Source: Accumulibacter sp. (GTDB taxonomy: Bacteria; Pseudomonadota; Gammaproteobacteria; Burkholderiales; Rhodocyclaceae). From it: a stretch of 57,312 nt of DNA. The position numbers and the translations under genes are program-made. Shown in pieces: positions 1 to 57,312 of the stretch (within the stretch, counting starts at the first letter, position 1; every line of letters begins with the position of its first letter). Where the stretch lies: positions 5,286-62,597 of the forward strand of contig NZ_JAMTDV010000131.1 in the NCBI RefSeq assembly GCF_023806565.1. The letters run 5' to 3'. The notes under the pieces are model-generated. The model searched no databases and was not told the DNA's origin. It saw nothing but the letters and a program-made list of their open reading frames with translations.

Positions 1-219
1 GAGCAATGGAAGAGCCGCGATTGTAGCGAAGAACATGCGGACGAAGCGCGCCGATGTCGGCCGCGCCCGACTTGCCGGTCGGGGTCGACGGATGGGACGG
101 CAGCGCACGGCAACTGCGCCGGCCGCGCCAGCACCCGCTAGGTGGCCATCGACGGGTATTTGCTGGACAATGCCGGGCAGGCGAAAAAACAACGAACTAC
201 GCTGCCGCAGGCGATCCCC
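1..219. other. left-edge region without a supported gene
   Basis: I see no convincing coding region here. The frame of the following restriction gene is closed by a TAG at 139-141. A GTG at 142 could extend that gene by 26 residues, but the added residues do not look like the start of this family. Any promoter of the restriction-modification block, or the end of an upstream gene, may lie here or just outside the window. Confidence 0.4.
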
Positions 220-3200
220 ATGTCGAATCCGTTCTTCGATCACCCGATCCTCAACTCCCCCTATGAGCGCCCGGCGCGGCATTGGGAGCTGGATGCCTCG
301 GGGCAGCCGACGCAGAAGGTCGTGGAGTCACGCCGGCGGGCCGAGTTCATCACTCCGATCCCGAAGCCGAAGAAGCAAAAGAAGACACCCAGGCAGGAAG
401 CTTTCGTTTTCGACGAGGGCGAGGGCTTATCCAGCAAGACACAGCAGTACGACGCGACCTCGATCATCAACGAGGTGCGGAACCATGTCGATGCCTGGCG
501 TGCGCTGCCGAATCCGAGCCAGTGGCAGGTCACCCCCGAGACTGCGCGGTTGCTGCAGCACTGGCGCCAGCACGGGTTCAGTGCTGTCCGGCCTTTCTTC
601 TGTCAGGTCGAGGCCGTCGAAACGGCGATCTGGCTGACCGAAGTTGCTCCGGGCACCAGGCATGGCAAACGCCTTCTCGACCATCTGACAGCAGCCAACA
701 AGGATGCCAACCCCGAGTTGATGCGATTGGCGCTGAAGCTGGCCACTGGCGCGGGCAAGACGACCGTGATGGCCATGCTGATTGCCTGGCAGACGATCAA
801 CGCCGTGCGTCGCCCGACCAGCAGGCATTTCACGCGTGGCTTCCTGATCTGCGCGCCGGGCCTCACGATCAAGGATCGGCTGCGCGTATTGCAACCCAAC
901 GATCCCGACAGTTATTACAGGGAACGGGAACTGGTGCCGGGCGACCTGCTCGACGACATGGGCCGCGCCAGGATCGTCATCACCAACTACCACGCCTTCA
1001 AGCTGCGCGAACGCATCGAGATTTCCAAGGGTGGGCGGCAACTGCTCCAGGGCCGCACCGGCGACGAGATCGTCACCACCGAAAGCGAAGGCCAGATGCT
1101 GCAGCGCGTGCTGCCCGAGCTGATGGGCATGAAGAACATCCTGGCGATCAACGACGAGGCGCATCACTGCTACCGCGAAAAGCCGCCAGAATCCGACGAC
1201 GAGGAACTGAAGGGCGACGACCGGAAGGAGGCCGAGAAGAACAACGAAGCCGCCCGCCTGTGGATCTCCGGACTGGAAGCAGTCCATCGCAAGCTCGGCC
1301 TGTCGCGTGTCATCGATCTCTCCGCCACGCCGTTCTTCCTGCGCGGCTCGGGTTACGCCGAAGGCACGCTGTTCCCCTGGACGATGAGTGACTTCTCGCT
1401 GATGGATGCCATCGAATGCGGCATCGTCAAGCTGCCGCGCGTGCCGGTGGCGGAGAACATCCCCGGCGACGAACTGCCGGTATTCCGCAACCTGTGGGAG
1501 CACATCCGCAACGACATGCCGAAGAAAGGGCGCGGCGCGAATCAGGAACTCGACCCGCTCAGGCTGCCGACCCGGCTGCAAACCGCGCTGCAGGCGCTCT
1601 ACGGTCACTACGAAAAGACCTTCCGGCTCTGGCAGGGCGCCGGCATCAAGGCGCCGCCCTGCTTCATCGTCGTCTGCCAGAACACCGCCATCTCGAAGCT
1701 CGTTTACGACTTCATTTCCGGCTTCCAGCGCAAGAACGACGACGGCACCTCGACACTCGAAAACGGTCGCCTGCCGCTGTTCCGCAACTTCGACGAAACC
1801 ACCGGGAACCCGCTGCCGCGACCCAATACCCTCCTGATCGACAGCGAACAACTCGAAGCCGGGGATGCGCTGGACGAGAGGTTTCACGACATGGCCGCCG
1901 ACGAAATCGCGCGCTTCCGCCGCGAGATCGTCGAGCGCACCGGCGATGCCCGCGCCGGCGACAAGCTCACCGATCAGGAACTGCTGCGCGAAGTCATGAA
2001 CACCGTCGGCAAGGCCGGACAACTCGGCGGCTCGATCCGCTGCGTGGTCTCGGTGGCCATGCTCACCGAAGGCTGGGACGCCAACACGGTCACGCACGTG
2101 CTCGGCATTCGCGCCTTCGGCACGCAACTCCTGTGCGAACAGGTGATCGGCCGCGCGCTGCGCCGCCAGTCCTACGAACTCAACGAGGAAGGCCAGTTCG
2201 ACGTCGAATACGCCGACGTCTTCGGCATCCCCTTCGACTTCACCGCGAAACCCGTCGTCGTCCAGCCGCAGCCGGCGCGTGAAACGGTGCAGGTCAAGGC
2301 GATTCGGCCGGACCGCGACGCCCTCGAAATCCGCTTCCCGCGCGTCGAAGGCTACCGCGTCGAGTTGCCGGAAGAGCGCCTGCAGGCCAGTTTCAACGAG
2401 GAATCGACCCTCACCCTGACACCGGACCTCGTCGGGCCGACCGAGACGCGCACCGAGGGCATCATCGGCGAGGGCGTCAATCTGACCGTCGAACATCTGG
2501 GCGACGTTCGATCTTCCACCTTGCTGTTCCACCTCACGCAGCGGCTGCTCTATACGAAGTGGCGCGACCCGGGCGAAGAACCGAAGCTGCATCTGTTCGG
2601 CCAGCTCAAGCGCATCGCGAAGGAATGGCTCGACCACCATCTGGAGTGCAAGGGCGGCACCTACCCCGCGCTGCTGATGTACCAGGAACTGGCCGACATG
2701 GCCTGCAACAAGATCACCGCCGCCATCACCCGGCAGTTCCTTGGCGAGCGCCCGATCAAGGCCCTGCTCGACGCCTATAACCCCAGCGGTTCGACGCGGC
2801 ATGTGCGCTTCAACACCGCGAAGCCCGACCGCTGGGAGACCAGTTCCCGCCACTGCCACATCAACTGGGTGGTGCTCGACAGCGATTGGGAGGGCGAATT
2901 CTGCCGTGTGGCCGAAGCGCATCCCAAGGTGCGTGCCTACGTCAAGAACCACGGCCTCGGTTTCGAGGTGCCCTACCGCTACGGATCGGAAACGCGCCAA
3001 TACCTGCCCGACTTCATCGTGCTGGTCGACGACGGCCGCGGGCCGGACGACCTGCTGCGGCTGGTCGTCGAAATCAAGGGTTACCGGCGCGAGGACGCCA
3101 GGGAAAAGAAATCGACCATGGACAGCTACTGGGTGCCCGGCGTCAATCACCTGGGCAGCTACGGGCGCTGGGCCTTCGCCGAGTTCACCGATGTCTTCCG

Positions 3201-3273
3201 GATGCAGGACGACTTCGCCAGAAAGGTCGAGGCGGAATTTGCGAAACTGATCGACAGCGTGGCCGGCGAATGA
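220..3273 (+). CDS. Type III-like restriction endonuclease subunit (DEAD/DEAH helicase-nuclease)
   Basis: This 1017-residue protein resembles Res subunits of Type III-like restriction systems, which translocate DNA with ATP and cut it. A Walker A motif (ATGAGKTT) lies near residues 175-182 and a DEAH-like box (NDEAHH) near residue 312. A second helicase half follows, containing a TEGWDANTV segment and a conserved VIGRALRR stretch. A C-terminal PD-(D/E)xK nuclease signature is visible: LPDF near residue 930 and VVEIKGY near 951. I chose ATG 220 because the protein then begins MSNPFFDHPILNSP, typical of this family as I recall it; a GTG at 142 would add 26 residues. It partners with the methyltransferase at 4048. 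Its stop overlaps the start of the Fic-like ORF. Confidence 0.85.
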   Translation: MSNPFFDHPILNSPYERPARHWELDASGQPTQKVVESRRRAEFITPIPKPKKQKKTPRQEAFVFDEGEGLSSKTQQYDATSIINEVRNHVDAWRALPNPSQWQVTPETARLLQHWRQHGFSAVRPFFCQVEAVETAIWLTEVAPGTRHGKRLLDHLTAANKDANPELMRLALKLATGAGKTTVMAMLIAWQTINAVRRPTSRHFTRGFLICAPGLTIKDRLRVLQPNDPDSYYRERELVPGDLLDDMGRARIVITNYHAFKLRERIEISKGGRQLLQGRTGDEIVTTESEGQMLQRVLPELMGMKNILAINDEAHHCYREKPPESDDEELKGDDRKEAEKNNEAARLWISGLEAVHRKLGLSRVIDLSATPFFLRGSGYAEGTLFPWTMSDFSLMDAIECGIVKLPRVPVAENIPGDELPVFRNLWEHIRNDMPKKGRGANQELDPLRLPTRLQTALQALYGHYEKTFRLWQGAGIKAPPCFIVVCQNTAISKLVYDFISGFQRKNDDGTSTLENGRLPLFRNFDETTGNPLPRPNTLLIDSEQLEAGDALDERFHDMAADEIARFRREIVERTGDARAGDKLTDQELLREVMNTVGKAGQLGGSIRCVVSVAMLTEGWDANTVTHVLGIRAFGTQLLCEQVIGRALRRQSYELNEEGQFDVEYADVFGIPFDFTAKPVVVQPQPARETVQVKAIRPDRDALEIRFPRVEGYRVELPEERLQASFNEESTLTLTPDLVGPTETRTEGIIGEGVNLTVEHLGDVRSSTLLFHLTQRLLYTKWRDPGEEPKLHLFGQLKRIAKEWLDHHLECKGGTYPALLMYQELADMACNKITAAITRQFLGERPIKALLDAYNPSGSTRHVRFNTAKPDRWETSSRHCHINWVVLDSDWEGEFCRVAEAHPKVRAYVKNHGLGFEVPYRYGSETRQYLPDFIVLVDDGRGPDDLLRLVVEIKGYRREDAREKKSTMDSYWVPGVNHLGSYGRWAFAEFTDVFRMQDDFARKVEAEFAKLIDSVAGE

Positions 3274-4043
3274 TGCGCCATCGTGCAAGAAACTTTACTT
3301 GTTCGGCAGGATATGTATATCAAAGCCGAATTTCGTATGCGCATTGCGCGGGACATACCGCGCTCAAGGGCGGTGGCGGCCGTGTGGTCTATACGCCGCC
3401 GCAAGACCCCGGCGCCATCCTTGCTCTGATGACCGATCTCGAACGCTTCATCAACGACGACGCGCTTTTCGATGCCGATCCGCTGGTCAAGATGGCACTC
3501 ATTCATCACCAGTTCGAAAGCATCCACCCCTTTTACGATGGCAATGGCCGCACCGGCCGCATCGTCAATGTGCTCTATCTTGTCAGGCAAGGCCTGCTCG
3601 ACATCCCGGTGCTCTACCTCTCCCGCCATATCGTGCGCACCAAAGCGGACTACTACCGCCTCCTGCAGGAGGTTCGCGAGCGCGATGCCTGGGAAGAATG
3701 GGTGATCTACCTGCTCGCGGCCGTGGAACACACCGCCGCCGAGGGCATCGCCACCATCCAGGCCATCAAGACGCTGTTCATGGACTACAAGCACCGCATC
3801 CGCGCCGAGCATCGCTTCTACAGCCAGGATCTGATCAACAACCTGTTTTCCTACCCCTACACCAAGATCGAATTTGTCCAGAGCGATCTCAAGGTATCGC
3901 GCCTGACGGCCACCAAATACCTCGACGCACTGACGGCCACCGGCCTCCTGCACAAACGCAAGGTCGGACGCAGCAACTACTACATCAATCTGCCGCTCTA
4001 CGGCATCCTCACCGGCGAAGCCTTGCCGGCCGAGGGAGGATGA
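3270..4043 (+). CDS. Fic family protein, N-terminally truncated (possible pseudogene)
   Basis: The canonical Fic motif HPFYDGNGRTGR is intact at 3525-3560, so the catalytic His that transfers AMP or another nucleotide group to target proteins is present. A C-terminal winged-helix-like segment (SRLTATKYLDALTATGLL) follows, as in many bacterial Fic proteins. Family members of this type are usually about 370 residues. Here recognisable homology starts only near 3375 (VVYTPPQ), preceded by about 35 residues unlike Fic. The N-terminal domain, which in many Fic proteins carries the inhibitory helix, therefore appears lost. The ORF overlaps the end of the restriction gene (ATGA) and ends 4 bases before the methyltransferase, so it could be translated within the operon. 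Either it is a decayed remnant or a deregulated short Fic protein. Confidence 0.7.
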   Translation: MMRHRARNFTCSAGYVYQSRISYAHCAGHTALKGGGGRVVYTPPQDPGAILALMTDLERFINDDALFDADPLVKMALIHHQFESIHPFYDGNGRTGRIVNVLYLVRQGLLDIPVLYLSRHIVRTKADYYRLLQEVRERDAWEEWVIYLLAAVEHTAAEGIATIQAIKTLFMDYKHRIRAEHRFYSQDLINNLFSYPYTKIEFVQSDLKVSRLTATKYLDALTATGLLHKRKVGRSNYYINLPLYGILTGEALPAEGG

Positions 4044-4047
4044 CACC

Positions 4048-6834
4048 ATGGCCAAGCAACCCACCACGAACAAGAACGTCGACGCGATCACCCACGACGA
4101 CGCCAGGCGCAGGAACATTCCTACCGCCGAATACCAGTCGGTGCTCGACGAGGCGCAGAAGAACCCCAGGCAGGTGCGCTACCCGAGGAACACCGACCTC
4201 GACCCGCAACTCGTCTGGCGCGGCAAGGACGAGCAGGACTGGAGCGACCTCGTCGTCCATGCGCCGCCGCTCTACATTCAGGAGAAGGTACACCCGAAGG
4301 CGCTGATCGACGAACTGCTGCGCGAGACGCGGGAGCGCGCGCACGAGCAGGGCCAGATCACGCCGGACCTCTTCGCCGATTTCAACGGCATCCCGGCCGG
4401 AGTCGACAAGACCGAGTTCTACCAGCACGACCAGAACTGGACCAACCGCATGATCCTCGGCGACAGCCTGCAGGTCATGGCCAGCCTCGCCGAGCGCGAA
4501 GGACTGCGCGGCAAGGTGCAGTGCATCTACTTCGATCCGCCCTACGGCATCAGATTCAACAGCAACTTCCAGTGGTCCACCACCAGCCGCGACGTCAAGG
4601 ATGGCAATGCCGGGCACATCACGCGCGAACCGGAGCAGGTCAAGGCCTTCCGCGATACCTGGCGCGACGGGATTCACTCCTACCTCACCTATCTGCGCGA
4701 CCGCCTGACTGTGGCGCGCGATCTCCTGACCGATTCGGGGTCGATCTTCGTGCAGATCGGCGATGAGAACGTGCATCGGGTTCGGGCGGTGATGGATGAG
4801 GTGTTTGGGGATGAGAACTTCGTAGTCCTTATCACCGTCCAAAAAACCGGCGCACAGCCAAGCGAACTTCTTCCAGGTGTCGCCGACTACATCATTTGGT
4901 ACGCAAAGAGCATCATCCAAGTCAAATCACGAATGCTCCACCGGGCGAAGGAACAAGGCGTGGGTCACGGCAGTGGTGGTCGGTATACGCTGACCGACGA
5001 TGAAGGGCATTGGTACCGCCATACGATTCTCACGTCATCTCGCCCACCGGGCAGTTTTCCTGTCACGTTCGAGGGTAAGACATACGTCCCCAAAGGGCGT
5101 TACTGGACAACCGGGGAGGCAGGTTTTGCAAAGCTGATTCGAGCTAATCGAATCGAGTCATCTGGCAAGATGATTAACTACAAGCGATTCATCGAGGATT
5201 TTCCTGCGTATCCGCTCACGTCCATATGGACGGAAGTTGCCGGTAGCCCCGACAAGTTGTATGTCGTTCAGACAAGTCCGGCAGTTGTTCAGCGCTGCAT
5301 CTTGATGGCCACCGACCCCGGCGACCTCGTTCTCGATCCCACCTGCGGCTCCGGTACCAGCGCCTACGTCGCCGAACAATGGGGCCGCCGCTGGATCACG
5401 ATTGATACCTCGCGCGTCGCGCTGGCGCTGGCCCGCGCCCGCATCATGGGCGCGCGCTATCCTTACTATCTGCTCGCCGACTCCCGCGAAGGGCAGTTGA
5501 AGGAGGCCGAGGTCAGGCGCACGGCGCCGAGTTCGCAGCCGACCCACGGCAATATCCGCCATGGCTTCGTCTATGAGCGGGTGCCGCACATCACGCTGAA
5601 ATCCATCGCCAACAACGCCGAGATCGACGTGATCTGGGAGCAATGGCAGGAAAAACTGGAGCCCTTGCGCGGTCAACTGCAAAAAATGCTCAAAAATGAC
5701 TGGCAGGAATGGGAAATTCCGCGCGAAGCCGGCAAGGACTGGCCGGACGCGGCCAGGCAGGCGCACGCCGACTGGTGGCAGGCGCGCATCGCCCGGCAGA
5801 AGGAAATCGACGCCTCGATCGCCGCCCGGGCCGAATTCGAATACCTCTACGACAAGCCCTACGAGAACAGGAAAGCGGTGCGCGTCGCCGGCCCGTTCAC
5901 CGTTGAGAGCCTCTCCCCGCACCGCATCCTGGGAGTCGATGAAAACGACGAATTGATCGACACCCTGCGCCAGCAGGAGGCGAAATACGCGCCGAAGCAG
6001 TCCTTCCCGCAAATGATCCTGGAGAACCTGAAAACCGCGGGCGTGCAGCAGGCGCACAAGGAAGACCGCATTGCCTTCACCTCGCTCGTCGCCTGGCCGG
6101 GCGACCTGGTCTGCGCGGAAGGGCGCTATACCCTCACCCCCGGCCCCACTCCCGCAAACGGGAGTGGGGAGCAGGAACCCTCTCCCTCCGGGAGAGGGCA
6201 GGGTGAGGGCAGGATGGAGAAGCGCGCCGCCATCTTCATCGGCCCCGAATTCGGCACCGTGCAGCGCGCCGATCTGGTCGAGGCGGCACGCGAAGCCGCC
6301 GATGCCGGTTTCGACGTGCTGATCGCCTGCGCCTTCAACTTCGATGCGCACACCACCGAGTTCGCCAGGCTCGGCAGGCTGCCGGTGCTCAAGGCGCGCA
6401 TGAACGCCGACCTGCACATGGCCGAAGACCTCAAGAACACCGGCAAGGGCAACCTGTTCGTCATCTTCGGCGAGCCGGACATCACGCTCCTGCACGAAGA
6501 CGACCTGCTGCGCGTCAAGGTGAATGGCGTCGATGTCTTCAAGCCGCAGACCGGCGAGGTGGTGAGCGACGGCGCCGACGGCATCGCCTGCTGGTTCATC
6601 GACACCGACTACAATCAGGAGAGCTTCTTCGTCCGCCATGCCTACTTCCTCGGCGCGGGCGACCCCTACAGCGCATTGAAGACGACCTTGAAAGCCGAAA
6701 TCGACGTGGAAGCCTGGGCTTCGCTCCGCCGTGACACCTCGCGCCCGTTCCCGAAACCGAAATCCGGGAGAATCGCGGTGAAGGTGATCAATCACCTGGG
6801 CGATGAGGTGATGAAGGTGTTCCGCGTGCGATGA
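4048..6834 (+). CDS. Type III-like site-specific DNA methyltransferase (adenine-N6 type)
   Basis: This 928-residue methyltransferase probably protects host DNA from the restriction subunit at 220-3273. Motif IV DPPY is at about residue 163 and precedes the SAM-binding motif DPTCGSGT at about residue 430, the order of beta-class amino-methyltransferases. The long region between them should hold target recognition. That part (about 4810-5310) is visibly less GC-rich than its flanks, suggesting exchange of the recognition domain. A palindromic repeat at 6131-6209 is translated in frame and adds about 27 low-complexity residues (695-721) just before the motif AAIFIGPEFG. The reading frame continues to the end, so the protein may still work. 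It starts 4 bases after the Fic-like gene and has RBS GGAGGA at 4035-4040. Confidence 0.87.
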   Translation: MAKQPTTNKNVDAITHDDARRRNIPTAEYQSVLDEAQKNPRQVRYPRNTDLDPQLVWRGKDEQDWSDLVVHAPPLYIQEKVHPKALIDELLRETRERAHEQGQITPDLFADFNGIPAGVDKTEFYQHDQNWTNRMILGDSLQVMASLAEREGLRGKVQCIYFDPPYGIRFNSNFQWSTTSRDVKDGNAGHITREPEQVKAFRDTWRDGIHSYLTYLRDRLTVARDLLTDSGSIFVQIGDENVHRVRAVMDEVFGDENFVVLITVQKTGAQPSELLPGVADYIIWYAKSIIQVKSRMLHRAKEQGVGHGSGGRYTLTDDEGHWYRHTILTSSRPPGSFPVTFEGKTYVPKGRYWTTGEAGFAKLIRANRIESSGKMINYKRFIEDFPAYPLTSIWTEVAGSPDKLYVVQTSPAVVQRCILMATDPGDLVLDPTCGSGTSAYVAEQWGRRWITIDTSRVALALARARIMGARYPYYLLADSREGQLKEAEVRRTAPSSQPTHGNIRHGFVYERVPHITLKSIANNAEIDVIWEQWQEKLEPLRGQLQKMLKNDWQEWEIPREAGKDWPDAARQAHADWWQARIARQKEIDASIAARAEFEYLYDKPYENRKAVRVAGPFTVESLSPHRILGVDENDELIDTLRQQEAKYAPKQSFPQMILENLKTAGVQQAHKEDRIAFTSLVAWPGDLVCAEGRYTLTPGPTPANGSGEQEPSPSGRGQGEGRMEKRAAIFIGPEFGTVQRADLVEAAREAADAGFDVLIACAFNFDAHTTEFARLGRLPVLKARMNADLHMAEDLKNTGKGNLFVIFGEPDITLLHEDDLLRVKVNGVDVFKPQTGEVVSDGADGIACWFIDTDYNQESFFVRHAYFLGAGDPYSALKTTLKAEIDVEAWASLRRDTSRPFPKPKSGRIAVKVINHLGDEVMKVFRVR
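6131..6209. repeat. palindromic repeat inserted in frame within the methyltransferase gene
   Basis: This 79-base element has outer arms CCCTCACCC (6131-6139) and GGGTGAGGG (6201-6209) in inverted orientation. Inside are two hairpins: an 11-bp stem 6144-6154/6159-6169 with loop CAAA, and a 9-bp stem 6178-6186/6190-6198 with a 3-base loop. It can fold as a three-way junction. Similar CCCTCACCC...GGGTGAGGG repeats are, as I recall, common between genes in many proteobacteria. Its position inside an open reading frame is unusual. Confidence 0.8.
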
Positions 6835-6999
6835 TTCGGAAGCAGACGACCTTGGAAAAATCGAGTACCCTCCAATACCTCGCCGCTGGAGTGGCGGTTT
6901 TGTATCGACGACATGATCGACGCTGCCCGTAAGGTCTGCGGAGTCGCATCGCGCTCACGCCCGCCGGAGCGGTCCGCGCGGCGTGCTAAAATCCCTGCC

Positions 7000-7200
7000 A
7001 TGGAACTCCAGATCAATGGCGAAAGCCGCCAGTTTCCCTCGTCGCTGACCGTCGCCGAACTGGTGGCGGCGCTCGATCACGCCGGCAAGCGGATCGCCGT
7101 CGAACGCAACGGCGAGATCGTCCCGCGTGGTCTGCACGGCGAGACGCTGCTGACCGACGGTGATCGGATCGAAATCGTCGTTGCCGTTGGTGGGGGTTGA
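7000..7200 (+). CDS. thiS: sulfur carrier protein ThiS
   Basis: This is a 66-residue ubiquitin-fold protein that ends in the di-glycine needed for C-terminal adenylation and thiocarboxylate formation. It donates sulfur for the thiazole ring of thiamine. It starts MELQINGESR and ends VVAVGGG. The start at 7000 is chosen over an upstream ATG at 6913 because it gives the standard family length. A TAAAAT sequence at 6987-6992 could be a -10 element. No TPP riboswitch (THI box) was recognised upstream. It lies just before thiG, its acceptor enzyme, but a palindromic element separates the two. Confidence 0.93.
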   Translation: MELQINGESRQFPSSLTVAELVAALDHAGKRIAVERNGEIVPRGLHGETLLTDGDRIEIVVAVGGG

Positions 7201-7414
7201 GAGTTTGTGAAGAAATCGTCGCGAGCAGGCCGAGATGCTGGGCGCGAGCGAGCAAACGACGCCACATATCATGTAGATAGGCGAGGGCGTAGGCGGGGTT
7301 TCGCGCAGCCTGCTGCGCGCCGCCGGAGCCGGCCGGCTGTGCAAAGCCGGCCGTGGGGGAGCGAGTGAGCAACGCCGCAGATCGGTCGCGAAGTAGATTT
7401 ATTCACAAGCTCTA
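7201..7414. mobile_element. MITE-like palindromic element between thiS and thiG
   Basis: The segment begins GAGTTTGTGAAGAAAT (7201-7216), directly after the thiS stop, and ends ATTTATTCACAAGCTC (7399-7414). The ends are inverted repeats with 2 mismatches in 16, and the similarity continues inward (TCGCGA near both ends). Inside are a 9-bp hairpin 7330-7338/7345-7353 and a 7-bp hairpin 7302-7308/7313-7319. There is no plausible gene of its own and no obvious target-site duplication. The structure fits a non-autonomous miniature element, but other copies would be needed to prove mobility. Confidence 0.55.
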
Positions 7415-7447
7415 AGCCTCATTGACCCGCTTGCAAGTGAAAAAAAC

Positions 7448-8242
7448 ATGCAATCTTCCCCACACACCCTGACCGTCGCCGGCAGAACCTATCGTTCGCG
7501 CCTGCTGGTCGGTACGGGCAAGTACAAGAACTTCGCCGAAACGCGTGCGGCGATCGATGCAGCGGGCGCCGAGATCGTCACCGTCGCGATTCGCCGCACC
7601 AACATCGGCCAGAACGCGGGCGAGCCGAATCTGCTCGACGTGCTGCCGCCGTCACAATTCACCATCCTGCCGAACACCGCCGGCTGCTACACGGCGGCGG
7701 ACGCGGTGCGCACGCTGCGCCTGGCGCGGGAACTGCTCGACGGTCACGCGCTGTGCAAGCTCGAAGTGCTCGGCGATCCGAGCAGCCTCTTTCCGAACAT
7801 GCCGGAGACGCTGAAGGCCGCGGAGACGCTGGTGCAGGAGGGCTTCGAGGTGATGGTCTACTGTGCCGACGACCCGATCCAGGCGAGGATGCTCGAGCAG
7901 ATCGGCTGTGTCGCGATCATGCCGCTGGCCTCGCTGATCGGCTCCGGGATGGGCATCCTCAACCCCTGGAATCTGCGCCTGATCATCGACAACGCGAAGG
8001 TGCCGGTGCTCGTCGATGCCGGTGTCGGCACTGCCTCGGACGCGGCGATCGCGATGGAACTCGGCTGCGACGGCGTGCTGATGAACACGGCGATCGCGCA
8101 CGCGCGCGATCCCGTGCTGATGGCCGGCGCAATGAAGAAGGCCGTCGAGGCCGGGCGCGAGGCCTTTCTCGCCGGGCGCATGGCGCGCAAGTATTATTCG
8201 GCCGATCCCTCGTCACCGACCTCCGGCCTGATCGGATCGTAG
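7448..8242 (+). CDS. thiG: thiazole synthase ThiG
   Basis: This 264-residue TIM-barrel enzyme forms the thiamine thiazole phosphate from 1-deoxy-xylulose 5-phosphate, dehydroglycine and the ThiS thiocarboxylate. The Schiff-base lysine is expected at K104 in LCKLEVLGD. Phosphate-binding glycine segments ([17 protein letters not shown]) and the conserved C-terminal [17 protein letters not shown] are visible. Length and ends match the family. It is separated from thiS by a 247-base gap filled with a palindromic element, so thiS-thiG cotranscription may be altered. trmB follows 2 bases after the stop. Confidence 0.95.
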
Positions 8243-8244
8243 CG

Positions 8245-8955
8245 ATGGACGGTCAGGAGACCGTGTATACCGCCGGGCGGGCGGGCCACATCCGCAGTTT
8301 CGTGCTGCGTCAGGGGCGCCTGTCGAACGCCCAGCAGCGCTATCACGCAACGATGATGGCGAGCATCGGTGTTCCCTACGCGAGCTCGCCGCTCGATCTC
8401 GATGCGCTGTTCGGACGCCATGCGCCGCGGATTATCGAAATCGGTTTCGGCATGGGCGAGACCTCGGCAGCGATTGCCGCAACGCATCCCGAAATCGACT
8501 ACCTCGGCATCGAGGTGCATACGCCCGGCGTCGGCAGTCTGTGCAAGCGGGTTGCCGAGCTGGAACTGCAGAATGTGCGCATCGTCCAGCACGACGCGGT
8601 GGAAGTGCTGCGCGACATGCTCGCGCCCGCTTCACTCGCCGGCGTGCATGTCTTCTTCCCCGACCCCTGGCCGAAGTTGCGCCACCACAAGCGGCGGCTG
8701 CTGCAGGCGCCCTTCGTCGCGCTGCTCGCCAGCCGCCTGCAGCCGGGTGGGTACCTGCACTGCGCCACCGACTGGGAAGACTACGCGCAGCAGATGCTGG
8801 CAGTTCTTTCCGCCGAGCCCTTGCTGGAGAACACGGCGAGCGGCTACGCGCCGCGACCCGAGCATCGGCCACAGACGAAGTTCGAGCAGCGGGGGCTGCG
8901 GCTGGGACACGGCGTTCGCGATCTGGTGTTTCGCCGGCGGCTCGCATCACTCTAG
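8245..8955 (+). CDS. trmB: tRNA (guanine-N7-)-methyltransferase TrmB
   Basis: This 236-residue SAM-dependent enzyme makes m7G46 in the tRNA variable loop. It shows the SAM-binding segment [14 protein letters not shown], the family signature [15 protein letters not shown] and a C-terminal TKFEQRG segment. The start at 8245 lies 2 bases after the thiG stop, so it is probably cotranscribed with thiG. The last 9 bases overlap the end of the convergent TonB-like gene. Confidence 0.94.
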
Positions 8956-9471
8956 GCGGAAGATGACCGGCAGGATCATTTCTCGTGAGTGGCCCCAGTT
9001 CACTCTGCCCATGGCGTAAGCCGCCTTCACTGCCGCCCGGTCGAGGATCGCATGGCCGCTGCTGACGGCGACGCTCACGTCGGTGATGCTGCCATCGTCG
9101 GCGACGAGGAGCAGCAGGCGGACTTCGCCCTCGATGCCACGGGCGACGGCTTCGGGCGGGTAGTAGAGGTGTTGCGAGAGCTTGCGCTGGGCCGCTTCGA
9201 CCTGCCGTTTTGCCGTGGTCGGCGCGGGCGATGGCACCTTTTGGGCAGGTGGCGTGGCGGACGGCGAGGGTTTGCGCGGTGTCGGATCGGTGCCGAGCGT
9301 GTTCTTCAGTAGCGGCTCGTCGTCGGCGTGCGCCGGCTTGTCCGGCAGACGGAGCGAGGCCTGCAGCGGCGGCGAGACCGGCGCTGCGGGGAACCGGATG
9401 GCGTCCCAGAACAGCACGACGGCGTGCAGGACGAGCGAGATGGCAACAGCGGGAATCAGGCGAGACGGCAT
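8947..9471 (-). CDS. TonB-like energy transducer
   Basis: This is a 174-residue protein with TonB architecture. An N-terminal membrane anchor (about residues 4-20) is followed by a proline- and lysine-rich periplasmic spacer and a C-terminal TonB_C-type domain with [14 protein letters not shown]. Such proteins pass proton-motive force from an ExbBD complex to outer-membrane receptors. No exbB, exbD or receptor gene lies nearby, so its partner is unknown. The start at ATG 9471 places the hydrophobic segment at the N terminus. It is divergent from the ankyrin gene (73 bases between starts) and overlaps the end of trmB. Confidence 0.82.
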
Positions 9472-9544
9472 GGGCTCGCCATTGTGCAGCAAAAGCGCGC
9501 GGCCGGCACGACAGGACGGCTTGCCGTAGGTGCAGGGAGGACGT

Positions 9545-10702
9545 GTGAGACATTGGATCGAAGTACTTCGCTGCTGGGCGCTGGCCTGCCTGATCGCCAC
9601 GTCGGTGCAGGCGGCGCCGCCGGACCCGATCACTTTCGAATATGCGATCGAGCGTGATGACCTGCGCACCGTCCGGCGCTGGCTCGACGAGGGATTGCCG
9701 CCGGATTACGAGGCGGCGCACATCGGTACGGGATTGATGGTCGCCGCCTGGCATGGTCGGGTCGAACTGATGGCCCTGTTCGTCGAGCGCGGCGCCGACC
9801 TGCGGCGCAGCAACCGGCACGGCGAACAGGCGCTGCAACTGGCCGCCTGGGGCGGCCATCAGGAAGCCGTTGACTGGCTGCTCGCGCACGGGGCGCCGCT
9901 CGATCGCGGCGGCAGGCAGTGGAGTGCGCTGCATTACGCGGTTTTCAACGGCCACGAAAAGGTGGTCAGCGATCTGCTGGCGCGCGGTGCCGATGTCAAT
10001 GCGCGCGCGCCGAATGGCGCGACGCCACTGATGATGGCGGCACGCGAAGGACACGAGGGTCTGGCGCGGACCCTGCTCGAGGCGGGCGCCAACCCCCGGT
10101 TGCAGAGTGAGTGGGGCGATAGCGCGCTGACCATGGCGATGCGCTACGATCACCTGCGCCTGGCGAAGATGATCTCTTCGCCGGAGGAATTCGCGATCGC
10201 GGTCAAGGCGCCGCCCGAGAGCTTTGGTCCGGCGACGCGCTCGGCAGCGGTCCCGGCGTCGGTCGATGCGATCCTGCGGGAGATCCGTGCGGCCGAGGCC
10301 GAAGGGAGGCCGAGCGAAGAACTGCACCAGAAGCTTCGTGCCGCGGTCAATGAGTTGCGGCGCAGCGCGGCGCCAGCGGTGGCGAATCGGCCGATGCCGC
10401 GCCCCTACGTTCCGCGCTCGATGGTGATCACCGCGCGGCGGGCACAGCCCGGTGCCGAGCGCGCGCAGTTGCTGGTCGATGGCGCGGGTGGCGGGCCGCC
10501 GGGGACGCCGAGCGGATCGGCAGCCGGCTCGTCGCCGGCGGCGAAAACGACGAACCAGGCTGCCGCGACAAAGGCGCGCAGTCTGGCGGCCTCGCAGGCG
10601 TCGGATCTGCTGCGCCAGATTCGCGTCGCCGAAGCGCAGGGACAGCCCAGTGATCAGCTTCGCCAGCAGCTGTATCAGGCAGTCGAGGCGATGAAACCGT
10701 AG
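9545..10702 (+). CDS. ankyrin-repeat protein with predicted signal peptide
   Basis: This is a 385-residue predicted exported protein. A signal-peptide-like N terminus ends near VQAAPP. Five to six ankyrin repeats follow (for example ATPLMMAAREGHEGLARTLL), then a variable Ala/Pro-rich tail. The tail contains two related segments, ILREIRAAEAEGRPSEELHQKL and a second copy near the C terminus (LLRQIRVAEAQGQPSDQL). I chose GTG 9545 because an AGGGAGGA ribosome-binding site lies at 9534-9541; GTG 9530 is an alternative. Ankyrin repeats mediate protein binding, but the partner and role are unknown. Confidence 0.75.
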   Translation: MRHWIEVLRCWALACLIATSVQAAPPDPITFEYAIERDDLRTVRRWLDEGLPPDYEAAHIGTGLMVAAWHGRVELMALFVERGADLRRSNRHGEQALQLAAWGGHQEAVDWLLAHGAPLDRGGRQWSALHYAVFNGHEKVVSDLLARGADVNARAPNGATPLMMAAREGHEGLARTLLEAGANPRLQSEWGDSALTMAMRYDHLRLAKMISSPEEFAIAVKAPPESFGPATRSAAVPASVDAILREIRAAEAEGRPSEELHQKLRAAVNELRRSAAPAVANRPMPRPYVPRSMVITARRAQPGAERAQLLVDGAGGGPPGTPSGSAAGSSPAAKTTNQAAATKARSLAASQASDLLRQIRVAEAQGQPSDQLRQQLYQAVEAMKP

Positions 10703-10728
10703 GCTGACGGCGAACTCCGCGCCGGGGT

Positions 10729-11979
10729 CTAGTCGTGCTCGACGAGGAAGCGCTGCAGCAGCCGGTTGAGAAAGCGGCGCCCGTGATCGCTGGCGGCGAT
10801 ACGTAGCTGATGGCGTTCGAGCAGGCCCTCCTGCTCGGCCTGACGCAGCGTGGTTTCGATGGCGAGCAGCGGCTGCGCGGTGCGCGATTCGAAGAGCTGC
10901 GGGTCGAAACCGTCGATCAGGCGCAGCGCGTTGAGCATGAACTCGAACGGCAGGTCGGCGGCGGCGACGGCGAACTCTTCCTGCACCGGCGCTCCGGACG
11001 CAGCCCGGGCCAGATACTGCTCCGGTCCTTTCCAGCGCATCTGGCGCAGCACGCGATCGTGCAGCGTCAGCTTGCTGTGTGCGCCGGCGCCGATTCCCAG
11101 GTAGTCGCCGAACTGCCAGTAGTTCAGATTGTGCCGGCAGTGCTTCTCCGCTTTCGCGAAGGCCGAGATTTCGTAATGCCGGTAACCGGCGACCGCCAGC
11201 CGGGCTTCGATCGCGTCCTGCATGTCGGCGCAACTGTCCGCATCGGGCAGGTTCGGTGGCCTGGCCGCGAAAGCGGTGTTGGGCTCGATGGTCAGTTGAT
11301 AGCACGACAGGTGCGGGGGCGAGAAGGAGAGCGCCGTGGCGAGGTCGGCGAGCGCTTCGGCCGGCGTCTGCCCGGGCAGACCGTACATCAGATCGACGTT
11401 GAAGTTGTCGAAGTGGCTGGCGGCGATTTCGATCGCCCGGCGCGCCTGGCGATCGTCGTGGATGCGCCCGAGCGCCTGCAGGTGCCGTCGCTCGAAGCTC
11501 TGGACGCCGAGCGACAGGCGGTTGATGCCGGCGGCACGAAAGGCGGCGAATTTGGCGGCTTCGACCGTTCCCGGGTTGGCCTCGAGCGTGATTTCCGCGC
11601 CGGGGAGGAAACGCAGGCGGCTGCGCAGTGCGGCGAGCAGTTGGTCCACTCCCTCCCCCGAGAGCAGGCTCGGCGTGCCGCCGCCGAAAAAGACGCTGTC
11701 GATCCGGCGCCCCCAGACCAGCGGCAGAGCGCTTTCCAGGTCGGCGATCAGGGCCGCGAGATAGTCGCTCTCGGGCACGGCAGCGGTTCTCCCGTTGCCG
11801 CCTGTTGGCAGCGCGTGCGAATTGAAGTCGCAGTACGGGCACTTCTGCACGCACCACGGAACATGCACGTAGAGCGAAAGCGGCGGCGCACTGCGGAACA
11901 GCGGCTGCTTGCCGGTCAGAGCCGGCAGCTGCTCGTGTGCCAACAGCGGAATGAACGTCCGGCCGCTGCCGCCCGGCAT
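10729..11979 (-). CDS. hemW: radical SAM protein HemW (heme chaperone family)
   Basis: This 416-residue member of the HemN/HemW radical SAM group has C43-x3-C47-x2-C50 (CVQKCPYC), which binds a [4Fe-4S] cluster. GGGTPS and the HemW-type C-terminal region are also visible. Family knowledge points to heme trafficking into membrane enzymes rather than coproporphyrinogen oxidation, and the gene is often found beside rdgB as here. ATG 11979 overlaps the rdgB stop by one base (TGATG), indicating translational coupling. It is the last gene of the kinase-phosphatase-rph-rdgB-hemW run and converges on the ankyrin gene. Confidence 0.9.
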   Translation of the reverse strand: MPGGSGRTFIPLLAHEQLPALTGKQPLFRSAPPLSLYVHVPWCVQKCPYCDFNSHALPTGGNGRTAAVPESDYLAALIADLESALPLVWGRRIDSVFFGGGTPSLLSGEGVDQLLAALRSRLRFLPGAEITLEANPGTVEAAKFAAFRAAGINRLSLGVQSFERRHLQALGRIHDDRQARRAIEIAASHFDNFNVDLMYGLPGQTPAEALADLATALSFSPPHLSCYQLTIEPNTAFAARPPNLPDADSCADMQDAIEARLAVAGYRHYEISAFAKAEKHCRHNLNYWQFGDYLGIGAGAHSKLTLHDRVLRQMRWKGPEQYLARAASGAPVQEEFAVAAADLPFEFMLNALRLIDGFDPQLFESRTAQPLLAIETTLRQAEQEGLLERHQLRIAASDHGRRFLNRLLQRFLVEHD

Positions 11980-12566
11980 CAGCGCCGCGCTTGCAGGCGC
12001 TCGACGAGACGGGCCAGCGCCTGCCCGCGATGCGAACGACGGTTCTTGTCGGCGGCGTCGAGTTCCGCGGCGGTCTTGTCGAGATCGCGGAGGTAGAACA
12101 GCGGGTCGTAACCGAAACCGTCGTCGCCGCGTTCCTGCCGGAGGATCTCGCCGTGCCATTCTCCCTCGGCGATGATCGGTTGTGGGTCTTCGGCGTGGCG
12201 AACGAATACGATCACGGAAACGAAGCGCGCACTTCGCTGGCGCTCTTCGCCGAGTTCGGCGAGCAGTTTGGCGTTGTTGCGGGCGTCGGAACGCGGCTCC
12301 CCAGCGTAACGGGCGGACTGCACGCCGGGCGCGCCGCCAAAGGCGTCGACGCACAGGCCCGAGTCGTCGGCGAGTGCGGGCAGGCCGGTCTGCCGTGATG
12401 CGTGGCGGGCCTTGGCCAGGGCGTTTTCGACGAAGGTGCAGTGCGGTTCGTCGGCTTCGGCAACTCCGAGCTCGCCCTGGGGAACGAGTTGCCAGTCGAG
12501 CGGCGCCAGAATCGCATCGAGTTCCTTGAGTTTCTTGGCGTTGTTCGAAGCGAGAACGAGTTTCAT
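11979..12566 (-). CDS. rdgB: XTP/dITP diphosphatase RdgB (HAM1 family)
   Basis: This 195-residue nucleoside triphosphate pyrophosphatase removes deaminated purine nucleotides (ITP, XTP) before incorporation into nucleic acid. The N terminus [16 protein letters not shown] and the motif [15 protein letters not shown] followed by SARYAG are diagnostic. A C-terminal SHRGQAL matches the family. The start at 12566 overlaps the rph stop by 4 bases (ATGA-type coupling). The stop overlaps the hemW start. Confidence 0.95.
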
Positions 12567-13279
12567 CGGGCAAGCACCTCTTTCTGGTGAGCGATCAGTT
12601 CGCCGATCCCGGTCTCCGCAAGGTCCAGCAACTCGTTCATCTGGCGGCGGGTGAACGGGTCGCCTTCGGCCGTACCCTGGATTTCGACGATGCCGCCACA
12701 GCCGGTCATGACGACGTTCATGTCGGTGTCGCAATTGGCGTCCTCGGCGTAGTCGAGGTCGACGATCGGTGAACCCTGATAGATCCCGACGGAGACGGCA
12801 GCGACGTGGTCCCGCAGCGGGCTCTCGCCGAGCTTGCGCTTGTCGACCAGTTGCTCGCAGGCATCATGGAGCGCCAGCCAGGCACCGGTGATGGCAGCGC
12901 AACGGGTGCCGCCATCGGCCTGCAGCACGTCGCAGTCGAGCGTGATCTGGCGTTCGCCGAGCGCCTTGAGGTCGGTCACCGCACGCAACGCGCGGCCGAT
13001 CAGTCGCTGGATTTCCTGGGTACGACCGCTCTGCTTGCCCTTGGCCGCCTCGCGACCGGTGCGCGTATGGGTCGAGCGCGGCAACATCCCGTACTCGGCG
13101 GTGACCCAGCCCCTGCCGTTGCCGCGCAGAAAGGGAGGTACGGATTCTTCGACGCTGGCGGTGCACAGCACGCGCGTGTCTCCCATTTCGATCAGGACCG
13201 AGCCTTCGGCGTGACGGGTGAATCGGCGGGTAATCTGCACGCTGCGCAATTGCGAGGCGTGGCGGTGGCTGGGGCGCAT
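12563..13279 (-). CDS. rph: ribonuclease PH
   Basis: This 238-residue phosphorolytic 3'-5' exoribonuclease trims tRNA 3' ends. The full PH domain is present: [17 protein letters not shown]-type arginine segment, [12 protein letters not shown] and [20 protein letters not shown]. Length is standard, with no sign of the frameshift known from some laboratory E. coli strains. It sits 8 bases after the PP2C gene and overlaps rdgB by 4 bases, within one minus-strand operon. Confidence 0.95.
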
Positions 13280-13287
13280 GTGGCTTC

Positions 13288-14226
13288 CTATCGCGAGTAC
13301 TTCTGGATGGTCGAGCGGATCTCTTCGATGGCCCGTTCGATTTCCTCTTCGGTGAGGTCGGTCTTGCCGCCTGGCTGGCGTCCGAATTCGTCGATTCTCT
13401 TGGTCACCGAATCGCGCGGCATCGTTCTCGTCGAGATCAGTCCGCGCCCGCTCCCGTTACCGCTACCGCTGCCACTGTCGGCGCCGTAGGTGTCTCCCCA
13501 GCGCACGGCGATCATCGACAGATTGTCGGCGTGCGGGCCGCCGCGTGCTTCCGCCTGCCCCAGCAGCACCGGCACCGCATCTGCCGGATCGGTGGTCTTC
13601 AGCGAAACGGCCAGAATGTCGGCCGGCAGCACGCTCCATACCCCGTCGGTGCACAGCACCAGCACGTCACCCGTTTCCAGCGTCGCTTTGCGCGAATACT
13701 CGATTTCCGGCTTCTGCTGGCCACCGAGACAGCCGTAGATCTTGTTGCGATCGGGGTGTCCCGGCATCTGCTCTTCGCTGATCACTCCCTGGTCGACGAG
13801 CAGGCGCACGCGCGAATGATCCCGGGTCTGCGCCAGCACGCGGCCATTGCGCAGCAGGTACAGACGCGAGTCGCCTGAATGCGCCCAGTAGGCGACACTG
13901 TTCTGCACGACGCAGGCGACACAGGTGGTGCGTGGCGAGTCGAGCAGGCGATGCTGGCCGGCAAAGTCGAGGATCGCGCGATGAGCGTTGAGCATTCCCT
14001 TCTGCAGAAACATGAAGGGATCTCGCATGCGAGGCTTGAACTCGCGTGGAAACGCGTCGGTCAGCGTCTGCACGGCGATCTGCGCTGCGACTTCGCCATA
14101 GTAGTGGCCGCCCATCCCGTCGGCGACGACCATCAGCAGGGCTTCTCGCGAGTAACAGTAGGCCAGCCGGTCCTCGTTGTTGGCGCGCATGCCGGTTCGG
14201 CTTTCCTGGTAAATCGTGAACTTCAT
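13288..14226 (-). CDS. PP2C-family protein serine/threonine phosphatase
   Basis: This 312-residue cytoplasmic phosphatase has the metal-binding Asp motifs of the family: [35 protein letters not shown] and [10 protein letters not shown]. It probably reverses phosphorylation by the adjacent kinase. After the catalytic domain comes a Gly/Ser linker ([12 protein letters not shown]) and a charged C-terminal helix of about 40 residues. The start overlaps the kinase stop by 4 bases, so the pair is translationally coupled. rph follows after 8 bases. Confidence 0.9.
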
Positions 14227-15188
14227 AAGCCTCTGGATTTCCTGAATTTCCCGACCACCTGCCCGAGCCAGTTATCCTTCTGTTGTGGGCTCGGAGAGGG
14301 TGGGGGGAGGGGATCGACGGGTTCGGTGAGCGCCTTCTGCAGTGCGAAGACGCTTTGCGGGCGGTAACGATGGTTGAGGCAGAGGCACCAGTCGATGGTT
14401 TCGAGCAACTGGTCCGAGTACTGACCTTCCCAGCGCACCATGGCAGGGATCATCCGATCCTTTTCCAGACGGTTGTTGGCCGGTTGCGGCGTATTGCCGG
14501 AGATGCAGGCGTACATGGAAGCGCCGACGCTGTAGATGTCGCTCCACGGGCCGAGCAGGTCGCGCTGGGTGTAATGCTCGGGCGAGGCGAAGCCGGGCGT
14601 ATACATCGGCTTCAATATTGGCGTGTCACAGGCCAGGGTCTGGCGTGCTGCACCGAAATCGATCAGGACCGGGATGTGGCTGTTGCGCATGTAGATGTTC
14701 GACGGCTTGATGTCGAGGTGCAGCAGCCGGTGCGAATGCACCTCACGTAAGCCATTGAGCATCTTGGTGAAGACATTGCGCAGAAAGTTTTCGGTCACCC
14801 CGGAGCGGTTCTTCTGGATCAGTTCCTGCAACGTGCGGCCGCTCTCGTATTCCATGACCATATAGACCGTTTCGTTGGCACGGAAGAAATTCAGCACGCG
14901 GACGACGTTGGGATGGGAAAGACCGGCGAGCGCGCGGCCTTCCTCGAAAAAACACTTCATGCCGTAGCGGAAGGCGGATAGGTGATCCTCGGAGATCTGA
15001 GGCGCCGTCTGCCCCTCGCGGCGCAGGGCCAGGGTGTTGGGCAGGTACTCCTTGATGGCGACGCGATGTCCCTCGGCGCTGGTGGCCACGTAAACGATGG
15101 AAAATCCACCCAGCGAAAGCTGGTGCTCGATGCAGTACTCATCGAGCTGGAAACCGGCAGGGAGGGGGTGGTTAGCTTGTGGCGACAT
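14223..15188 (-). CDS. Hanks-type serine/threonine protein kinase
   Basis: This 321-residue soluble kinase has all main catalytic elements: ATP-binding lysine K46 in VAIKEYLP, catalytic D159 and N164 in HLDIKPSN, and metal-binding D177 in DFGAARQ. An activation segment with GFASPEHY follows. The glycine loop is degenerate (LSLGGFSIVYVA). There is no membrane segment and no PASTA domain; the C terminus is a short Pro/Ser tail. With the PP2C gene it forms a kinase-phosphatase switch whose targets are not evident. It is first in a run with rph, rdgB and hemW and divergent from yicC. Confidence 0.9.
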   Translation of the reverse strand: MSPQANHPLPAGFQLDEYCIEHQLSLGGFSIVYVATSAEGHRVAIKEYLPNTLALRREGQTAPQISEDHLSAFRYGMKCFFEEGRALAGLSHPNVVRVLNFFRANETVYMVMEYESGRTLQELIQKNRSGVTENFLRNVFTKMLNGLREVHSHRLLHLDIKPSNIYMRNSHIPVLIDFGAARQTLACDTPILKPMYTPGFASPEHYTQRDLLGPWSDIYSVGASMYACISGNTPQPANNRLEKDRMIPAMVRWEGQYSDQLLETIDWCLCLNHRYRPQSVFALQKALTEPVDPLPPPSPSPQQKDNWLGQVVGKFRKSRGL

Positions 15189-15290
15189 CCTTGTCAGGGC
15201 TATGATTCGCTTATCTAACCATTTTCCGGTGTTTCAGGGTGAAGTGTAAAGCCACCTGCCGACCCACATGAGTCACATGTCACGAATCCG

Positions 15291-16157
15291 ATGATTGTCA
15301 GCATGACCGGCTATGCCGCCAGGACCCGCACCATCGCTGGTGGCAGCCTGCATATCGAACTGAAAGGTGTGAATTCCCGCTACCTCGACTGCCAGTTTCG
15401 CGTTTGCGACGAGTTGCGGGTGGTCGAACCGGCGCTGCGCGAATTGATCGCCTCGCGAGTCTCGCGTGGCAAGCTCGAATGTCGCGTCAACTTCGCAACG
15501 GCCAGCGGTGACGGGCAGCCACCGAGTCTGAATACGGAGCTGCTCACCAGGCTCGCTTCCTTCGACCGCCAGATCCGGCAGGTTCTGCCCTCTGCTGCTC
15601 CCCTAGCGGTCAGCGACGTATTGCGCTGGCCGGGAATTTTCGGTGACCAGACCGTCGACGTCGAAACGGCGGTCCCGGCCTGTCTTGCACTCGCTGGCGA
15701 AGCTCTCGACGATTTCGCGGCGAGCCGGGCGCGTGAGGGAGAGAAGCTGGCTGCCGTCATTCGCGAGAGGGTAGACCGCATGCGCGCCCTGGCGCGCGAA
15801 ATCGAACCGTGCATCCCGGCGGCGCAGGCGATGTTCATCGAGAAACTTCGGCAGCGATTGTTCGACGCGGTGCAATCGGTCGACGACGAACGAATCCGTC
15901 AGGAAGTCGCCGTTTTCGCCGCACGCATCGACGTGGCCGAGGAACTGGCGCGCTTGTCGACCCATCTCGACGAGGTCGAGCGAGTGCTCAAGGCTGGCGG
16001 TGCGAGCGGCAAACGCCTCGACTTCCTGATGCAGGAACTCAATCGCGAAGCCAATACCCTGGGTTCCAAGTCGATGGTCGCCGATATGTCGCAAGCGGCG
16101 ATCGAGTTCAAACTGTTGATCGAGCAGATGCGCGAGCAGGTTCAGAATTTGGAATAG
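15291..16157 (+). CDS. yicC: YicC family endoribonuclease-like protein
   Basis: This 288-residue protein starts MIVSMTGYA, the family hallmark, and ends with the conserved segment KRLDFLMQELNREANTLGSKS followed by a Glu-rich helix (LLIEQMREQVQNLE). YicC proteins have been linked to RNA decay. In many proteobacteria yicC is directly followed by gmk, but here about 2.6 kb separates them. A stem-loop at 16179-16206 follows the stop. Confidence 0.92.
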   Translation: MIVSMTGYAARTRTIAGGSLHIELKGVNSRYLDCQFRVCDELRVVEPALRELIASRVSRGKLECRVNFATASGDGQPPSLNTELLTRLASFDRQIRQVLPSAAPLAVSDVLRWPGIFGDQTVDVETAVPACLALAGEALDDFAASRAREGEKLAAVIRERVDRMRALAREIEPCIPAAQAMFIEKLRQRLFDAVQSVDDERIRQEVAVFAARIDVAEELARLSTHLDEVERVLKAGGASGKRLDFLMQELNREANTLGSKSMVADMSQAAIEFKLLIEQMREQVQNLE

Positions 16158-16178
16158 ACTTGCTGACCGAACCTGGCT

Positions 16179-16206
16179 CACGGTTGCCGCTGCGGCAATC
16201 GCCGTG
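16179..16206 (+). terminator. stem-loop after yicC (terminator-like, no U-tract)
   Basis: CACGG (16179-16183) pairs with CCGTG (16202-16206). Inside, TTGCCG pairs with CGGCAA around a CTG loop, with a 3-base bulge. It lies 22 bases after the yicC stop. There is no T-run, so it may only stabilise the transcript end. Confidence 0.3.
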
Positions 16207-16335
16207 GACCGGAGCCAGTCGGTGACGAAGCTCGCGATGCGTGCCTGTCGGAAGCTATCCGCCGTGCCGTCAACATCATGCCAGACCGAATCGTGCGCCA
16301 CCGACTCGAATCGACCCGCAGCCCGCCGCTGCCGG

Positions 16336-16638
16336 TCAATCCGGCGCGAGATTGCGGTAATGCAGCATCCGCAAGTATTGCGCAACCTCGTCGATGTCCT
16401 CGCTGCTCCATCCCAGCCCTGCAAATTCCTGCCAGCGGCGAACCTCCCGGCGCAGACTCCGCGTGTCGGTGACGGCTTTCCGGTCGCGCCAATGCACATT
16501 GGCGTCGTGGCAGGCCATGCAATGGGTCGAATACAGCAGTTCGCCGCGCGTCGTCGCGGGTGGCGGCACATCGATTGCCGCCAGAACGGTGCCGCAGACC
16601 AGCGCGGTGCCCGCAAACGCGATCGGGAGAATGTTCAT
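16336..16638 (-). CDS. small c-type cytochrome
   Basis: This 100-residue predicted periplasmic protein has a signal-peptide-like N terminus (MNILPIAFAGTALVCGTVLA) and one heme-binding CMACH motif at residues 40-44. The C-terminal part contains IDEVAQYLRMLHYR, typical of small cytochrome c domains. A methionine axial ligand could be M91 in LRMLHY, though the surrounding context is not the classic one. It follows hsp20 by 6 bases on the same strand, so the two may be cotranscribed. Confidence 0.8.
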   Translation of the reverse strand: MNILPIAFAGTALVCGTVLAAIDVPPPATTRGELLYSTHCMACHDANVHWRDRKAVTDTRSLRREVRRWQEFAGLGWSSEDIDEVAQYLRMLHYRNLAPD

Positions 16639-16644
16639 TGGTCG

Positions 16645-17172
16645 CTATTCGACCGGCACCTTCCGGCCTTTGGCCTCCGGAGCCTTGGGCAGGGTGACTT
16701 CGAGGACGCCATCGTTGAAAGCGGCTTTCGCAGCTTCCGCATTGACTTCCGAAGGCAGCCACACGCTGCGCGAGAAGACGCTCGAACGGATTTCGCGCCG
16801 CCGGTAATCGCCTTTTTCCTGCTCTTCCTCTTTCCTGCTCTGCGCTTCGATGGTGATCGAGTCTGCCGCGAGCGAAACGGAGATGTCCTCCTTTTTCACA
16901 CCCGGCAGTTCTGCCCGCACCACGATCTCGTTCTCTCTTTCGATGAGATCGACCGCCGGCGCACGCATCTCCGCAAGACCCGCCCAATCGCGTTCAAAAG
17001 GCCGCATCCAGTGGCCCAGCGACAGGCCACCCATCATCCGGTCCATGAAGCGCTCCATTTGCTCGAACCGCTCCTCGAAGCTTCGGAAGGGAGCAAGTGC
17101 GCCCGGTCGTACGGCAACCGATTTTCCCCCCTTCTCTTCCTTCGCTGTCGCCTTGTCTTCCTTGTCTGCCAT
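16645..17172 (-). CDS. Hsp20/alpha-crystallin family small heat-shock protein
   Basis: This 175-residue protein has a variable, charged N terminus (MADKEDKATAKEEKGGK) and a middle region with the repeated Met/Phe pattern of Hsp20 N-terminal arms. The alpha-crystallin domain runs to the end: VDLIERENEIVVRAELPGVKKEDISV and later FNDGVLEVTLPK. It should be an ATP-independent holdase. ATG 17172 is chosen because AAGGAG lies 9 bases upstream and the longer reading frame lacks homology. The cytochrome c gene follows directly. Confidence 0.92.
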   Translation of the reverse strand: MADKEDKATAKEEKGGKSVAVRPGALAPFRSFEERFEQMERFMDRMMGGLSLGHWMRPFERDWAGLAEMRAPAVDLIERENEIVVRAELPGVKKEDISVSLAADSITIEAQSRKEEEQEKGDYRRREIRSSVFSRSVWLPSEVNAEAAKAAFNDGVLEVTLPKAPEAKGRKVPVE

Positions 17173-17522
17173 GACAATCTCCTTGTTGCAGCTGTCGCCG
17201 CAGAGCTTGCGTGCCAGTGATCGCACGCGCCCTGCCGACGAATTTCTGTGCGAATGACGATGAACCCGGAACTGCGCGATGGTTGTCCACTCTCGCCGGT
17301 ATTGCTGAAGCAGCGCGGCCAACCCGGCACGTTCCCATATCCAGAATAGTGGCGGAACTGCCGAAGTCAAGGCCCTTCTGCCTCGCTTGCCGGAATGCGC
17401 CACACGGCCGGCAGATGGGGAGAAGGTGCGGGCTGCCGCAGCCGGGTCCAGTCCCGAAATTTCACTGTCATCGCTTGGCCCGACATGGTAGTCTTGAAAT
17501 TCCTGTTATGGAGGGAATGAAA
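17173..17522. other. divergent intergenic region between hsp20 and a small exported protein
   Basis: These 350 bases hold no supported gene. A sigma-70-like promoter toward hsp20 is visible at 17343-17370. GGAGGG at 17510-17515 is the ribosome-binding site of the next gene. I did not find a clear heat-shock (sigma-32) promoter. Confidence 0.5.
17343..17370 (-). promoter_or_regulatory. putative sigma-70 promoter toward hsp20
   Basis: Read on the minus strand, TTGACT (17370-17365) and TATTCT (17348-17343) are separated by 16 bases. It would give an untranslated leader of about 165 bases before the hsp20 start, which is long, so the assignment is tentative. Confidence 0.35.
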
Positions 17523-17915
17523 ATGACTATTGCAACCGGTTTCGGCAGACTGCGGTGTACGGCTTCGGCGGCCTGTATTGCCCTGCTGATGACCTGTAGT
17601 ACTGCTGGTGCGGCGGAAGTGCCGCTGGTCGATGGTTCGCAGTGGACCACCTCCAGCGACGACGTCAAGAAAGCCTATCTCGTCGGCCTCGCGAACCTGG
17701 TGCAGGTCGAGGCGGCGTACTACGCGGACAATCCAGCGGTCGCCGAGCGGGGCTTTTCGCCACGAGTCGCCAAGGGCATGCGGGGGCAGACGCTCGGTAG
17801 CGTAATGGAGGCGCTCAATGCATGGTACGCGGCGCATCCGGAGAGCCTGCAGCGGCCGGTGGTCGAGACCATCTGGTTTGAACTGGTCGTGCCGGCGCTG
17901 CCGAAGACCAAGTGA
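17523..17915 (+). CDS. small exported protein, Rap1a/Tai-like
   Basis: This 130-residue protein has a predicted signal peptide (hydrophobic ACIALLMTC, cleavage near AGAAEV). The mature part contains AYLVGLANLVQVEAAYY and a C-terminal helix-rich stretch (LNAWYAAHPESLQRPVVETI) resembling Rap1a-type domains of about 100 residues. Rap1a proteins are known as Type VI immunity proteins in Serratia, but no Type VI genes are nearby, so that role is not claimed. ATG 17523 fits GGAGGG at 17510-17515; ATG 17508 and 17517 are less well spaced. The lipoprotein gene follows after 11 bases. Confidence 0.6.
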   Translation: MTIATGFGRLRCTASAACIALLMTCSTAGAAEVPLVDGSQWTTSSDDVKKAYLVGLANLVQVEAAYYADNPAVAERGFSPRVAKGMRGQTLGSVMEALNAWYAAHPESLQRPVVETIWFELVVPALPKTK

Positions 17916-17926
17916 GGAGACGAGCG

Positions 17927-18157
17927 ATGGAAAGAACTGGATTGGCGTTGGTAATCGCCGCGGTATTGGCGGTCATGGGATGTACCAACATGACGCCGCG
18001 CGAGCAGGGTACAGTGAGCGGGGCGGCGATTGGTGCCGCGGCAGGTGCCGGCATTGCGGCGATTTCGGGGGGTAGCGGCTGGACCGGAGCGGCGGTTGGT
18101 GCCGTTGTTGGTGGCACGGTCGGCAATATCAAGGGTAAGCAACAGCAGGGGTACTGA
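17927..18157 (+). CDS. small glycine-zipper lipoprotein
   Basis: This 76-residue protein starts with a lipoprotein signal peptide ending in the lipobox VMGC, so it should be lipidated at Cys23. The mature part is a glycine-zipper segment (SGAAIGAAAGAGIAAI and AAVGAVVGGTVGNI) as in OsmB/SlyB-like envelope proteins, ending in KGKQQQGY. It probably inserts in the outer membrane. ATG 17927 follows GAGGAG. It lies 11 bases after the Rap1a-like gene, suggesting an operon, and is followed by a terminator hairpin. Confidence 0.75.
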   Translation: MERTGLALVIAAVLAVMGCTNMTPREQGTVSGAAIGAAAGAGIAAISGGSGWTGAAVGAVVGGTVGNIKGKQQQGY

Positions 18158-18209
18158 GTTCGTGGTGCCGGGCTCGCCGTAACTTCGGCCGGCCCGCTTC
18201 TTTTCCGAG

Positions 18210-18236
18210 GAGCCGCGGCGGCGGCTCTTCTTATTT
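18210..18236 (+). terminator. Rho-independent-like terminator after the glycine-zipper gene
   Basis: GAGCCGC (18210-18216) and GCGGCTC (18221-18227) form a 7-bp stem with loop GGCG, followed by TTCTTATTT. It lies about 50 bases after the lipoprotein stop and touches the stop codon of the convergent gene. Confidence 0.6.
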
Positions 18237-18590
18237 GGTGATCGCGTTGTTGCGACCGGAAAACTGGTCGCTCATGCGAAATGCCGCATCGCTGAACTGG
18301 CCCTGAGGCTTTTCGCTGCAGTAGCGGTTGACGAACTGCTCAACCGTTCCTGCCGAGATTGCCGACACCTGCTGGCTCTGATTTGCGTAGTTGTGGCCGG
18401 AGAGAACGCCGCGTACCCAGGCGACGTAAATCGCACGCTGGTCGGCATCGTCCTTCGACGCCGACCAGGCGCGACATGACATGTCGTCAAACCCGACGAT
18501 CTTCAGGGGCACGGCGGCGTCAAGCGCTGCCAGCGGCAGCGCGCCAAGCAGCAGAAGAGCGCCGAGCCGAATCAGTTTGCATCGAGACAT
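18231..18590 (-). CDS. small exported protein of unknown function
   Basis: This 119-residue protein has a signal peptide (LGALLLLGALPLAALDA) and a mature part with two cysteines (MSCRAWSAS and VNRYCSEK) that could form one disulfide. The arrangement, with WVRGVLSGHNYANQ between the cysteines, resembles small acid-stress or HdeA-like periplasmic proteins, but I cannot assign it firmly. It is convergent with the glycine-zipper gene and divergent from gmk (228 bases between starts). Confidence 0.6.
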   Translation of the reverse strand: MSRCKLIRLGALLLLGALPLAALDAAVPLKIVGFDDMSCRAWSASKDDADQRAIYVAWVRGVLSGHNYANQSQQVSAISAGTVEQFVNRYCSEKPQGQFSDAAFRMSDQFSGRNNAITK

Positions 18591-18672
18591 TCACTTGCTC
18601 CTCGCAGACTCAATCTGGCAGGCCGCAATTCTCGTCGGTAAAGCCGGGCGAGTCCATGCCCCCGCGCGGCAT

Positions 18673-18709
18673 CTCCCGGACGTGGCGGGGCTGCCACCCC
18701 GTCCGGGAG
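18673..18709. repeat. imperfect palindrome upstream of gmk
   Basis: CTCCCGGAC (18673-18681) pairs with GTCCGGGAG (18701-18709). Inside, TGGC (18683-18686) pairs with GCCA (18693-18696), with a CCCC bulge on one side. It lies in the 228-base divergent region between a small exported protein gene and gmk. It may be a dispersed palindromic repeat or a leader structure. Confidence 0.45.
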
Positions 18710-18818
18710 GGTCGATCAGCATCTGGCGAGGGTAACGCCGCGCAAAAGGTCGCCGATTGCCCGTCGATAGCACCGTGTGACGCGTACAATTGGCGCCTTG
18801 CCTTCCTGGAAGAGAAGC

Positions 18819-19427
18819 ATGAGCGGGCATCTCTACATTGTCACGGCGCCATCGGGCGCCGGCAAGACGACGCTGGTGCGCCTGCTGAGCGAGAACGATC
18901 CCGGCATCCGCGTGTCCATTTCTCACACTACGCGCGCGCCGCGTGTCGGTGAGCGAAATGGGTTGGAGTACCACTTCGTGGCCGTCGACGATTTCCTCGG
19001 TATGACCCGGAACAATGAATTTCTCGAGTGGGCAGAGGTGCATGGCAGCCATTACGGTACCGCACGACGGGGCGTCGAAACTGCGCTGCTGGCGGGAAAC
19101 GACGTCCTCCTCGAAATCGACTGGCAGGGGGCGCAGCAGGTGCGGAAGCAGTTCCCGGAGGCGATCGGCATCTTCATCCTGCCGCCATCGCTCGTCGACC
19201 TCGAACGCCGCCTTTGCGCGCGCGCGACCGACAGCGCCGAAACGATCGCCCGGCGTGTTGCCGCCGCCCGCGAAGAGATACGCCATTTGGCCGAATTCGA
19301 CTATGTTATTATCAATGATGACCTGCAGCGCGCGCTGCAAGATCTGTCCGCGGTGGTTCGCGCCACCCGACTCTGCTACGCTGCGCAGCGCCAGCGCCAT
19401 TCCATCCTGTTTGCAACACTGCTCTGA
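18819..19427 (+). CDS. gmk: guanylate kinase
   Basis: This 202-residue enzyme phosphorylates GMP to GDP with ATP. The P-loop APSGAGKT is at residues 9-16, SISHTTRAPRVGE binds GMP, and EIDWQGAQQV and the lid helix ARRVAAAREEI follow. ATG 18819 gives the standard length; an upstream GTG at 18777 would add 14 residues. TACAAT at 18785-18790 may be a -10 element. rpoZ follows after 18 bases and then spoT, the usual order. Confidence 0.95.
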   Translation: MSGHLYIVTAPSGAGKTTLVRLLSENDPGIRVSISHTTRAPRVGERNGLEYHFVAVDDFLGMTRNNEFLEWAEVHGSHYGTARRGVETALLAGNDVLLEIDWQGAQQVRKQFPEAIGIFILPPSLVDLERRLCARATDSAETIARRVAAAREEIRHLAEFDYVIINDDLQRALQDLSAVVRATRLCYAAQRQRHSILFATLL

Positions 19428-19445
19428 TTTCCCCGGGAGGTCCGC

Positions 19446-19652
19446 ATGGCAAGAGTAACCGTAGACGACTGTCTGCACCGCATTCCGAATCGTTTCCAGA
19501 TGACACTGGCGGCGACTTATCGCGCCCGTCAGATCACCGCTGGCGCATCACCGCTGGTCGACGCCGGCCGCGACAAGCCGACGGTGATCGCGCTGCGTGA
19601 AATCGCCGGTGGCCGGGTGGGTCTGGAGGTACTCAACCGCGGTCAGGCCTGA
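19446..19652 (+). CDS. rpoZ: RNA polymerase omega subunit
   Basis: This is the complete 68-residue omega subunit, starting [17 protein letters not shown] and containing the conserved ARQI and [11 protein letters not shown] segments. It helps RNA polymerase assembly and, in many proteobacteria, forms part of a ppGpp-binding site. It lies between gmk and spoT, with GGGAGG at 19434-19439 as ribosome-binding site. Confidence 0.96.
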
Positions 19653-19683
19653 GCTCGATCGCACGATTGCGCAGTGCGTGATC

Positions 19684-21891
19684 ATGGACCCTCCGGTTGA
19701 CGGGAGTGAATCCTCCACGGCATCGCCGGTGACCGAAGCCGCGCTGGTGCTTGCCGATCCCGAGGAAGATCCGGCGTATCAGGTCTTCATCGACAGCCTG
19801 AGCTATCTGCCGCCGGAAGAAGTCGACTGCGTGCGCGAGGCGTATCGCTTCAGCGAGCACGCACATCGCGGACAGAAGCGCCTGTCCGGCGAACCCTACA
19901 TCACCCATCCGCTGGCCGTCGCCGGGGCCATCGCGGAGTGGCAGATGGACGTCGAGGGCGTGGTGGCCGCGCTCCTGCACGACGTCATGGAGGATACCAG
20001 GGTCGGCAAGAGCGAGATCGCCGAGCGCTTTGGCAAACCGGTGGCCGATCTCGTCGATGGCCTGTCGAAGCTCGACAAGATCGAGTTTCAATCGCACGAG
20101 GAAGCGCAGGCCGAAAATTTTCGCAAGATGTTGATGGCCATGGCCCGCGATCTGCGCGTGGTGCTGATCAAGCTTGCCGATCGTCATCACAACCTGCAGA
20201 CGATGGCCGCGGTGCGTGCCGACAAGCGCCGCCGTATCGCGCGCGAGACCCTCGAAATCTACGCGCCGATTGCCGGGCGACTCGGTCTGAACAACATGTT
20301 CCGTGAGCTGCAGGACCTGTCCTTCAAGCTCATCTACCCGATGCGGGCGCGCGTTCTGGCGCGTGCTCTCAAGGCAGCTCGCGGCAACCGGCGCGAGCTC
20401 CTGTCGCGGATTCTCGACGGCATCAATGGCAGGCTGCAGGAAGCGAATGTCGAGGCGCGCGTCTTTGGTCGCGAAAAGAGCCTCTATTCGATCTATCGCA
20501 AGATGCTCGACAAGCGCCTGTCATTCTCGCAGGTGCTCGACGTGTATGGCTTTCGCGTGCTGGTGAAGGACGTCCCTACCGCCTATCTGGCACTCGGCGC
20601 ACTGCACGGGCTGTACAAGCCGGTACCCGGAAAGTTCAAGGACTACATCGCGATTCCCAAGCCCAACGGCTACCAGTCACTGCATACCACGCTGATCGGT
20701 CCGCATGGTACGCCGTTCGAGTTGCAGATTCGTACCGAGGCAATGGAGACGGTGGCGCAGGAAGGCATCGCCTCGCACTGGCTGTACAAGGACAGCGAGA
20801 CGCTCGGCGCCGATCTGCAGCAGAAGACGACCAAGTGGTTCCACTCGCTGCTCGACCTGCAGAGCGCGAGTGGCAATTCTTCCGAATTTCTGGAGCACGT
20901 CAAGGTCGATCTCTTCCCGCACGAGATTTACGTGTTTACCCCGAAGGGCAAGATCATCGCCTTGCCGCGTGGGGCGACGGCGGTCGACCTGGCTTACGCG
21001 GTGCACACCGACATCGGCAATCATTGCGTCGCCGCCCAAGTCAATTTCAAGCCGCAGCCGTTGCTGGCGGAATTGACCAACGGCGACCGGGTCGAAATCG
21101 TTACCGCTGCCGACGCGCATCCGAACCTGGCCTGGCTCAGTGTAGTCAGGACTGGCCGCGCGCGCAGCAAGATCCGCCATTATCTGAAGAGCGTCCAGCA
21201 CGACGAATCCACGGCGCTCGGCGAAAAGATGCTCGACCAGGAATTGCGGGCGCTCGGCGTGGCCGCCTCGGATCTGCCGGTGTCGAGTTGGAAGAATGTG
21301 CTGCGCGACTCCGGCAACAAGCTGATCAAGGAGGTCTATACCGACATCGGTCTGGGTTTTCGCCTGGCAGGTGTCGTCGCCCGGCGCCTGCTGGCGCGCG
21401 AGGAAAGCTCACCGCCGATCGAGAAACAGCCCGCTTCGCTGGTGATTCGCGGTACCGAGGGGATGGCCGTTCAGTTCGCGCCCTGCTGCCAGCCGATTCC
21501 GGGCGATCCGATCATTGGTTCGCTGTGGAAGGGCAAGGGTCTGGTCATCCATACCCACGATTGCCCCGCGATCCGCAAGGCGCGCAGTGTCAAGCCGACG
21601 AAGTGGATCGACGTCGAGTGGGAACCGGAGCCTGGCAAATTGTTCAGTGTACGCCTGCTGGTCATGGTGCATAACACGCTTGGCGCGCTCGGGCGGATTG
21701 CCACCGAGATCTCGCGTTCGGGAACGAACATCGAGCACGTCAATATGGAGGACAAGCATCCGGGCATGTACACCACGCTGCATTTCACCGTGCAGGTCGC
21801 CAGTCGCACTTCCCTGGCGCGTCTGATGCGCAGTCTGCGCCGTATTCCGGAGGTTGTCCGCATCACGCGGGATCAGGGGTTGACTGCTTGA
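19684..21891 (+). CDS. spoT: bifunctional (p)ppGpp synthetase/hydrolase (SpoT/Rel family)
   Basis: This 735-residue stringent-response enzyme has an intact HD hydrolase domain (HD at residues 99-100 in LLHDVMEDT). The synthetase domain contains RKMLDKR near residue 272, the basic motif of bifunctional enzymes, and YGFRVLV. A TGS domain (DLAYAVHTDIGNHC) and a C-terminal ACT domain (LGRIATEISRSGTNIEHVNM) follow. ATG 19684 is chosen; the reading frame is open further upstream but lacks homology. It forms an operon with gmk and rpoZ. Its stop overlaps the dadA TTG start. Confidence 0.94.
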   Translation: MDPPVDGSESSTASPVTEAALVLADPEEDPAYQVFIDSLSYLPPEEVDCVREAYRFSEHAHRGQKRLSGEPYITHPLAVAGAIAEWQMDVEGVVAALLHDVMEDTRVGKSEIAERFGKPVADLVDGLSKLDKIEFQSHEEAQAENFRKMLMAMARDLRVVLIKLADRHHNLQTMAAVRADKRRRIARETLEIYAPIAGRLGLNNMFRELQDLSFKLIYPMRARVLARALKAARGNRRELLSRILDGINGRLQEANVEARVFGREKSLYSIYRKMLDKRLSFSQVLDVYGFRVLVKDVPTAYLALGALHGLYKPVPGKFKDYIAIPKPNGYQSLHTTLIGPHGTPFELQIRTEAMETVAQEGIASHWLYKDSETLGADLQQKTTKWFHSLLDLQSASGNSSEFLEHVKVDLFPHEIYVFTPKGKIIALPRGATAVDLAYAVHTDIGNHCVAAQVNFKPQPLLAELTNGDRVEIVTAADAHPNLAWLSVVRTGRARSKIRHYLKSVQHDESTALGEKMLDQELRALGVAASDLPVSSWKNVLRDSGNKLIKEVYTDIGLGFRLAGVVARRLLAREESSPPIEKQPASLVIRGTEGMAVQFAPCCQPIPGDPIIGSLWKGKGLVIHTHDCPAIRKARSVKPTKWIDVEWEPEPGKLFSVRLLVMVHNTLGALGRIATEISRSGTNIEHVNMEDKHPGMYTTLHFTVQVASRTSLARLMRSLRRIPEVVRITRDQGLTA

Positions 21892-23123
21892 AGCTCGTCG
21901 TGCTCGGCGCCGGCGTCGTGGGAGTCAGCAGTGCGTGGTATCTGGCCAAGGCCGGCCATCAGGTGACGGTGCTCGAACGCCAGTCGGCTGCCGGGCTGGA
22001 AACGAGCTTCGCCAATGGAGGCCAGATTTCCGTTTCGCACGCCGAACCATGGTCGAACCCGCACGCACCCCTGCGTGCTCTGGCGTGGATGCGGCGCGAG
22101 GATGCGCCGCTGCTCTTTCGCCCGCGTCGGGACGCCGCCCTGCTCGACTGGAGTCTGCGCTTCCTGCGCGAGTGCACGCCGCGGCGAACGCGCGAGAACA
22201 TGCGGCAGATCGTCACCCTTGCCCTCTACAGCCGTCGCCAGCTGCAGGCCCTGCGCGCCGAGACCTCGCTCGCCTACGATCATCTCGAACGGGGCATCCT
22301 GCACGTATATACCGATCGCCGCGAGTTCGCGACCGCGATCCGGGCGGCCGCCGTCCTGCGCGAGTTTGGTTGCGAGCGACGAGCCGTCAGCGTCGATGAG
22401 TGTATCGCGATCGAGCCGGCGCTGGCTGCGGCGCGTTCGCTGCTGGTTGGCGGCGACTTCACGGCTGCCGACGAATCAGGCGACGCGCATCGCTTCACGC
22501 AGCAGCTGGCGGCGCTGTGTGTCGAACGCGGCGTCGTTTTCCGCTATGGCGTCGCGGTCGACAGGCTGACCCCCTCCGGTGGACGGGTGAGCGCGGTAAC
22601 GGCCGGCGGCGAGTCGTACCATGCCGACGCCTACGTCGTCGCGCTCGGCAGTTACACTCCCCTCCTGCTGCGCCCGCTCGGCCTGCGCTTGCCGATCTAT
22701 CCGGCGAAGGGGTATTCGGCGACGCTGCCGCTTGGCGCCGACAGCATCGCGCCGAGTGTCAGCCTGACCGACGACGGTCACAAGCTGGTCTTTTCGCGCC
22801 TCGGCCAGCGCCTGCGCATCGCCGGCACCGCGGAGTTCAACGGCTACGACCGCGAACTCAACAAGGTGCGCTGCGCCGCGCTGATGAATCGGGCAAACCA
22901 GCTTTTCCCGGCTTTGCGGCCGGCTGGCGAACCTCAGTTCTGGTGCGGCCTGCGCCCGGCGACGCCGTCCAACGTGCCCTTGATCGGGCGTTCGGCAATT
23001 CCCAATCTGTATCTCAACAGCGGTCACGGCACGCTCGGTTGGACGATGGCCTGCGGATCGGGCGCTGCCCTGGCCGACATCGTCAGCGGCCGTACGCCCG
23101 AGCCGTCGTTTCGATTTCTCTGA
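21888..23123 (+). CDS. dadA: D-amino acid dehydrogenase (DadA-like FAD oxidoreductase)
   Basis: This 411-residue flavoprotein oxidises D-amino acids to 2-oxo acids and passes electrons to the respiratory chain. The Rossmann motif GAGVVGVSSAWYLAKAGHQVTVLE is at the N terminus (a single residue run longer than needed: GAGVVG). FANGGQIS, a DadA hallmark, and the C-terminal GHGTLGWTMACGSG are visible. The start is a TTG at 21888 overlapping the spoT TGA stop (TTGA), so translation is likely coupled. No alanine racemase gene is adjacent. Confidence 0.87.
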   Translation: MKLVVLGAGVVGVSSAWYLAKAGHQVTVLERQSAAGLETSFANGGQISVSHAEPWSNPHAPLRALAWMRREDAPLLFRPRRDAALLDWSLRFLRECTPRRTRENMRQIVTLALYSRRQLQALRAETSLAYDHLERGILHVYTDRREFATAIRAAAVLREFGCERRAVSVDECIAIEPALAAARSLLVGGDFTAADESGDAHRFTQQLAALCVERGVVFRYGVAVDRLTPSGGRVSAVTAGGESYHADAYVVALGSYTPLLLRPLGLRLPIYPAKGYSATLPLGADSIAPSVSLTDDGHKLVFSRLGQRLRIAGTAEFNGYDRELNKVRCAALMNRANQLFPALRPAGEPQFWCGLRPATPSNVPLIGRSAIPNLYLNSGHGTLGWTMACGSGAALADIVSGRTPEPSFRFL

Positions 23124-23222
23124 GTCTGCCGCGGGCGAACGATGTGCATGCGAGACGCCCGCCGCTTCTCCCCCGGCGCTGCACGCTGTCCGGTGGCGTG
23201 CGGTCGACGCTGATCCGTCGTC

Positions 23223-24011
23223 ATGCTGACCGATACCCATTGCCACCTCGCCGCGGCCGAATTTGCGGCGGATCGCGGCGAACTGGTGGCGGCGGCGCGA
23301 GCAGCCGGGGTATCGCGTATCGTCGTTCCGGCCGTCGAGCGGGCGAACTTCGCCGAAGTGCGTGACTGTTGCACGCGCTACGCCGGATGCGCGCCGGCGT
23401 ACGGGATCCACCCGCTCTGCGTGGCGCAGGCGGACGAAACGCAGCTCGCCGATCTGCGTGACTGGATCGCACAATCTGCGGCCGGGCCGCAACGGGTGGT
23501 GGCAGTGGGGGAGATCGGCCTCGACTTTTTCATTGCCGAGCCGGATGTCGAACGGCAGGAGCACTTTTTCGTCGAACAACTGAAAATTGCGCGCGATGCA
23601 CAGTTGCCGGTGCTGCTGCACGTCCGCCGCGCGGTCGATCGGGTGCTCAGGAATCTGCGCCGGATCCGGGTACCGGGTGGCATCGCGCACGCCTTCAACG
23701 GCAGTCGCCAGCAGGCCGACGAGTTCATCGGGCTGGGTTTCAAGCTCGGCTTCGGCGGTTCGCTGACCTTTCGCGGATCACGGCGGATCCGCGAGCTGGC
23801 GGCTGCCCTGCCGCTGGCTTCGATCGTGCTCGAAACGGACGCTCCGGACATGCCGCCGGCCTGGCTGGGCGGCAGCCGGAACACACCCGCGCAGTTGTCG
23901 GGGATCGCCAGAATGCTCGCCGAGTTGCGCGGAATCGATGTGGCCGATCTGGCGATGGCGACGTCGGTCAATGCCGGGGTGGTGCTCCCTCGGTTGCGTT
24001 CGCTCGATTGA
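23223..24011 (+). CDS. TatD family metal-dependent hydrolase
   Basis: This 262-residue TIM-barrel hydrolase starts MLTDTHCHL, giving the first metal-binding HxH pair. VGEIGLDFF holds the bridging glutamate, LLHVRRAVDRVL the next His, and LETDAPDMPP the catalytic Asp. Members act as metal-dependent nucleases (3'-5' DNase activity in TatD). The closest subtype may be YjjV-like, but I do not assign it. It lies 99 bases after dadA. Confidence 0.85.
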   Translation: MLTDTHCHLAAAEFAADRGELVAAARAAGVSRIVVPAVERANFAEVRDCCTRYAGCAPAYGIHPLCVAQADETQLADLRDWIAQSAAGPQRVVAVGEIGLDFFIAEPDVERQEHFFVEQLKIARDAQLPVLLHVRRAVDRVLRNLRRIRVPGGIAHAFNGSRQQADEFIGLGFKLGFGGSLTFRGSRRIRELAAALPLASIVLETDAPDMPPAWLGGSRNTPAQLSGIARMLAELRGIDVADLAMATSVNAGVVLPRLRSLD

Positions 24012-24149
24012 TCGGTTAGGGTACGGCCTGACGGCCCCGGGCCAGCCACTCTGTGCAGCGTGGTCGGGCGACGGGCCAGCACAAGAATAATCCGTGGCCA
24101 GGCTCACCAATATTCGAAAGGCATCGTGCCGAAGGTCGGCGCCCTCCCC

Positions 24150-24911
24150 ATGAAAAATCGCTTCGAACCCCCCGTTGCCGCCTGCGTCGCGGTCAAGAAG
24201 GCGCTGCCGAGCGTTCCCCACTATCTGCAGGCGCATTACTGGTGGGCCTATGTTCATCCGCGAGCGGTGCATGTCTTCGAACGGCAGTGGCTCGTCAATC
24301 TGATTCTCTGGGGAAACTACAAGCGCCTGTGCAACGCGGTGCTGCAAGCGTATGGCAACCATCTGCCCGGGCGTACGCTGCAGATCGCCTGTGCCTATGG
24401 CGATCTGACGCCGCGCCTGGCCGCCTGTGTGGCTCCGGGGGGAGCACTGGAAATCATCGATATCCTCCCGATCCAGCTGGAGAATCTCGCTGGCAAACTG
24501 GCTGCCGCCGCCCCGATCAAGCTGCACTGCATGGATTCCGCGGCGCTGACGTTTGCCGACGCGAGTTTCGACCGGGCCTTGCTGTTTTTTCTCCTGCACG
24601 AACAGCCGCAGGCAGTACGTGAAAGGACGTTGGCGGAAGCGTTTCGGGTGGTCCGCCCCGGCGGTACGCTGACCATCGTCGATTATGCGCCGCCGAGCCG
24701 CTTCAACCCGTTGCGCTATTTCTGGACGCCGGTTCTCGATCGGCTCGAACCATTTGCCCGTGACCTTTTCAGTGAGGAAATCGCCGCCTGGTTGCCGAAG
24801 GACCGGAATTTCTCCCGGGTCGACGAGCAGCGCTTCTTTGGTGGCATGTATCAGATGTTGACGCTCAAGGTTGCCGAAGCACGACCGATCGGCAAGCCGG
24901 CGAGTCGATAA
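24150..24911 (+). CDS. rquA: RquA-type rhodoquinone biosynthesis protein
   Basis: This 253-residue protein has the overall fold of class I SAM methyltransferases but carries the signature of RquA, which converts ubiquinone to rhodoquinone. Visible hallmarks are SVPHYLQAHYWWAYVHPRAV, FERQWLVNLILWGNYKRL, DILPIQLENL and LLFFLLHEQP, which match my recollection of Rhodospirillum rubrum RquA. The canonical glycine-rich SAM motif (E/DxGxGxG) is replaced by IACAYGD, as expected for RquA. ATG 24150 gives the usual length; a GTG at 24060 is an alternative. It lies 85 bases upstream of frdA on the same strand, pointing to a shared anaerobic role. Confidence rests on motif recall, not a search. Confidence 0.83.
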   Translation: MKNRFEPPVAACVAVKKALPSVPHYLQAHYWWAYVHPRAVHVFERQWLVNLILWGNYKRLCNAVLQAYGNHLPGRTLQIACAYGDLTPRLAACVAPGGALEIIDILPIQLENLAGKLAAAAPIKLHCMDSAALTFADASFDRALLFFLLHEQPQAVRERTLAEAFRVVRPGGTLTIVDYAPPSRFNPLRYFWTPVLDRLEPFARDLFSEEIAAWLPKDRNFSRVDEQRFFGGMYQMLTLKVAEARPIGKPASR

Positions 24912-24996
24912 TCGGCTGGCCCTGCCGGAATTTTCTGCCAGGGCTTCTCGGACGTTGGTCGTGCCGGGGGATTCCCGGTGCGAGAAAGGATGAAGC

Positions 24997-26784
24997 ATGG
25001 AGACATACAAGGCAGACGTGGTGATCGTCGGTGGTGGCGGGGCAGGCCTGCGGGCGGCAATTGCCGTCGCCGAGTCCGATCCCACGCTGAAGATCGCCCT
25101 GGTCTCGAAGGTCTATCCGATGCGCAGTCACACCGTTGCCGCCGAAGGCGGATCGGCGGGGGTCAAACAGCAGACGGACAGCCTCGAGTACCATTTCAAC
25201 GATACGGTGGGTGGTGGCGACTGGTTGTGCGAGCAGGACGTGGTCGAGTACTTCGTGGCGCACTGCACCGAAGAGCTGACCCAGCTCGAGCACTGGGGTT
25301 GCCCCTGGAGCCGTACTCCCGACGGACACGTCAACGTGCGTGCCTTCGGCGGCATGAAGATCGAGCGCACCTGGTTCGCGGCCGACAAGACCGGCTTCCA
25401 CATGCTGCACACGCTGTTTCAGACATCGATCAAGTATCCGGCGATCAAGCGCTTCGACGAGCATTTCTGCGTTGACCTGGTGGTCGAGGACGGACGGGTG
25501 CAGGGTGTCGTCGCGATCGAGATCGCGACCGGCGAATTCACGCTGGTCGAAGCGCGGTCGGTGATCATCGCCACCGGTGGTGCCGGCCGGGTATTCCGCG
25601 AGAATACCAACGGTGGCGTGGTGACCGGTGACGGCATGGCGCTGGCGTACCGCCACGGTGTGCCGCTGCGTGACATGGAGTTCGTCCAGTATCACCCGAC
25701 CTGCATGCCCGGAACCGGATTGCTGTTTACCGAAGCATGCCGTGGCGAAGGCGGATTCCTGGTCAACAAGGATGGGTATCGTTATCTGCAGGATTATGGT
25801 CTTGGTCCGGCCGAGCCCCTGCCACGCAACAAGTTCATGGAGCTCGGACCGCGCGACCGCCTCAGTCAGGCGTTCTGGTACGAGCAGCAGAAGGGCCGCA
25901 CGATCGAAGGGCCGCACGGTTCGGTGGTGCATCTCGACCTGCGCCACCTCGGTGAGGCGAAACTGCGCGAGCGCCTGCCGCAGATCTACGAACTGGCCGA
26001 ACAGTTTCTCGGGGTCGATCCGGCGCGTACGCCGATCCCGGTGCGTCCGGCAGTGCATTACACGATGGGCGGAATTCTCGTCGACGGCCGCTGCGCGTCG
26101 CCGCTGCCGGGCCTGTATGCGGCGGGCGAGTGTTCGAGCGTAGGCATCCATGGTGCCAACCGGCTCGGTTCGAATTCGCTTTCCGAACTCTGCGTGTTTG
26201 GCAAGGTGGCGGGAGTCGAAGCCGCGCGCTTCGCAAAGTCGGCGGGACCAGGCAATTCGACGAGCCTGCAGAAACAGGCGCGGGCCGTCGAGCAAAGAGT
26301 CATGGCCCTCAAGCAGAAGACCGGTGGCAACGAACGCATCGCGACGCTGCGCAAGGAAATGGCGCAGACCATGGAGGACGGCTGCGGCATCTACCGCCTC
26401 GCCGAAACCATGCAGAAGACCTGCGACAAGCTTGACGAACTCAAGGCGCGCTTCAAGAACGTCAATGTCGAGGACAAGTCGAGCGTATGGAATACCGAGT
26501 GGCTGCTGGCGATCGAACTCGAATACCAACTCGACGTCGCGCAGACGATGGCCTACTCGGCGCTGCACCGGCGCGAGTCGCGCGGCGCGCACCAGCGGCT
26601 CGACGGTTTCGAGCAGCGTGACGATGTCAACTTCCTGAAGCACTCGCAGGCGCACTATGTCGCTGACGGCGCTCCGCGCATCGACTACGGCCCTGTCAAG
26701 ATCACCAAGTCGCAGCCCGGCACTCGCGCCTATGGCGCTGCGGGCGAAAAGGCGGAGCAGGAAAGGAAGGCGTCCCATGGCTGA
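24997..26784 (+). CDS. frdA: fumarate reductase flavoprotein subunit FrdA
   Basis: This 595-residue catalytic subunit reduces fumarate to succinate with covalently bound FAD. The FAD motif [14 protein letters not shown] starts near residue 8 and the FAD-linking histidine is H45 in [11 protein letters not shown]. Substrate-site motifs [21 protein letters not shown] (around residues 230-250) and [11 protein letters not shown] are intact. It is assigned to FrdA rather than SdhA because the operon encodes E. coli-type FrdC and FrdD anchors. GAAAGGA precedes the start. frdB overlaps its last 8 bases. rquA lies just upstream. Confidence 0.93.
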
Positions 26785-27526
26785 AAAGACGATCGAAATC
26801 GAAGTTCTGCGCTACCACCCGGAGAAGGACAGGGAGCCGCACCGACAGGTCTTCGAAGTGCCGTTCACCGATGACATGTCGGTCCTGCAAGGAGTGCAGT
26901 ACATCAAGGATTACCTCGACGGCTCGCTGAGCTTCCGCTGGTCGTGCCGGATGGCAATCTGCGGCAGTTGTGGCATGATGATCAACGGCATTCCGAGCCT
27001 GTCCTGCCAGACATTTCTGCGCGACTATTATCCGGCCAGGGTGCGGGTCGAGGCGCTGTCGCATTTCCCGATCGAGCGCGACCTGGTGATCAGCATGGAT
27101 GGCTTCATTGAGAAGCTGGAGAGCATTCAGCCGTACATCATTCCGAAGGAGCCTCGCACGCTGGAGCAGGGCGAGTACCTGCAGACGCCGGAGCAGCTCG
27201 ACGCCTACGAGCAGTTCAGTTCGTGCATCAACTGCCTGCTGTGTTACGCCGCCTGTCCGCAATTCGGCCTCAACCCGGATTTCGTCGGGCCGGCAGCGAT
27301 CGCCCTGCTGCATCGCTACAACGTCGATTCACGCGACGGCGCCAAGGCGGAACGCATGGAACTGGTCAATTCCGAGGAAGGCGTATTCAACTGCACGGCG
27401 GTGGGCTACTGTTCGGAAGTCTGTCCGAAGCACGTCGACCCGGCCAACGCGGTCAATCAGAACAAGACCAACAGTGCGGCCGACTACTTTCTGCGATTTC
27501 TCGCTCCGAAGGGAGGTGCCAAGTGA
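26777..27526 (+). CDS. frdB: fumarate reductase iron-sulfur subunit FrdB
   Basis: This 249-residue electron-transfer subunit carries three Fe-S clusters. The [2Fe-2S] ligands are in [12 protein letters not shown] and a later SCQTF. The [4Fe-4S] motif is [12 protein letters not shown] and the [3Fe-4S] ligands include [13 protein letters not shown]. It connects the flavin of FrdA with the quinol site at the membrane. ATG 26777 overlaps the frdA end by 8 bases. The stop overlaps the frdC GTG start. Confidence 0.94.
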
Positions 27527-27921
27527 GCAAGCGTCGTCCCTATGTTCGCTCGATGGACGGTTGGTGGCGGAAGAATCCCTATTTCGTCGAGTACATGATT
27601 CACGAGGGAACAGCCCTCTTCGTCGCCGCTTACGCCGGCATTCTGCTGACCGGGCTGTTGCGCCTGGCGCAGGGTGAAGCTGCCTGGAATGCCTGGCTGA
27701 GCGCGCTGCAGAATCCGTGGTACATCTGCTTTCATCTGCTGGCCCTGGCCGCGCTGACTTACCACACCTACACGTGGTTCAAGATCATGCCGCGCACGAT
27801 GCCACCGGTGATTGTCGGTGGTCAGCGTCTCTCGGCCTGGGCGATCACCGGCAGCGGTCTGGCGGTGGCCACCGCTGCCTGTTTCGGCCTGCTTGCTGTG
27901 GTATGGGGGATGGCACGATGA
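27523..27921 (+). CDS. frdC: fumarate reductase membrane anchor FrdC
   Basis: This 132-residue integral membrane subunit has three hydrophobic segments. The start KRRPYVRSM and the segment [15 protein letters not shown] align with E. coli FrdC, including the glutamate implicated in quinol binding. It is of the heme-free two-anchor type. The start is GTG 27523, overlapping the frdB stop (GTGA), with GGGAGG at 27511-27516. With FrdD it forms the quinol site; given rquA upstream, rhodoquinol is the likely donor. Confidence 0.92.
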
Positions 27922-28286
27922 AACAAGAGCGCAAACGTTCCAATGCACCGATCTTCTGGGCGCTGTTCGGCGCTGGCGGCATGCTCTCGGCGCTGTTCGG
28001 GCCGATGCTGGTGTTCATCACCGGCCTTGCGGTTCCGCTCGGACTGCTGCTGCCGGCCGACACCATGAGCTACCCGCACATGCTCGCTTTCGCCCGGAAC
28101 TGGCTCGGCAAGGGCTTCATTTTCGCGATCATCGCGTTGTTTCTCTGGCACGCAGCGCACCGCATCTTCCACAGCTTGCACGATATTGGCATTCATGCCG
28201 GGACGGGCGCGAAGCTGATCTGCTACGGGCTGGCGATGCTGGGAACGGTACTCGCTGCCTACGCGCTGCTGGCCATCGGTTTCTAG
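27918..28286 (+). CDS. frdD: fumarate reductase membrane anchor FrdD
   Basis: This 122-residue integral membrane subunit has three hydrophobic segments. The N-terminal APIFWALFGAGGMLSALFGP and the HRIFHSLHDIGIH segment match E. coli FrdD. It completes the quinol:fumarate reductase complex. ATG 27918 overlaps the frdC stop by 4 bases. The gene converges on ycgR, with a hairpin between the two. Confidence 0.93.
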   Translation: MKQERKRSNAPIFWALFGAGGMLSALFGPMLVFITGLAVPLGLLLPADTMSYPHMLAFARNWLGKGFIFAIIALFLWHAAHRIFHSLHDIGIHAGTGAKLICYGLAMLGTVLAAYALLAIGF

Positions 28287-28354
28287 GCGGGCGGAGGCTG
28301 TGCGGCCGCTGCATACTGCAGCAGCGACCACGAACAATGCGACGAGAAAGCGAT

Positions 28355-28383
28355 CTGCCGGCGGCCGAAGCTGTCGCCGGCAG
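28355..28383. terminator. hairpin between convergent frdD and ycgR
   Basis: CTGCCGGCG (28355-28363) pairs with CGCCGGCAG (28375-28383) around an 11-base loop. It sits directly before the ycgR stop (28386) and 70 bases after the frdD stop. There is no T-run on either side. It may limit read-through between the convergent genes. Confidence 0.4.
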
Positions 28384-28385
28384 CG

Positions 28386-29186
28386 CTACAAGCCGCTCAA
28401 GCGCGCCTTGCGCTCGCGCTCGACGCGGGTGATGTAGCGTTGCACCATGCTCATCCTGGTTCCGGGTAGCGCGATGAATTGGCAACCGACACGAACGTAG
28501 TGGGCTCCCGCGCGGGTCGTCACTTCCTGCTTGTTGCGAACGCACAGATTGGCGACCAGCAACCCTTCGTCGGGAAGCGCCATCTTGCAGTCGGTGATGA
28601 CCGATCCGCGCTCGAGCAGGGCCGCCAGGCCGGGCGTTGCCATCAGGCCGACACCGCCGCCGCTGATGTCGAGCAAGGACGCCTCGATCAGCAGCGCGCT
28701 GCCGTCCTTGCGCCGGAACGTGGCGACGAACCGGACCGGTTTCGTAAGCGGAGTCGTCAGGCGGAAATACTCGCGGCGCTGCAGTCGCAGCAGCGTTTCG
28801 GGCAGCGCCGCGCGGAACGCGGGAAGTCCTGCGTACTGCGTCTCGGCGAGTTTGCTCACGGTGAATTGCACCTTGACCTTGTCGACGGTCGCGCTGAGCA
28901 GCAGTCGCTCGGCGAGCAGTGCCTGGTGGTTGGTCTCTTCCTCGCGTCCGGAATCCAGAAGAATCTCATTGTTTTCGCTGTCAACCCGGAGCAGCGAAGT
29001 GAGCAGGAAAGAGCGGCCATGGTTGAAATAGACGCCGACCAGCGCCCGGCGCTCGACCAGGGTGCGCAGCACCGCGGCAATCTCGCTTCTTGCGTGCAAC
29101 AGATATTGACCGTAGTCCTTGGGCTGCTCGATTTCGAAGCGGGTCGGCGCCTGCTCTGGGGATGGCGCAAGGTCCGTGTCTTCCAT
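28386..29186 (-). CDS. ycgR: PilZ-domain flagellar brake protein (YcgR-like)
   Basis: This 266-residue protein has an N-terminal YcgR-type domain and a C-terminal PilZ domain. The c-di-GMP-binding motifs RxxxR (in RREYFRL) and DxSxxG (DISGGGVG) are intact. YcgR slows the flagellar motor when c-di-GMP is high. I chose ATG 29186, with AGGA just upstream; an ATG at 29201 would add 5 residues. It follows flhX by 55 bases on the same strand and belongs to the flagellar region. Confidence 0.88.
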   Translation of the reverse strand: MEDTDLAPSPEQAPTRFEIEQPKDYGQYLLHARSEIAAVLRTLVERRALVGVYFNHGRSFLLTSLLRVDSENNEILLDSGREEETNHQALLAERLLLSATVDKVKVQFTVSKLAETQYAGLPAFRAALPETLLRLQRREYFRLTTPLTKPVRFVATFRRKDGSALLIEASLLDISGGGVGLMATPGLAALLERGSVITDCKMALPDEGLLVANLCVRNKQEVTTRAGAHYVRVGCQFIALPGTRMSMVQRYITRVERERKARLSGL

Positions 29187-29241
29187 TGGTTTTCCTGGCA
29201 TCGGCTGGAGCGGCGAGTGTAAAGCAAAACCGGCCGCGCGG

Positions 29242-29580
29242 TCACCGAGGAAGCCCGGCGGGGGGAATCGTCGGTGATTTGGCGATGGTCGTCGGTGGCA
29301 TTGCCGCCGCCTGGCCGCTTTCCAGTCGATAAAGCCAGGCCAGCAGTTCGGCGACGGCCAGATAGAGCTGCGGCGGGATGTGCTGGTCGAGGTCGACCTG
29401 CATCAGCAGGGCAACCAGCTCCGCGGACTCATGCACATAGACACCGCTCTGGTGTGCTCGCGTGATGATCTGCTCGGCGATCAGACCACGGCCCTTGGCG
29501 ACTACGCGCGGCGCCGCGTCGGTCTGGCTGTAGGCGAGTGCAACGGCGTTCTTGAGCGGTCCGGTTGACGCTTTGGGCAT
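29242..29580 (-). CDS. FlhB C-terminal-like protein (FlhX/YscU-type)
   Basis: This 112-residue protein resembles the cytoplasmic C-terminal part of FlhB, the export gate that switches substrate from hook to filament. Residues such as NAVALAYSQTDAAPRVVAKGRGLIAEQI match the segment after the autocleavage site, but the NPTH cleavage motif is missing, as in stand-alone FlhX proteins. ATG 29580 is chosen for homology. ycgR follows 55 bases after the stop. In many betaproteobacteria this gene lies beside fliK; here a 12-kb island intervenes. Confidence 0.75.
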   Translation of the reverse strand: MPKASTGPLKNAVALAYSQTDAAPRVVAKGRGLIAEQIITRAHQSGVYVHESAELVALLMQVDLDQHIPPQLYLAVAELLAWLYRLESGQAAAMPPTTIAKSPTIPPAGLPR

Positions 29581-29676
29581 GTTCCACGTTTCCCTGTAGT
29601 GCCGGGACAGCGATCCTTCCGCAGCGCGATGCCCGGCCACCGAGCGCTCGCCAATCACGGCATCGCGGCAAGTGCC

Positions 29677-29705
29677 ATCTTAGCCGGCGCTTCTCACTGC
29701 TGCAA
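29677..29705 (-). promoter_or_regulatory. putative sigma-70 promoter toward flhX-ycgR
   Basis: On the minus strand TTGCAG (29705-29700) and TAAGAT (29682-29677) are spaced by 17 bases, about 90 bases before the flhX start. Part of the 263-base divergent region between flhX and the DegT gene. Confidence 0.35.
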
Positions 29706-29843
29706 TCGCTTTGCCGTTCGTCCTGGGTTCCGGGTGCCCGCTCTGGTGCGCGTGCCGGTGACCTGGCACAAGTCAACAGTCCAAATTGCGGCAGTGGGTG
29801 CATAATGCGGCGGAATGCCTTGCCACCCTTCGCGCAGGTACCA

Positions 29844-30956
29844 ATGCAAGACAAGCCGACCTATCTCACCCGTCCCTACCTGCCACCGCTGGACGAATTT
29901 CTGCCGTATCTGCAGGAAATCTGGGAGAGCCGGCGCCTGACCAACGGCGGCCCGTTCCACGAGCAGTTCGAGGAGGCGCTCAGGCAGTACCTGCGGGTGC
30001 CCCAGGTCTCCCTGTTCGCCAACGGCACGCTTGCCCTGATGACCGCATTGCAGGCGCTGCGGATCACCGGCGAGGTGATCACCACACCCTATACCTTCGC
30101 CGCGACGACGCACGCGCTGCTGTGGAACGGCATCAAGCCGGTATTCGTCGACATCCGTCGCGATACCTGCAACCTCGATGAGGAGCTGGTCGAGGCTGCG
30201 ATCACGCCACGCACGACGGCGATCCTGCCCGTGCATTGCTACGGCAATCCGTGTGCCAGTGGCCGGCTGCAGCAGATCGCCGACACCTACGGGCTGAAGC
30301 TGATCTACGATGCCGCGCATGCCTTCGGCGTCTCGGTCGACGGACACTCGCTGCTGGAACTCGGCGACCTGGCGGTGGTGAGCTTCCACGCGACCAAGGT
30401 GTTCAATACTTTCGAAGGCGGTGCGATCATCTCGCGCGACGCCCGGATCAAGCAGCGCATCGATTACCTCAAGAACTTCGGTTTCGCCGACGAGATCACG
30501 GTCGTGGCTCCCGGCATCAACGGCAAGATGAACGAGTTTCAGGCAGCTCTCGGCCTGTTGCAACTCAGGCATGTGGAGCAGGCGATCGCTGCCCGCAACC
30601 AGATCGACCGGCGCTATCGTCAGGCGCTGCGCAGCGTTCCGGGCGTGCAGTGTCTGCCGAGCGCCGATGGTGTCCGCTCGAACGGTGGCTATTTTCCTGT
30701 GCTGATCGGCCCTGACTACCCGTTGTCGCGAGACCAGCTTTACGACGAGTTCCGCCGCAACAACATTTACGTTCGTCGCTACTTCTTCCCGCCGATCAGC
30801 GAGCTCCCGATGTACCGGGGGCTGGCCTCGGCAGCGCCAGCCAATCTGCCGGTTGCCACGAGCATCGCCAAACAGGTCCTTTGTCTGCCGATCCATCCCG
30901 ACCTGGACGGCCAGGCGGTCGATCGCGTCATCGAGGTCATCGCGGCGTTCGTCTGA
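29844..30956 (+). CDS. DegT/DnrJ/EryC1-family sugar aminotransferase
   Basis: This 370-residue PLP enzyme is of the type that aminates NDP-keto-sugars. It shows the family N terminus RPYLPPLDEFLPYLQEIWESR, the glycine-rich SLFANGTLALMTAL, DAAHAFG for cofactor binding and the PLP lysine K185 in SFHATKVFNTFEGG. It resembles VioA/WecE-type 4-aminotransferases, but the exact sugar cannot be read from sequence. ATG 29844 follows an AGGT; ATG 29805 is an alternative. It is convergent with the modification island on the minus strand and probably supplies its amino sugar. Confidence 0.88.
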   Translation: MQDKPTYLTRPYLPPLDEFLPYLQEIWESRRLTNGGPFHEQFEEALRQYLRVPQVSLFANGTLALMTALQALRITGEVITTPYTFAATTHALLWNGIKPVFVDIRRDTCNLDEELVEAAITPRTTAILPVHCYGNPCASGRLQQIADTYGLKLIYDAAHAFGVSVDGHSLLELGDLAVVSFHATKVFNTFEGGAIISRDARIKQRIDYLKNFGFADEITVVAPGINGKMNEFQAALGLLQLRHVEQAIAARNQIDRRYRQALRSVPGVQCLPSADGVRSNGGYFPVLIGPDYPLSRDQLYDEFRRNNIYVRRYFFPPISELPMYRGLASAAPANLPVATSIAKQVLCLPIHPDLDGQAVDRVIEVIAAFV

Positions 30957-31049
30957 ACGGCTACCGATGACCCAACGGAATAGCGGGTACCGATTCTGCC
31001 GACCCGATGCGTCGGGCGTCAGGCGGTAGACAGGCGGCGGTGCGGCCAG

Positions 31050-32156
31050 TCAACCGGCTTCGCTGCGGCGCAGGAACAGCGTGTCGCCGCTGACGAACGC
31101 GCGGTCGTAAAGCGGTGAGGAGAGCAGTTCGTCACCCACTCGCCGCGGGCCGTCGCCGAAGGCCCAGAGATAATCGTCGAGCAGGAGCCAGCCGCCGGTG
31201 ACCAGATACGGGCTCCACGTGTCGACGTCGTTGCGCACATGATCGTAGCGATGGTTGCCGTCGATGTGCAGCAGCGCGAGGTGGTCGGCAAGTGGGATGT
31301 TGCCGAGCCCGGGACTGTGCAACTCGCGGCGGCTGCGGGCATCACGATAGATGGCCGATGCTGCTGTCGAGGTCCTGCGGAGGTAACCGACGTTGTCGAG
31401 CAGGGCGACGGTGGACAGGAAGATGCGGAAGATCTGTTCGACGTCGATTTCCGGATTGACCAGTTCGCTGTTGAGTACGGCCGCCTGTGGTCCCTGATCA
31501 GTCAATTCGGAAGTGTTCCAGGGGTCGATGCAGATCACGCTGCCGAGTCGGTGGCGGCTGGCGAGATAGCCCAGGGCAAAGGCCGAACGACCGTACAAGG
31601 AGCCGACTTCGAGAAGATCGCCGCGCGGCAGGATGCGGGCAATGTTGCACAGCGCCTGCAGCTTGCTCTCGTCACACTGGCCGGGCGTTCCCAGGAACTG
31701 GCGGTGCAGCGCCGCATAGCAACTGCACGGCAGGGGCGGCGCTGAACTGTCGCCGGCGATCCGTTCGGCCGTCGGGTCGAGCACGGCAGCAGCGGCCCAC
31801 TCGTCGTGCGGCGAGAACTGTCGCCTGGTCGCGGTGAAGGGGTCCGGATTGCACAAGGTGAACGGAAAATCTGCCGCAGCCTTCCGCCGCAGATCGTCGA
31901 GGTGTCGCCAAATCCCCTGGTGCGGCGAGTAAATGCGCGCGATTCCGTGCTGCTCGATGGCCACTCGCAAGGCTTCGTCGAACTCCGGGTCGGTGACAAA
32001 TGGCAGGCGAAGGAAAGCGTCGACTGCCTTGCCGGCGGCATCGGCCATGGCGGAACTGGCGCCGACGATTTCCATGCCAAGGCTGCCGGCGACCCGGAGG
32101 AAGGTGTCCGCATCGTCCATGTCGAGCGGAAAGATCAGGAGTTTCGTCTTGGCCAA
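31050..32156 (-). CDS. class I SAM methyltransferase with N-terminal pre-ATP-grasp-like domain
   Basis: This protein of about 368 residues has two parts. Residues 1-110 (KLLIFPLDMDDADTFLRVAG, then IARIYSPHQG) resemble the Rossmann-like domain that precedes an ATP-grasp fold. The rest is a Methyltransf_24-like domain with LLEVGSLYGRSAFALGYLA (SAM binding) and LLHIDGNHRYDHVRND, ending VSGDTLFLRRSEAG. There is no ATP-grasp catalytic domain. The start is uncertain: TTG 32156 keeps the N-terminal strand, while ATG 32120 would remove it. It is the last gene of the island, 176 bases after the FkbM gene. The substrate is unknown; a glycan or carrier-bound acyl group fits the context. Confidence 0.65.
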   Translation of the reverse strand: MAKTKLLIFPLDMDDADTFLRVAGSLGMEIVGASSAMADAAGKAVDAFLRLPFVTDPEFDEALRVAIEQHGIARIYSPHQGIWRHLDDLRRKAAADFPFTLCNPDPFTATRRQFSPHDEWAAAAVLDPTAERIAGDSSAPPLPCSCYAALHRQFLGTPGQCDESKLQALCNIARILPRGDLLEVGSLYGRSAFALGYLASRHRLGSVICIDPWNTSELTDQGPQAAVLNSELVNPEIDVEQIFRIFLSTVALLDNVGYLRRTSTAASAIYRDARSRRELHSPGLGNIPLADHLALLHIDGNHRYDHVRNDVDTWSPYLVTGGWLLLDDYLWAFGDGPRRVGDELLSSPLYDRAFVSGDTLFLRRSEAG

Positions 32157-32332
32157 GGAAATCTCGCTGTCGGCGTTTCGGTGACGGGAGAATTCGGTGT
32201 GTGGTCCGCTTGCGACCCGGCGAGGATCGCGGACGGCAGGCGAAGGGCGTAGTCGGGCATACCCTTGCGCAGCGGAACACGCGCCGGCGGGCTGGGTGAG
32301 ACTGTACGGCGCGGGTTGCGTGGCATGTCGGG

Positions 32333-33394
32333 TCAAACGGCGTAAAGGACCGTCTCGATGACGCTGATGCACGAGTGATGTCTGACCCGCAGGCGGTAAC
32401 CGGACATCTCGTGGATCAACCGCGGGATCGTGAAGTAATCGTCGAGCGTATGGTAGAGACAGACGCACAGGCGGGGATGGTCGCGCGCGATGGTCCGGAC
32501 GGCGCCCTGCAGGGCTCGCTGTTCGGAACCCTCGACGTCGAGCGCGATCATCGACACTTTGCCGTCGATGCATTCGTCGATGGCGACGCCTTGGTAGCGG
32601 GAGGAGGTGGGCGTCCCCGTTCCGCAGACGTGGGCGTCGAGGCCTGCGTTGGCCGCGTTCTCGTCGAAATCGAGGTAGGCGTTCTCGCTCCAGAGAATCC
32701 TGTTGTGGATCGTGATGCGCGGGTTGTCGTCGAATTTTTCCACCAGGAACGACGACCAGATCGTGCTGGGTTCGAAGGCCGAAACACGAATGGCCGGATT
32801 GTTGGCGATCGCTCGCTCGATATGCTTGCCGTTGAAGGCGCCGGCGAACACCAATTGGCCCGAATCGTCGAGTCTGCGATTGATGTCGTTGCCGAAGTAC
32901 GGGTTTGCGCTGTACAGGGACTGATCCCAAAGTCGGCCGGCAAGCAGGTTTTCGATGCGTCTGCGGTAAATCTGCCGGGACAACGGGTCTGCCAGCAACT
33001 CGAGGCAGCGGTCGCAGGACGCCATGTTCCGCTGCAGATAGTCGTATGCCTCGAAGCTGCGGCGATGGTAGATCGGGAAGTAATACAGTTCGTGGGCCAC
33101 CACCTTTGCCTGCAATTCGAGCAGACCGGCGGTGATGATGATCACGGTGTCTTCGGGAGACATCCCGCGCACCTCGGGAAAGGGCAGCACACGGACGCCA
33201 ACCAGCTCGCTTTCGCGAACTTCCCGGGTGCTGTCGCAAACGCCGTAGGGTTGGGGCAACAGCTTCCCGTCGCCGCAGAACGCCTCGATGAAACTTCCAA
33301 GACGCCGTCCTGCTCCCCAGAGAACGAGCTTCTTCCCGCGAAACTCGTTGATCGCCACCTGCAGATGGGTAAGGTCAAGATCGGAAAACAGCAT
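32333..33394 (-). CDS. FkbM family methyltransferase with N-terminal Rossmann-like domain
   Basis: This 353-residue protein has an FkbM-type SAM-dependent O-methyltransferase domain in its C-terminal half (FEPSTIWSSFLVEKF, then SMIALDVEGSEQRALQGA, the typical D-x-E-G-x-E motif). The N-terminal part contains KLVLWGAGRRLGSFIEAF, a nucleotide- or sugar-binding fold like that of PglD N-terminal domains. A cysteine pair CDRC links the two. FkbM enzymes methylate sugars or lipid-linked groups. It lies 12 bases after the class III aminotransferase and is probably part of the same operon. Confidence 0.82.
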   Translation of the reverse strand: MLFSDLDLTHLQVAINEFRGKKLVLWGAGRRLGSFIEAFCGDGKLLPQPYGVCDSTREVRESELVGVRVLPFPEVRGMSPEDTVIIITAGLLELQAKVVAHELYYFPIYHRRSFEAYDYLQRNMASCDRCLELLADPLSRQIYRRRIENLLAGRLWDQSLYSANPYFGNDINRRLDDSGQLVFAGAFNGKHIERAIANNPAIRVSAFEPSTIWSSFLVEKFDDNPRITIHNRILWSENAYLDFDENAANAGLDAHVCGTGTPTSSRYQGVAIDECIDGKVSMIALDVEGSEQRALQGAVRTIARDHPRLCVCLYHTLDDYFTIPRLIHEMSGYRLRVRHHSCISVIETVLYAV

Positions 33395-33406
33395 CGGGGA
33401 ACCTCG

Positions 33407-34729
33407 CTAGCTGGTCTGGTCAAGGAAAATCTGGAAAGTGGCGAGAGTGTCTCGCAAGCGATCGGCGAGAAAGGCGAAGTCCTCGGGGCTGGCGAGATAA
33501 TTCGGCAGCAGACGGATGGTTCGTCCGAAATTGCAGTGCTGGATCAGCAGTCCGTTTTCCTGGGCGATCGCGCAAAATCGGTCGCCCGCCTGCTTGCCGT
33601 CGACGGTGGCGGGAACGTTCAGATCGAAGGCGCACATCAGTCCTTTGCCGCGCGGGCTTGCGACGAGCGGAAACTCGGCAGCGAGTGTCGCCAGTTGAGC
33701 GAGGAGGTGTTCGCCCGAACGCCTGTTGGCCGCCAGCAGGTCGCAAGTCTCGATGCGGTCGATCAGATGGGTCACCAGCGCACCGGCGAAGGGTTCGTTC
33801 TGATGCGAGCTGAAATACTCCATCGCGAACTTCGGGTGGGGAACCGTGTGGCCGTTGGCAATCACGCAGGATACCGGATAGCCAAGTCCCATCGCCTTGG
33901 CGGAGACGACGAAATCCGGGATGCAGTCGAGTTGCTCATAATGGAACCAGGTTCCGGTTCGCCCGAATCCGGTCTGGCATTCGTCGAAAATCAGGAAGAC
34001 GTCGTTGTCGTCGCAAATCTGCCGAATTTCCTGAAAATACCGGGGGGGAGGGAAAAGGAAGCCGCCTCCGGAGAGAATCGGTTCGACGATGGCCGCGGCA
34101 ATGTGCTGCCTGTGGCGGGCCACGATCTCGGCAAAATGCTCGATGCAGCGATCGACCTCCGGCCCGTCGTCGGCATCGCCATGGACGACGGGAGCCGGCG
34201 CCACGTAGGAGTGATCGAGCGGCGGTCGGATTCTGTCGCGCGACAGCGAGCAGGCGGCACTGCCATGCGTCAGGCCATGGTAACCCCGGTCAAGGGAAAG
34301 GGTTCCCGGTCTTTCCTTGATGTGCTTGGCGTACTTGAGACAGCACTCGACGGCTTCGGCCCCGGTCGACAGCAGGATCGTCCGGCCGTTCATTTCCGGA
34401 ACGCAGTCGTGGATTTTCCTGGCGGCCCGCAGGAAGGTTTCGGATAGCGTCGAGGTGTCGGTATGTTGCAAGGTCTGCGAAATCTCGAGAAGCGTGCGCG
34501 CCACATCGGGGTTGGAGTGGCCGAGAACCGAACAGAACTGACCGCTGTTCAGATCGAGGTATCTGTTGCCGTTGGCGTCCCAGACGTAGGATCCCGATCC
34601 GCGCACGAGGACGATGCGGCGGAAGTTGAGGACCGGCAGGACGTAGCTGCCGTAGTCGCCAAGCAGCGAGCGGTTATGGTCGAGTGCGTTCATGGGCGAA
34701 GGGAGGAGGACATCTTTTCGATCGATCAC
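33407..34729 (-). CDS. class III PLP-dependent aminotransferase
   Basis: This 440-residue enzyme belongs to the class III aminotransferase family, which includes ornithine aminotransferase and glutamate-1-semialdehyde aminomutase. It shows LLSTGAEAVECCLKYA, HGLTHGSAA, the Asp motif FDECQTGFGRTG and the PLP lysine in SAKAMGLGYP. The GTG start at 34729 overlaps the ACP stop (GTGA); an ATG at 34693 is an alternative with no better ribosome-binding site. Coupling to an ACP gene suggests the amino acceptor could be a carrier-bound keto or aldehyde acyl group, but a sugar or free acid is also possible. Confidence 0.83.
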   Translation of the reverse strand: MIDRKDVLLPSPMNALDHNRSLLGDYGSYVLPVLNFRRIVLVRGSGSYVWDANGNRYLDLNSGQFCSVLGHSNPDVARTLLEISQTLQHTDTSTLSETFLRAARKIHDCVPEMNGRTILLSTGAEAVECCLKYAKHIKERPGTLSLDRGYHGLTHGSAACSLSRDRIRPPLDHSYVAPAPVVHGDADDGPEVDRCIEHFAEIVARHRQHIAAAIVEPILSGGGFLFPPPRYFQEIRQICDDNDVFLIFDECQTGFGRTGTWFHYEQLDCIPDFVVSAKAMGLGYPVSCVIANGHTVPHPKFAMEYFSSHQNEPFAGALVTHLIDRIETCDLLAANRRSGEHLLAQLATLAAEFPLVASPRGKGLMCAFDLNVPATVDGKQAGDRFCAIAQENGLLIQHCNFGRTIRLLPNYLASPEDFAFLADRLRDTLATFQIFLDQTS

Positions 34730-35004
34730 GAACGCCCGATCTTCTCGGCGATCAGGGCGGCGAGACCGCCGACGCTGCGGATCTTCTCATCGACCAGATC
34801 GGACTCGGAAAACTGAAGCGCAAAACGCTCCTCGATGCGAAAAATGAATCGGATGAACGACAGCGAGTCGATGTGCCCCTTGTCCAGGTAGCGATAGCGC
34901 GCGATCGGCAGGTTTTCGGGCAGGGAACCCTTCTCGCGCAGCAACTCGACGATGAATCGGCAAATCTCGGCGTGGGTTGTGGCCGCGTCGGCTGGCGCAA
35001 TCAT
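34726..35004 (-). CDS. acyl carrier protein
   Basis: This 92-residue ACP-like protein has the phosphopantetheine attachment serine S47 in KGHIDSLSFIRF. It is longer and less acidic than housekeeping AcpP, so it is likely a dedicated carrier. Starts at 35016 and 35004 are both in frame; I chose 35004 because GGGAGA lies just upstream and the start then overlaps the Gfo/Idh/MocA stop (ATGA). The aminotransferase start overlaps its stop. With the AMP-forming ligase it can hold an activated acyl group for the island. Confidence 0.82.
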   Translation of the reverse strand: MIAPADAATTHAEICRFIVELLREKGSLPENLPIARYRYLDKGHIDSLSFIRFIFRIEERFALQFSESDLVDEKIRSVGGLAALIAEKIGRS

Positions 35005-36128
35005 ATGTTCTCCCATTGCCTTGCCCGGGACGATCGGGAAATCGCCTCCAGAAAGCGCAAACCTTCCTCGGATTCCCGGGCGCCGTAGACGAAGCTGTCG
35101 GATCCTGCCTGCTGCGCCTGATGGCGGCGCAGATGGTCGGCAATATCCGCATAGAGATTGGCGAAAGCCTCGATGAAGCCGGATGGATGGCCCGGCTTGA
35201 AACGGTTGTAGCGCACCTGGCGGGCGACATCGGCGTCGGCGCAGCCGCGGTCGATGAGTACGTGGCGGCCGTCAGCATGGCTCAGGCGCAGATCCTCGGG
35301 CTCCGTCTGCAACCATTCGGCGCTCGCCTGGCTGCCGAAAACGCGGATGCGCAGCCCGTTGCGGTAGCCGAGAGCCGTCTTGCCGTACCACGACTGGATG
35401 CGCAGCTTGTCCTCGTAGTGCGCCAGGCAATAGACGTTGTCGACGATCTCCTGGAACTGGCCGTAGGTGCTTTGGTCGCCGACCACTGACAGCGGGCGCT
35501 TGCCGCCGGTCAGAAAGTGGACCAGATGATGAACGTGCACCCCCAGATCGAGCGATATCGTCGGCACCCCGTAGTCCTGGAGACGCCATGCCTGGGGCGA
35601 AGCTGCCCGGCGCAGGAACCCTTCCTGCGGCATTTCGATGTGGATCTGGTGGAGGCAGCCAAGCTCGCCGTCGGCGATCAGACGGCGCAGTTCGCGCACC
35701 ATGGGATAGCCCGAGTAGTTGTAGGTAACGGCGAGGAAACCCCGCCTGCGCGTGACGGCATCGTCGATCGCCCGGCAATCCGCGCTGGACAGCGCCAGCG
35801 CCTTCTCGCAGATGACCGCGTAGCCGGCCTCGAGCGAGGCGGTGACGATCTCCCGATGATCGGGGGTCGGCGTGAGGACTACGACGGCGTCCAGCGTCTC
35901 CTTTTCCCGCGCCAGCAGGTCGTGCCAGGTGGCGTGCGTGCGCCCCGGGGGGATGCCGTAGGTGCGGGCCGTCTCCTGGTTACGGCTGGCCGTACGGCTG
36001 AAGCAACCGCTATCGACGCGGAAGTGGCCGTCCAGGCGGCTGGAATTGAAGTGCGTGTAACCGATCGCCGAGGTCACGGCACCGCCGATGAAACCGAGAC
36101 GCAGCGGGGTGAGCGAGCTGCGCGCCAT
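35001..36128 (-). CDS. Gfo/Idh/MocA-family oxidoreductase
   Basis: This 375-residue NAD(P)-dependent oxidoreductase has a glycine-containing N-terminal Rossmann segment (LRLGFIGGAVTSAIGYTH) and the family motif EKALALS. Members oxidise or reduce sugars and sugar nucleotides. The second half contains DLGVHVHHLVHFLTGG, matching the substrate domain. In sugar-modification clusters these enzymes often make 3-keto sugars as substrates for aminotransferases. The ACP start overlaps its stop by 4 bases, and the AMP-ligase stop is 2 bases before its start. Confidence 0.85.
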   Translation of the reverse strand: MARSSLTPLRLGFIGGAVTSAIGYTHFNSSRLDGHFRVDSGCFSRTASRNQETARTYGIPPGRTHATWHDLLAREKETLDAVVVLTPTPDHREIVTASLEAGYAVICEKALALSSADCRAIDDAVTRRRGFLAVTYNYSGYPMVRELRRLIADGELGCLHQIHIEMPQEGFLRRAASPQAWRLQDYGVPTISLDLGVHVHHLVHFLTGGKRPLSVVGDQSTYGQFQEIVDNVYCLAHYEDKLRIQSWYGKTALGYRNGLRIRVFGSQASAEWLQTEPEDLRLSHADGRHVLIDRGCADADVARQVRYNRFKPGHPSGFIEAFANLYADIADHLRRHQAQQAGSDSFVYGARESEEGLRFLEAISRSSRARQWENI

Positions 36129-36130
36129 GG

Positions 36131-37675
36131 CTAGCCGGCCTCACTCAGGCCGGAATAGGTTCGCCGCAAGGCCGGCTTGTCCACCTTGCCGATGGCGTTG
36201 GTCGGCAATGCGTGGGTGACGAAAAAACGCCGCGGTTGCTGGAAATCTCCCAGGCCCTGCACACACAGGCGCTGGATTTCACGGATTCCGGGTGCCTGCA
36301 CCGAATCATGGAAAGCGACGACCACGCCAACGACCTCACCCAGCTCTTCGTCGGCAAGCGGAATCGCGGCGCATTCCTTGACCGCCGGGTGGCTGGCGAC
36401 GACTTCCTCGATGTCCCGGGGATACACGTTGACCCCGCCGGTGATGATTATGTCCTTGATTCTGCCGAGGAAGTAGACGAAACCCTGATCGTCCATCCGG
36501 CCGAGGTCGCCGGTGCGGAAGAAGTCGCCGCACATCGCCGCGGCCGTCTCCGCTTGCCGACGATAGTAGCCGCAATACAGCATCGGCGTACGGCAGGCAA
36601 TTTCTCCGGTCGTGCCCGGCGGCGCCTGGTTCCCGCTGCGATCCAGGATGGCGACTTCGGTGCCGGGTATGGCAGTACCGACCGAGCCCAGTTTGCTCGC
36701 CGCTGCCGCGGGCGTCAGGTTGGTGGCGATGGCGATTTCCGAGGTGCCGTAGCATTCGTGGAAGTCGCAGCGCAGGTGGCCGAGCAGCGCTCGTTTGGTA
36801 TCCGCGTCGAGCAGGGCCGAGGACGACACCAGGCAACGCAGGGAAGGCAAGGCTTCGCCGCTGGCGATCAGGTGCGCGAGGATCTGGCGCAATTGCGAAG
36901 ATACGGCAATCGAAAAGCTGGCCTGCTGCCCGCGCACGGCGTCCACCCAGGTGGATGCCGTGAAATGTTCCAGCACGACGCAGGTGCCGCCGGAAAGCAG
37001 GGGCAGAAGAACCAGACGTTGGGCGAGCGAGTGATAGAGCGGCGTCGCGGCGAGCGTGACGTCCGCGTCGCTGACGCCGTACAGCCTGGCGGCGGCATCG
37101 GCACGCAGGATCTTGGTGCGCTGGCTGAGCACGATCGGCTTTGGCCGGCCGGTCGAGCCGGAAGTGAGCACCATCAGATAAGGCAGATCGGCGGCGAGCA
37201 GCGGAGCGCTGCGCGGCGCTTTCCGGCCTGCGTCCAGGATGTCCGCCCAAGGGGTCCAGCCGGCGACGCTGCCACCGACCGTCACCCGGCTACTCGCCAG
37301 CTCGCATGTCGCCGCGGTCAGCGAGCCGGCGATCCCTGCCCAGCTGATCAGGTGGCGCACATCGGCCGCGCGCAGGGTTGCTTCCACCGCTGCCGCCGGG
37401 AGCCCGATGCTCTGCGGCACGATGACCAAGCCACTGCGCGCGCCGGCCAGAAGAAGGAGCACGAACTCGGGGCAGTTGGGGAGCAGCACGCCGACGTGAT
37501 CACCGCTGCCCATCCCGGCCGCAGCGAGCCCGTCGGCCAGGGCGTCCACCTGTCGCAAGAGCTCGCCATACGACAGGCTGGATCGCCCGATCCGCAGTGC
37601 GGGCCTGTCCGCCCGGCTGCGGGCGAATTGCCGAAAGCGCTGGTAAATGGGAGAGACTTGCACGGCGGTGGTCAT
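36131..37675 (-). CDS. AMP-forming acyl ligase (ANL superfamily)
   Basis: This 514-residue adenylate-forming enzyme should activate a carboxylic acid as acyl-AMP and transfer it to a thiol (CoA or the ACP of this island). The P-loop LTSGSTGRPKPI, A5 motif YGTSEIA, GDLGRMDDQG and GRIKDIIITGGVNVYPRDIEE are intact. The C-terminal catalytic lysine is expected in IGKVDKPAL. The acid substrate cannot be read from sequence. ATG 37675 lies 5 bases after the acyltransferase stop, and the Gfo/Idh/MocA gene follows after 2 bases. Confidence 0.88.
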   Translation of the reverse strand: MTTAVQVSPIYQRFRQFARSRADRPALRIGRSSLSYGELLRQVDALADGLAAAGMGSGDHVGVLLPNCPEFVLLLLAGARSGLVIVPQSIGLPAAAVEATLRAADVRHLISWAGIAGSLTAATCELASSRVTVGGSVAGWTPWADILDAGRKAPRSAPLLAADLPYLMVLTSGSTGRPKPIVLSQRTKILRADAAARLYGVSDADVTLAATPLYHSLAQRLVLLPLLSGGTCVVLEHFTASTWVDAVRGQQASFSIAVSSQLRQILAHLIASGEALPSLRCLVSSSALLDADTKRALLGHLRCDFHECYGTSEIAIATNLTPAAAASKLGSVGTAIPGTEVAILDRSGNQAPPGTTGEIACRTPMLYCGYYRRQAETAAAMCGDFFRTGDLGRMDDQGFVYFLGRIKDIIITGGVNVYPRDIEEVVASHPAVKECAAIPLADEELGEVVGVVVAFHDSVQAPGIREIQRLCVQGLGDFQQPRRFFVTHALPTNAIGKVDKPALRRTYSGLSEAG

Positions 37676-37680
37676 TGCAT

Positions 37681-38361
37681 TCAGGGTGCAGAGCGCGCAA
37701 GGAACTGCAGGAAAGCATGGCTGGAGAGGGGGAAGCGTTCGCCACTGGCCGAGACGTAAACCTCCTCCGGCTGCGTGCTGCGGGAAATCAGCGTGTTTGC
37801 CCCGACATAGCACTGCCTTTCGATCACGATATTGTCGCCGATGGTCGCATTGATTCCCAGGAAGCAGCCGTCGCCGAGCCGCGTTTCGCCACCGATCGAG
37901 ACTCCCGAGTTGATCCAGCAATTGTCGCCGATACGACAGCCGTGGCCGATCGACGCGTTGCTGCAGATGAAGTTGCCGTTGCCCAGCCGTGTGTAGGGAT
38001 GGATGGCGACATGGTCGAGGATGACATTGTTCTCGCCAGCAAGGAGCGTCGGATGCCAGACCACCGACGGATGCACGAAATTGACGAAACGGTAGCCAAG
38101 TGCCCGTGCGGCGGCGTATTTCTCGGCGCGCAAGGTGTTCATGGCGAGATAGCCGACGGCGGTGATCATCGCGTGCGAAGCGGGCGACAGGCGGCTGCCG
38201 ATTTCCTCGAATGGAATGACCGGTAGCCCCTCGATTTCCCGCTCCTCGACGACTGCCCGGTCGACCGTGAAGGCGACGACGTCGAACTGGGTGCGGGCAA
38301 AGTGCAGGAACATCTTCGCCATCTGACCGTTGCCGTAGATGATCAGTTTTTCGCGGCGCAT
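37681..38361 (-). CDS. PglD/NeuD-like sugar acyltransferase
   Basis: This protein of about 226 residues has an N-terminal Rossmann-like domain (EKLIIYGNGQMAKMFLHFA) and a C-terminal left-handed beta-helix of hexapeptide repeats (ILDHVAIHPYTRLGNGNFIC, IGHGCRIGDNCWIN). These are N- or O-acyltransferases acting on amino sugars, for example UDP-4-amino sugars in PglD. ATG 38361 is chosen; a GTG at 38418, 2 bases after the glycosyltransferase stop, would add 19 residues and is plausible. The acyl donor may be acetyl-CoA or the ACP-bound group of this island. Confidence 0.82.
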   Translation of the reverse strand: MRREKLIIYGNGQMAKMFLHFARTQFDVVAFTVDRAVVEEREIEGLPVIPFEEIGSRLSPASHAMITAVGYLAMNTLRAEKYAAARALGYRFVNFVHPSVVWHPTLLAGENNVILDHVAIHPYTRLGNGNFICSNASIGHGCRIGDNCWINSGVSIGGETRLGDGCFLGINATIGDNIVIERQCYVGANTLISRSTQPEEVYVSASGERFPLSSHAFLQFLARSAP

Positions 38362-38420
38362 CGGCGGCGGCAGCGGGGCGGCACCGGGTTCGCCGGGCAG
38401 AGCGACGACGTCTGGCACGT

Positions 38421-41400
38421 TCAGCGACTTTCGGCAAGATCGCGCGCGCCGACGGTGAATGCGGCCGGCGGCAGGTCGTCGCACCAGCGTTGCCACATGA
38501 TGCGCAACGCGCGTTCGAGGCTGTTGGCGATCAGCTCCGGCTGACCCATCGCCGACTGGCGCAGGCGCTCGCGCGCTTCGCTCCGGATACGGGCCAGCAG
38601 GGCCGGATCGCTGGCCAGCGCAACCCCGCGCGCGACGAATTCCGCCGCGTCATGCGCGATGAAGTCCTGCAGGCCGACCTGGCCGAGAATCGCGGCGCCG
38701 GGTCTTCCGGGAACCGTACGCCCGGCCAGCGTCAGCGTCGGCACGCCCATCCAGAGGGCGTGATACGCGGTCGTTCCGCCGGTGTACGGGAAGGTGTCGA
38801 GGCAGATGTCGACCTGTTGATGCTGTTCGAGATAGCCGTTCATGTCGCCACGCATGTGGAAGCTCAGACGGTCGCGGGTCACCCCGTTGGCCGCGAAGGC
38901 GTCGATCAGTTGCTCGATGCGTCCGTCGGGCAGCATCGCTCCGACCAGCATGCGGGAATCGGGCACGGCGGTCAGCAGCTTCGACCAGAGCGCGACGACC
39001 GACGGGCTGATCTTGGTCGGTCGATTGAAGCTGCCAAAAGTGACGTGGTTTCGTCGCAGGGCGGGCAGTGCGCCGACCGCGGGTGCGCCGACGAACGGCA
39101 GGAACGGTGCACATGCCGGCAGACGCACGATCTGCTCGGTGAACTGGTCGTCGAACTCGCCGACGGGGAGAAAGTAGGGGTCGGCAACGAAATAGTCCAT
39201 CGCCTGCAGGCCGGTCGTGCCCGGGTAGCCAATCCAACTGGCCTGTATCGGCGCCGGCTTGCGGGCGAAGGTCAACAGCCGGTGGTGTGCGGTATGGCCG
39301 CTGAGGTCGATCAGGATGTCGATCGAATCGGCGCGGATTCCTTCGGCCAGCGCCGGATCGGCAATCCCGCTCACCCGTTGCCAGTGATCGAAATACGAGC
39401 GCAGGCGCTGCGTCACCTGGTCTTCGACCGCCTGGTTGGAATACGCGTGCAGCGCCAGCCGCGGGTGGCCCTTCAGTTGGGCGAGGATCGGCTCGATGAA
39501 ATTGGCAACCGAATGGTTGCACAGATCGCCGGAGACGAATCCGACGTGCAGGCGGCGTTCGGGGTCGCGTGAATTGGCGTGCCGAGCCCAGACGGCGCGC
39601 AGCGGGGTTTCGAAGCGTTCGCCAAACCGGAGGTGCTCGGCAAAAAGTTCCTGCGGATCGATCGTGTCCTTGTGCGTGAGCCAGAAGAGCAGGTTGCTGT
39701 GTGCGAGCGGGTAGTCGGCGTTGACTGCGAGCGCATTCCGGCAGGCCTCCTCGGCTTCGCAGTAGCGGCCCAGTTCGTAGAGGGTGACGCCAAGATTGAG
39801 CAAGGCGCTGGCAAGTTCGGGCTGGATTGCCAGGGCCCGGCGGAAGCCGGCCTCGGCCTCGACCAGTCGCCCCTGTTGCCGGAGGTTGTTGGCCAGGTTG
39901 TAGTGCGCCTCGGCAAAATCCGGCCGGTATTCGAGGGCGCGGCGCAAGCTGTCTTCCCCCTCCTGCAGTTGCCCCAGATCCTTGAGCGCCGAACCCAGCG
40001 CAGTGAGTGCTTCGGGGAACTGCGGCCGGCGATCCAGGGCGCGGCGCCATTCGTCGACGGCTTCCGCAAGCCGGTTGCGGTCGCGCAGGACGGCACCAAG
40101 GTGGAAGTGTGCCTCGACGAAATCCGGTCGGCAGCGCAGCGCCTCGCGCAGGGCACTTTCGGCTTCGTCCAGTCGTCCCTGCTCACGCAGCGCCGAGCCG
40201 AGCACGGCGAGTGCCTCGGGAAATTCGGCCTGACATTGCAGCGCGCAGCGCCAGGCGGCCTCGGCTGCATCCAGGCGACCTTGATCACTGAGCGTGTTGC
40301 CGAGGTTGTAGTGCGCTGCGGCAAAGTCCGGCCGGCAGGCCAGCGCACGCCGGAAAGCGCTTTCCGCTTCGCGCAGTCGGCCAAGTTGCCGGAGGGTGTC
40401 GCCCAGATTGTTGTGCGCTTCGACGAGCTCGGGACGAAGGGCCAGTGCGGTCTGATAACTGACTTCGGCCTCTTCCAGACGGCCCTGGCTCAGCAGCGTG
40501 TTGCCAAGGTTGCAGTGGGCGAGGGCAAAATTCGGCTGTGCGGCGACGGCATGGCGATAACTGGCTTCCGCCTCCTGTGTCCGCCCCTGCGCGCAGAGGA
40601 CGTTGCCCAGGTTGTAGTGTGCTTCGGCGAAGTCCGGACGGGCCTGTACGGCGTGTCGCTGTGCGGCCTCGGCTTCGTGCAGTTCGCCGACGCTTGCCAG
40701 CGCCAGCCCCAGATTGCTGTGCACCTGTTCGTCGTCGGGCAGCAGCGCTGCCGCCTGTCGCAAGGGGTGCAGCGCTTCGGCGTTGCGCCCCTGCGCCTGC
40801 AGCATCGTTCCCAGCACTTTCCATCCGAAACCATGGCTCGGCAGCCGCCCGCTGAGTGCCCGCGCGAGCTTCTCGCCTTCACGGAAGCGTCCGCTGCGGA
40901 ACAGTTCCAGCAGCCTGCGCTCCTCGCGCGCAGAGGGTTTGCCACCGCCGCCGCTGCTCCTGTTTCCGGAACGAACATGGTTCGACGTGACGGCCGCAGT
41001 GGCTGAATCGTGGGTCACTTGCGGCGCCGAATCCTCTACGCGCCGCGCCAGGGCTTCGAGGTCGTCCCCGGCCAAGCCGTGCTGTCGCCCGAGTGCGAGC
41101 ACCTCGCGCGCGGTGTTCGTCTCGCCGCTCAGGTGCAGGGCCTCGACGTAGCTCAGCCAGTATTGGCGCGTTTCCGGGCTGGCTTCGAGGGCAGCGACGA
41201 AATGGCGCAGGCTTTCGGCCGGCCGCTGCCCTTGCCATGCGAGCAGGGCCAGTTGGTGATTGGCCTCGGGGTGGTCCGGTCGTGCCTGCACGATCGCCCG
41301 ATAGAGCTGTTCGGCCTCGCCGGATTGCCCGGCGGCGGTACAGGCGAGCGCCTTGGCAAGCGCACGCGCAAGGATCTCCGCCAGCGTCTCCTCGGCAGCA

Positions 41401-41450
41401 GCGTCGTCGGCGTTGGTCGCCGGCACTGCGTCATTGCGCAACTGCGGCAT
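38421..41450 (-). CDS. TPR-containing OGT-like (GT41) O-linked glycosyltransferase
   Basis: This 1009-residue protein has about 11 tandem 34-residue tetratricopeptide repeats (roughly residues 205-579; DNA 39714-40838) after a looser N-terminal TPR pair. The C-terminal GT41 catalytic domain has HVGFVSGDLCNHSVANF, GSFNRPTKISPSVVALW and DTFPYTGGTTAYHALWMG, which align in my reading with eukaryotic O-GlcNAc transferase motifs. It should transfer a sugar from a nucleotide donor to Ser/Thr of cytoplasmic proteins. Overlap with fliK (20 bases) makes flagellin or another flagellar protein the likely acceptor. ATG 41450 is chosen; 41492 is also in frame. Confidence 0.88.
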   Translation of the reverse strand: MPQLRNDAVPATNADDAAAEETLAEILARALAKALACTAAGQSGEAEQLYRAIVQARPDHPEANHQLALLAWQGQRPAESLRHFVAALEASPETRQYWLSYVEALHLSGETNTAREVLALGRQHGLAGDDLEALARRVEDSAPQVTHDSATAAVTSNHVRSGNRSSGGGGKPSAREERRLLELFRSGRFREGEKLARALSGRLPSHGFGWKVLGTMLQAQGRNAEALHPLRQAAALLPDDEQVHSNLGLALASVGELHEAEAAQRHAVQARPDFAEAHYNLGNVLCAQGRTQEAEASYRHAVAAQPNFALAHCNLGNTLLSQGRLEEAEVSYQTALALRPELVEAHNNLGDTLRQLGRLREAESAFRRALACRPDFAAAHYNLGNTLSDQGRLDAAEAAWRCALQCQAEFPEALAVLGSALREQGRLDEAESALREALRCRPDFVEAHFHLGAVLRDRNRLAEAVDEWRRALDRRPQFPEALTALGSALKDLGQLQEGEDSLRRALEYRPDFAEAHYNLANNLRQQGRLVEAEAGFRRALAIQPELASALLNLGVTLYELGRYCEAEEACRNALAVNADYPLAHSNLLFWLTHKDTIDPQELFAEHLRFGERFETPLRAVWARHANSRDPERRLHVGFVSGDLCNHSVANFIEPILAQLKGHPRLALHAYSNQAVEDQVTQRLRSYFDHWQRVSGIADPALAEGIRADSIDILIDLSGHTAHHRLLTFARKPAPIQASWIGYPGTTGLQAMDYFVADPYFLPVGEFDDQFTEQIVRLPACAPFLPFVGAPAVGALPALRRNHVTFGSFNRPTKISPSVVALWSKLLTAVPDSRMLVGAMLPDGRIEQLIDAFAANGVTRDRLSFHMRGDMNGYLEQHQQVDICLDTFPYTGGTTAYHALWMGVPTLTLAGRTVPGRPGAAILGQVGLQDFIAHDAAEFVARGVALASDPALLARIRSEARERLRQSAMGQPELIANSLERALRIMWQRWCDDLPPAAFTVGARDLAESR

Positions 41451-42570
41451 CCGTCGGGTCCGGCCGTGGCGGGGCAACGCCCAGCGACGCAAGGTCGAGT
41501 CCTGCCTCGGCGAACTGGCTGCGCAGGGCGGCAGCGTCGCTGTGCAGCAGTGCGCGCGTTTCGGAATTGGCGGCGATCATGGCCAGCGTGATCCGCGTCC
41601 CCTGAAGGTACAGACGCGCGTCGACCGCGCCGAGATTGGGAAGCGTCAGGCGCAACCGCGTCTGCCACTTCTCGCCTTCGCCGGATTCGCCGTCCGGCGG
41701 TCGTTCACCGCGATTCTCGATCTCCCAGGCGAGTTGCTGTCCCGGCCAGATCTGCCCATGCCAGGAGTAATTCTGCGTGGCGAAAGCCTCGAGTTGCTGC
41801 TGCACGATCGTCTCCGCCTGTGCTGCGACGGGCTGGCCGGACTGTGCCGCGGGAGCAGCGGGTAGTGGACTGCCGCCAGCGTCGGCGGCCTTGCTCCGCG
41901 CCTGCGCGCTGTCGGCTCCGCTGATTTCGTTGCCGCCGCCGGCGCCAGCCGTTGGCGAGACTACCTGCTCGCTGGCCGCCTGCAGGCCCAGCCGGGCTTG
42001 CGGTTCGTGCAGGAGTTGTTCCTTGCTGTAGCGGCCTTCGACCCATTCCGCCTGGTGCGACTCGTAAAACATGCCGCTTTCGACGATCGCCTGCCGGAGC
42101 AGGGGCAGCAGGTCGCGAGCCAGTTTGGGAGGTTCGCTGGCGATCGGCTGGTTGCCGTTCAGCGGCAGCGCAGCAGCACGTTCCTGCCGGGCGCGCTGGT
42201 TGCCGAGCAGCGTGCTGATCAGTTGCCCGGTGTCGCTCAGGCTGGCCGCGGTCGATCGCGCAGCACTGTTGCTGCTCTCCGTTCCGCTCTGCGAAACGAT
42301 CGCCAGCGCCAGTTTGCCGTCACTGTCGGTAACCTCCAGTTCGATCGCGTCGCCGCTCTTGGCGGTGAAGGGAAGGGCGAGTGTGACGCTGCGCTGGTTG
42401 ATCAGCGCGCGGTAGGTGCCGTTCGGCAGGAGTGCCTGAATTTCCGCCAGCAGTCGCTGCCCGCTGACCAGTTCACCCAGCTTGTCGGCAATCTCCTGCA
42501 GCGGCGGCAGCGGCCGCAGGGCGAGGTCGCCGCCCGTTTGCAGGCGGTTGCTTATGTCGCTCAGGATCAT
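41431..42570 (-). CDS. fliK: flagellar hook-length control protein FliK-like
   Basis: This 379-residue protein has a low-complexity Gln/Ala-rich middle and a conserved C-terminal domain with WQTRLRLTLPNLGAVDARLYLQG and LRSQFAEAGLDLASLGV, the FliK C-terminal fold that binds FlhB and triggers substrate switching. It follows fliT after 104 bases and is overlapped by the glycosyltransferase start. The N-terminal part lacks recognised domains, as is usual for the family. Confidence 0.78.
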   Translation of the reverse strand: MILSDISNRLQTGGDLALRPLPPLQEIADKLGELVSGQRLLAEIQALLPNGTYRALINQRSVTLALPFTAKSGDAIELEVTDSDGKLALAIVSQSGTESSNSAARSTAASLSDTGQLISTLLGNQRARQERAAALPLNGNQPIASEPPKLARDLLPLLRQAIVESGMFYESHQAEWVEGRYSKEQLLHEPQARLGLQAASEQVVSPTAGAGGGNEISGADSAQARSKAADAGGSPLPAAPAAQSGQPVAAQAETIVQQQLEAFATQNYSWHGQIWPGQQLAWEIENRGERPPDGESGEGEKWQTRLRLTLPNLGAVDARLYLQGTRITLAMIAANSETRALLHSDAAALRSQFAEAGLDLASLGVAPPRPDPTDAAVAQ

Positions 42571-42674
42571 CGGTTCAGAGCTGGTGGGTCAATCTGCGGT
42601 CCGCCTGGGCTGCTGGTTTGCTCACCCACTCACTCGCGCTCCGCTGGCACCGTGGCCTGCCCGCAACGTTTTCG

Positions 42675-42974
42675 TCACGAGATGTCGGACGGCGGTGGGG
42701 CGGCGCGCAGCACGACACGCAGTTCGTCGAGTCGCGCATGCACCAGCGGCAGGAGGTCGTGATGATGGCGCAGATAGCGTTCGATCAGGGCTTGCGCGCG
42801 CGTTGATGTCGCCCCGGACAAGTCGTTCGCCAGACTGGCTGGTAGACTGTTGGCCAGGGTCTGGCGTCGGGCTTCGAGGCTCGCCAGCTTCTCCCACTCG
42901 CCCAATCCGGCAGCGCCGAGCATGGTTTCCGCAAGCGCGGCCAGTTGTTCGAGGGTGTCCAGCACGACCGTCAT
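42675..42974 (-). CDS. fliT: flagellar chaperone FliT-like
   Basis: This 99-residue helical protein overlaps the fliS stop by 4 bases. In many flagellar operons this position holds FliT, the chaperone for FliD. Residues such as LEQLAALAETMLGAAGLGEWEKL and HDLLPLVHARLDEL fit a short alpha-helical protein. FliT is poorly conserved, so the assignment rests on position, length and helical character. ATG 42974 is chosen; an ATG at 43016 would overlap fliS more. Confidence 0.62.
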   Translation of the reverse strand: MTVVLDTLEQLAALAETMLGAAGLGEWEKLASLEARRQTLANSLPASLANDLSGATSTRAQALIERYLRHHHDLLPLVHARLDELRVVLRAAPPPSDIS

Positions 42975-43384
42975 GCGACCGCCTGCCGCGGCACGTTGGG
43001 CGAGATTTCGCGCCACGCACCATGGATCTCTTCGAGCAGTCCCGCTACTTCTTCGAGAGCTCCCAGGTCGTTGTCGAGGTTGGCGCGCAGCAGGCGCAGG
43101 ACCAGATAATCATAGAGCGCGTCGAGGCGTTCGGCGATCTCGCCGCCCTTCTCCAGGTCGAGGCTGACCTTGAGGCCATTGCCGATGATGTCGATGGCCT
43201 TGGAAATGGCTTCACCCTTGGCGGCAATCTGTTGCTGCTGCATGGCGGCACGGGCATTGCCGATGGCCGCCTGAGCGCCGGAGAAAAGCAGGAGAACCAG
43301 GCGATACGGGTCGGCAACCTCGACGGCTGCATCGATGCCCACTTTCCGATACGCTGAAATCGCGCTGCGTGCATTGCCGAACAT
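42971..43384 (-). CDS. fliS: flagellin export chaperone FliS
   Basis: This 137-residue helical chaperone binds the disordered C terminus of flagellin. The N-terminal AYRKVGIDAAVEVADPYRLVLLLFSGA matches the FliS core, and the four-helix pattern continues with YDYLVLRLLRANLDND. It lies between fliD (9 bases) and fliT (4-base overlap), the standard order. Confidence 0.92.
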   Translation of the reverse strand: MFGNARSAISAYRKVGIDAAVEVADPYRLVLLLFSGAQAAIGNARAAMQQQQIAAKGEAISKAIDIIGNGLKVSLDLEKGGEIAERLDALYDYLVLRLLRANLDNDLGALEEVAGLLEEIHGAWREISPNVPRQAVA

Positions 43385-43393
43385 GGAGGGCTC

Positions 43394-45142
43394 CTAGTTG
43401 TTGGATGTGTTGAACTTGGGCAGGTTGGCGAGCTGCTGCGTGAGGAAGGTACTGGTCTTGGTCATTCCGGAAATCAGCACGTCGAGCGCAGTGAATTGCT
43501 TGCGGTAGCGCGCCTCGATCTGCGTGAGCTGTTGCGAAACGGCTGCCGACTGCTTCGTGATGTCGTTGATCGACGAATTGAGCCCCTGCGTACGCGAAGG
43601 GATCAATCCCGTGCTACCGACCAGACTGTCGGCAGCGCTCTTGAATGCCTTGCCGTATGCGGCCAGCAGGTTGGCTACGCCAGTGGCGTCGCCGGCGATG
43701 GCGGTGACGAGCCTGTTCGAATCGACGGTCAGCGAGCCGTTCTTCTGCAAACTGACGCCAATGTCCGACAGATTCTTCCAGGTGGCGCCGGAGAGCTCGC
43801 TGGGGACGTGGCTGAGAACGCTGCGGAAGCTTTTCTCGGCCGCGAGCAAGGTGCCGTCACCGTTGAGCGCGCCCGCCTTCTGCGTCGTCGCATCGTAGCT
43901 GCCGAGATTGGCGGCAGTGCTGTGGTAGTCGTTGAACGCCTTGACCAGCGAATTTACCTGCGCGCTCAGGCCCGAGGTGTCCTTGGTGATCGTCAGCGTG
44001 GTGTTGACCGAGCTTGCCGGCGCTTCGGGGCCTTTCAGCAGGTTGAGCGTGACGCCATCGATTGCCGTCGTCACCGTGTTGGTTTCGGCGGTCACGGCGA
44101 TGTCATTGAGCGTGAAGGCCGAACCCTGCGCCGCCTGCGTCTGGGTGAAGGTGTCGACCGGTGTGCTGTCGGTGTAGAACGGGGCCGAGATTGCCCCAGA
44201 CAGCCTGACGAACTGGTTGTCACCGGGTGCGCTGGCGGTGACGACGAGTTGCTTGCCGTCGCCGCCGTCGATCACCTGTGCAGAGACGCCGGCGCCGGCA
44301 TGGTTGATCTGATCCCGGATCGTCTCGGGGGTGGCACCGGCAGCGACGGTGAGGTCGGTGGATTGGCTGGTGCTGCCGCCATCGGCGCTGCCCAGCGCAA
44401 TGGTCAGCGTTCCCCCGAGCGGCAACGTGCCACCATCCCCGGAAAACGGTGAACCGGGTCCACTCGCGGTAGTGATGCTGTGCAGCTTGGCCGCGGGAAG
44501 CGCATAGCTCAGACCAGCGACTCCCGACAGTTTGATGAACTGGTTGCTGCCGGCGGTGTCGCCGGTGAGAATCAACTGCTTGCCGGCGCTGCCATTGATC
44601 ACCAGCGCCGAGACTCCTGCGTCGGCGTTGTTGATCGCGTCGCGCACGGCGTCTGGCGAAGCGCCATCGGCAATCGTGACCGTGGTTGTCTTGCTGAGCG
44701 TGAGGCCGTCGGCGCTGCCCAGCGCGATGGTCAGCGCGCCGCCTTTCGGCAGCGTGCCGCCGCTTCCGGTAAACGGGGAGGCTCCGCCACCGCTGGTTCG
44801 GATGACGTGCTGTTTGGCCAGCTGGGTTACGGAAAGACTGTAGGTGCCGGCCACTGCACTCGAGCTCACGCTTGCCGTGGCGACCGTCGAGTCGCTCAGT
44901 GCGCTCCGGAGCACCGCGAATTTCTGTATGGCGGTCGTTCCGGCAGCCGGCACCAGATTGCCGGCGACCGTCTGCAATCCCGAGATTGCTCCCTGCAACG
45001 AGCCAAGCGCGGAGATTTTGGCCTGGAAACCTGCCTGCTTCTTGGCCAGCAGGTTCAGCGGTGCCTGTTCGACGGTCATCAGCTGGCTGACGATACTGTT
45101 GACGTCGAGGTTCGAGCCCAGGCCTGGTGAGGAAATGGTCAT
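43394..45142 (-). CDS. fliD: flagellar filament cap protein FliD
   Basis: This 582-residue protein forms the cap under which flagellin polymerises. The N terminus (SSPGLGSNLDVNSIVSQLM) and C-terminal coiled-coil (QQLTQIEARYRKQFTALD) match FliD. Between them lie two tandem copies of a flagellin hook-IN type module of about 88 residues (residues about 121-207 and 230-318; see finding). An intact C terminus suggests a working cap. It lies 39 bases after flaG. Confidence 0.93.
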   Translation of the reverse strand: MTISSPGLGSNLDVNSIVSQLMTVEQAPLNLLAKKQAGFQAKISALGSLQGAISGLQTVAGNLVPAAGTTAIQKFAVLRSALSDSTVATASVSSSAVAGTYSLSVTQLAKQHVIRTSGGGASPFTGSGGTLPKGGALTIALGSADGLTLSKTTTVTIADGASPDAVRDAINNADAGVSALVINGSAGKQLILTGDTAGSNQFIKLSGVAGLSYALPAAKLHSITTASGPGSPFSGDGGTLPLGGTLTIALGSADGGSTSQSTDLTVAAGATPETIRDQINHAGAGVSAQVIDGGDGKQLVVTASAPGDNQFVRLSGAISAPFYTDSTPVDTFTQTQAAQGSAFTLNDIAVTAETNTVTTAIDGVTLNLLKGPEAPASSVNTTLTITKDTSGLSAQVNSLVKAFNDYHSTAANLGSYDATTQKAGALNGDGTLLAAEKSFRSVLSHVPSELSGATWKNLSDIGVSLQKNGSLTVDSNRLVTAIAGDATGVANLLAAYGKAFKSAADSLVGSTGLIPSRTQGLNSSINDITKQSAAVSQQLTQIEARYRKQFTALDVLISGMTKTSTFLTQQLANLPKFNTSNN

Positions 45143-45181
45143 GGTCTTCTCCGGCGACCGCTGGTAGCGTGGGTCGCCTGC

Positions 45182-45562
45182 TCAGGCCGTCTGCTTGACA
45201 AACAGCCCCTTGATGCTGTCGAGCGCCTTGGCCAGGGCGAGCATTTCCTGCGACGGCACCTGCCGGATCACTTCCTTGGTTGCACGGTCGATGATCTTCA
45301 CTACCAGTTGCCCCGTGTCGTGATCGACGCTGAATTCGAGATTGTTGTTGATCGGTTCGACAAACTCGCGGACGCTCTTGGTGGCCGCTTCCAGCTTCGC
45401 CCGGTCAGGCTCCGTTACCGACGCGGCTGTCGATTGTGAAAGTTGCGCAGCGTCGACATTGGAGGTCATGCTTCCGCGCGTTGCCCTGAATTCTCCGGTG
45501 GCGACGGTGCCTGCCGCGCTGGCTGGCGGGGGTAGCGAAGCGCCTGTGGGTTGGATGTTCAT
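45182..45562 (-). CDS. flaG: flagellar protein FlaG
   Basis: This 126-residue protein has an Ala/Thr-rich N terminus and the conserved FlaG C-terminal region: LEFSVDHDTGQLVVKIID and IRQVPSQEMLALAKALD. FlaG affects filament length in several bacteria. ATG 45562 has AAGGAG upstream. It lies 87 bases after fliC, with a strong hairpin between them. Confidence 0.88.
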   Translation of the reverse strand: MNIQPTGASLPPPASAAGTVATGEFRATRGSMTSNVDAAQLSQSTAASVTEPDRAKLEAATKSVREFVEPINNNLEFSVDHDTGQLVVKIIDRATKEVIRQVPSQEMLALAKALDSIKGLFVKQTA

Positions 45563-45584
45563 CGCACGCTCCTTGGTGGGGACG

Positions 45585-45625
45585 CATCGGGGCGCGCCCG
45601 CGTCGCCGCGACCGCGCCCCCGATG
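45585..45625. terminator. strong hairpin between fliC and flaG
   Basis: CATCGGGGCGCG (45585-45596) pairs with CGCGCCCCCGATG (45613-45625) with a single-base bulge. It directly follows the fliC stop region and precedes the flaG start. No T-run follows on the minus strand, so it may stabilise fliC mRNA or give partial read-through rather than full termination. Confidence 0.5.
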
Positions 45626-45649
45626 TTACTGCTTTTCGATCCGCCTGAC

Positions 45650-47401
45650 CTAGCCCTTCAACAGCGAGAGCACGTTTTGTGGCAGCGAGTTGGCTTGCGC
45701 CAGCATCGCCGTTCCGGCCTGCTGCATGATCTGGGCGCGAGTCAGGTTGGCGGTTTCCGCAGCGAAATCGGCGTCGAGGATCCGGCTACGGGACGCCGAC
45801 AGGTTCTCCGAGGTGGTCGCCAGATTGCTCACGACGCTGCTGAATCGATTCTGCAGTGCGCCGAGACTCGCCCGACTCGAGTTGATGTTGGCCAACGCGG
45901 CGTCAATCGTGGAAATCGCGTTTTGTGCTCCGGCGGCGGTGGTCAGATCGACGCTCGATATGCCTGCGCCGAAAGTTGCGGTCGCGGCCGTGTAGCCGGC
46001 CGTCAAGGCAGTACTGGCCAGGTTTGCACCGCCGAGATTGATGCCGGCGCTGCTGCTCGAAGACAGCTTGATGCCGCCATAGGTGTTGGTCAGCGTGTTC
46101 GCCGTGAAGCCGGTGTTGGTTGCCGCCGCTGCTCCTTTCGTTTCGACGGTGATCGTGCGGCCATCGGCGGCCGCGAGGCTGATCTTGTTGCTGCTGGTGT
46201 TGAAGCTCGCAACGACCCCGGTCTGATTGGACACCGCGTTGATCGCCGCCACCACATTGTTGCCCTGGGCGGCGACATTGGCGCCGGCGGCGATGGCGCC
46301 GAGCTTGACGCCGTTGATCTTGATGTAGTCGGTATTGTCCCCGGCAACGGCGGCGAAGGTGCTGAGCGCACCGCTGGTGACGCTGGTCGTGGTCGCTACC
46401 GCGGAAACGCCGGTTTGCCCGGTGACCGTATTGAACGCTGCCGCCTTGGCGATCGCGCTGTCGGCGCCGACCTTGGTCGTGCCCGCGGTCAGGCCGGTAT
46501 TGGCCAGCGTGCCGGCGCCGGTCAGTTCGATCTTGATGTCCCGGCCATCCTTGGAGGCGAGGGTGAGGACCCCGGATGCATTGCTGGCGACGACGCCGGT
46601 GGTCGCGGTGACGCTGTTGATTGCGTCGCGAATGGCATCGCCCTGCAGGGTGACGGTACTGCCGCCGGTGGTTGCGCCGATCGAAACGCCGTTGATCTTG
46701 ACGTCGCCGTCGGCGATCGACGCACCGGTGCCGGTGATCGTCGCGCCGCTGAAGCTGACCGAACTCGAAACACCATCCGAGACCGACGGTCCGACGCCGT
46801 AGCCATTGACCGTGATGCCACCAGTGGCGATGGCGCCGTTGGTCACCGTCGCCGTTTGCGTCGTGACGTAGGAGGAAGTGGTGCCGACGCCCAAGGCATC
46901 CGATTTGGCGCTGGAGATCGATCCGATGGTGATGAGCTCGCCGCTGTTCGCGCCGATCTGGAAAGCCTGCGAGTTGAAGGTGCCGTCGAGCAGCTTGACG
47001 CCGTTGAAAGCGGTCTGACTGGCAACCGTATTGATCTGCTGCACCAGGTTGTCCACTTCCTGTTGCAGAGCGGCACGGTCGGTGGAGGTGTTGGTTGCAT
47101 TCGACGCCTGCACGGACAGGTCGCGCATCCGCTGCAGCGAATCGGTGATGCTCTGCAGACCGCCTTCCGCCGTCTGCGCCAGCGAGATGCCGTCATTGGC
47201 GTTGCGCGAAGCCTGATTGAGGCCGTTGATCTGGGAGGTCATGCGGGCCGAAATTGCGAGGCCGGCTGCGTCGTCCTTGGCGCTGTTGATGCGCAGGCCG
47301 GAGGAAAGACGCTGCAGCGAGGTCGCGAGCGAGGCCTGCGACATGTTGAGGCTGCGTTGCGAGTTGAGCGACGCGACGTTGGTGTTGATGACTGAGGGCA
47401 T
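45650..47401 (-). CDS. fliC: flagellin FliC
   Basis: This 583-residue flagellin has both conserved ends: VINTNVASLNSQRSL and LRINSAKDDAAGLAIS at the N terminus, and RILDADFAAETANLTR with NSLPQNVLSLLKG at the C terminus. The variable middle is rich in Ser, Thr and Gly and contains two related modules (residues about 234-305 and 359-436). The Ser/Thr-rich region is a plausible target of the nearby OGT-like transferase. GGAGAAGG lies before ATG 47401, and a sigma-28-type promoter lies about 105-130 bases upstream. Confidence 0.96.
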   Translation of the reverse strand: MPSVINTNVASLNSQRSLNMSQASLATSLQRLSSGLRINSAKDDAAGLAISARMTSQINGLNQASRNANDGISLAQTAEGGLQSITDSLQRMRDLSVQASNATNTSTDRAALQQEVDNLVQQINTVASQTAFNGVKLLDGTFNSQAFQIGANSGELITIGSISSAKSDALGVGTTSSYVTTQTATVTNGAIATGGITVNGYGVGPSVSDGVSSSVSFSGATITGTGASIADGDVKINGVSIGATTGGSTVTLQGDAIRDAINSVTATTGVVASNASGVLTLASKDGRDIKIELTGAGTLANTGLTAGTTKVGADSAIAKAAAFNTVTGQTGVSAVATTTSVTSGALSTFAAVAGDNTDYIKINGVKLGAIAAGANVAAQGNNVVAAINAVSNQTGVVASFNTSSNKISLAAADGRTITVETKGAAAATNTGFTANTLTNTYGGIKLSSSSSAGINLGGANLASTALTAGYTAATATFGAGISSVDLTTAAGAQNAISTIDAALANINSSRASLGALQNRFSSVVSNLATTSENLSASRSRILDADFAAETANLTRAQIMQQAGTAMLAQANSLPQNVLSLLKG

Positions 47402-47506
47402 TTTCCTTCTCCTATCACTGTCGATTTGACCTTGGCCTGCCGCCGACCATTCGGCGAGACGTTTGCCTGGTGGTCACGGGTGGCGACTGTTTCGCTTACA
47501 TTCTTC

Positions 47507-47533
47507 CTTACGGCCCACCGCCGGAAAACTTTA
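47507..47533 (-). promoter_or_regulatory. sigma-28 (FliA)-type promoter of fliC
   Basis: On the minus strand the -35 element is TAAAGTTT (47533-47526), and 11 bases later the -10 element is GCCGTAAG (47514-47507). This matches the sigma-28 consensus TAAAGTTT-N11-GCCGATAA at the -35, spacing and most of the -10. It would start transcription about 100 bases before fliC. Confidence 0.75.
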
Positions 47534-47536
47534 ATG

Positions 47537-47574
47537 GTCTTCTATCGGCTTGCCGTGTAAGTCCTCTATCGGCT
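47537..47574 (-). repeat. 14-bp direct repeat upstream of the fliC promoter
   Basis: GTCTTCTATCGGCT (47537-47550) and GTCCTCTATCGGCT (47561-47574) on the plus strand are 13/14 identical with a period of 24 bases. On the minus strand they contain GCCGATA, resembling a sigma-28 -10 element. They lie just upstream of the sigma-28 -35 site and could bind a regulator or be promoter duplicates. Confidence 0.55.
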
Positions 47575-47979
47575 GCCGGCCGGCAAGGTTGAGGGTGACT
47601 TCGCCTGTCGCGCACGGGCAGCAGCGTTGGCGTCAGTCGCTCGCAGCGAGTTGCCGAGTGGCTGGTTGAAGCAGTCCGGTCGGACAGGATCCGGGGCAAG
47701 CAGCAACTCTGCCCGTGCTGATTGTCCCGGGGGGTATAATGGCGCTTGATTCCCTGCGATTCCGTATCTTCTCGGGCGGCTGCCGCAGCTTTGCGAGCCC
47801 GTGCTTCGCGGCGATCCCTTCATCCACGCGACAGCCGCTGTCCCCGACTTGCGCGGGAGCGGTAGCGTCGAGGGTGTCCGCCCACCGGGTCGCCAACGGT
47901 GGCGAGCCAGATCCGCCGTTCAGGAGAAGGCCGGCAGATCGCCAGGTCGGATTGCGTTCGTCAATGTGCGTGGAAGTCT
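47575..47979. other. non-coding region before surE
   Basis: With the fliC promoter area, these bases separate the divergent fliC and surE starts (578 bases in total). An extended -10-like GGTATAAT (TATAAT at 47735-47740) points toward surE, but its -35 is weak and it would give a leader of about 235 bases. No gene or recognised RNA family was found. Confidence 0.4.
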
Positions 47980-48723
47980 ATGCGGATCCTGCTCTGTAAC
48001 GATGACGGTTATTTCGCGCCCGGGATCGAGCATCTGGCGAGCGCACTGTCGGAACTCGCCGAGGTTACGGTGGTAGCTCCGGAGCGTGACCGCAGTGGTG
48101 CGAGCAATTCGCTGACGCTCGACCGGCCGCTGTCGCTCAAACGAGCGGCCAACGGCTTCTACTACGTCAACGGGACGCCGACCGATTGCGTTCACCTGGC
48201 CGTCACCGGCATGCTCGACGCGCTTCCGGACATGGTTGTTTCGGGAATCAACATCGGTGCCAACATGGGCGATGACACGATCTATTCGGGGACTGTCGCG
48301 GCGGCGACCGAAGGCTTTCTGCTTGGTATTCCATCCCTAGCCATCTCGCTGTGCAGCAGTTCCGGCGCGCACTTTGCGAGTGCCGCGCGGGTCGCCCGTG
48401 AGCTCGTCGGGCGGTTGCGACAGGTGGCGCCGCGCGAGCCCGTCCTGCTCAACGTCAATGTTCCGGACCTGCCGCATGCACAACTGCGTGGTGTGGTCGT
48501 CACTCGCCTCGGCAAGCGCCACAAGGCTGAACCGGTGGTGCGCACGTGTTCGCCACGCAACGAAACCGTTTTCTGGATTGGTGCCGCCGGAGCGGCGCAG
48601 GATGCGGGGGAGGGGACCGACTTCTACGCCGTGCAGAACGATCAGGTTTCCGTGACGCCGCTGCAGGTCGATCTGACGCACAATGCCCAGTTGCCCCTGG
48701 TACGCGATTGGCTGGCGCGATGA
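47980..48723 (+). CDS. surE: 5'/3'-nucleotidase SurE
   Basis: This 247-residue metal-dependent phosphatase acts on nucleoside monophosphates. The N terminus [16 protein letters not shown] holds the metal-binding Asp pair (D8, D9), and [22 protein letters not shown] holds the phosphate-binding residues. It heads the conserved surE-pcm-nlpD-rpoS run; pcm overlaps its stop by 4 bases. ATG 47980 is chosen over an upstream open frame that lacks homology. Confidence 0.94.
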
Positions 48724-49385
48724 GCAAGGCGCTCCCGCACGCTGGTGTCGGCATGACTTCGCAGCGCACGCGGTCACGCATGATCGAGCGCTTGCGTGAG
48801 CAGGGAATCATTGACGAGGAGGTCCTGGCGGCGATCGCCGCCGTGCCGCGGCATGTCTTCGTCGAAGAGGCACTGGCGTCACGGGCGTACGAGGATACGG
48901 CGCTGCCGCTGGGGTTTTCGCAAACGATCTCGCAGCCGTACGTGGTTGCACGCATGCTCGAGGCCTTGCGCGCCGGACGCGAGGACCTCGGCAGGACGCT
49001 GGAGGTCGGCGCCGGCTGCGGCTACCAGGCCGCGGTTCTCGCGCAACTGACCGACGAGGTCTTTGCCGTCGAGAGGATTGGTCCGCTGCTTGCCAAGGCC
49101 AAGCTCAACCTGCGCGCGATCCGGCAGCTCAAGGTGCGCCTGAAGCACGCCGACGGACAACTCGGCCTGCCCGAGGCGGCGCCTTTTGATACGATCATCG
49201 TCGCCGCGGCGGCAGCGCGCGTGCCGCGGGCGCTGCTGCAGCAGCTCGCTCCGGGTGGCCGGTTGATCCTGCCGCTGGGCGGGGCGACCCAACATCTGGC
49301 GATGATCGAACGACGCGCCGAAGGCTTTGTCGAAAGTCGCCTGGATGCTGTTCGTTTCGTTCCGCTATTATCGGGAGTCGAATGA
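48720..49385 (+). CDS. pcm: protein-L-isoaspartate O-methyltransferase Pcm
   Basis: This 221-residue repair enzyme methylates isoaspartyl residues with SAM. The active segment [16 protein letters not shown] and the SAM motif [14 protein letters not shown] are intact, and [10 protein letters not shown] is near the C terminus. The start overlaps surE by 4 bases and the stop overlaps nlpD by 4 bases. Confidence 0.94.
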
Positions 49386-50350
49386 AGGATCAAGATCATC
49401 CCGCCCGTCACGGCGTCGTGCTGGCGCTGCTAGTCGTCCTGGCAGGCTGTGCCAGCAAGGCGCCGGCACCGGCTGAGCGCTCGGGGCAGGCCGGGGCGCA
49501 GGCCGTGCCCGCGGCAGCGGTGGCCGGCAAGGATCAATACGTCGTCAAGAAAGGCGATACGCTGCATTCGATCGCGCTCGATCACGGGCTCGACTACCGC
49601 GAGCTGGCCGCCTGGAACAATATCGAGAATCCGAATCGCATCCTCGTCGGGCAGGTTCTGCGCACCCGGCCGCCCGGCTCGGCGGCTGCCGGCGATACTG
49701 TCGTGGTGCGTCCGGTGGTCAGCACAGCCGCAGTCGAGCAGCGTTCGCTGAGCGCCGGCGGCGACTTGCTGAAGCGCGAGCCGAAGGCAGGCAAGGAACC
49801 CTACTCCGAGCAAGCACTGGCGCGTGCGCTGGCGCCGCCGAAGCCAGTCGAACCGGTCAGCGTGGCCAAGGTCGAGAGCAGGCCGGAGGCGCGCGCCGAG
49901 GTCAAGGCCGAGAGCAAGCCGGAAAGCAAGGCGACCGCAGCAAACGAGGAAAAGCCGGCCGACGCCGCATCCGGCAGCGAGGATGTGACCTGGAGTTGGC
50001 CGGCCGGCGGCAAGGTGATCGGTACTTTCAGCGAGGGCGGCAACAAGGGGATCGACATCGGCGGCAAGGCCGGCGACGCCGTGCTGGCCGCCGGTGCCGG
50101 CAAGGTGGTCTACAGCGGCACCGGCCTGCGCGGCTACGGCAAGCTGGTCATCGTCAAGCACAACAATACCTATCTGACCGCCTACGCGCATAACCAGAAT
50201 ATCCTGGTCAAGGAGGGGCAAACGGTCGTCAAGGGGCAGAAAATTGCCGAGATGGGCAATACCGACGCCGACCAGGTCAAGCTGCACTTCGAGATACGGC
50301 GGCAGGGCAAGCCGATTGATCCGCTCAAACAGTTGCCGCCGCGCGGATGA
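49382..50350 (+). CDS. nlpD: NlpD-type LysM/M23 lipoprotein (amidase activator)
   Basis: This 322-residue lipoprotein has a lipobox LAGC (C23), a LysM domain ([15 protein letters not shown], about residues 53-96), a Glu/Lys/Ala-rich linker and a C-terminal M23-like domain. The M23 metal ligands are missing: the first site reads NKGIDIGG and the last KLHFEI instead of HLHFE. It should therefore be an amidase activator, like E. coli NlpD, acting in cell division. It overlaps pcm and rpoS by 4 bases each. rpoS promoters often lie inside nlpD. Confidence 0.92.
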
Positions 50351-51309
50351 TGTCGCGCGTTTTCGATCCTGACGAGTATCCTGGCGGAGACGACGATCCG
50401 CCGGAAACTGCCATGGAAGCTGCGGAGCTGTCGTCAGAAAGCGATTCGGCCGAGCAGCCAGCGTCACCAGAGGCGGATCTGCTCAACGACGTCACCCAGC
50501 ACTATCTCAACGAGATCGGCGCCAAGCCGCTCTTCACGCCGAGCGAGGAGGCGGTCTGGGCACGCCGTGCGCATGCCGGGGATTTCGTCGCGCGGCAGAA
50601 AATGATCGAGCACAATCTGCGCCTGGTGGTCAATATCGCCAAGCACTACCTCAACCGTGGCCTTCCGCTGCTGGACATGATCGAGGAGGGAAATCTCGGT
50701 CTGATCCACGCCATCGAGAAGTTCGACCCCGAGCGCGGCTTTCGCTTCTCGACTTACGCCACCTGGTGGATCAGGCAGGGCATCGAACGCGCGATCATGA
50801 ATCAGTCGCGAACGATTCGTCTGCCGGTGCATGTGGTCAAGGAAATCAACCTCGTGCTGCGCGCCATACGCCATCTGGAGTTGGCCAACGGGCAGGAGAC
50901 TTGCGTCGAGCAGATCGCCCACCTGATCGACCGGCCGAGCGAAGAGGTGCGCCGGGTGATGGCGCTGAACGAGCGCATCGCGTCCCTCGACGCGCCGTTG
51001 CAAGTGGACCCCAGCCGATCAATTGGCGACGTGATTGCTGACGACAGCCTGATCGATCCCGATGAGCTGTTGCAGTCGAACGAAATCGGCGACCTCCTGC
51101 GGCGCTGGCTCGGGCAACTCGCCGACAAGCATCAGGAGGTGCTGCAGAGACGTTACGGCCTTTCGGGCCGCGACGCGAGCACCCTCGAGGAGATCGCCAC
51201 CGATCTCAATCTGACCCGTGAGCGGGTTCGCCAGATCCAGATCGAGGCACTTGATCACCTTCGGCGCATCATTCGGCGGGGCGGCGGGACGCCGGACAAC
51301 CTGCTCTAG
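50347..51309 (+). CDS. rpoS: RNA polymerase sigma factor RpoS
   Basis: This 320-residue stationary-phase sigma factor has regions 1.2 to 4. Visible are DVTQHYLNEIGAKPLFTPSEE, the region 2 core IEEGNLGLIHAIEKFDPERGFRFSTYATWWIRQ (read as LIHAIEKFDPERGF) and the region 4 helix-turn-helix LTRERVRQIQIEALDHLR. The acidic N-terminal extension is typical of RpoS in this group. The start overlaps the nlpD stop. Its TAG stop shares the CTAG palindrome with the convergent mltB stop. Confidence 0.95.
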   Translation: MMSRVFDPDEYPGGDDDPPETAMEAAELSSESDSAEQPASPEADLLNDVTQHYLNEIGAKPLFTPSEEAVWARRAHAGDFVARQKMIEHNLRLVVNIAKHYLNRGLPLLDMIEEGNLGLIHAIEKFDPERGFRFSTYATWWIRQGIERAIMNQSRTIRLPVHVVKEINLVLRAIRHLELANGQETCVEQIAHLIDRPSEEVRRVMALNERIASLDAPLQVDPSRSIGDVIADDSLIDPDELLQSNEIGDLLRRWLGQLADKHQEVLQRRYGLSGRDASTLEEIATDLNLTRERVRQIQIEALDHLRRIIRRGGGTPDNLL

Positions 51310-52322
51310 CGGACATCGTAGCCAAGCCCGTCGCGTGCTGCGCGCAGCGCTTCGGCGAGCTGAAACACCGCCATCGCGTAGAAACTCGAACGATTGTAGC
51401 GGGTGATCACGTAGAAGTTGTCGAAGCCGAGCCAGTATTCGGTTGCGGCGCCGGGCGTCACCAAGTCGATGAGCGCTGCCGGCAGGTCGCTCGCGGCGGC
51501 GGCGACCACTCCTTCCCGCGCCAGTTCGCTGACGGTCAGCGACGGCTTGATGCCCAGGACCAGCAGCGGCGCCGGATCAGCAGTGACTCTTGCCGGCACC
51601 GCCACCGGCGCGCCGTATTGCCAGCCGTGCTGCTGAAGGAAGCGGGCGACGCTGCCGATGGCGTCGGCGGTGCTATTGCGCAGGTCGATGCGATCGTCGC
51701 CGTCGAAGTCGACGGCGAAGCGACGCTGGCTGCTCGGCATGAACTGGGGAATGCCGATGGCGCCGGCGTACGAGCCTTTGACGGAGAGTGGGCTGACGCC
51801 GCTTTCGCGGGCCAGCAGCAGGAACTGCTCGAGTTCGCCGCGGAAGAACTCGGCGCGCGGCGGGTATTCGAAAGCCAGCGAAGCGAGCGCCTCGAGGACG
51901 CCAAAACTGCCCATGTCTTGTCCATACACGGTTTCCACTCCGATGATCGCCACGATCACTTCCGGCGGCACCCCGTAGATCGCCTGTGCACGCTGCAGGG
52001 TGGCCGCATTCCTGCGCCAGAACGAGATGCCGCCGGCGATGCGCTGACTGTTCACGAAGCGCTCGCGATAGCGCTGCCAGGAGCGCTGCTTTTCGGGTAC
52101 CGCGGGCGGGCGGATGGCGCGCAGCACGACGGCGTTCGGCCGGATGGTCGCGAATTGCTGCGTCAGGTGGCTGACGTCGAAACCGTAGCGGTCGTGCATA
52201 TCGGTGATGAAGGCCTTGACCTCGGGGTTCTGGCTGAAGGCCGCGGCGTGCTGGCAGTGGCCGACGAGCGGCAGCAGGTTGCCGAGAAGTACGCAAAGCA
52301 GGGTGGCGAGGGGCCGCTTCAA
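51306..52322 (-). CDS. mltB: lytic murein transglycosylase B (MltB-type)
   Basis: This 338-residue periplasmic enzyme cleaves peptidoglycan to 1,6-anhydromuropeptides. The catalytic glutamate is E130 in IIGVETVYGQDMG. SYAGAIGIPQFMPSS and the EF-hand-like DFDGDDRIDL match MltB. A signal peptide is present, but the LVGHC junction is not a good lipobox, so it may be soluble. The start is TTG 52322, with GGAG upstream and a TTGA overlap with the transglutaminase stop. It converges on rpoS. Confidence 0.9.
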   Translation of the reverse strand: MKRPLATLLCVLLGNLLPLVGHCQHAAAFSQNPEVKAFITDMHDRYGFDVSHLTQQFATIRPNAVVLRAIRPPAVPEKQRSWQRYRERFVNSQRIAGGISFWRRNAATLQRAQAIYGVPPEVIVAIIGVETVYGQDMGSFGVLEALASLAFEYPPRAEFFRGELEQFLLLARESGVSPLSVKGSYAGAIGIPQFMPSSQRRFAVDFDGDDRIDLRNSTADAIGSVARFLQQHGWQYGAPVAVPARVTADPAPLLVLGIKPSLTVSELAREGVVAAAASDLPAALIDLVTPGAATEYWLGFDNFYVITRYNRSSFYAMAVFQLAEALRAARDGLGYDVR

Positions 52323-54289
52323 ACTTCGTTTCTCCGTTCCCGTGATAGGCGTCGCACGCAGTCGCGCAGCAGACGCAGATGTCCTTCGCCGCCACGACCA
52401 TAGCGCAGTTCGGCATAGTGGCCAGCGGCTTCGCTGGTAAGTGCCGCCAGCGCCGGTCTTGCTTGCGCGACGCGGTCGGCGAAATCGAGCGGACCTTCCC
52501 ATTCGGCACGGCAGATGCCGCGGCGCGCGAGTTGCCCGCAGTACTTCCCCCAGGCAAGTTGCGCCGGATCCGGGTGCCGTCGCTCCCGCAGCGTCCACAG
52601 GGTGACGGACAAGAGCAGCAAGCTGCAGAGCACTGCCAGAGACGTGGTCATGCTCTGCCAGTCCGGGTCTTGCAGGCCCAGCCGGGAGAGCAATTCGCGC
52701 TGGCGCTGCGGATTGTACCCGAGCACCCAGATATTCCAGCCATTGTTCGCCGCCTCCCAGCGGTTGCGCAGGTCGCGCAGCCAGTCGGCGTCGAGGCGGA
52801 CGATCGCCGGCAGCGGTTCGCTGGCGGGCAGGGCGGCGACGATTCCCTGCTCGATGCGCGACGGCGCGACTGCTGCCGTCGGATCGATGCGCACCCAGCC
52901 GACGCCGGCGAGCCAGACTTCCGCCCAGGCATGCGCATCGGACTGGCGCACGATCAGGTAGCCGTCGACCGGATTCACTTCGCCGCCCTGGTAGCCGGCG
53001 ACCACCCGGGCTGGAACGCCGGCCGCGCGCATCAGGAAGACGAAGGCGGAGGCGTAATGCTCGCAGAAGCCGCGGCGAGTCTCGAAGAGGAACTGGTCGA
53101 CGGCGTCGCGGCCGAGCAGCGGTGGTTGCAGCGTGTAGTGAAAGTCGTCCTCGCGGAACATGGCCAGCGCCGCTTCGACGATCCTCTCCGGCGGCAGTGA
53201 TTGCCACTGCTGCGCCAGCGCGCGGCTGCGCGGATTGATCCGCGCCGGCAGACGCAGCGCCTCCGCCAAGGTGGCTGGCACTTCCCCGCGATTGGCGCGA
53301 TAGTCGGGCGAAGAGGCGAAGGTGAAACGGGAGCGGACACGAACGGGCACACTGGCCACCGCTTCGAGGGTCGGCGCGAGCGACGCGTCTGGCGGCAGGC
53401 GGGTCGGCAGGTCGAGCGCCAGCAGCCAGCGCTGGTTGTGCGCTTCGAGGATGGTCGTGTAGGTGTAGGTGACGCCTCGCGCCTCGATTACCGGCGCCGG
53501 CCGTGGCGATTGCTGAGCGCTCACCCGCCAGGTGGTACCATCGTAGGCATCGAAAACCGGACCACGCCAGTACAGTTCGGTCTTCTCCGGGAGTTCGTCG
53601 ACGAAGCGGCTGCGGAAGGCGACCGCACCGGACTGAATAAGATTGCTGATCGACCCGGGCGACATCTGCGTGGATAGACCGCTGAGTGCGCCATGAGCGT
53701 CCTGCGGCAGGCCCCACAGCGGGCCGCTGACGCGTGGAAAAAGCAGATACAGGATGAGCAGGAAGGGCAGTGCCTGCAGCAGCAGTCGGGCGGCCTCGCG
53801 GGCAATCGTGGCGACTGGCTGGGTACCGCCGTGCAGCCGGATCAGGGTGCCGGTGAGCAGCGTCATCGTTGCCAGCAGCCAGACACCGGTCGCGATCGAC
53901 TGCGAATAGAAATAGTGGGTCAGCAGGAGAAAGAAGCCAAGCATGACGATCACCAGCGCGTCACGCCGGGCATGCATTTCCAACGGTTTGAGCGCCATCA
54001 GCAGGACCAGCATGGCCACCCCGGCGTCCCTGCCGAACACGCTGTGGAACTGCCAGGCGATTCCCGCGACGCTGCCGATTGCCAGCAGGCCCAGCGCCCA
54101 GCGCGGCGGTAGCCTGCGCCTCCGCTGCCAGAGCCAGGAGCGCCAGAGGAGTGCGCCTGCGGCGAGCAGTGACAGCCACGGTGGCAGGTGCCCGGCGTGC
54201 GGAGCAGCGGTGGCCAGGGCGCCGGCCAGCAACCACGGTACCGCACCATGCTCGAGCGCCGGCGGTCGGGCGCGGCTACGTTTCCCCAT
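52319..54289 (-). CDS. TgpA-type membrane transglutaminase-like protein
   Basis: This 656-residue protein has an N-terminal block of hydrophobic segments (about residues 15-190), a periplasmic transglutaminase-like domain and a final hydrophobic segment followed by a cytoplasmic tail. The catalytic triad is intact: C409 in RRGFCEHYASAF, His in DAHAWAEVWL and Asp in VRIDPTAAV. In Pseudomonas TgpA is important for viability. ATG 54289 overlaps the DUF58 end by 14 bases. The operon order MoxR-DUF58-TgpA is common in proteobacteria. Confidence 0.88.
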   Translation of the reverse strand: MGKRSRARPPALEHGAVPWLLAGALATAAPHAGHLPPWLSLLAAGALLWRSWLWQRRRRLPPRWALGLLAIGSVAGIAWQFHSVFGRDAGVAMLVLLMALKPLEMHARRDALVIVMLGFFLLLTHYFYSQSIATGVWLLATMTLLTGTLIRLHGGTQPVATIAREAARLLLQALPFLLILYLLFPRVSGPLWGLPQDAHGALSGLSTQMSPGSISNLIQSGAVAFRSRFVDELPEKTELYWRGPVFDAYDGTTWRVSAQQSPRPAPVIEARGVTYTYTTILEAHNQRWLLALDLPTRLPPDASLAPTLEAVASVPVRVRSRFTFASSPDYRANRGEVPATLAEALRLPARINPRSRALAQQWQSLPPERIVEAALAMFREDDFHYTLQPPLLGRDAVDQFLFETRRGFCEHYASAFVFLMRAAGVPARVVAGYQGGEVNPVDGYLIVRQSDAHAWAEVWLAGVGWVRIDPTAAVAPSRIEQGIVAALPASEPLPAIVRLDADWLRDLRNRWEAANNGWNIWVLGYNPQRQRELLSRLGLQDPDWQSMTTSLAVLCSLLLLSVTLWTLRERRHPDPAQLAWGKYCGQLARRGICRAEWEGPLDFADRVAQARPALAALTSEAAGHYAELRYGRGGEGHLRLLRDCVRRLSRERRNEV

Positions 54290-55232
54290 GAAGCGCCAGT
54301 GCCTGCAGGCATCTCGTCCGATGTGCCGTGCCCTGCGCCGGAGCAATCCGCTGTGCCGGCAAGCGCAAGCCGTAGCGCAGTTGCTGTTCGTCGGCCGTGA
54401 GCACCCAGCCGGCGAGTACCGACAGGCGGTATTCGGTGCCGAGATCGACCGCTGTCTGCGACCAGTCGAGCCACAGCTCGTCGCTCGCTCCACCGGCAAA
54501 CTGTTTGACCAGCAACTCCTGTTCGTCGGAGCGACGAGCGACTGCTTTCCAGGCGATGTGCCGGGTCGGGTCGCTGGCCTGGCGTGGCCGCAGGCCGGCA
54601 AAATCCTCCTGTCCGCTCTCGCCCCGCCGATGGTCGATCGGCGTGCCGGACGATGCCGTCGGCAGTGGCGTACGCAAGGGTCGCGGATAGACCAGACATG
54701 ACCAGATCGGGTGCGGGTAACTCCAGGCGCGGAAGAGGCCGAGCGGATAGCGCGTCACGAGGGTGACGCGACCGGGATCGAGGCGGCCGCGTCGCTCGGT
54801 GGCGTAGGGAACGGCAACCGTCACCCGCGCCCTTGCCGGCGCATCGACGGTCAACGAAGGCTGCCCGGTGAACGAGAATTCGAGCGCCCGCCGCGAGCTG
54901 CCACGGGCATTTTCCAGATGGAGAGGGAAGCGCGCGAGATCGCCCGCGAAGGTTGCTTCGGCGCGTCCCGGGGTCAGACGCAGGCCGAACAGATTGTGAA
55001 AGGTGTGCACCATCGCGACCAGGCCCAGTCCGGCAAGCAGAAAGACCAGTGCGTGGCCGAGGCTCAAGTTGTAGTTGATCGCCCCGATTAGCATGACTGC
55101 CAGGGCGATGGCGAAAAGGAAGCCCGCGCCCGTCGGCACGATGAAGATTCGCCGTTGCCCGAGTACGATCGGCAGACGCTCGTCGCGTCCCAGCCGGAAT
55201 AGCCAGCGCCTCGCAGCGGCAAGTGGGCGCAT
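54276..55232 (-). CDS. DUF58 domain-containing protein
   Basis: This 318-residue protein has two N-terminal hydrophobic segments (FIVPTGAGFLFAIALAVMLIGAINYNLSL region) and a C-terminal DUF58 domain with PIDHRRGESGQEDFAGLRPRQ and a following RHIAWKA. DUF58 proteins are related to von Willebrand A domains and usually work with a MoxR ATPase. ATG 55232 shares one base with the MoxR stop (TGATG). Confidence 0.88.
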   Translation of the reverse strand: MRPLAAARRWLFRLGRDERLPIVLGQRRIFIVPTGAGFLFAIALAVMLIGAINYNLSLGHALVFLLAGLGLVAMVHTFHNLFGLRLTPGRAEATFAGDLARFPLHLENARGSSRRALEFSFTGQPSLTVDAPARARVTVAVPYATERRGRLDPGRVTLVTRYPLGLFRAWSYPHPIWSCLVYPRPLRTPLPTASSGTPIDHRRGESGQEDFAGLRPRQASDPTRHIAWKAVARRSDEQELLVKQFAGGASDELWLDWSQTAVDLGTEYRLSVLAGWVLTADEQQLRYGLRLPAQRIAPAQGTAHRTRCLQALALHGET

Positions 55233-56170
55233 CAGGTCACGGGCACCGAACGGATCAGCGCAGCGATGTCCTCGGCGTCAGCCTGGTCGCCGCTCGGCAG
55301 CCGCAGGCGGTGGCGGGCGACCGCCGGGAGAACGGCCTGCACGTCTTCCGGCAGGACCATCGTCCGGCCGCCACAGAAGGCCCAGGCGCGTGCCGCGGCG
55401 AGCAGCGACAGGGCGGCGCGCGGGCTCAGGCCATGGACGAAGCGTTCTCCCTCGCGGGTGGTTTCGACCAGCGCCTGCAGGTAGTCGAGGAGGGCTGGGG
55501 AAGCATGCACCGCAGCCGCTTCGTTCTGCAGCGCGGCAAAGGCACCGGGGGCAAGGCGGGCGGCCAGACTCGGCAGTTGTTCGCGGCGACCGCCGCTTTC
55601 GAGCAGCGAGCGTTCGGCTGCACGATCAGGGTAACCGAGTTCGATGCGCAACAGGAAGCGGTCGAGTTGTGATTCCGGCAGGGGAAAGGTGCCGATCTGG
55701 CTGGAAGGATTTTGCGTGGCGATGACGAAGAACGGTCTGGGCAAGGTCCGCGTTTCTCCTTCCGTCGTGACCTGCCCTTCCTCCATTGCTTCGAGCAGCG
55801 CGCTCTGCGTCTTTGGCGTGGCGCGGTTGATCTCGTCCGCCAACAGCACCTGCGAGAATACCGGGCCCGACAGGAACCTGAAGTTTCCACTTTCGCGGTC
55901 GAACACCGAGACGCCAAGAATGTCCGCCGGCAGCATGTCGCTCGTAAACTGGACGCGCGCAAAGTGGAAACCGAGCAGCCGTGCCAGTGTGTGCGCCAAC
56001 GTCGTCTTGCCGACGCCGGGCAGATCTTCGATCAGCAAGTGGCCTTTCGCCAGCAGGCAGCAGAGGGCAAGGCGGATCTGTGCCTGCTTGCCGAGAATCA
56101 CCGTATTGGCGGCGGCTAGAATCCCGGCGATTGCGGATCGTGTCGGGGTGGTGGATGGCTTGGCTGGCAT
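55232..56170 (-). CDS. MoxR family AAA+ ATPase
   Basis: This 312-residue AAA+ ATPase has Walker A PGVGKTTLAH (residues about 51-60), Walker B VLLADEINRATPK, and sensor 1 VIATQNPSSQIG. A C-terminal lid domain (LSPRAALSLLAAARAWA) follows. MoxR proteins act as chaperones for DUF58 or vWA proteins in complex assembly. It heads the moxR-DUF58-tgpA-mltB run and is divergent from the deacetylase-like gene, with 111 bases between starts. Confidence 0.92.
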   Translation of the reverse strand: MPAKPSTTPTRSAIAGILAAANTVILGKQAQIRLALCCLLAKGHLLIEDLPGVGKTTLAHTLARLLGFHFARVQFTSDMLPADILGVSVFDRESGNFRFLSGPVFSQVLLADEINRATPKTQSALLEAMEEGQVTTEGETRTLPRPFFVIATQNPSSQIGTFPLPESQLDRFLLRIELGYPDRAAERSLLESGGRREQLPSLAARLAPGAFAALQNEAAAVHASPALLDYLQALVETTREGERFVHGLSPRAALSLLAAARAWAFCGGRTMVLPEDVQAVLPAVARHRLRLPSGDQADAEDIAALIRSVPVT

Positions 56171-56281
56171 GGCTTGTCGCGGTGGCGCAATTGGGATGAT
56201 AATAAACCATTAGCCGACAACCCGATTTCCCCGTGGGGCCCGCAGCCTCCGACGCTGGCCATCTGCGATAGAAAGGTCACA

Positions 56282-57208
56282 GTGACCACCACCGCATTCA
56301 TCACGCACCGCGACTGCCAACTGCACGAGATGGGTTCCTACCATCCGGAATGTCCGGATCGCCTGACCGCCATCAACGATCATCTGATTGCGCAGGGGCT
56401 GGATTCGTACTTTGTTTATCACGACGCACCACTGGCCACTCTCCAGCAACTCCATCGCGTGCACTCGGCAGGTCATCTCGAACGACTGAAACGTGCCTCG
56501 CCCGAGTTGGGCATCGTGCACCTCGATCCGGATACGGCGATGAACCGACACACCTGGCAGGCCGCGCTGCGCTCGGCGGGTGCGGGCGTCAAGGCCGTCG
56601 ACCTGGTGATGGCCGGTGAGGTCGAGAATGCATTCTGTGCCGTGCGTCCGCCGGGGCATCACGCCGAGCGCAGGGCGGCAATGGGTTTCTGCTTCTTCAA
56701 CAATATCGCCGTCGCCGCGGCGCATGCGCTGGAAGCGCACGGGCTGGCGCGTGTGGCGATCGCCGATTTCGACGTGCATCATGGCAACGGGACGGAGGAC
56801 TGCTTCCAGGGCGATCAGCGCGTGCTGATGGTCGGCACTTTCCAGCACCCGTTCTATCCTTACAGCGGGACGGAAAACCAGGCGTCGAACATGCTCAACG
56901 TTCCTCTCGCCAGAGGTACCAACGGCGAGGAGTTCCGCCACGTCGTCAGCGATCTCTGGATGCCTCGCCTGCGCGAGTTTCAGCCGCAGATGATTCTCAT
57001 CTCGGCGGGTTTCGATGCGCATTACGAAGACGAGATGGGCGGCATGAAACTGCTCGAGAAGGACTATGCCTGGGTCACCGAGCAACTGAAGCAACTCGCC
57101 GAGCAATGCGCAGAAGGACGTATCGTGTCGATGCTCGAAGGCGGTTATTCCCTGTCGGCGCTGGCGCGCAGCGTGGCGGCCCACATCCGGGTGCTGGCCG
57201 AGCTGTGA
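56282..57208 (+). CDS. histone deacetylase family (acetylpolyamine amidohydrolase-like) hydrolase
   Basis: This 308-residue zinc hydrolase belongs to the HDAC/AcuC/APAH superfamily. The active-site histidine pair is in RPPGHHAERR, and the metal ligands are in ADFDVHHGNGTED and SAGFDAHYEDEMGG. The Tyr near the end (MLEGGYSL) is also conserved. Bacterial members remove acetyl groups from polyamines or proteins; the substrate here is unknown. I chose GTG 56282 (AAGG upstream) because upstream residues lack homology. Confidence 0.88.
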   Translation: MTTTAFITHRDCQLHEMGSYHPECPDRLTAINDHLIAQGLDSYFVYHDAPLATLQQLHRVHSAGHLERLKRASPELGIVHLDPDTAMNRHTWQAALRSAGAGVKAVDLVMAGEVENAFCAVRPPGHHAERRAAMGFCFFNNIAVAAAHALEAHGLARVAIADFDVHHGNGTEDCFQGDQRVLMVGTFQHPFYPYSGTENQASNMLNVPLARGTNGEEFRHVVSDLWMPRLREFQPQMILISAGFDAHYEDEMGGMKLLEKDYAWVTEQLKQLAEQCAEGRIVSMLEGGYSLSALARSVAAHIRVLAEL

Positions 57209-57274
57209 ATCCTTCCCGGCGGTCCGCTGCCCGCGTGTTCACGAGAGCGGCGGGTGATCTGTTGGCAACAAATA

Positions 57275-57312
57275 GAACTGTCCGGTTTTGTAGCAGATGA
57301 ATTGTCCGCTTT
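57275..57312. repeat. short direct repeats at the right edge, possible insertion-sequence end
   Basis: GAACTGTCCGGTTT (57275-57288) and GAATTGTCCGCTTT (57299-57312) are 12/14 identical with a period of 24 bases. Multiple short terminal repeats of the TGTCCG type occur at the ends of some insertion sequences, for example in the IS21 family. No transposase is within the window, so this is only a suggestion. Confidence 0.35.

Follow-up and report, generated by a model that had tools for sequence, protein, structure and literature searches.

A rhodoquinone biosynthesis gene directly upstream of frdABCD in Candidatus Accumulibacter points to a rhodoquinone-fumarate reductase pair

Accumulibacter is a polyphosphate-accumulating wastewater bacterium. 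In a 57,312-nucleotide stretch of a genome of this genus (contig NZ_JAMTDV010000131.1, positions 5,286 to 62,597; hereafter the window), we found the rhodoquinone biosynthesis gene rquA immediately 5′ of a complete frdABCD operon. We consider it very probable that the locus represents a rhodoquinone-fumarate reductase pair, in which RquA makes rhodoquinone, the adjoining FrdABCD oxidizes rhodoquinol, and rquA was laterally acquired beside a resident frd operon.

RquA generates rhodoquinone from ubiquinone by replacing a methoxy group with an amino group; the Rhodospirillum enzyme depends on Mn2+ and SAM. The potential of rhodoquinone is about -63 mV and that of ubiquinone about +100 mV, with fumarate/succinate at about +30 mV. 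If ubiquinone were the sole carrier, the forward reaction would be unfavourable, so the electron carrier matters. In the pathway that we propose, RquA would convert ubiquinone to rhodoquinone by this exchange, NADH dehydrogenase or other dehydrogenases would reduce it to rhodoquinol without oxygen, and the heme-less, E. coli-type FrdABCD would oxidize rhodoquinol at a site between FrdB, FrdC, and FrdD while turning fumarate into succinate. The reductive TCA branch of Accumulibacter, which leads to propionyl-CoA and storage polymers, would then be supplied with a quinol of suitable potential. With rquA directly 5′ of frd across the genus, rhodoquinone is the most likely carrier for an anaerobic electron sink.

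The locus is made up of the following elements:

24150..24911, + strand: rquA, 253 aa, ATG start; rhodoquinone biosynthesis protein, predicted to convert ubiquinone to rhodoquinone
24912..24996, + strand: rquA-frdA spacer, 85 bases
24997..26784, + strand: frdA, 595 aa, ATG start; fumarate reductase flavoprotein subunit; NF006686, 1071 bits (cut-off 854)
26777..27526, + strand: frdB, 249 aa; iron-sulfur subunit; NF009051, 427 bits (cut-off 333)
27523..27921, + strand: frdC, 132 aa, GTG start; membrane anchor; Pfam PF02300, 145.7 bits (cut-off 24.2)
27918..28286, + strand: frdD, 122 aa; membrane anchor; NF003977, 154.8 bits (cut-off 60)

A first-pass annotation had placed rquA 85 bases before frdA and had described frdABCD as complete with overlapping genes, both of which the coordinates bear out: successive genes of the operon (24997-28286) overlap by 8, 4, and 4 bases. 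It had also suspected an Accumulibacter-like organism, and the genus is indeed Candidatus Accumulibacter. The rquA start at 24150 fits the relatives, the match running from residue 1 in 18/18 Accumulibacter loci, and a ribosome-binding-like stretch, GAGAAAGGA, lies 5′ of frdA in 17 of 18 aligned rows (the window plus 17 relatives). Co-transcription of rquA with frdABCD would fit this layout. A weak, terminator-like hairpin at 24912-24928 was not above chance; the region 23900-28500 as a whole holds five hairpins versus a mean of 3.9 in shuffles, and our promoter and terminator scan stayed at chance level. Neither the sequence 5′ of rquA nor the rquA-frdA gap showed an FNR box (TTGAT-N4-ATCAA, up to two mismatches) in the window and the 17 relatives.

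The identification of the 253-aa protein as RquA, initially based on the motifs IACAYGD, WWAYVHPRAV, and DILPIQLENL (all three of which are present), is upheld by family score, trees, and conserved residues. The protein reaches 285.3 bits with the NF038261 equivalog (cut-off 175), as opposed to at most 36.2 bits with NCBI's UbiE models and 42.6 bits with Pfam ubiE/COQ5. A phylogeny against RquA and UbiE, which the annotation had suggested as a check, puts it inside RquA and apart from UbiE. That is, the window protein sits inside RquA in trees of 100, 118, and 161 rows, and UbiE of E. coli, together with four sub-threshold methyltransferases of the genus, is separated from the RquA rows at 100% SH-aLRT. 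Of note for these trees, 19 of 117 rows with a stop near the end were left out of the 100-row version, while such rows were trimmed at the stop and retained in the 118- and 161-row versions. The altered residues of SAM motif I (Q78, A80, Y83, and G84) are invariant in 118 aligned RquA rows; D104 is found in 118/118 and D129 in 108/118. Judged by equal spacing, with the R. rubrum sequence itself outside the alignment, these two aspartates are the likely counterparts of R. rubrum D118 and D143, for which the available text of PMC9814641 reports that replacing both abolishes activity. The AlphaFold model (pLDDT 86.9) has a class I methyltransferase fold, with Coq5 (4obw) among the Foldseek matches, and dN/dS values of 0.08-0.13 in 6/6 pairs indicate purifying selection on rquA.

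Might the protein instead be a methyltransferase of the UbiE/COQ5 type, or some other SAM enzyme? The Pfam match and the fold, which is the same as in Coq5-type enzymes, speak for this, but the distance between the RquA and UbiE scores, the trees, and the invariant altered motif I already disfavour it to a degree that we regard it as extremely improbable. Nonetheless, sequence alone is no proof of RquA activity, since an rquA gene from a Desulfobacterota genome made no rhodoquinone in E. coli (PMC13386864). Rhodoquinone production by the Accumulibacter protein is thus a prediction.

With regard to the reductase, its earlier designation as E. coli-type holds by the family scores of all subunits, that of FrdC by Pfam only; four subunits A to D lie in one cluster, and the two small anchors belong to the FrdC and FrdD families. 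The best solved structure for FrdA is E. coli FrdA (1kf6, 883 bits), FrdC matches 1kf6_C with 77.5 bits, and FrdD matches 1kf6_D with 106 bits and Pfam FrdD with 152 bits (cut-off 25). FrdC passes the Pfam cut-off but not that of the NCBI FrdC equivalog (96.9 bits versus 143), and by these scores we class it as a divergent family member rather than an E. coli FrdC equivalog. Among the residues that we take to form the quinol site (E. coli numbering), a site alignment shows that FrdB keeps Lys228 and Thr205 and has Ala206 and Asn225, that FrdC keeps His82 and Trp86 with His replacing Arg28, and that FrdD keeps Trp14, His80, and Arg81. FrdC also keeps Glu29, a quinol-site residue according to the available text of PMC5907181. 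The core of the site is conserved relative to E. coli fumarate reductase.

It is conceivable that the enzyme mainly runs in reverse, acting as an additional succinate dehydrogenase that uses ubiquinone or rhodoquinone. Consistent with such a role, no SdhC/D-type cytochrome scores over cut-off in G021, G027, and G016 (72% complete), and the accessible part of PMC13310139 reports Ca. A. symbioticus to have lost succinate dehydrogenase and to rely on fumarate reductase. However, SdhC/D-type cytochromes are over cut-off in 25/28 genus genomes, including this one, FrdA lies above the fumarate reductase equivalog cut-offs, and rhodoquinone favours the reductive direction. We therefore hold reversal to be very unlikely and predict that the flux runs toward succinate.

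The pairing of rquA with frd is a trait of the genus Accumulibacter, unbroken wherever contigs allow a check. The genes for RquA and FrdC lie ∼3.3 kb apart on the same contig and strand in 24 of the 25 genus genomes with both, being split between contigs in the 25th, and the order rquA-frdA is seen in 18/18 named Accumulibacter loci. Outside the genus, frdC and frdD adjoin rquA in 15 of 62 other loci, in three arrangements, and the rquA tree requires 11 switches between loci with linkage and loci where none was seen. A separate observation is that in G056 different genes, which are SdhAB/FrdAB-like (28-36% identity), adjoin rquA. Among the 22 other family genomes that carry both genes, frd was not seen within 6 kb of rquA in any: the two are on one contig, >300 kb apart, in seven, and on different contigs in 15, where contig ends set a distance of at least 5.8 kb in 14; in G237, they force only 1.6 kb, so linkage is possible there. 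With frd not near rquA in these 22 genomes, linkage is evidently not required for function. Among 240 sampled genomes from the rest of the family, 73 have rquA (a count that includes G248, partial and under cut-off), 48 have FrdC, and 22 have both (odds ratio 2.3, p 0.014), while rquA and MenD occur together in four (odds ratio 0.24, p 0.004); relatedness is not taken into account in either test, and both are descriptive only. As FrdC is absent from 51 of the 73 rquA genomes, rhodoquinone must also serve other enzymes.

The two parts of the locus have separate histories. In a quick 161-row tree, with SH-aLRT support only and long branches present, a branch at 98% SH-aLRT sets 26 Accumulibacter and 26 other-taxa RquA rows against all 73 other family RquA. 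The Accumulibacter frd, by contrast, nests with family relatives at 100/98. A topology in which all family RquA rows were forced into one clade was rejected (p-AU 0.0004) in a test that was set after earlier trees had been seen and that used the 30 best-scoring of the 73 other family rows, themselves not one clade; the lateral-origin claim rests on the 98% branch with all 73 rows and not on this test. We infer the direction and timing of the transfer: since RquA groups with other taxa while frd is family-like, the stem lineage of Accumulibacter most likely acquired rquA by lateral transfer, and the gene came to sit 5′ of a frd operon that was already there.

Turning to quinone supply, the genome studied here has only a sub-threshold relative of MenD (81.6 bits versus 244), no MenA at 1e-10, and no MqnA/D, so no low-potential quinone other than rhodoquinone is predicted for it. 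Across the genus, MenD and MenA are both over cut-off in 11/28 genomes and neither is in another 11/28, this one included, with MqnA/D in 0/28. Ten of the 11 genomes without MenD and MenA have rquA and FrdC (G016 has neither), and 10 of the 11 with MenA and MenD also have rquA, G004 being cut by a contig end. The latter 11 could feed the reductase with menaquinol, and a menaquinone pathway was earlier reported in A. phosphatis (available text of PMC3914697). Together with the rquA genomes outside the genus that have no FrdC, this would be in line with an enzyme that draws on ubiquinol or, like its E. coli counterpart, on menaquinol, with rquA serving other enzymes and its adjacency being incidental. 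We judge this to be unlikely in view of the genomes that combine rquA and FrdC with no MenD and MenA over cut-off, the absence of MqnA/D, the recurrence of the adjacency in other lineages, and its constancy within the genus. Rhodoquinol thus remains the probable electron donor of this fumarate reductase.

The proposal that the locus is a complete anaerobic fumarate respiration module stands in part. The last rhodoquinone step and the terminal reductase are encoded, but ubiquinone must come from elsewhere and, in addition to the missing FNR box, a search for ubiA in this assembly (99.85% complete) came back negative; UbiU was found (58% identical to the E. coli protein). UbiA is present in 26/28 genus genomes, the exceptions being G000 and G025. 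A gap is likelier than a loss as the reason for the missing ubiA, because MenA was not found here either and the genome must have some quinone.

Residue 28 of FrdC is His in the window, in 19/19 other Accumulibacter rows (L074, whose FrdC is absent at a contig end, has no row), and in 21 of 22 unlinked rquA genomes, as opposed to Arg in 5/5 MenD-only genomes and 19/21 genomes with neither gene. All 45 His28 rows fall in one 48-row clade, whose remaining three rows are MenD-only and have Arg; two of the His28 rows, G061 and G180, have no rquA match. Given that a single origin suffices on the tree, with one independent pair only, and that the 15 other rquA-linked operons mostly have Arg (10) or Met (three) and His in just two, we rejected Arg28His as proof of rhodoquinol use and regard it as the mark of one clade of mostly rquA-bearing genomes, not as statistical proof. 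A more far-reaching scenario, which we offer tentatively and consider doubtful, is that this reductase clade is rhodoquinol-adapted, with Arg28His and the more widely shared FrdB Phe206Ala and Gln225Asn retuning the menaquinol site. With lateral rquA, it would form the anaerobic electron sink of Accumulibacter, and rhodoquinone supply would limit how much propionyl-CoA and polymer is formed in plants for phosphorus removal.

In the main text of the open-access literature, as far as it was available, we found nothing joining rhodoquinone or rquA with Accumulibacter. A 2025 transcript study discusses frd, and its main text, in the version available, has no word containing "quinone" or "quinol" (PMC12604563).

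Compared with known systems, the Accumulibacter protein resembles RquA of Rhodospirillum rubrum and the NF038261 family in family score, altered SAM motif I, the two SAM-pocket aspartates (by spacing), and class I methyltransferase fold (PMC9814641, available text), and differs in that its gene lies directly 5′ of frdA. The reductase shares all four subunits, the gene order, and the quinol-site core residues with E. coli FrdABCD (PDB 1kf6, 1l0v), and departs from it in FrdC R28H, in FrdB F206A and Q225N, in an FrdC below the NCBI equivalog cut-off, and in the different low-potential quinone predicted for it. As in Accumulibacter, the accessible part of a survey of Pseudomonadota quinone repertoires (PMC11707229) has rquA spreading both laterally and vertically, rhodoquinone occurring mostly with the oxygen-independent ubiquinone route. 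Rhodoquinone and menaquinone together are rare there (5/84 genomes), unlike the 10 of 11 MenA+MenD Accumulibacter genomes with rquA. The survey also raises the question whether a low-potential quinone was gained along with fumarate reductase; Accumulibacter looks the other way round, with the reductase resident and rquA brought to it. That rquA often lies near complex II genes has been known since 2018, and the Accumulibacter locus adds to this known pairing: according to the available text of Stairs et al. (PMC5953543), bacterial rquA and genes for respiratory complex I, II, or III are no more than 15 genes apart, suggesting an operon, Rhodocyclales are among its bearers, and rquA has been transferred laterally, all of which our locus resembles. 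What goes beyond that study, whose supplementary tables may list Accumulibacter, is the constancy of the pairing in this genus, the separate history of frd, the patchy menaquinone genes, and the change of FrdC Arg28.

The coordinates (24150-28286) bear out the first-pass annotation, which had described an rquA gene 85 bases before frdA in an operon of overlapping frdABCD genes:

23223-24011, plus strand: TatD-family DNase gene, upstream of rquA
24150-24911, plus strand: rquA, with an 85-base spacer to frdA
24997-26784, plus strand: frdA, overlapping frdB by 8 bases
26777-27526, plus strand: frdB, overlapping frdC by 4 bases
27523-27921, plus strand: frdC, with a GTG start, overlapping frdD by 4 bases
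27918-28286, plus strand: frdD, last gene of frdABCD
28386-29201, minus strand: YcgR-like PilZ gene, downstream of frdD

The protein before frdA is RquA, as had been proposed from its motifs: it scores 285.3 bits against NF038261 (cut-off 175) and at most 36.2 bits against the NCBI UbiE models. A sequence search of the PDB matched general methyltransferases only, and the AlphaFold model (pLDDT 86.9, 17-row alignment) adopts the class I methyltransferase fold. In structure the model comes closest to a phosphatidylethanolamine methyltransferase, and its matches include yeast Coq5. Values of dN/dS of 0.08-0.13 in all six pairs (Nei-Gojobori) show purifying selection on rquA; those of frdA, from the same method, are 0.035-0.08. 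FrdA, FrdB and FrdD exceed curated equivalog cut-offs; FrdC is clearly above the Pfam cut-off and below the NCBI FrdC equivalog cut-off (96.9 vs 143). E. coli fumarate reductase (1kf6) is the closest solved structure for FrdA, FrdC and FrdD, the three subunits compared.

We found this arrangement to be a constant of the genus. Of at least 543 relatives, the 80 best were taken; they comprise 62 other loci and 18 from Accumulibacter (Candidatus Accumulibacter species or same-genus MAGs; 79-86% identity); tatD lies upstream of rquA in all 18, and a YcgR-like gene downstream in at least 15, some loci ending early. Of the 28 genus genomes, 26 have RquA over its cut-off and 26 have FrdC over its own; in 24 of the 25 with both, the two share a contig and strand, ~3.3 kb apart. 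The 25th (G018) has them on two contigs, the rquA contig stopping ~2 kb downstream. One contig stops ~1 kb beyond FrdC, on the side expected for rquA (G004), another inside frdA (G003, locus L074), and G016 (72% complete) has neither gene. In the A. phosphatis SBR_S assembly (G008; L092, 5008-8637), the RquA match is split over two frames and the tatD and frdA matches are shortened, which suggests sequencing error. Elsewhere in the window (41431-45142, minus strand), Pfam identifies FliK- and FliD-like flagellar genes; these and the YcgR-like gene contrast with the usual description of Accumulibacter as non-motile.

Outside the genus, the linkage is scattered. Both frdC and frdD lie near rquA in at least 15 of the 62 non-genus loci in the above set of the 80 best, some loci being cut short: rquA precedes frdA in four, follows frdD on the same strand in five, and has frd on the opposite strand in six. 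The label linked or not seen linked requires 11 changes on the RquA tree. That rquA can be linked to complex II genes has been published in general terms (PMC5953543), and the novelty of the present pair is therefore modest. At locus L107, frd lies ~3 kb from an rquA that clusters with those of betaproteobacterial MAGs; the MAG of origin is titled Bordetella parapertussis, probably wrongly.

Among the 249 genomes sampled from the family, Rhodocyclaceae, rquA was detected at E 1e-30 in 82 (81 over cut-off) and FrdC in 57, with both in 22 genomes outside the genus. By tblastn, none of these 22 shows FrdA-D within 6 kb of rquA (or up to the contig end): seven carry the genes on one contig, >300 kb apart, and 14 of the remaining 15 at a distance of at least 5.8 kb. 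In G237 both lie near contig ends, and the distance may be short. Beside one family rquA (L245 in G056, 6830-9480) lie genes 28-36% like FrdA and FrdB, a complex II of another kind than the E. coli type.

The two parts of the locus have separate histories. The Accumulibacter frd operon groups with family relatives (100/98 support; FrdB+C+D, 84 rows, column of quinol-site residue FrdC Arg28 excluded). In a large RquA tree (161 rows including all 73 other family rows; quick method, SH-aLRT), the smallest well-supported set around the window's RquA (98%) is made up of 26 rows from Accumulibacter and 26 from other taxa, without any of the 73; of 43 family rows added to this tree, 39 are 32-40% and four 50-55% identical to the window's protein. 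A careful tree agrees (100/95) for the 25 family rows in it, and places many alphaproteobacterial rows in the wider set around Accumulibacter. On these trees, the simplest reading would be that rquA was gained laterally beside an frd operon already in place; it may also have replaced an older rquA in Accumulibacter. Nineteen family genomes (L186-L189, L191-L194, L196-L202, L204-L207) carry frdABCD of a separate clade, and gave no rquA and no MenD matches.

RquA makes rhodoquinone from ubiquinone, and fumarate reductase needs a low-potential quinol. FrdABCD would here use rhodoquinol, and the pair may serve as an anaerobic electron sink of Accumulibacter; the interest is that its fumarate reductase would thereby have a defined electron carrier that can be tested. 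In the window's own genome (G000; 3.7 Mb, 139 contigs), nothing reaches the MenD cut-off (81.6 vs 244 bits for a related enzyme), and neither MenA (at 1e-10) nor MqnA/D was found. Of the 28 genus genomes, 12 exceed the cut-off for MenD (fragments in G009 and G013) and 16 that for MenA; 11 have both, 11 neither and six one alone, and MqnA/D occurs in none. Menaquinone genes are thus patchy and rquA-frd constant. An earlier paper describes a menaquinone pathway in A. phosphatis (PMC3914697), and rhodoquinone and menaquinone are described as rarely coexisting in other taxa (PMC11707229). On the ubiquinone side, UbiU occurs in 27 of 28 genus genomes (56-60% identity; partial in G002), G015 having only a 32% paralog. 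UbiA occurs in 26; at E 1e-20 it was not found in the window's genome or G025, both of high completeness, which likely reflects an assembly gap and bears on ubiquinone and rhodoquinone supply.

SdhC/D-type cytochromes exceed the cut-off in 25 of 28 genus genomes including the window's own, where succinate oxidation therefore has a separate enzyme. None was over cut-off in G021 (90% complete), G027 (93%) or G016 (72%); in G021 and G027, fumarate reductase may be the sole complex II, a situation already described for Ca. Accumulibacter symbioticus (PMC13310139).

In converting ubiquinone to rhodoquinone, Rhodospirillum rubrum RquA takes the amino group from SAM and requires Mn2+, and joint replacement of D118 and D143 abolishes this activity (PMC9814641). 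The window's D104 (invariant among aligned RquA rows) and D129 (nearly invariant) have the same spacing and are likely counterparts. For the reductase, we compared the residues of the E. coli quinol site (mature-protein numbering); among them, FrdC Glu29 is described as the proton shuttle (PMC5907181). The window differs from E. coli at FrdC Arg28 (His), FrdB Phe206 (Ala) and Gln225 (Asn); His28 is found in one clade only and is therefore only a lead for experiment. Retained as in E. coli are FrdC Glu29, His82 and Trp86, FrdD Trp14, His80 and Arg81, and FrdB Thr205 and Lys228.
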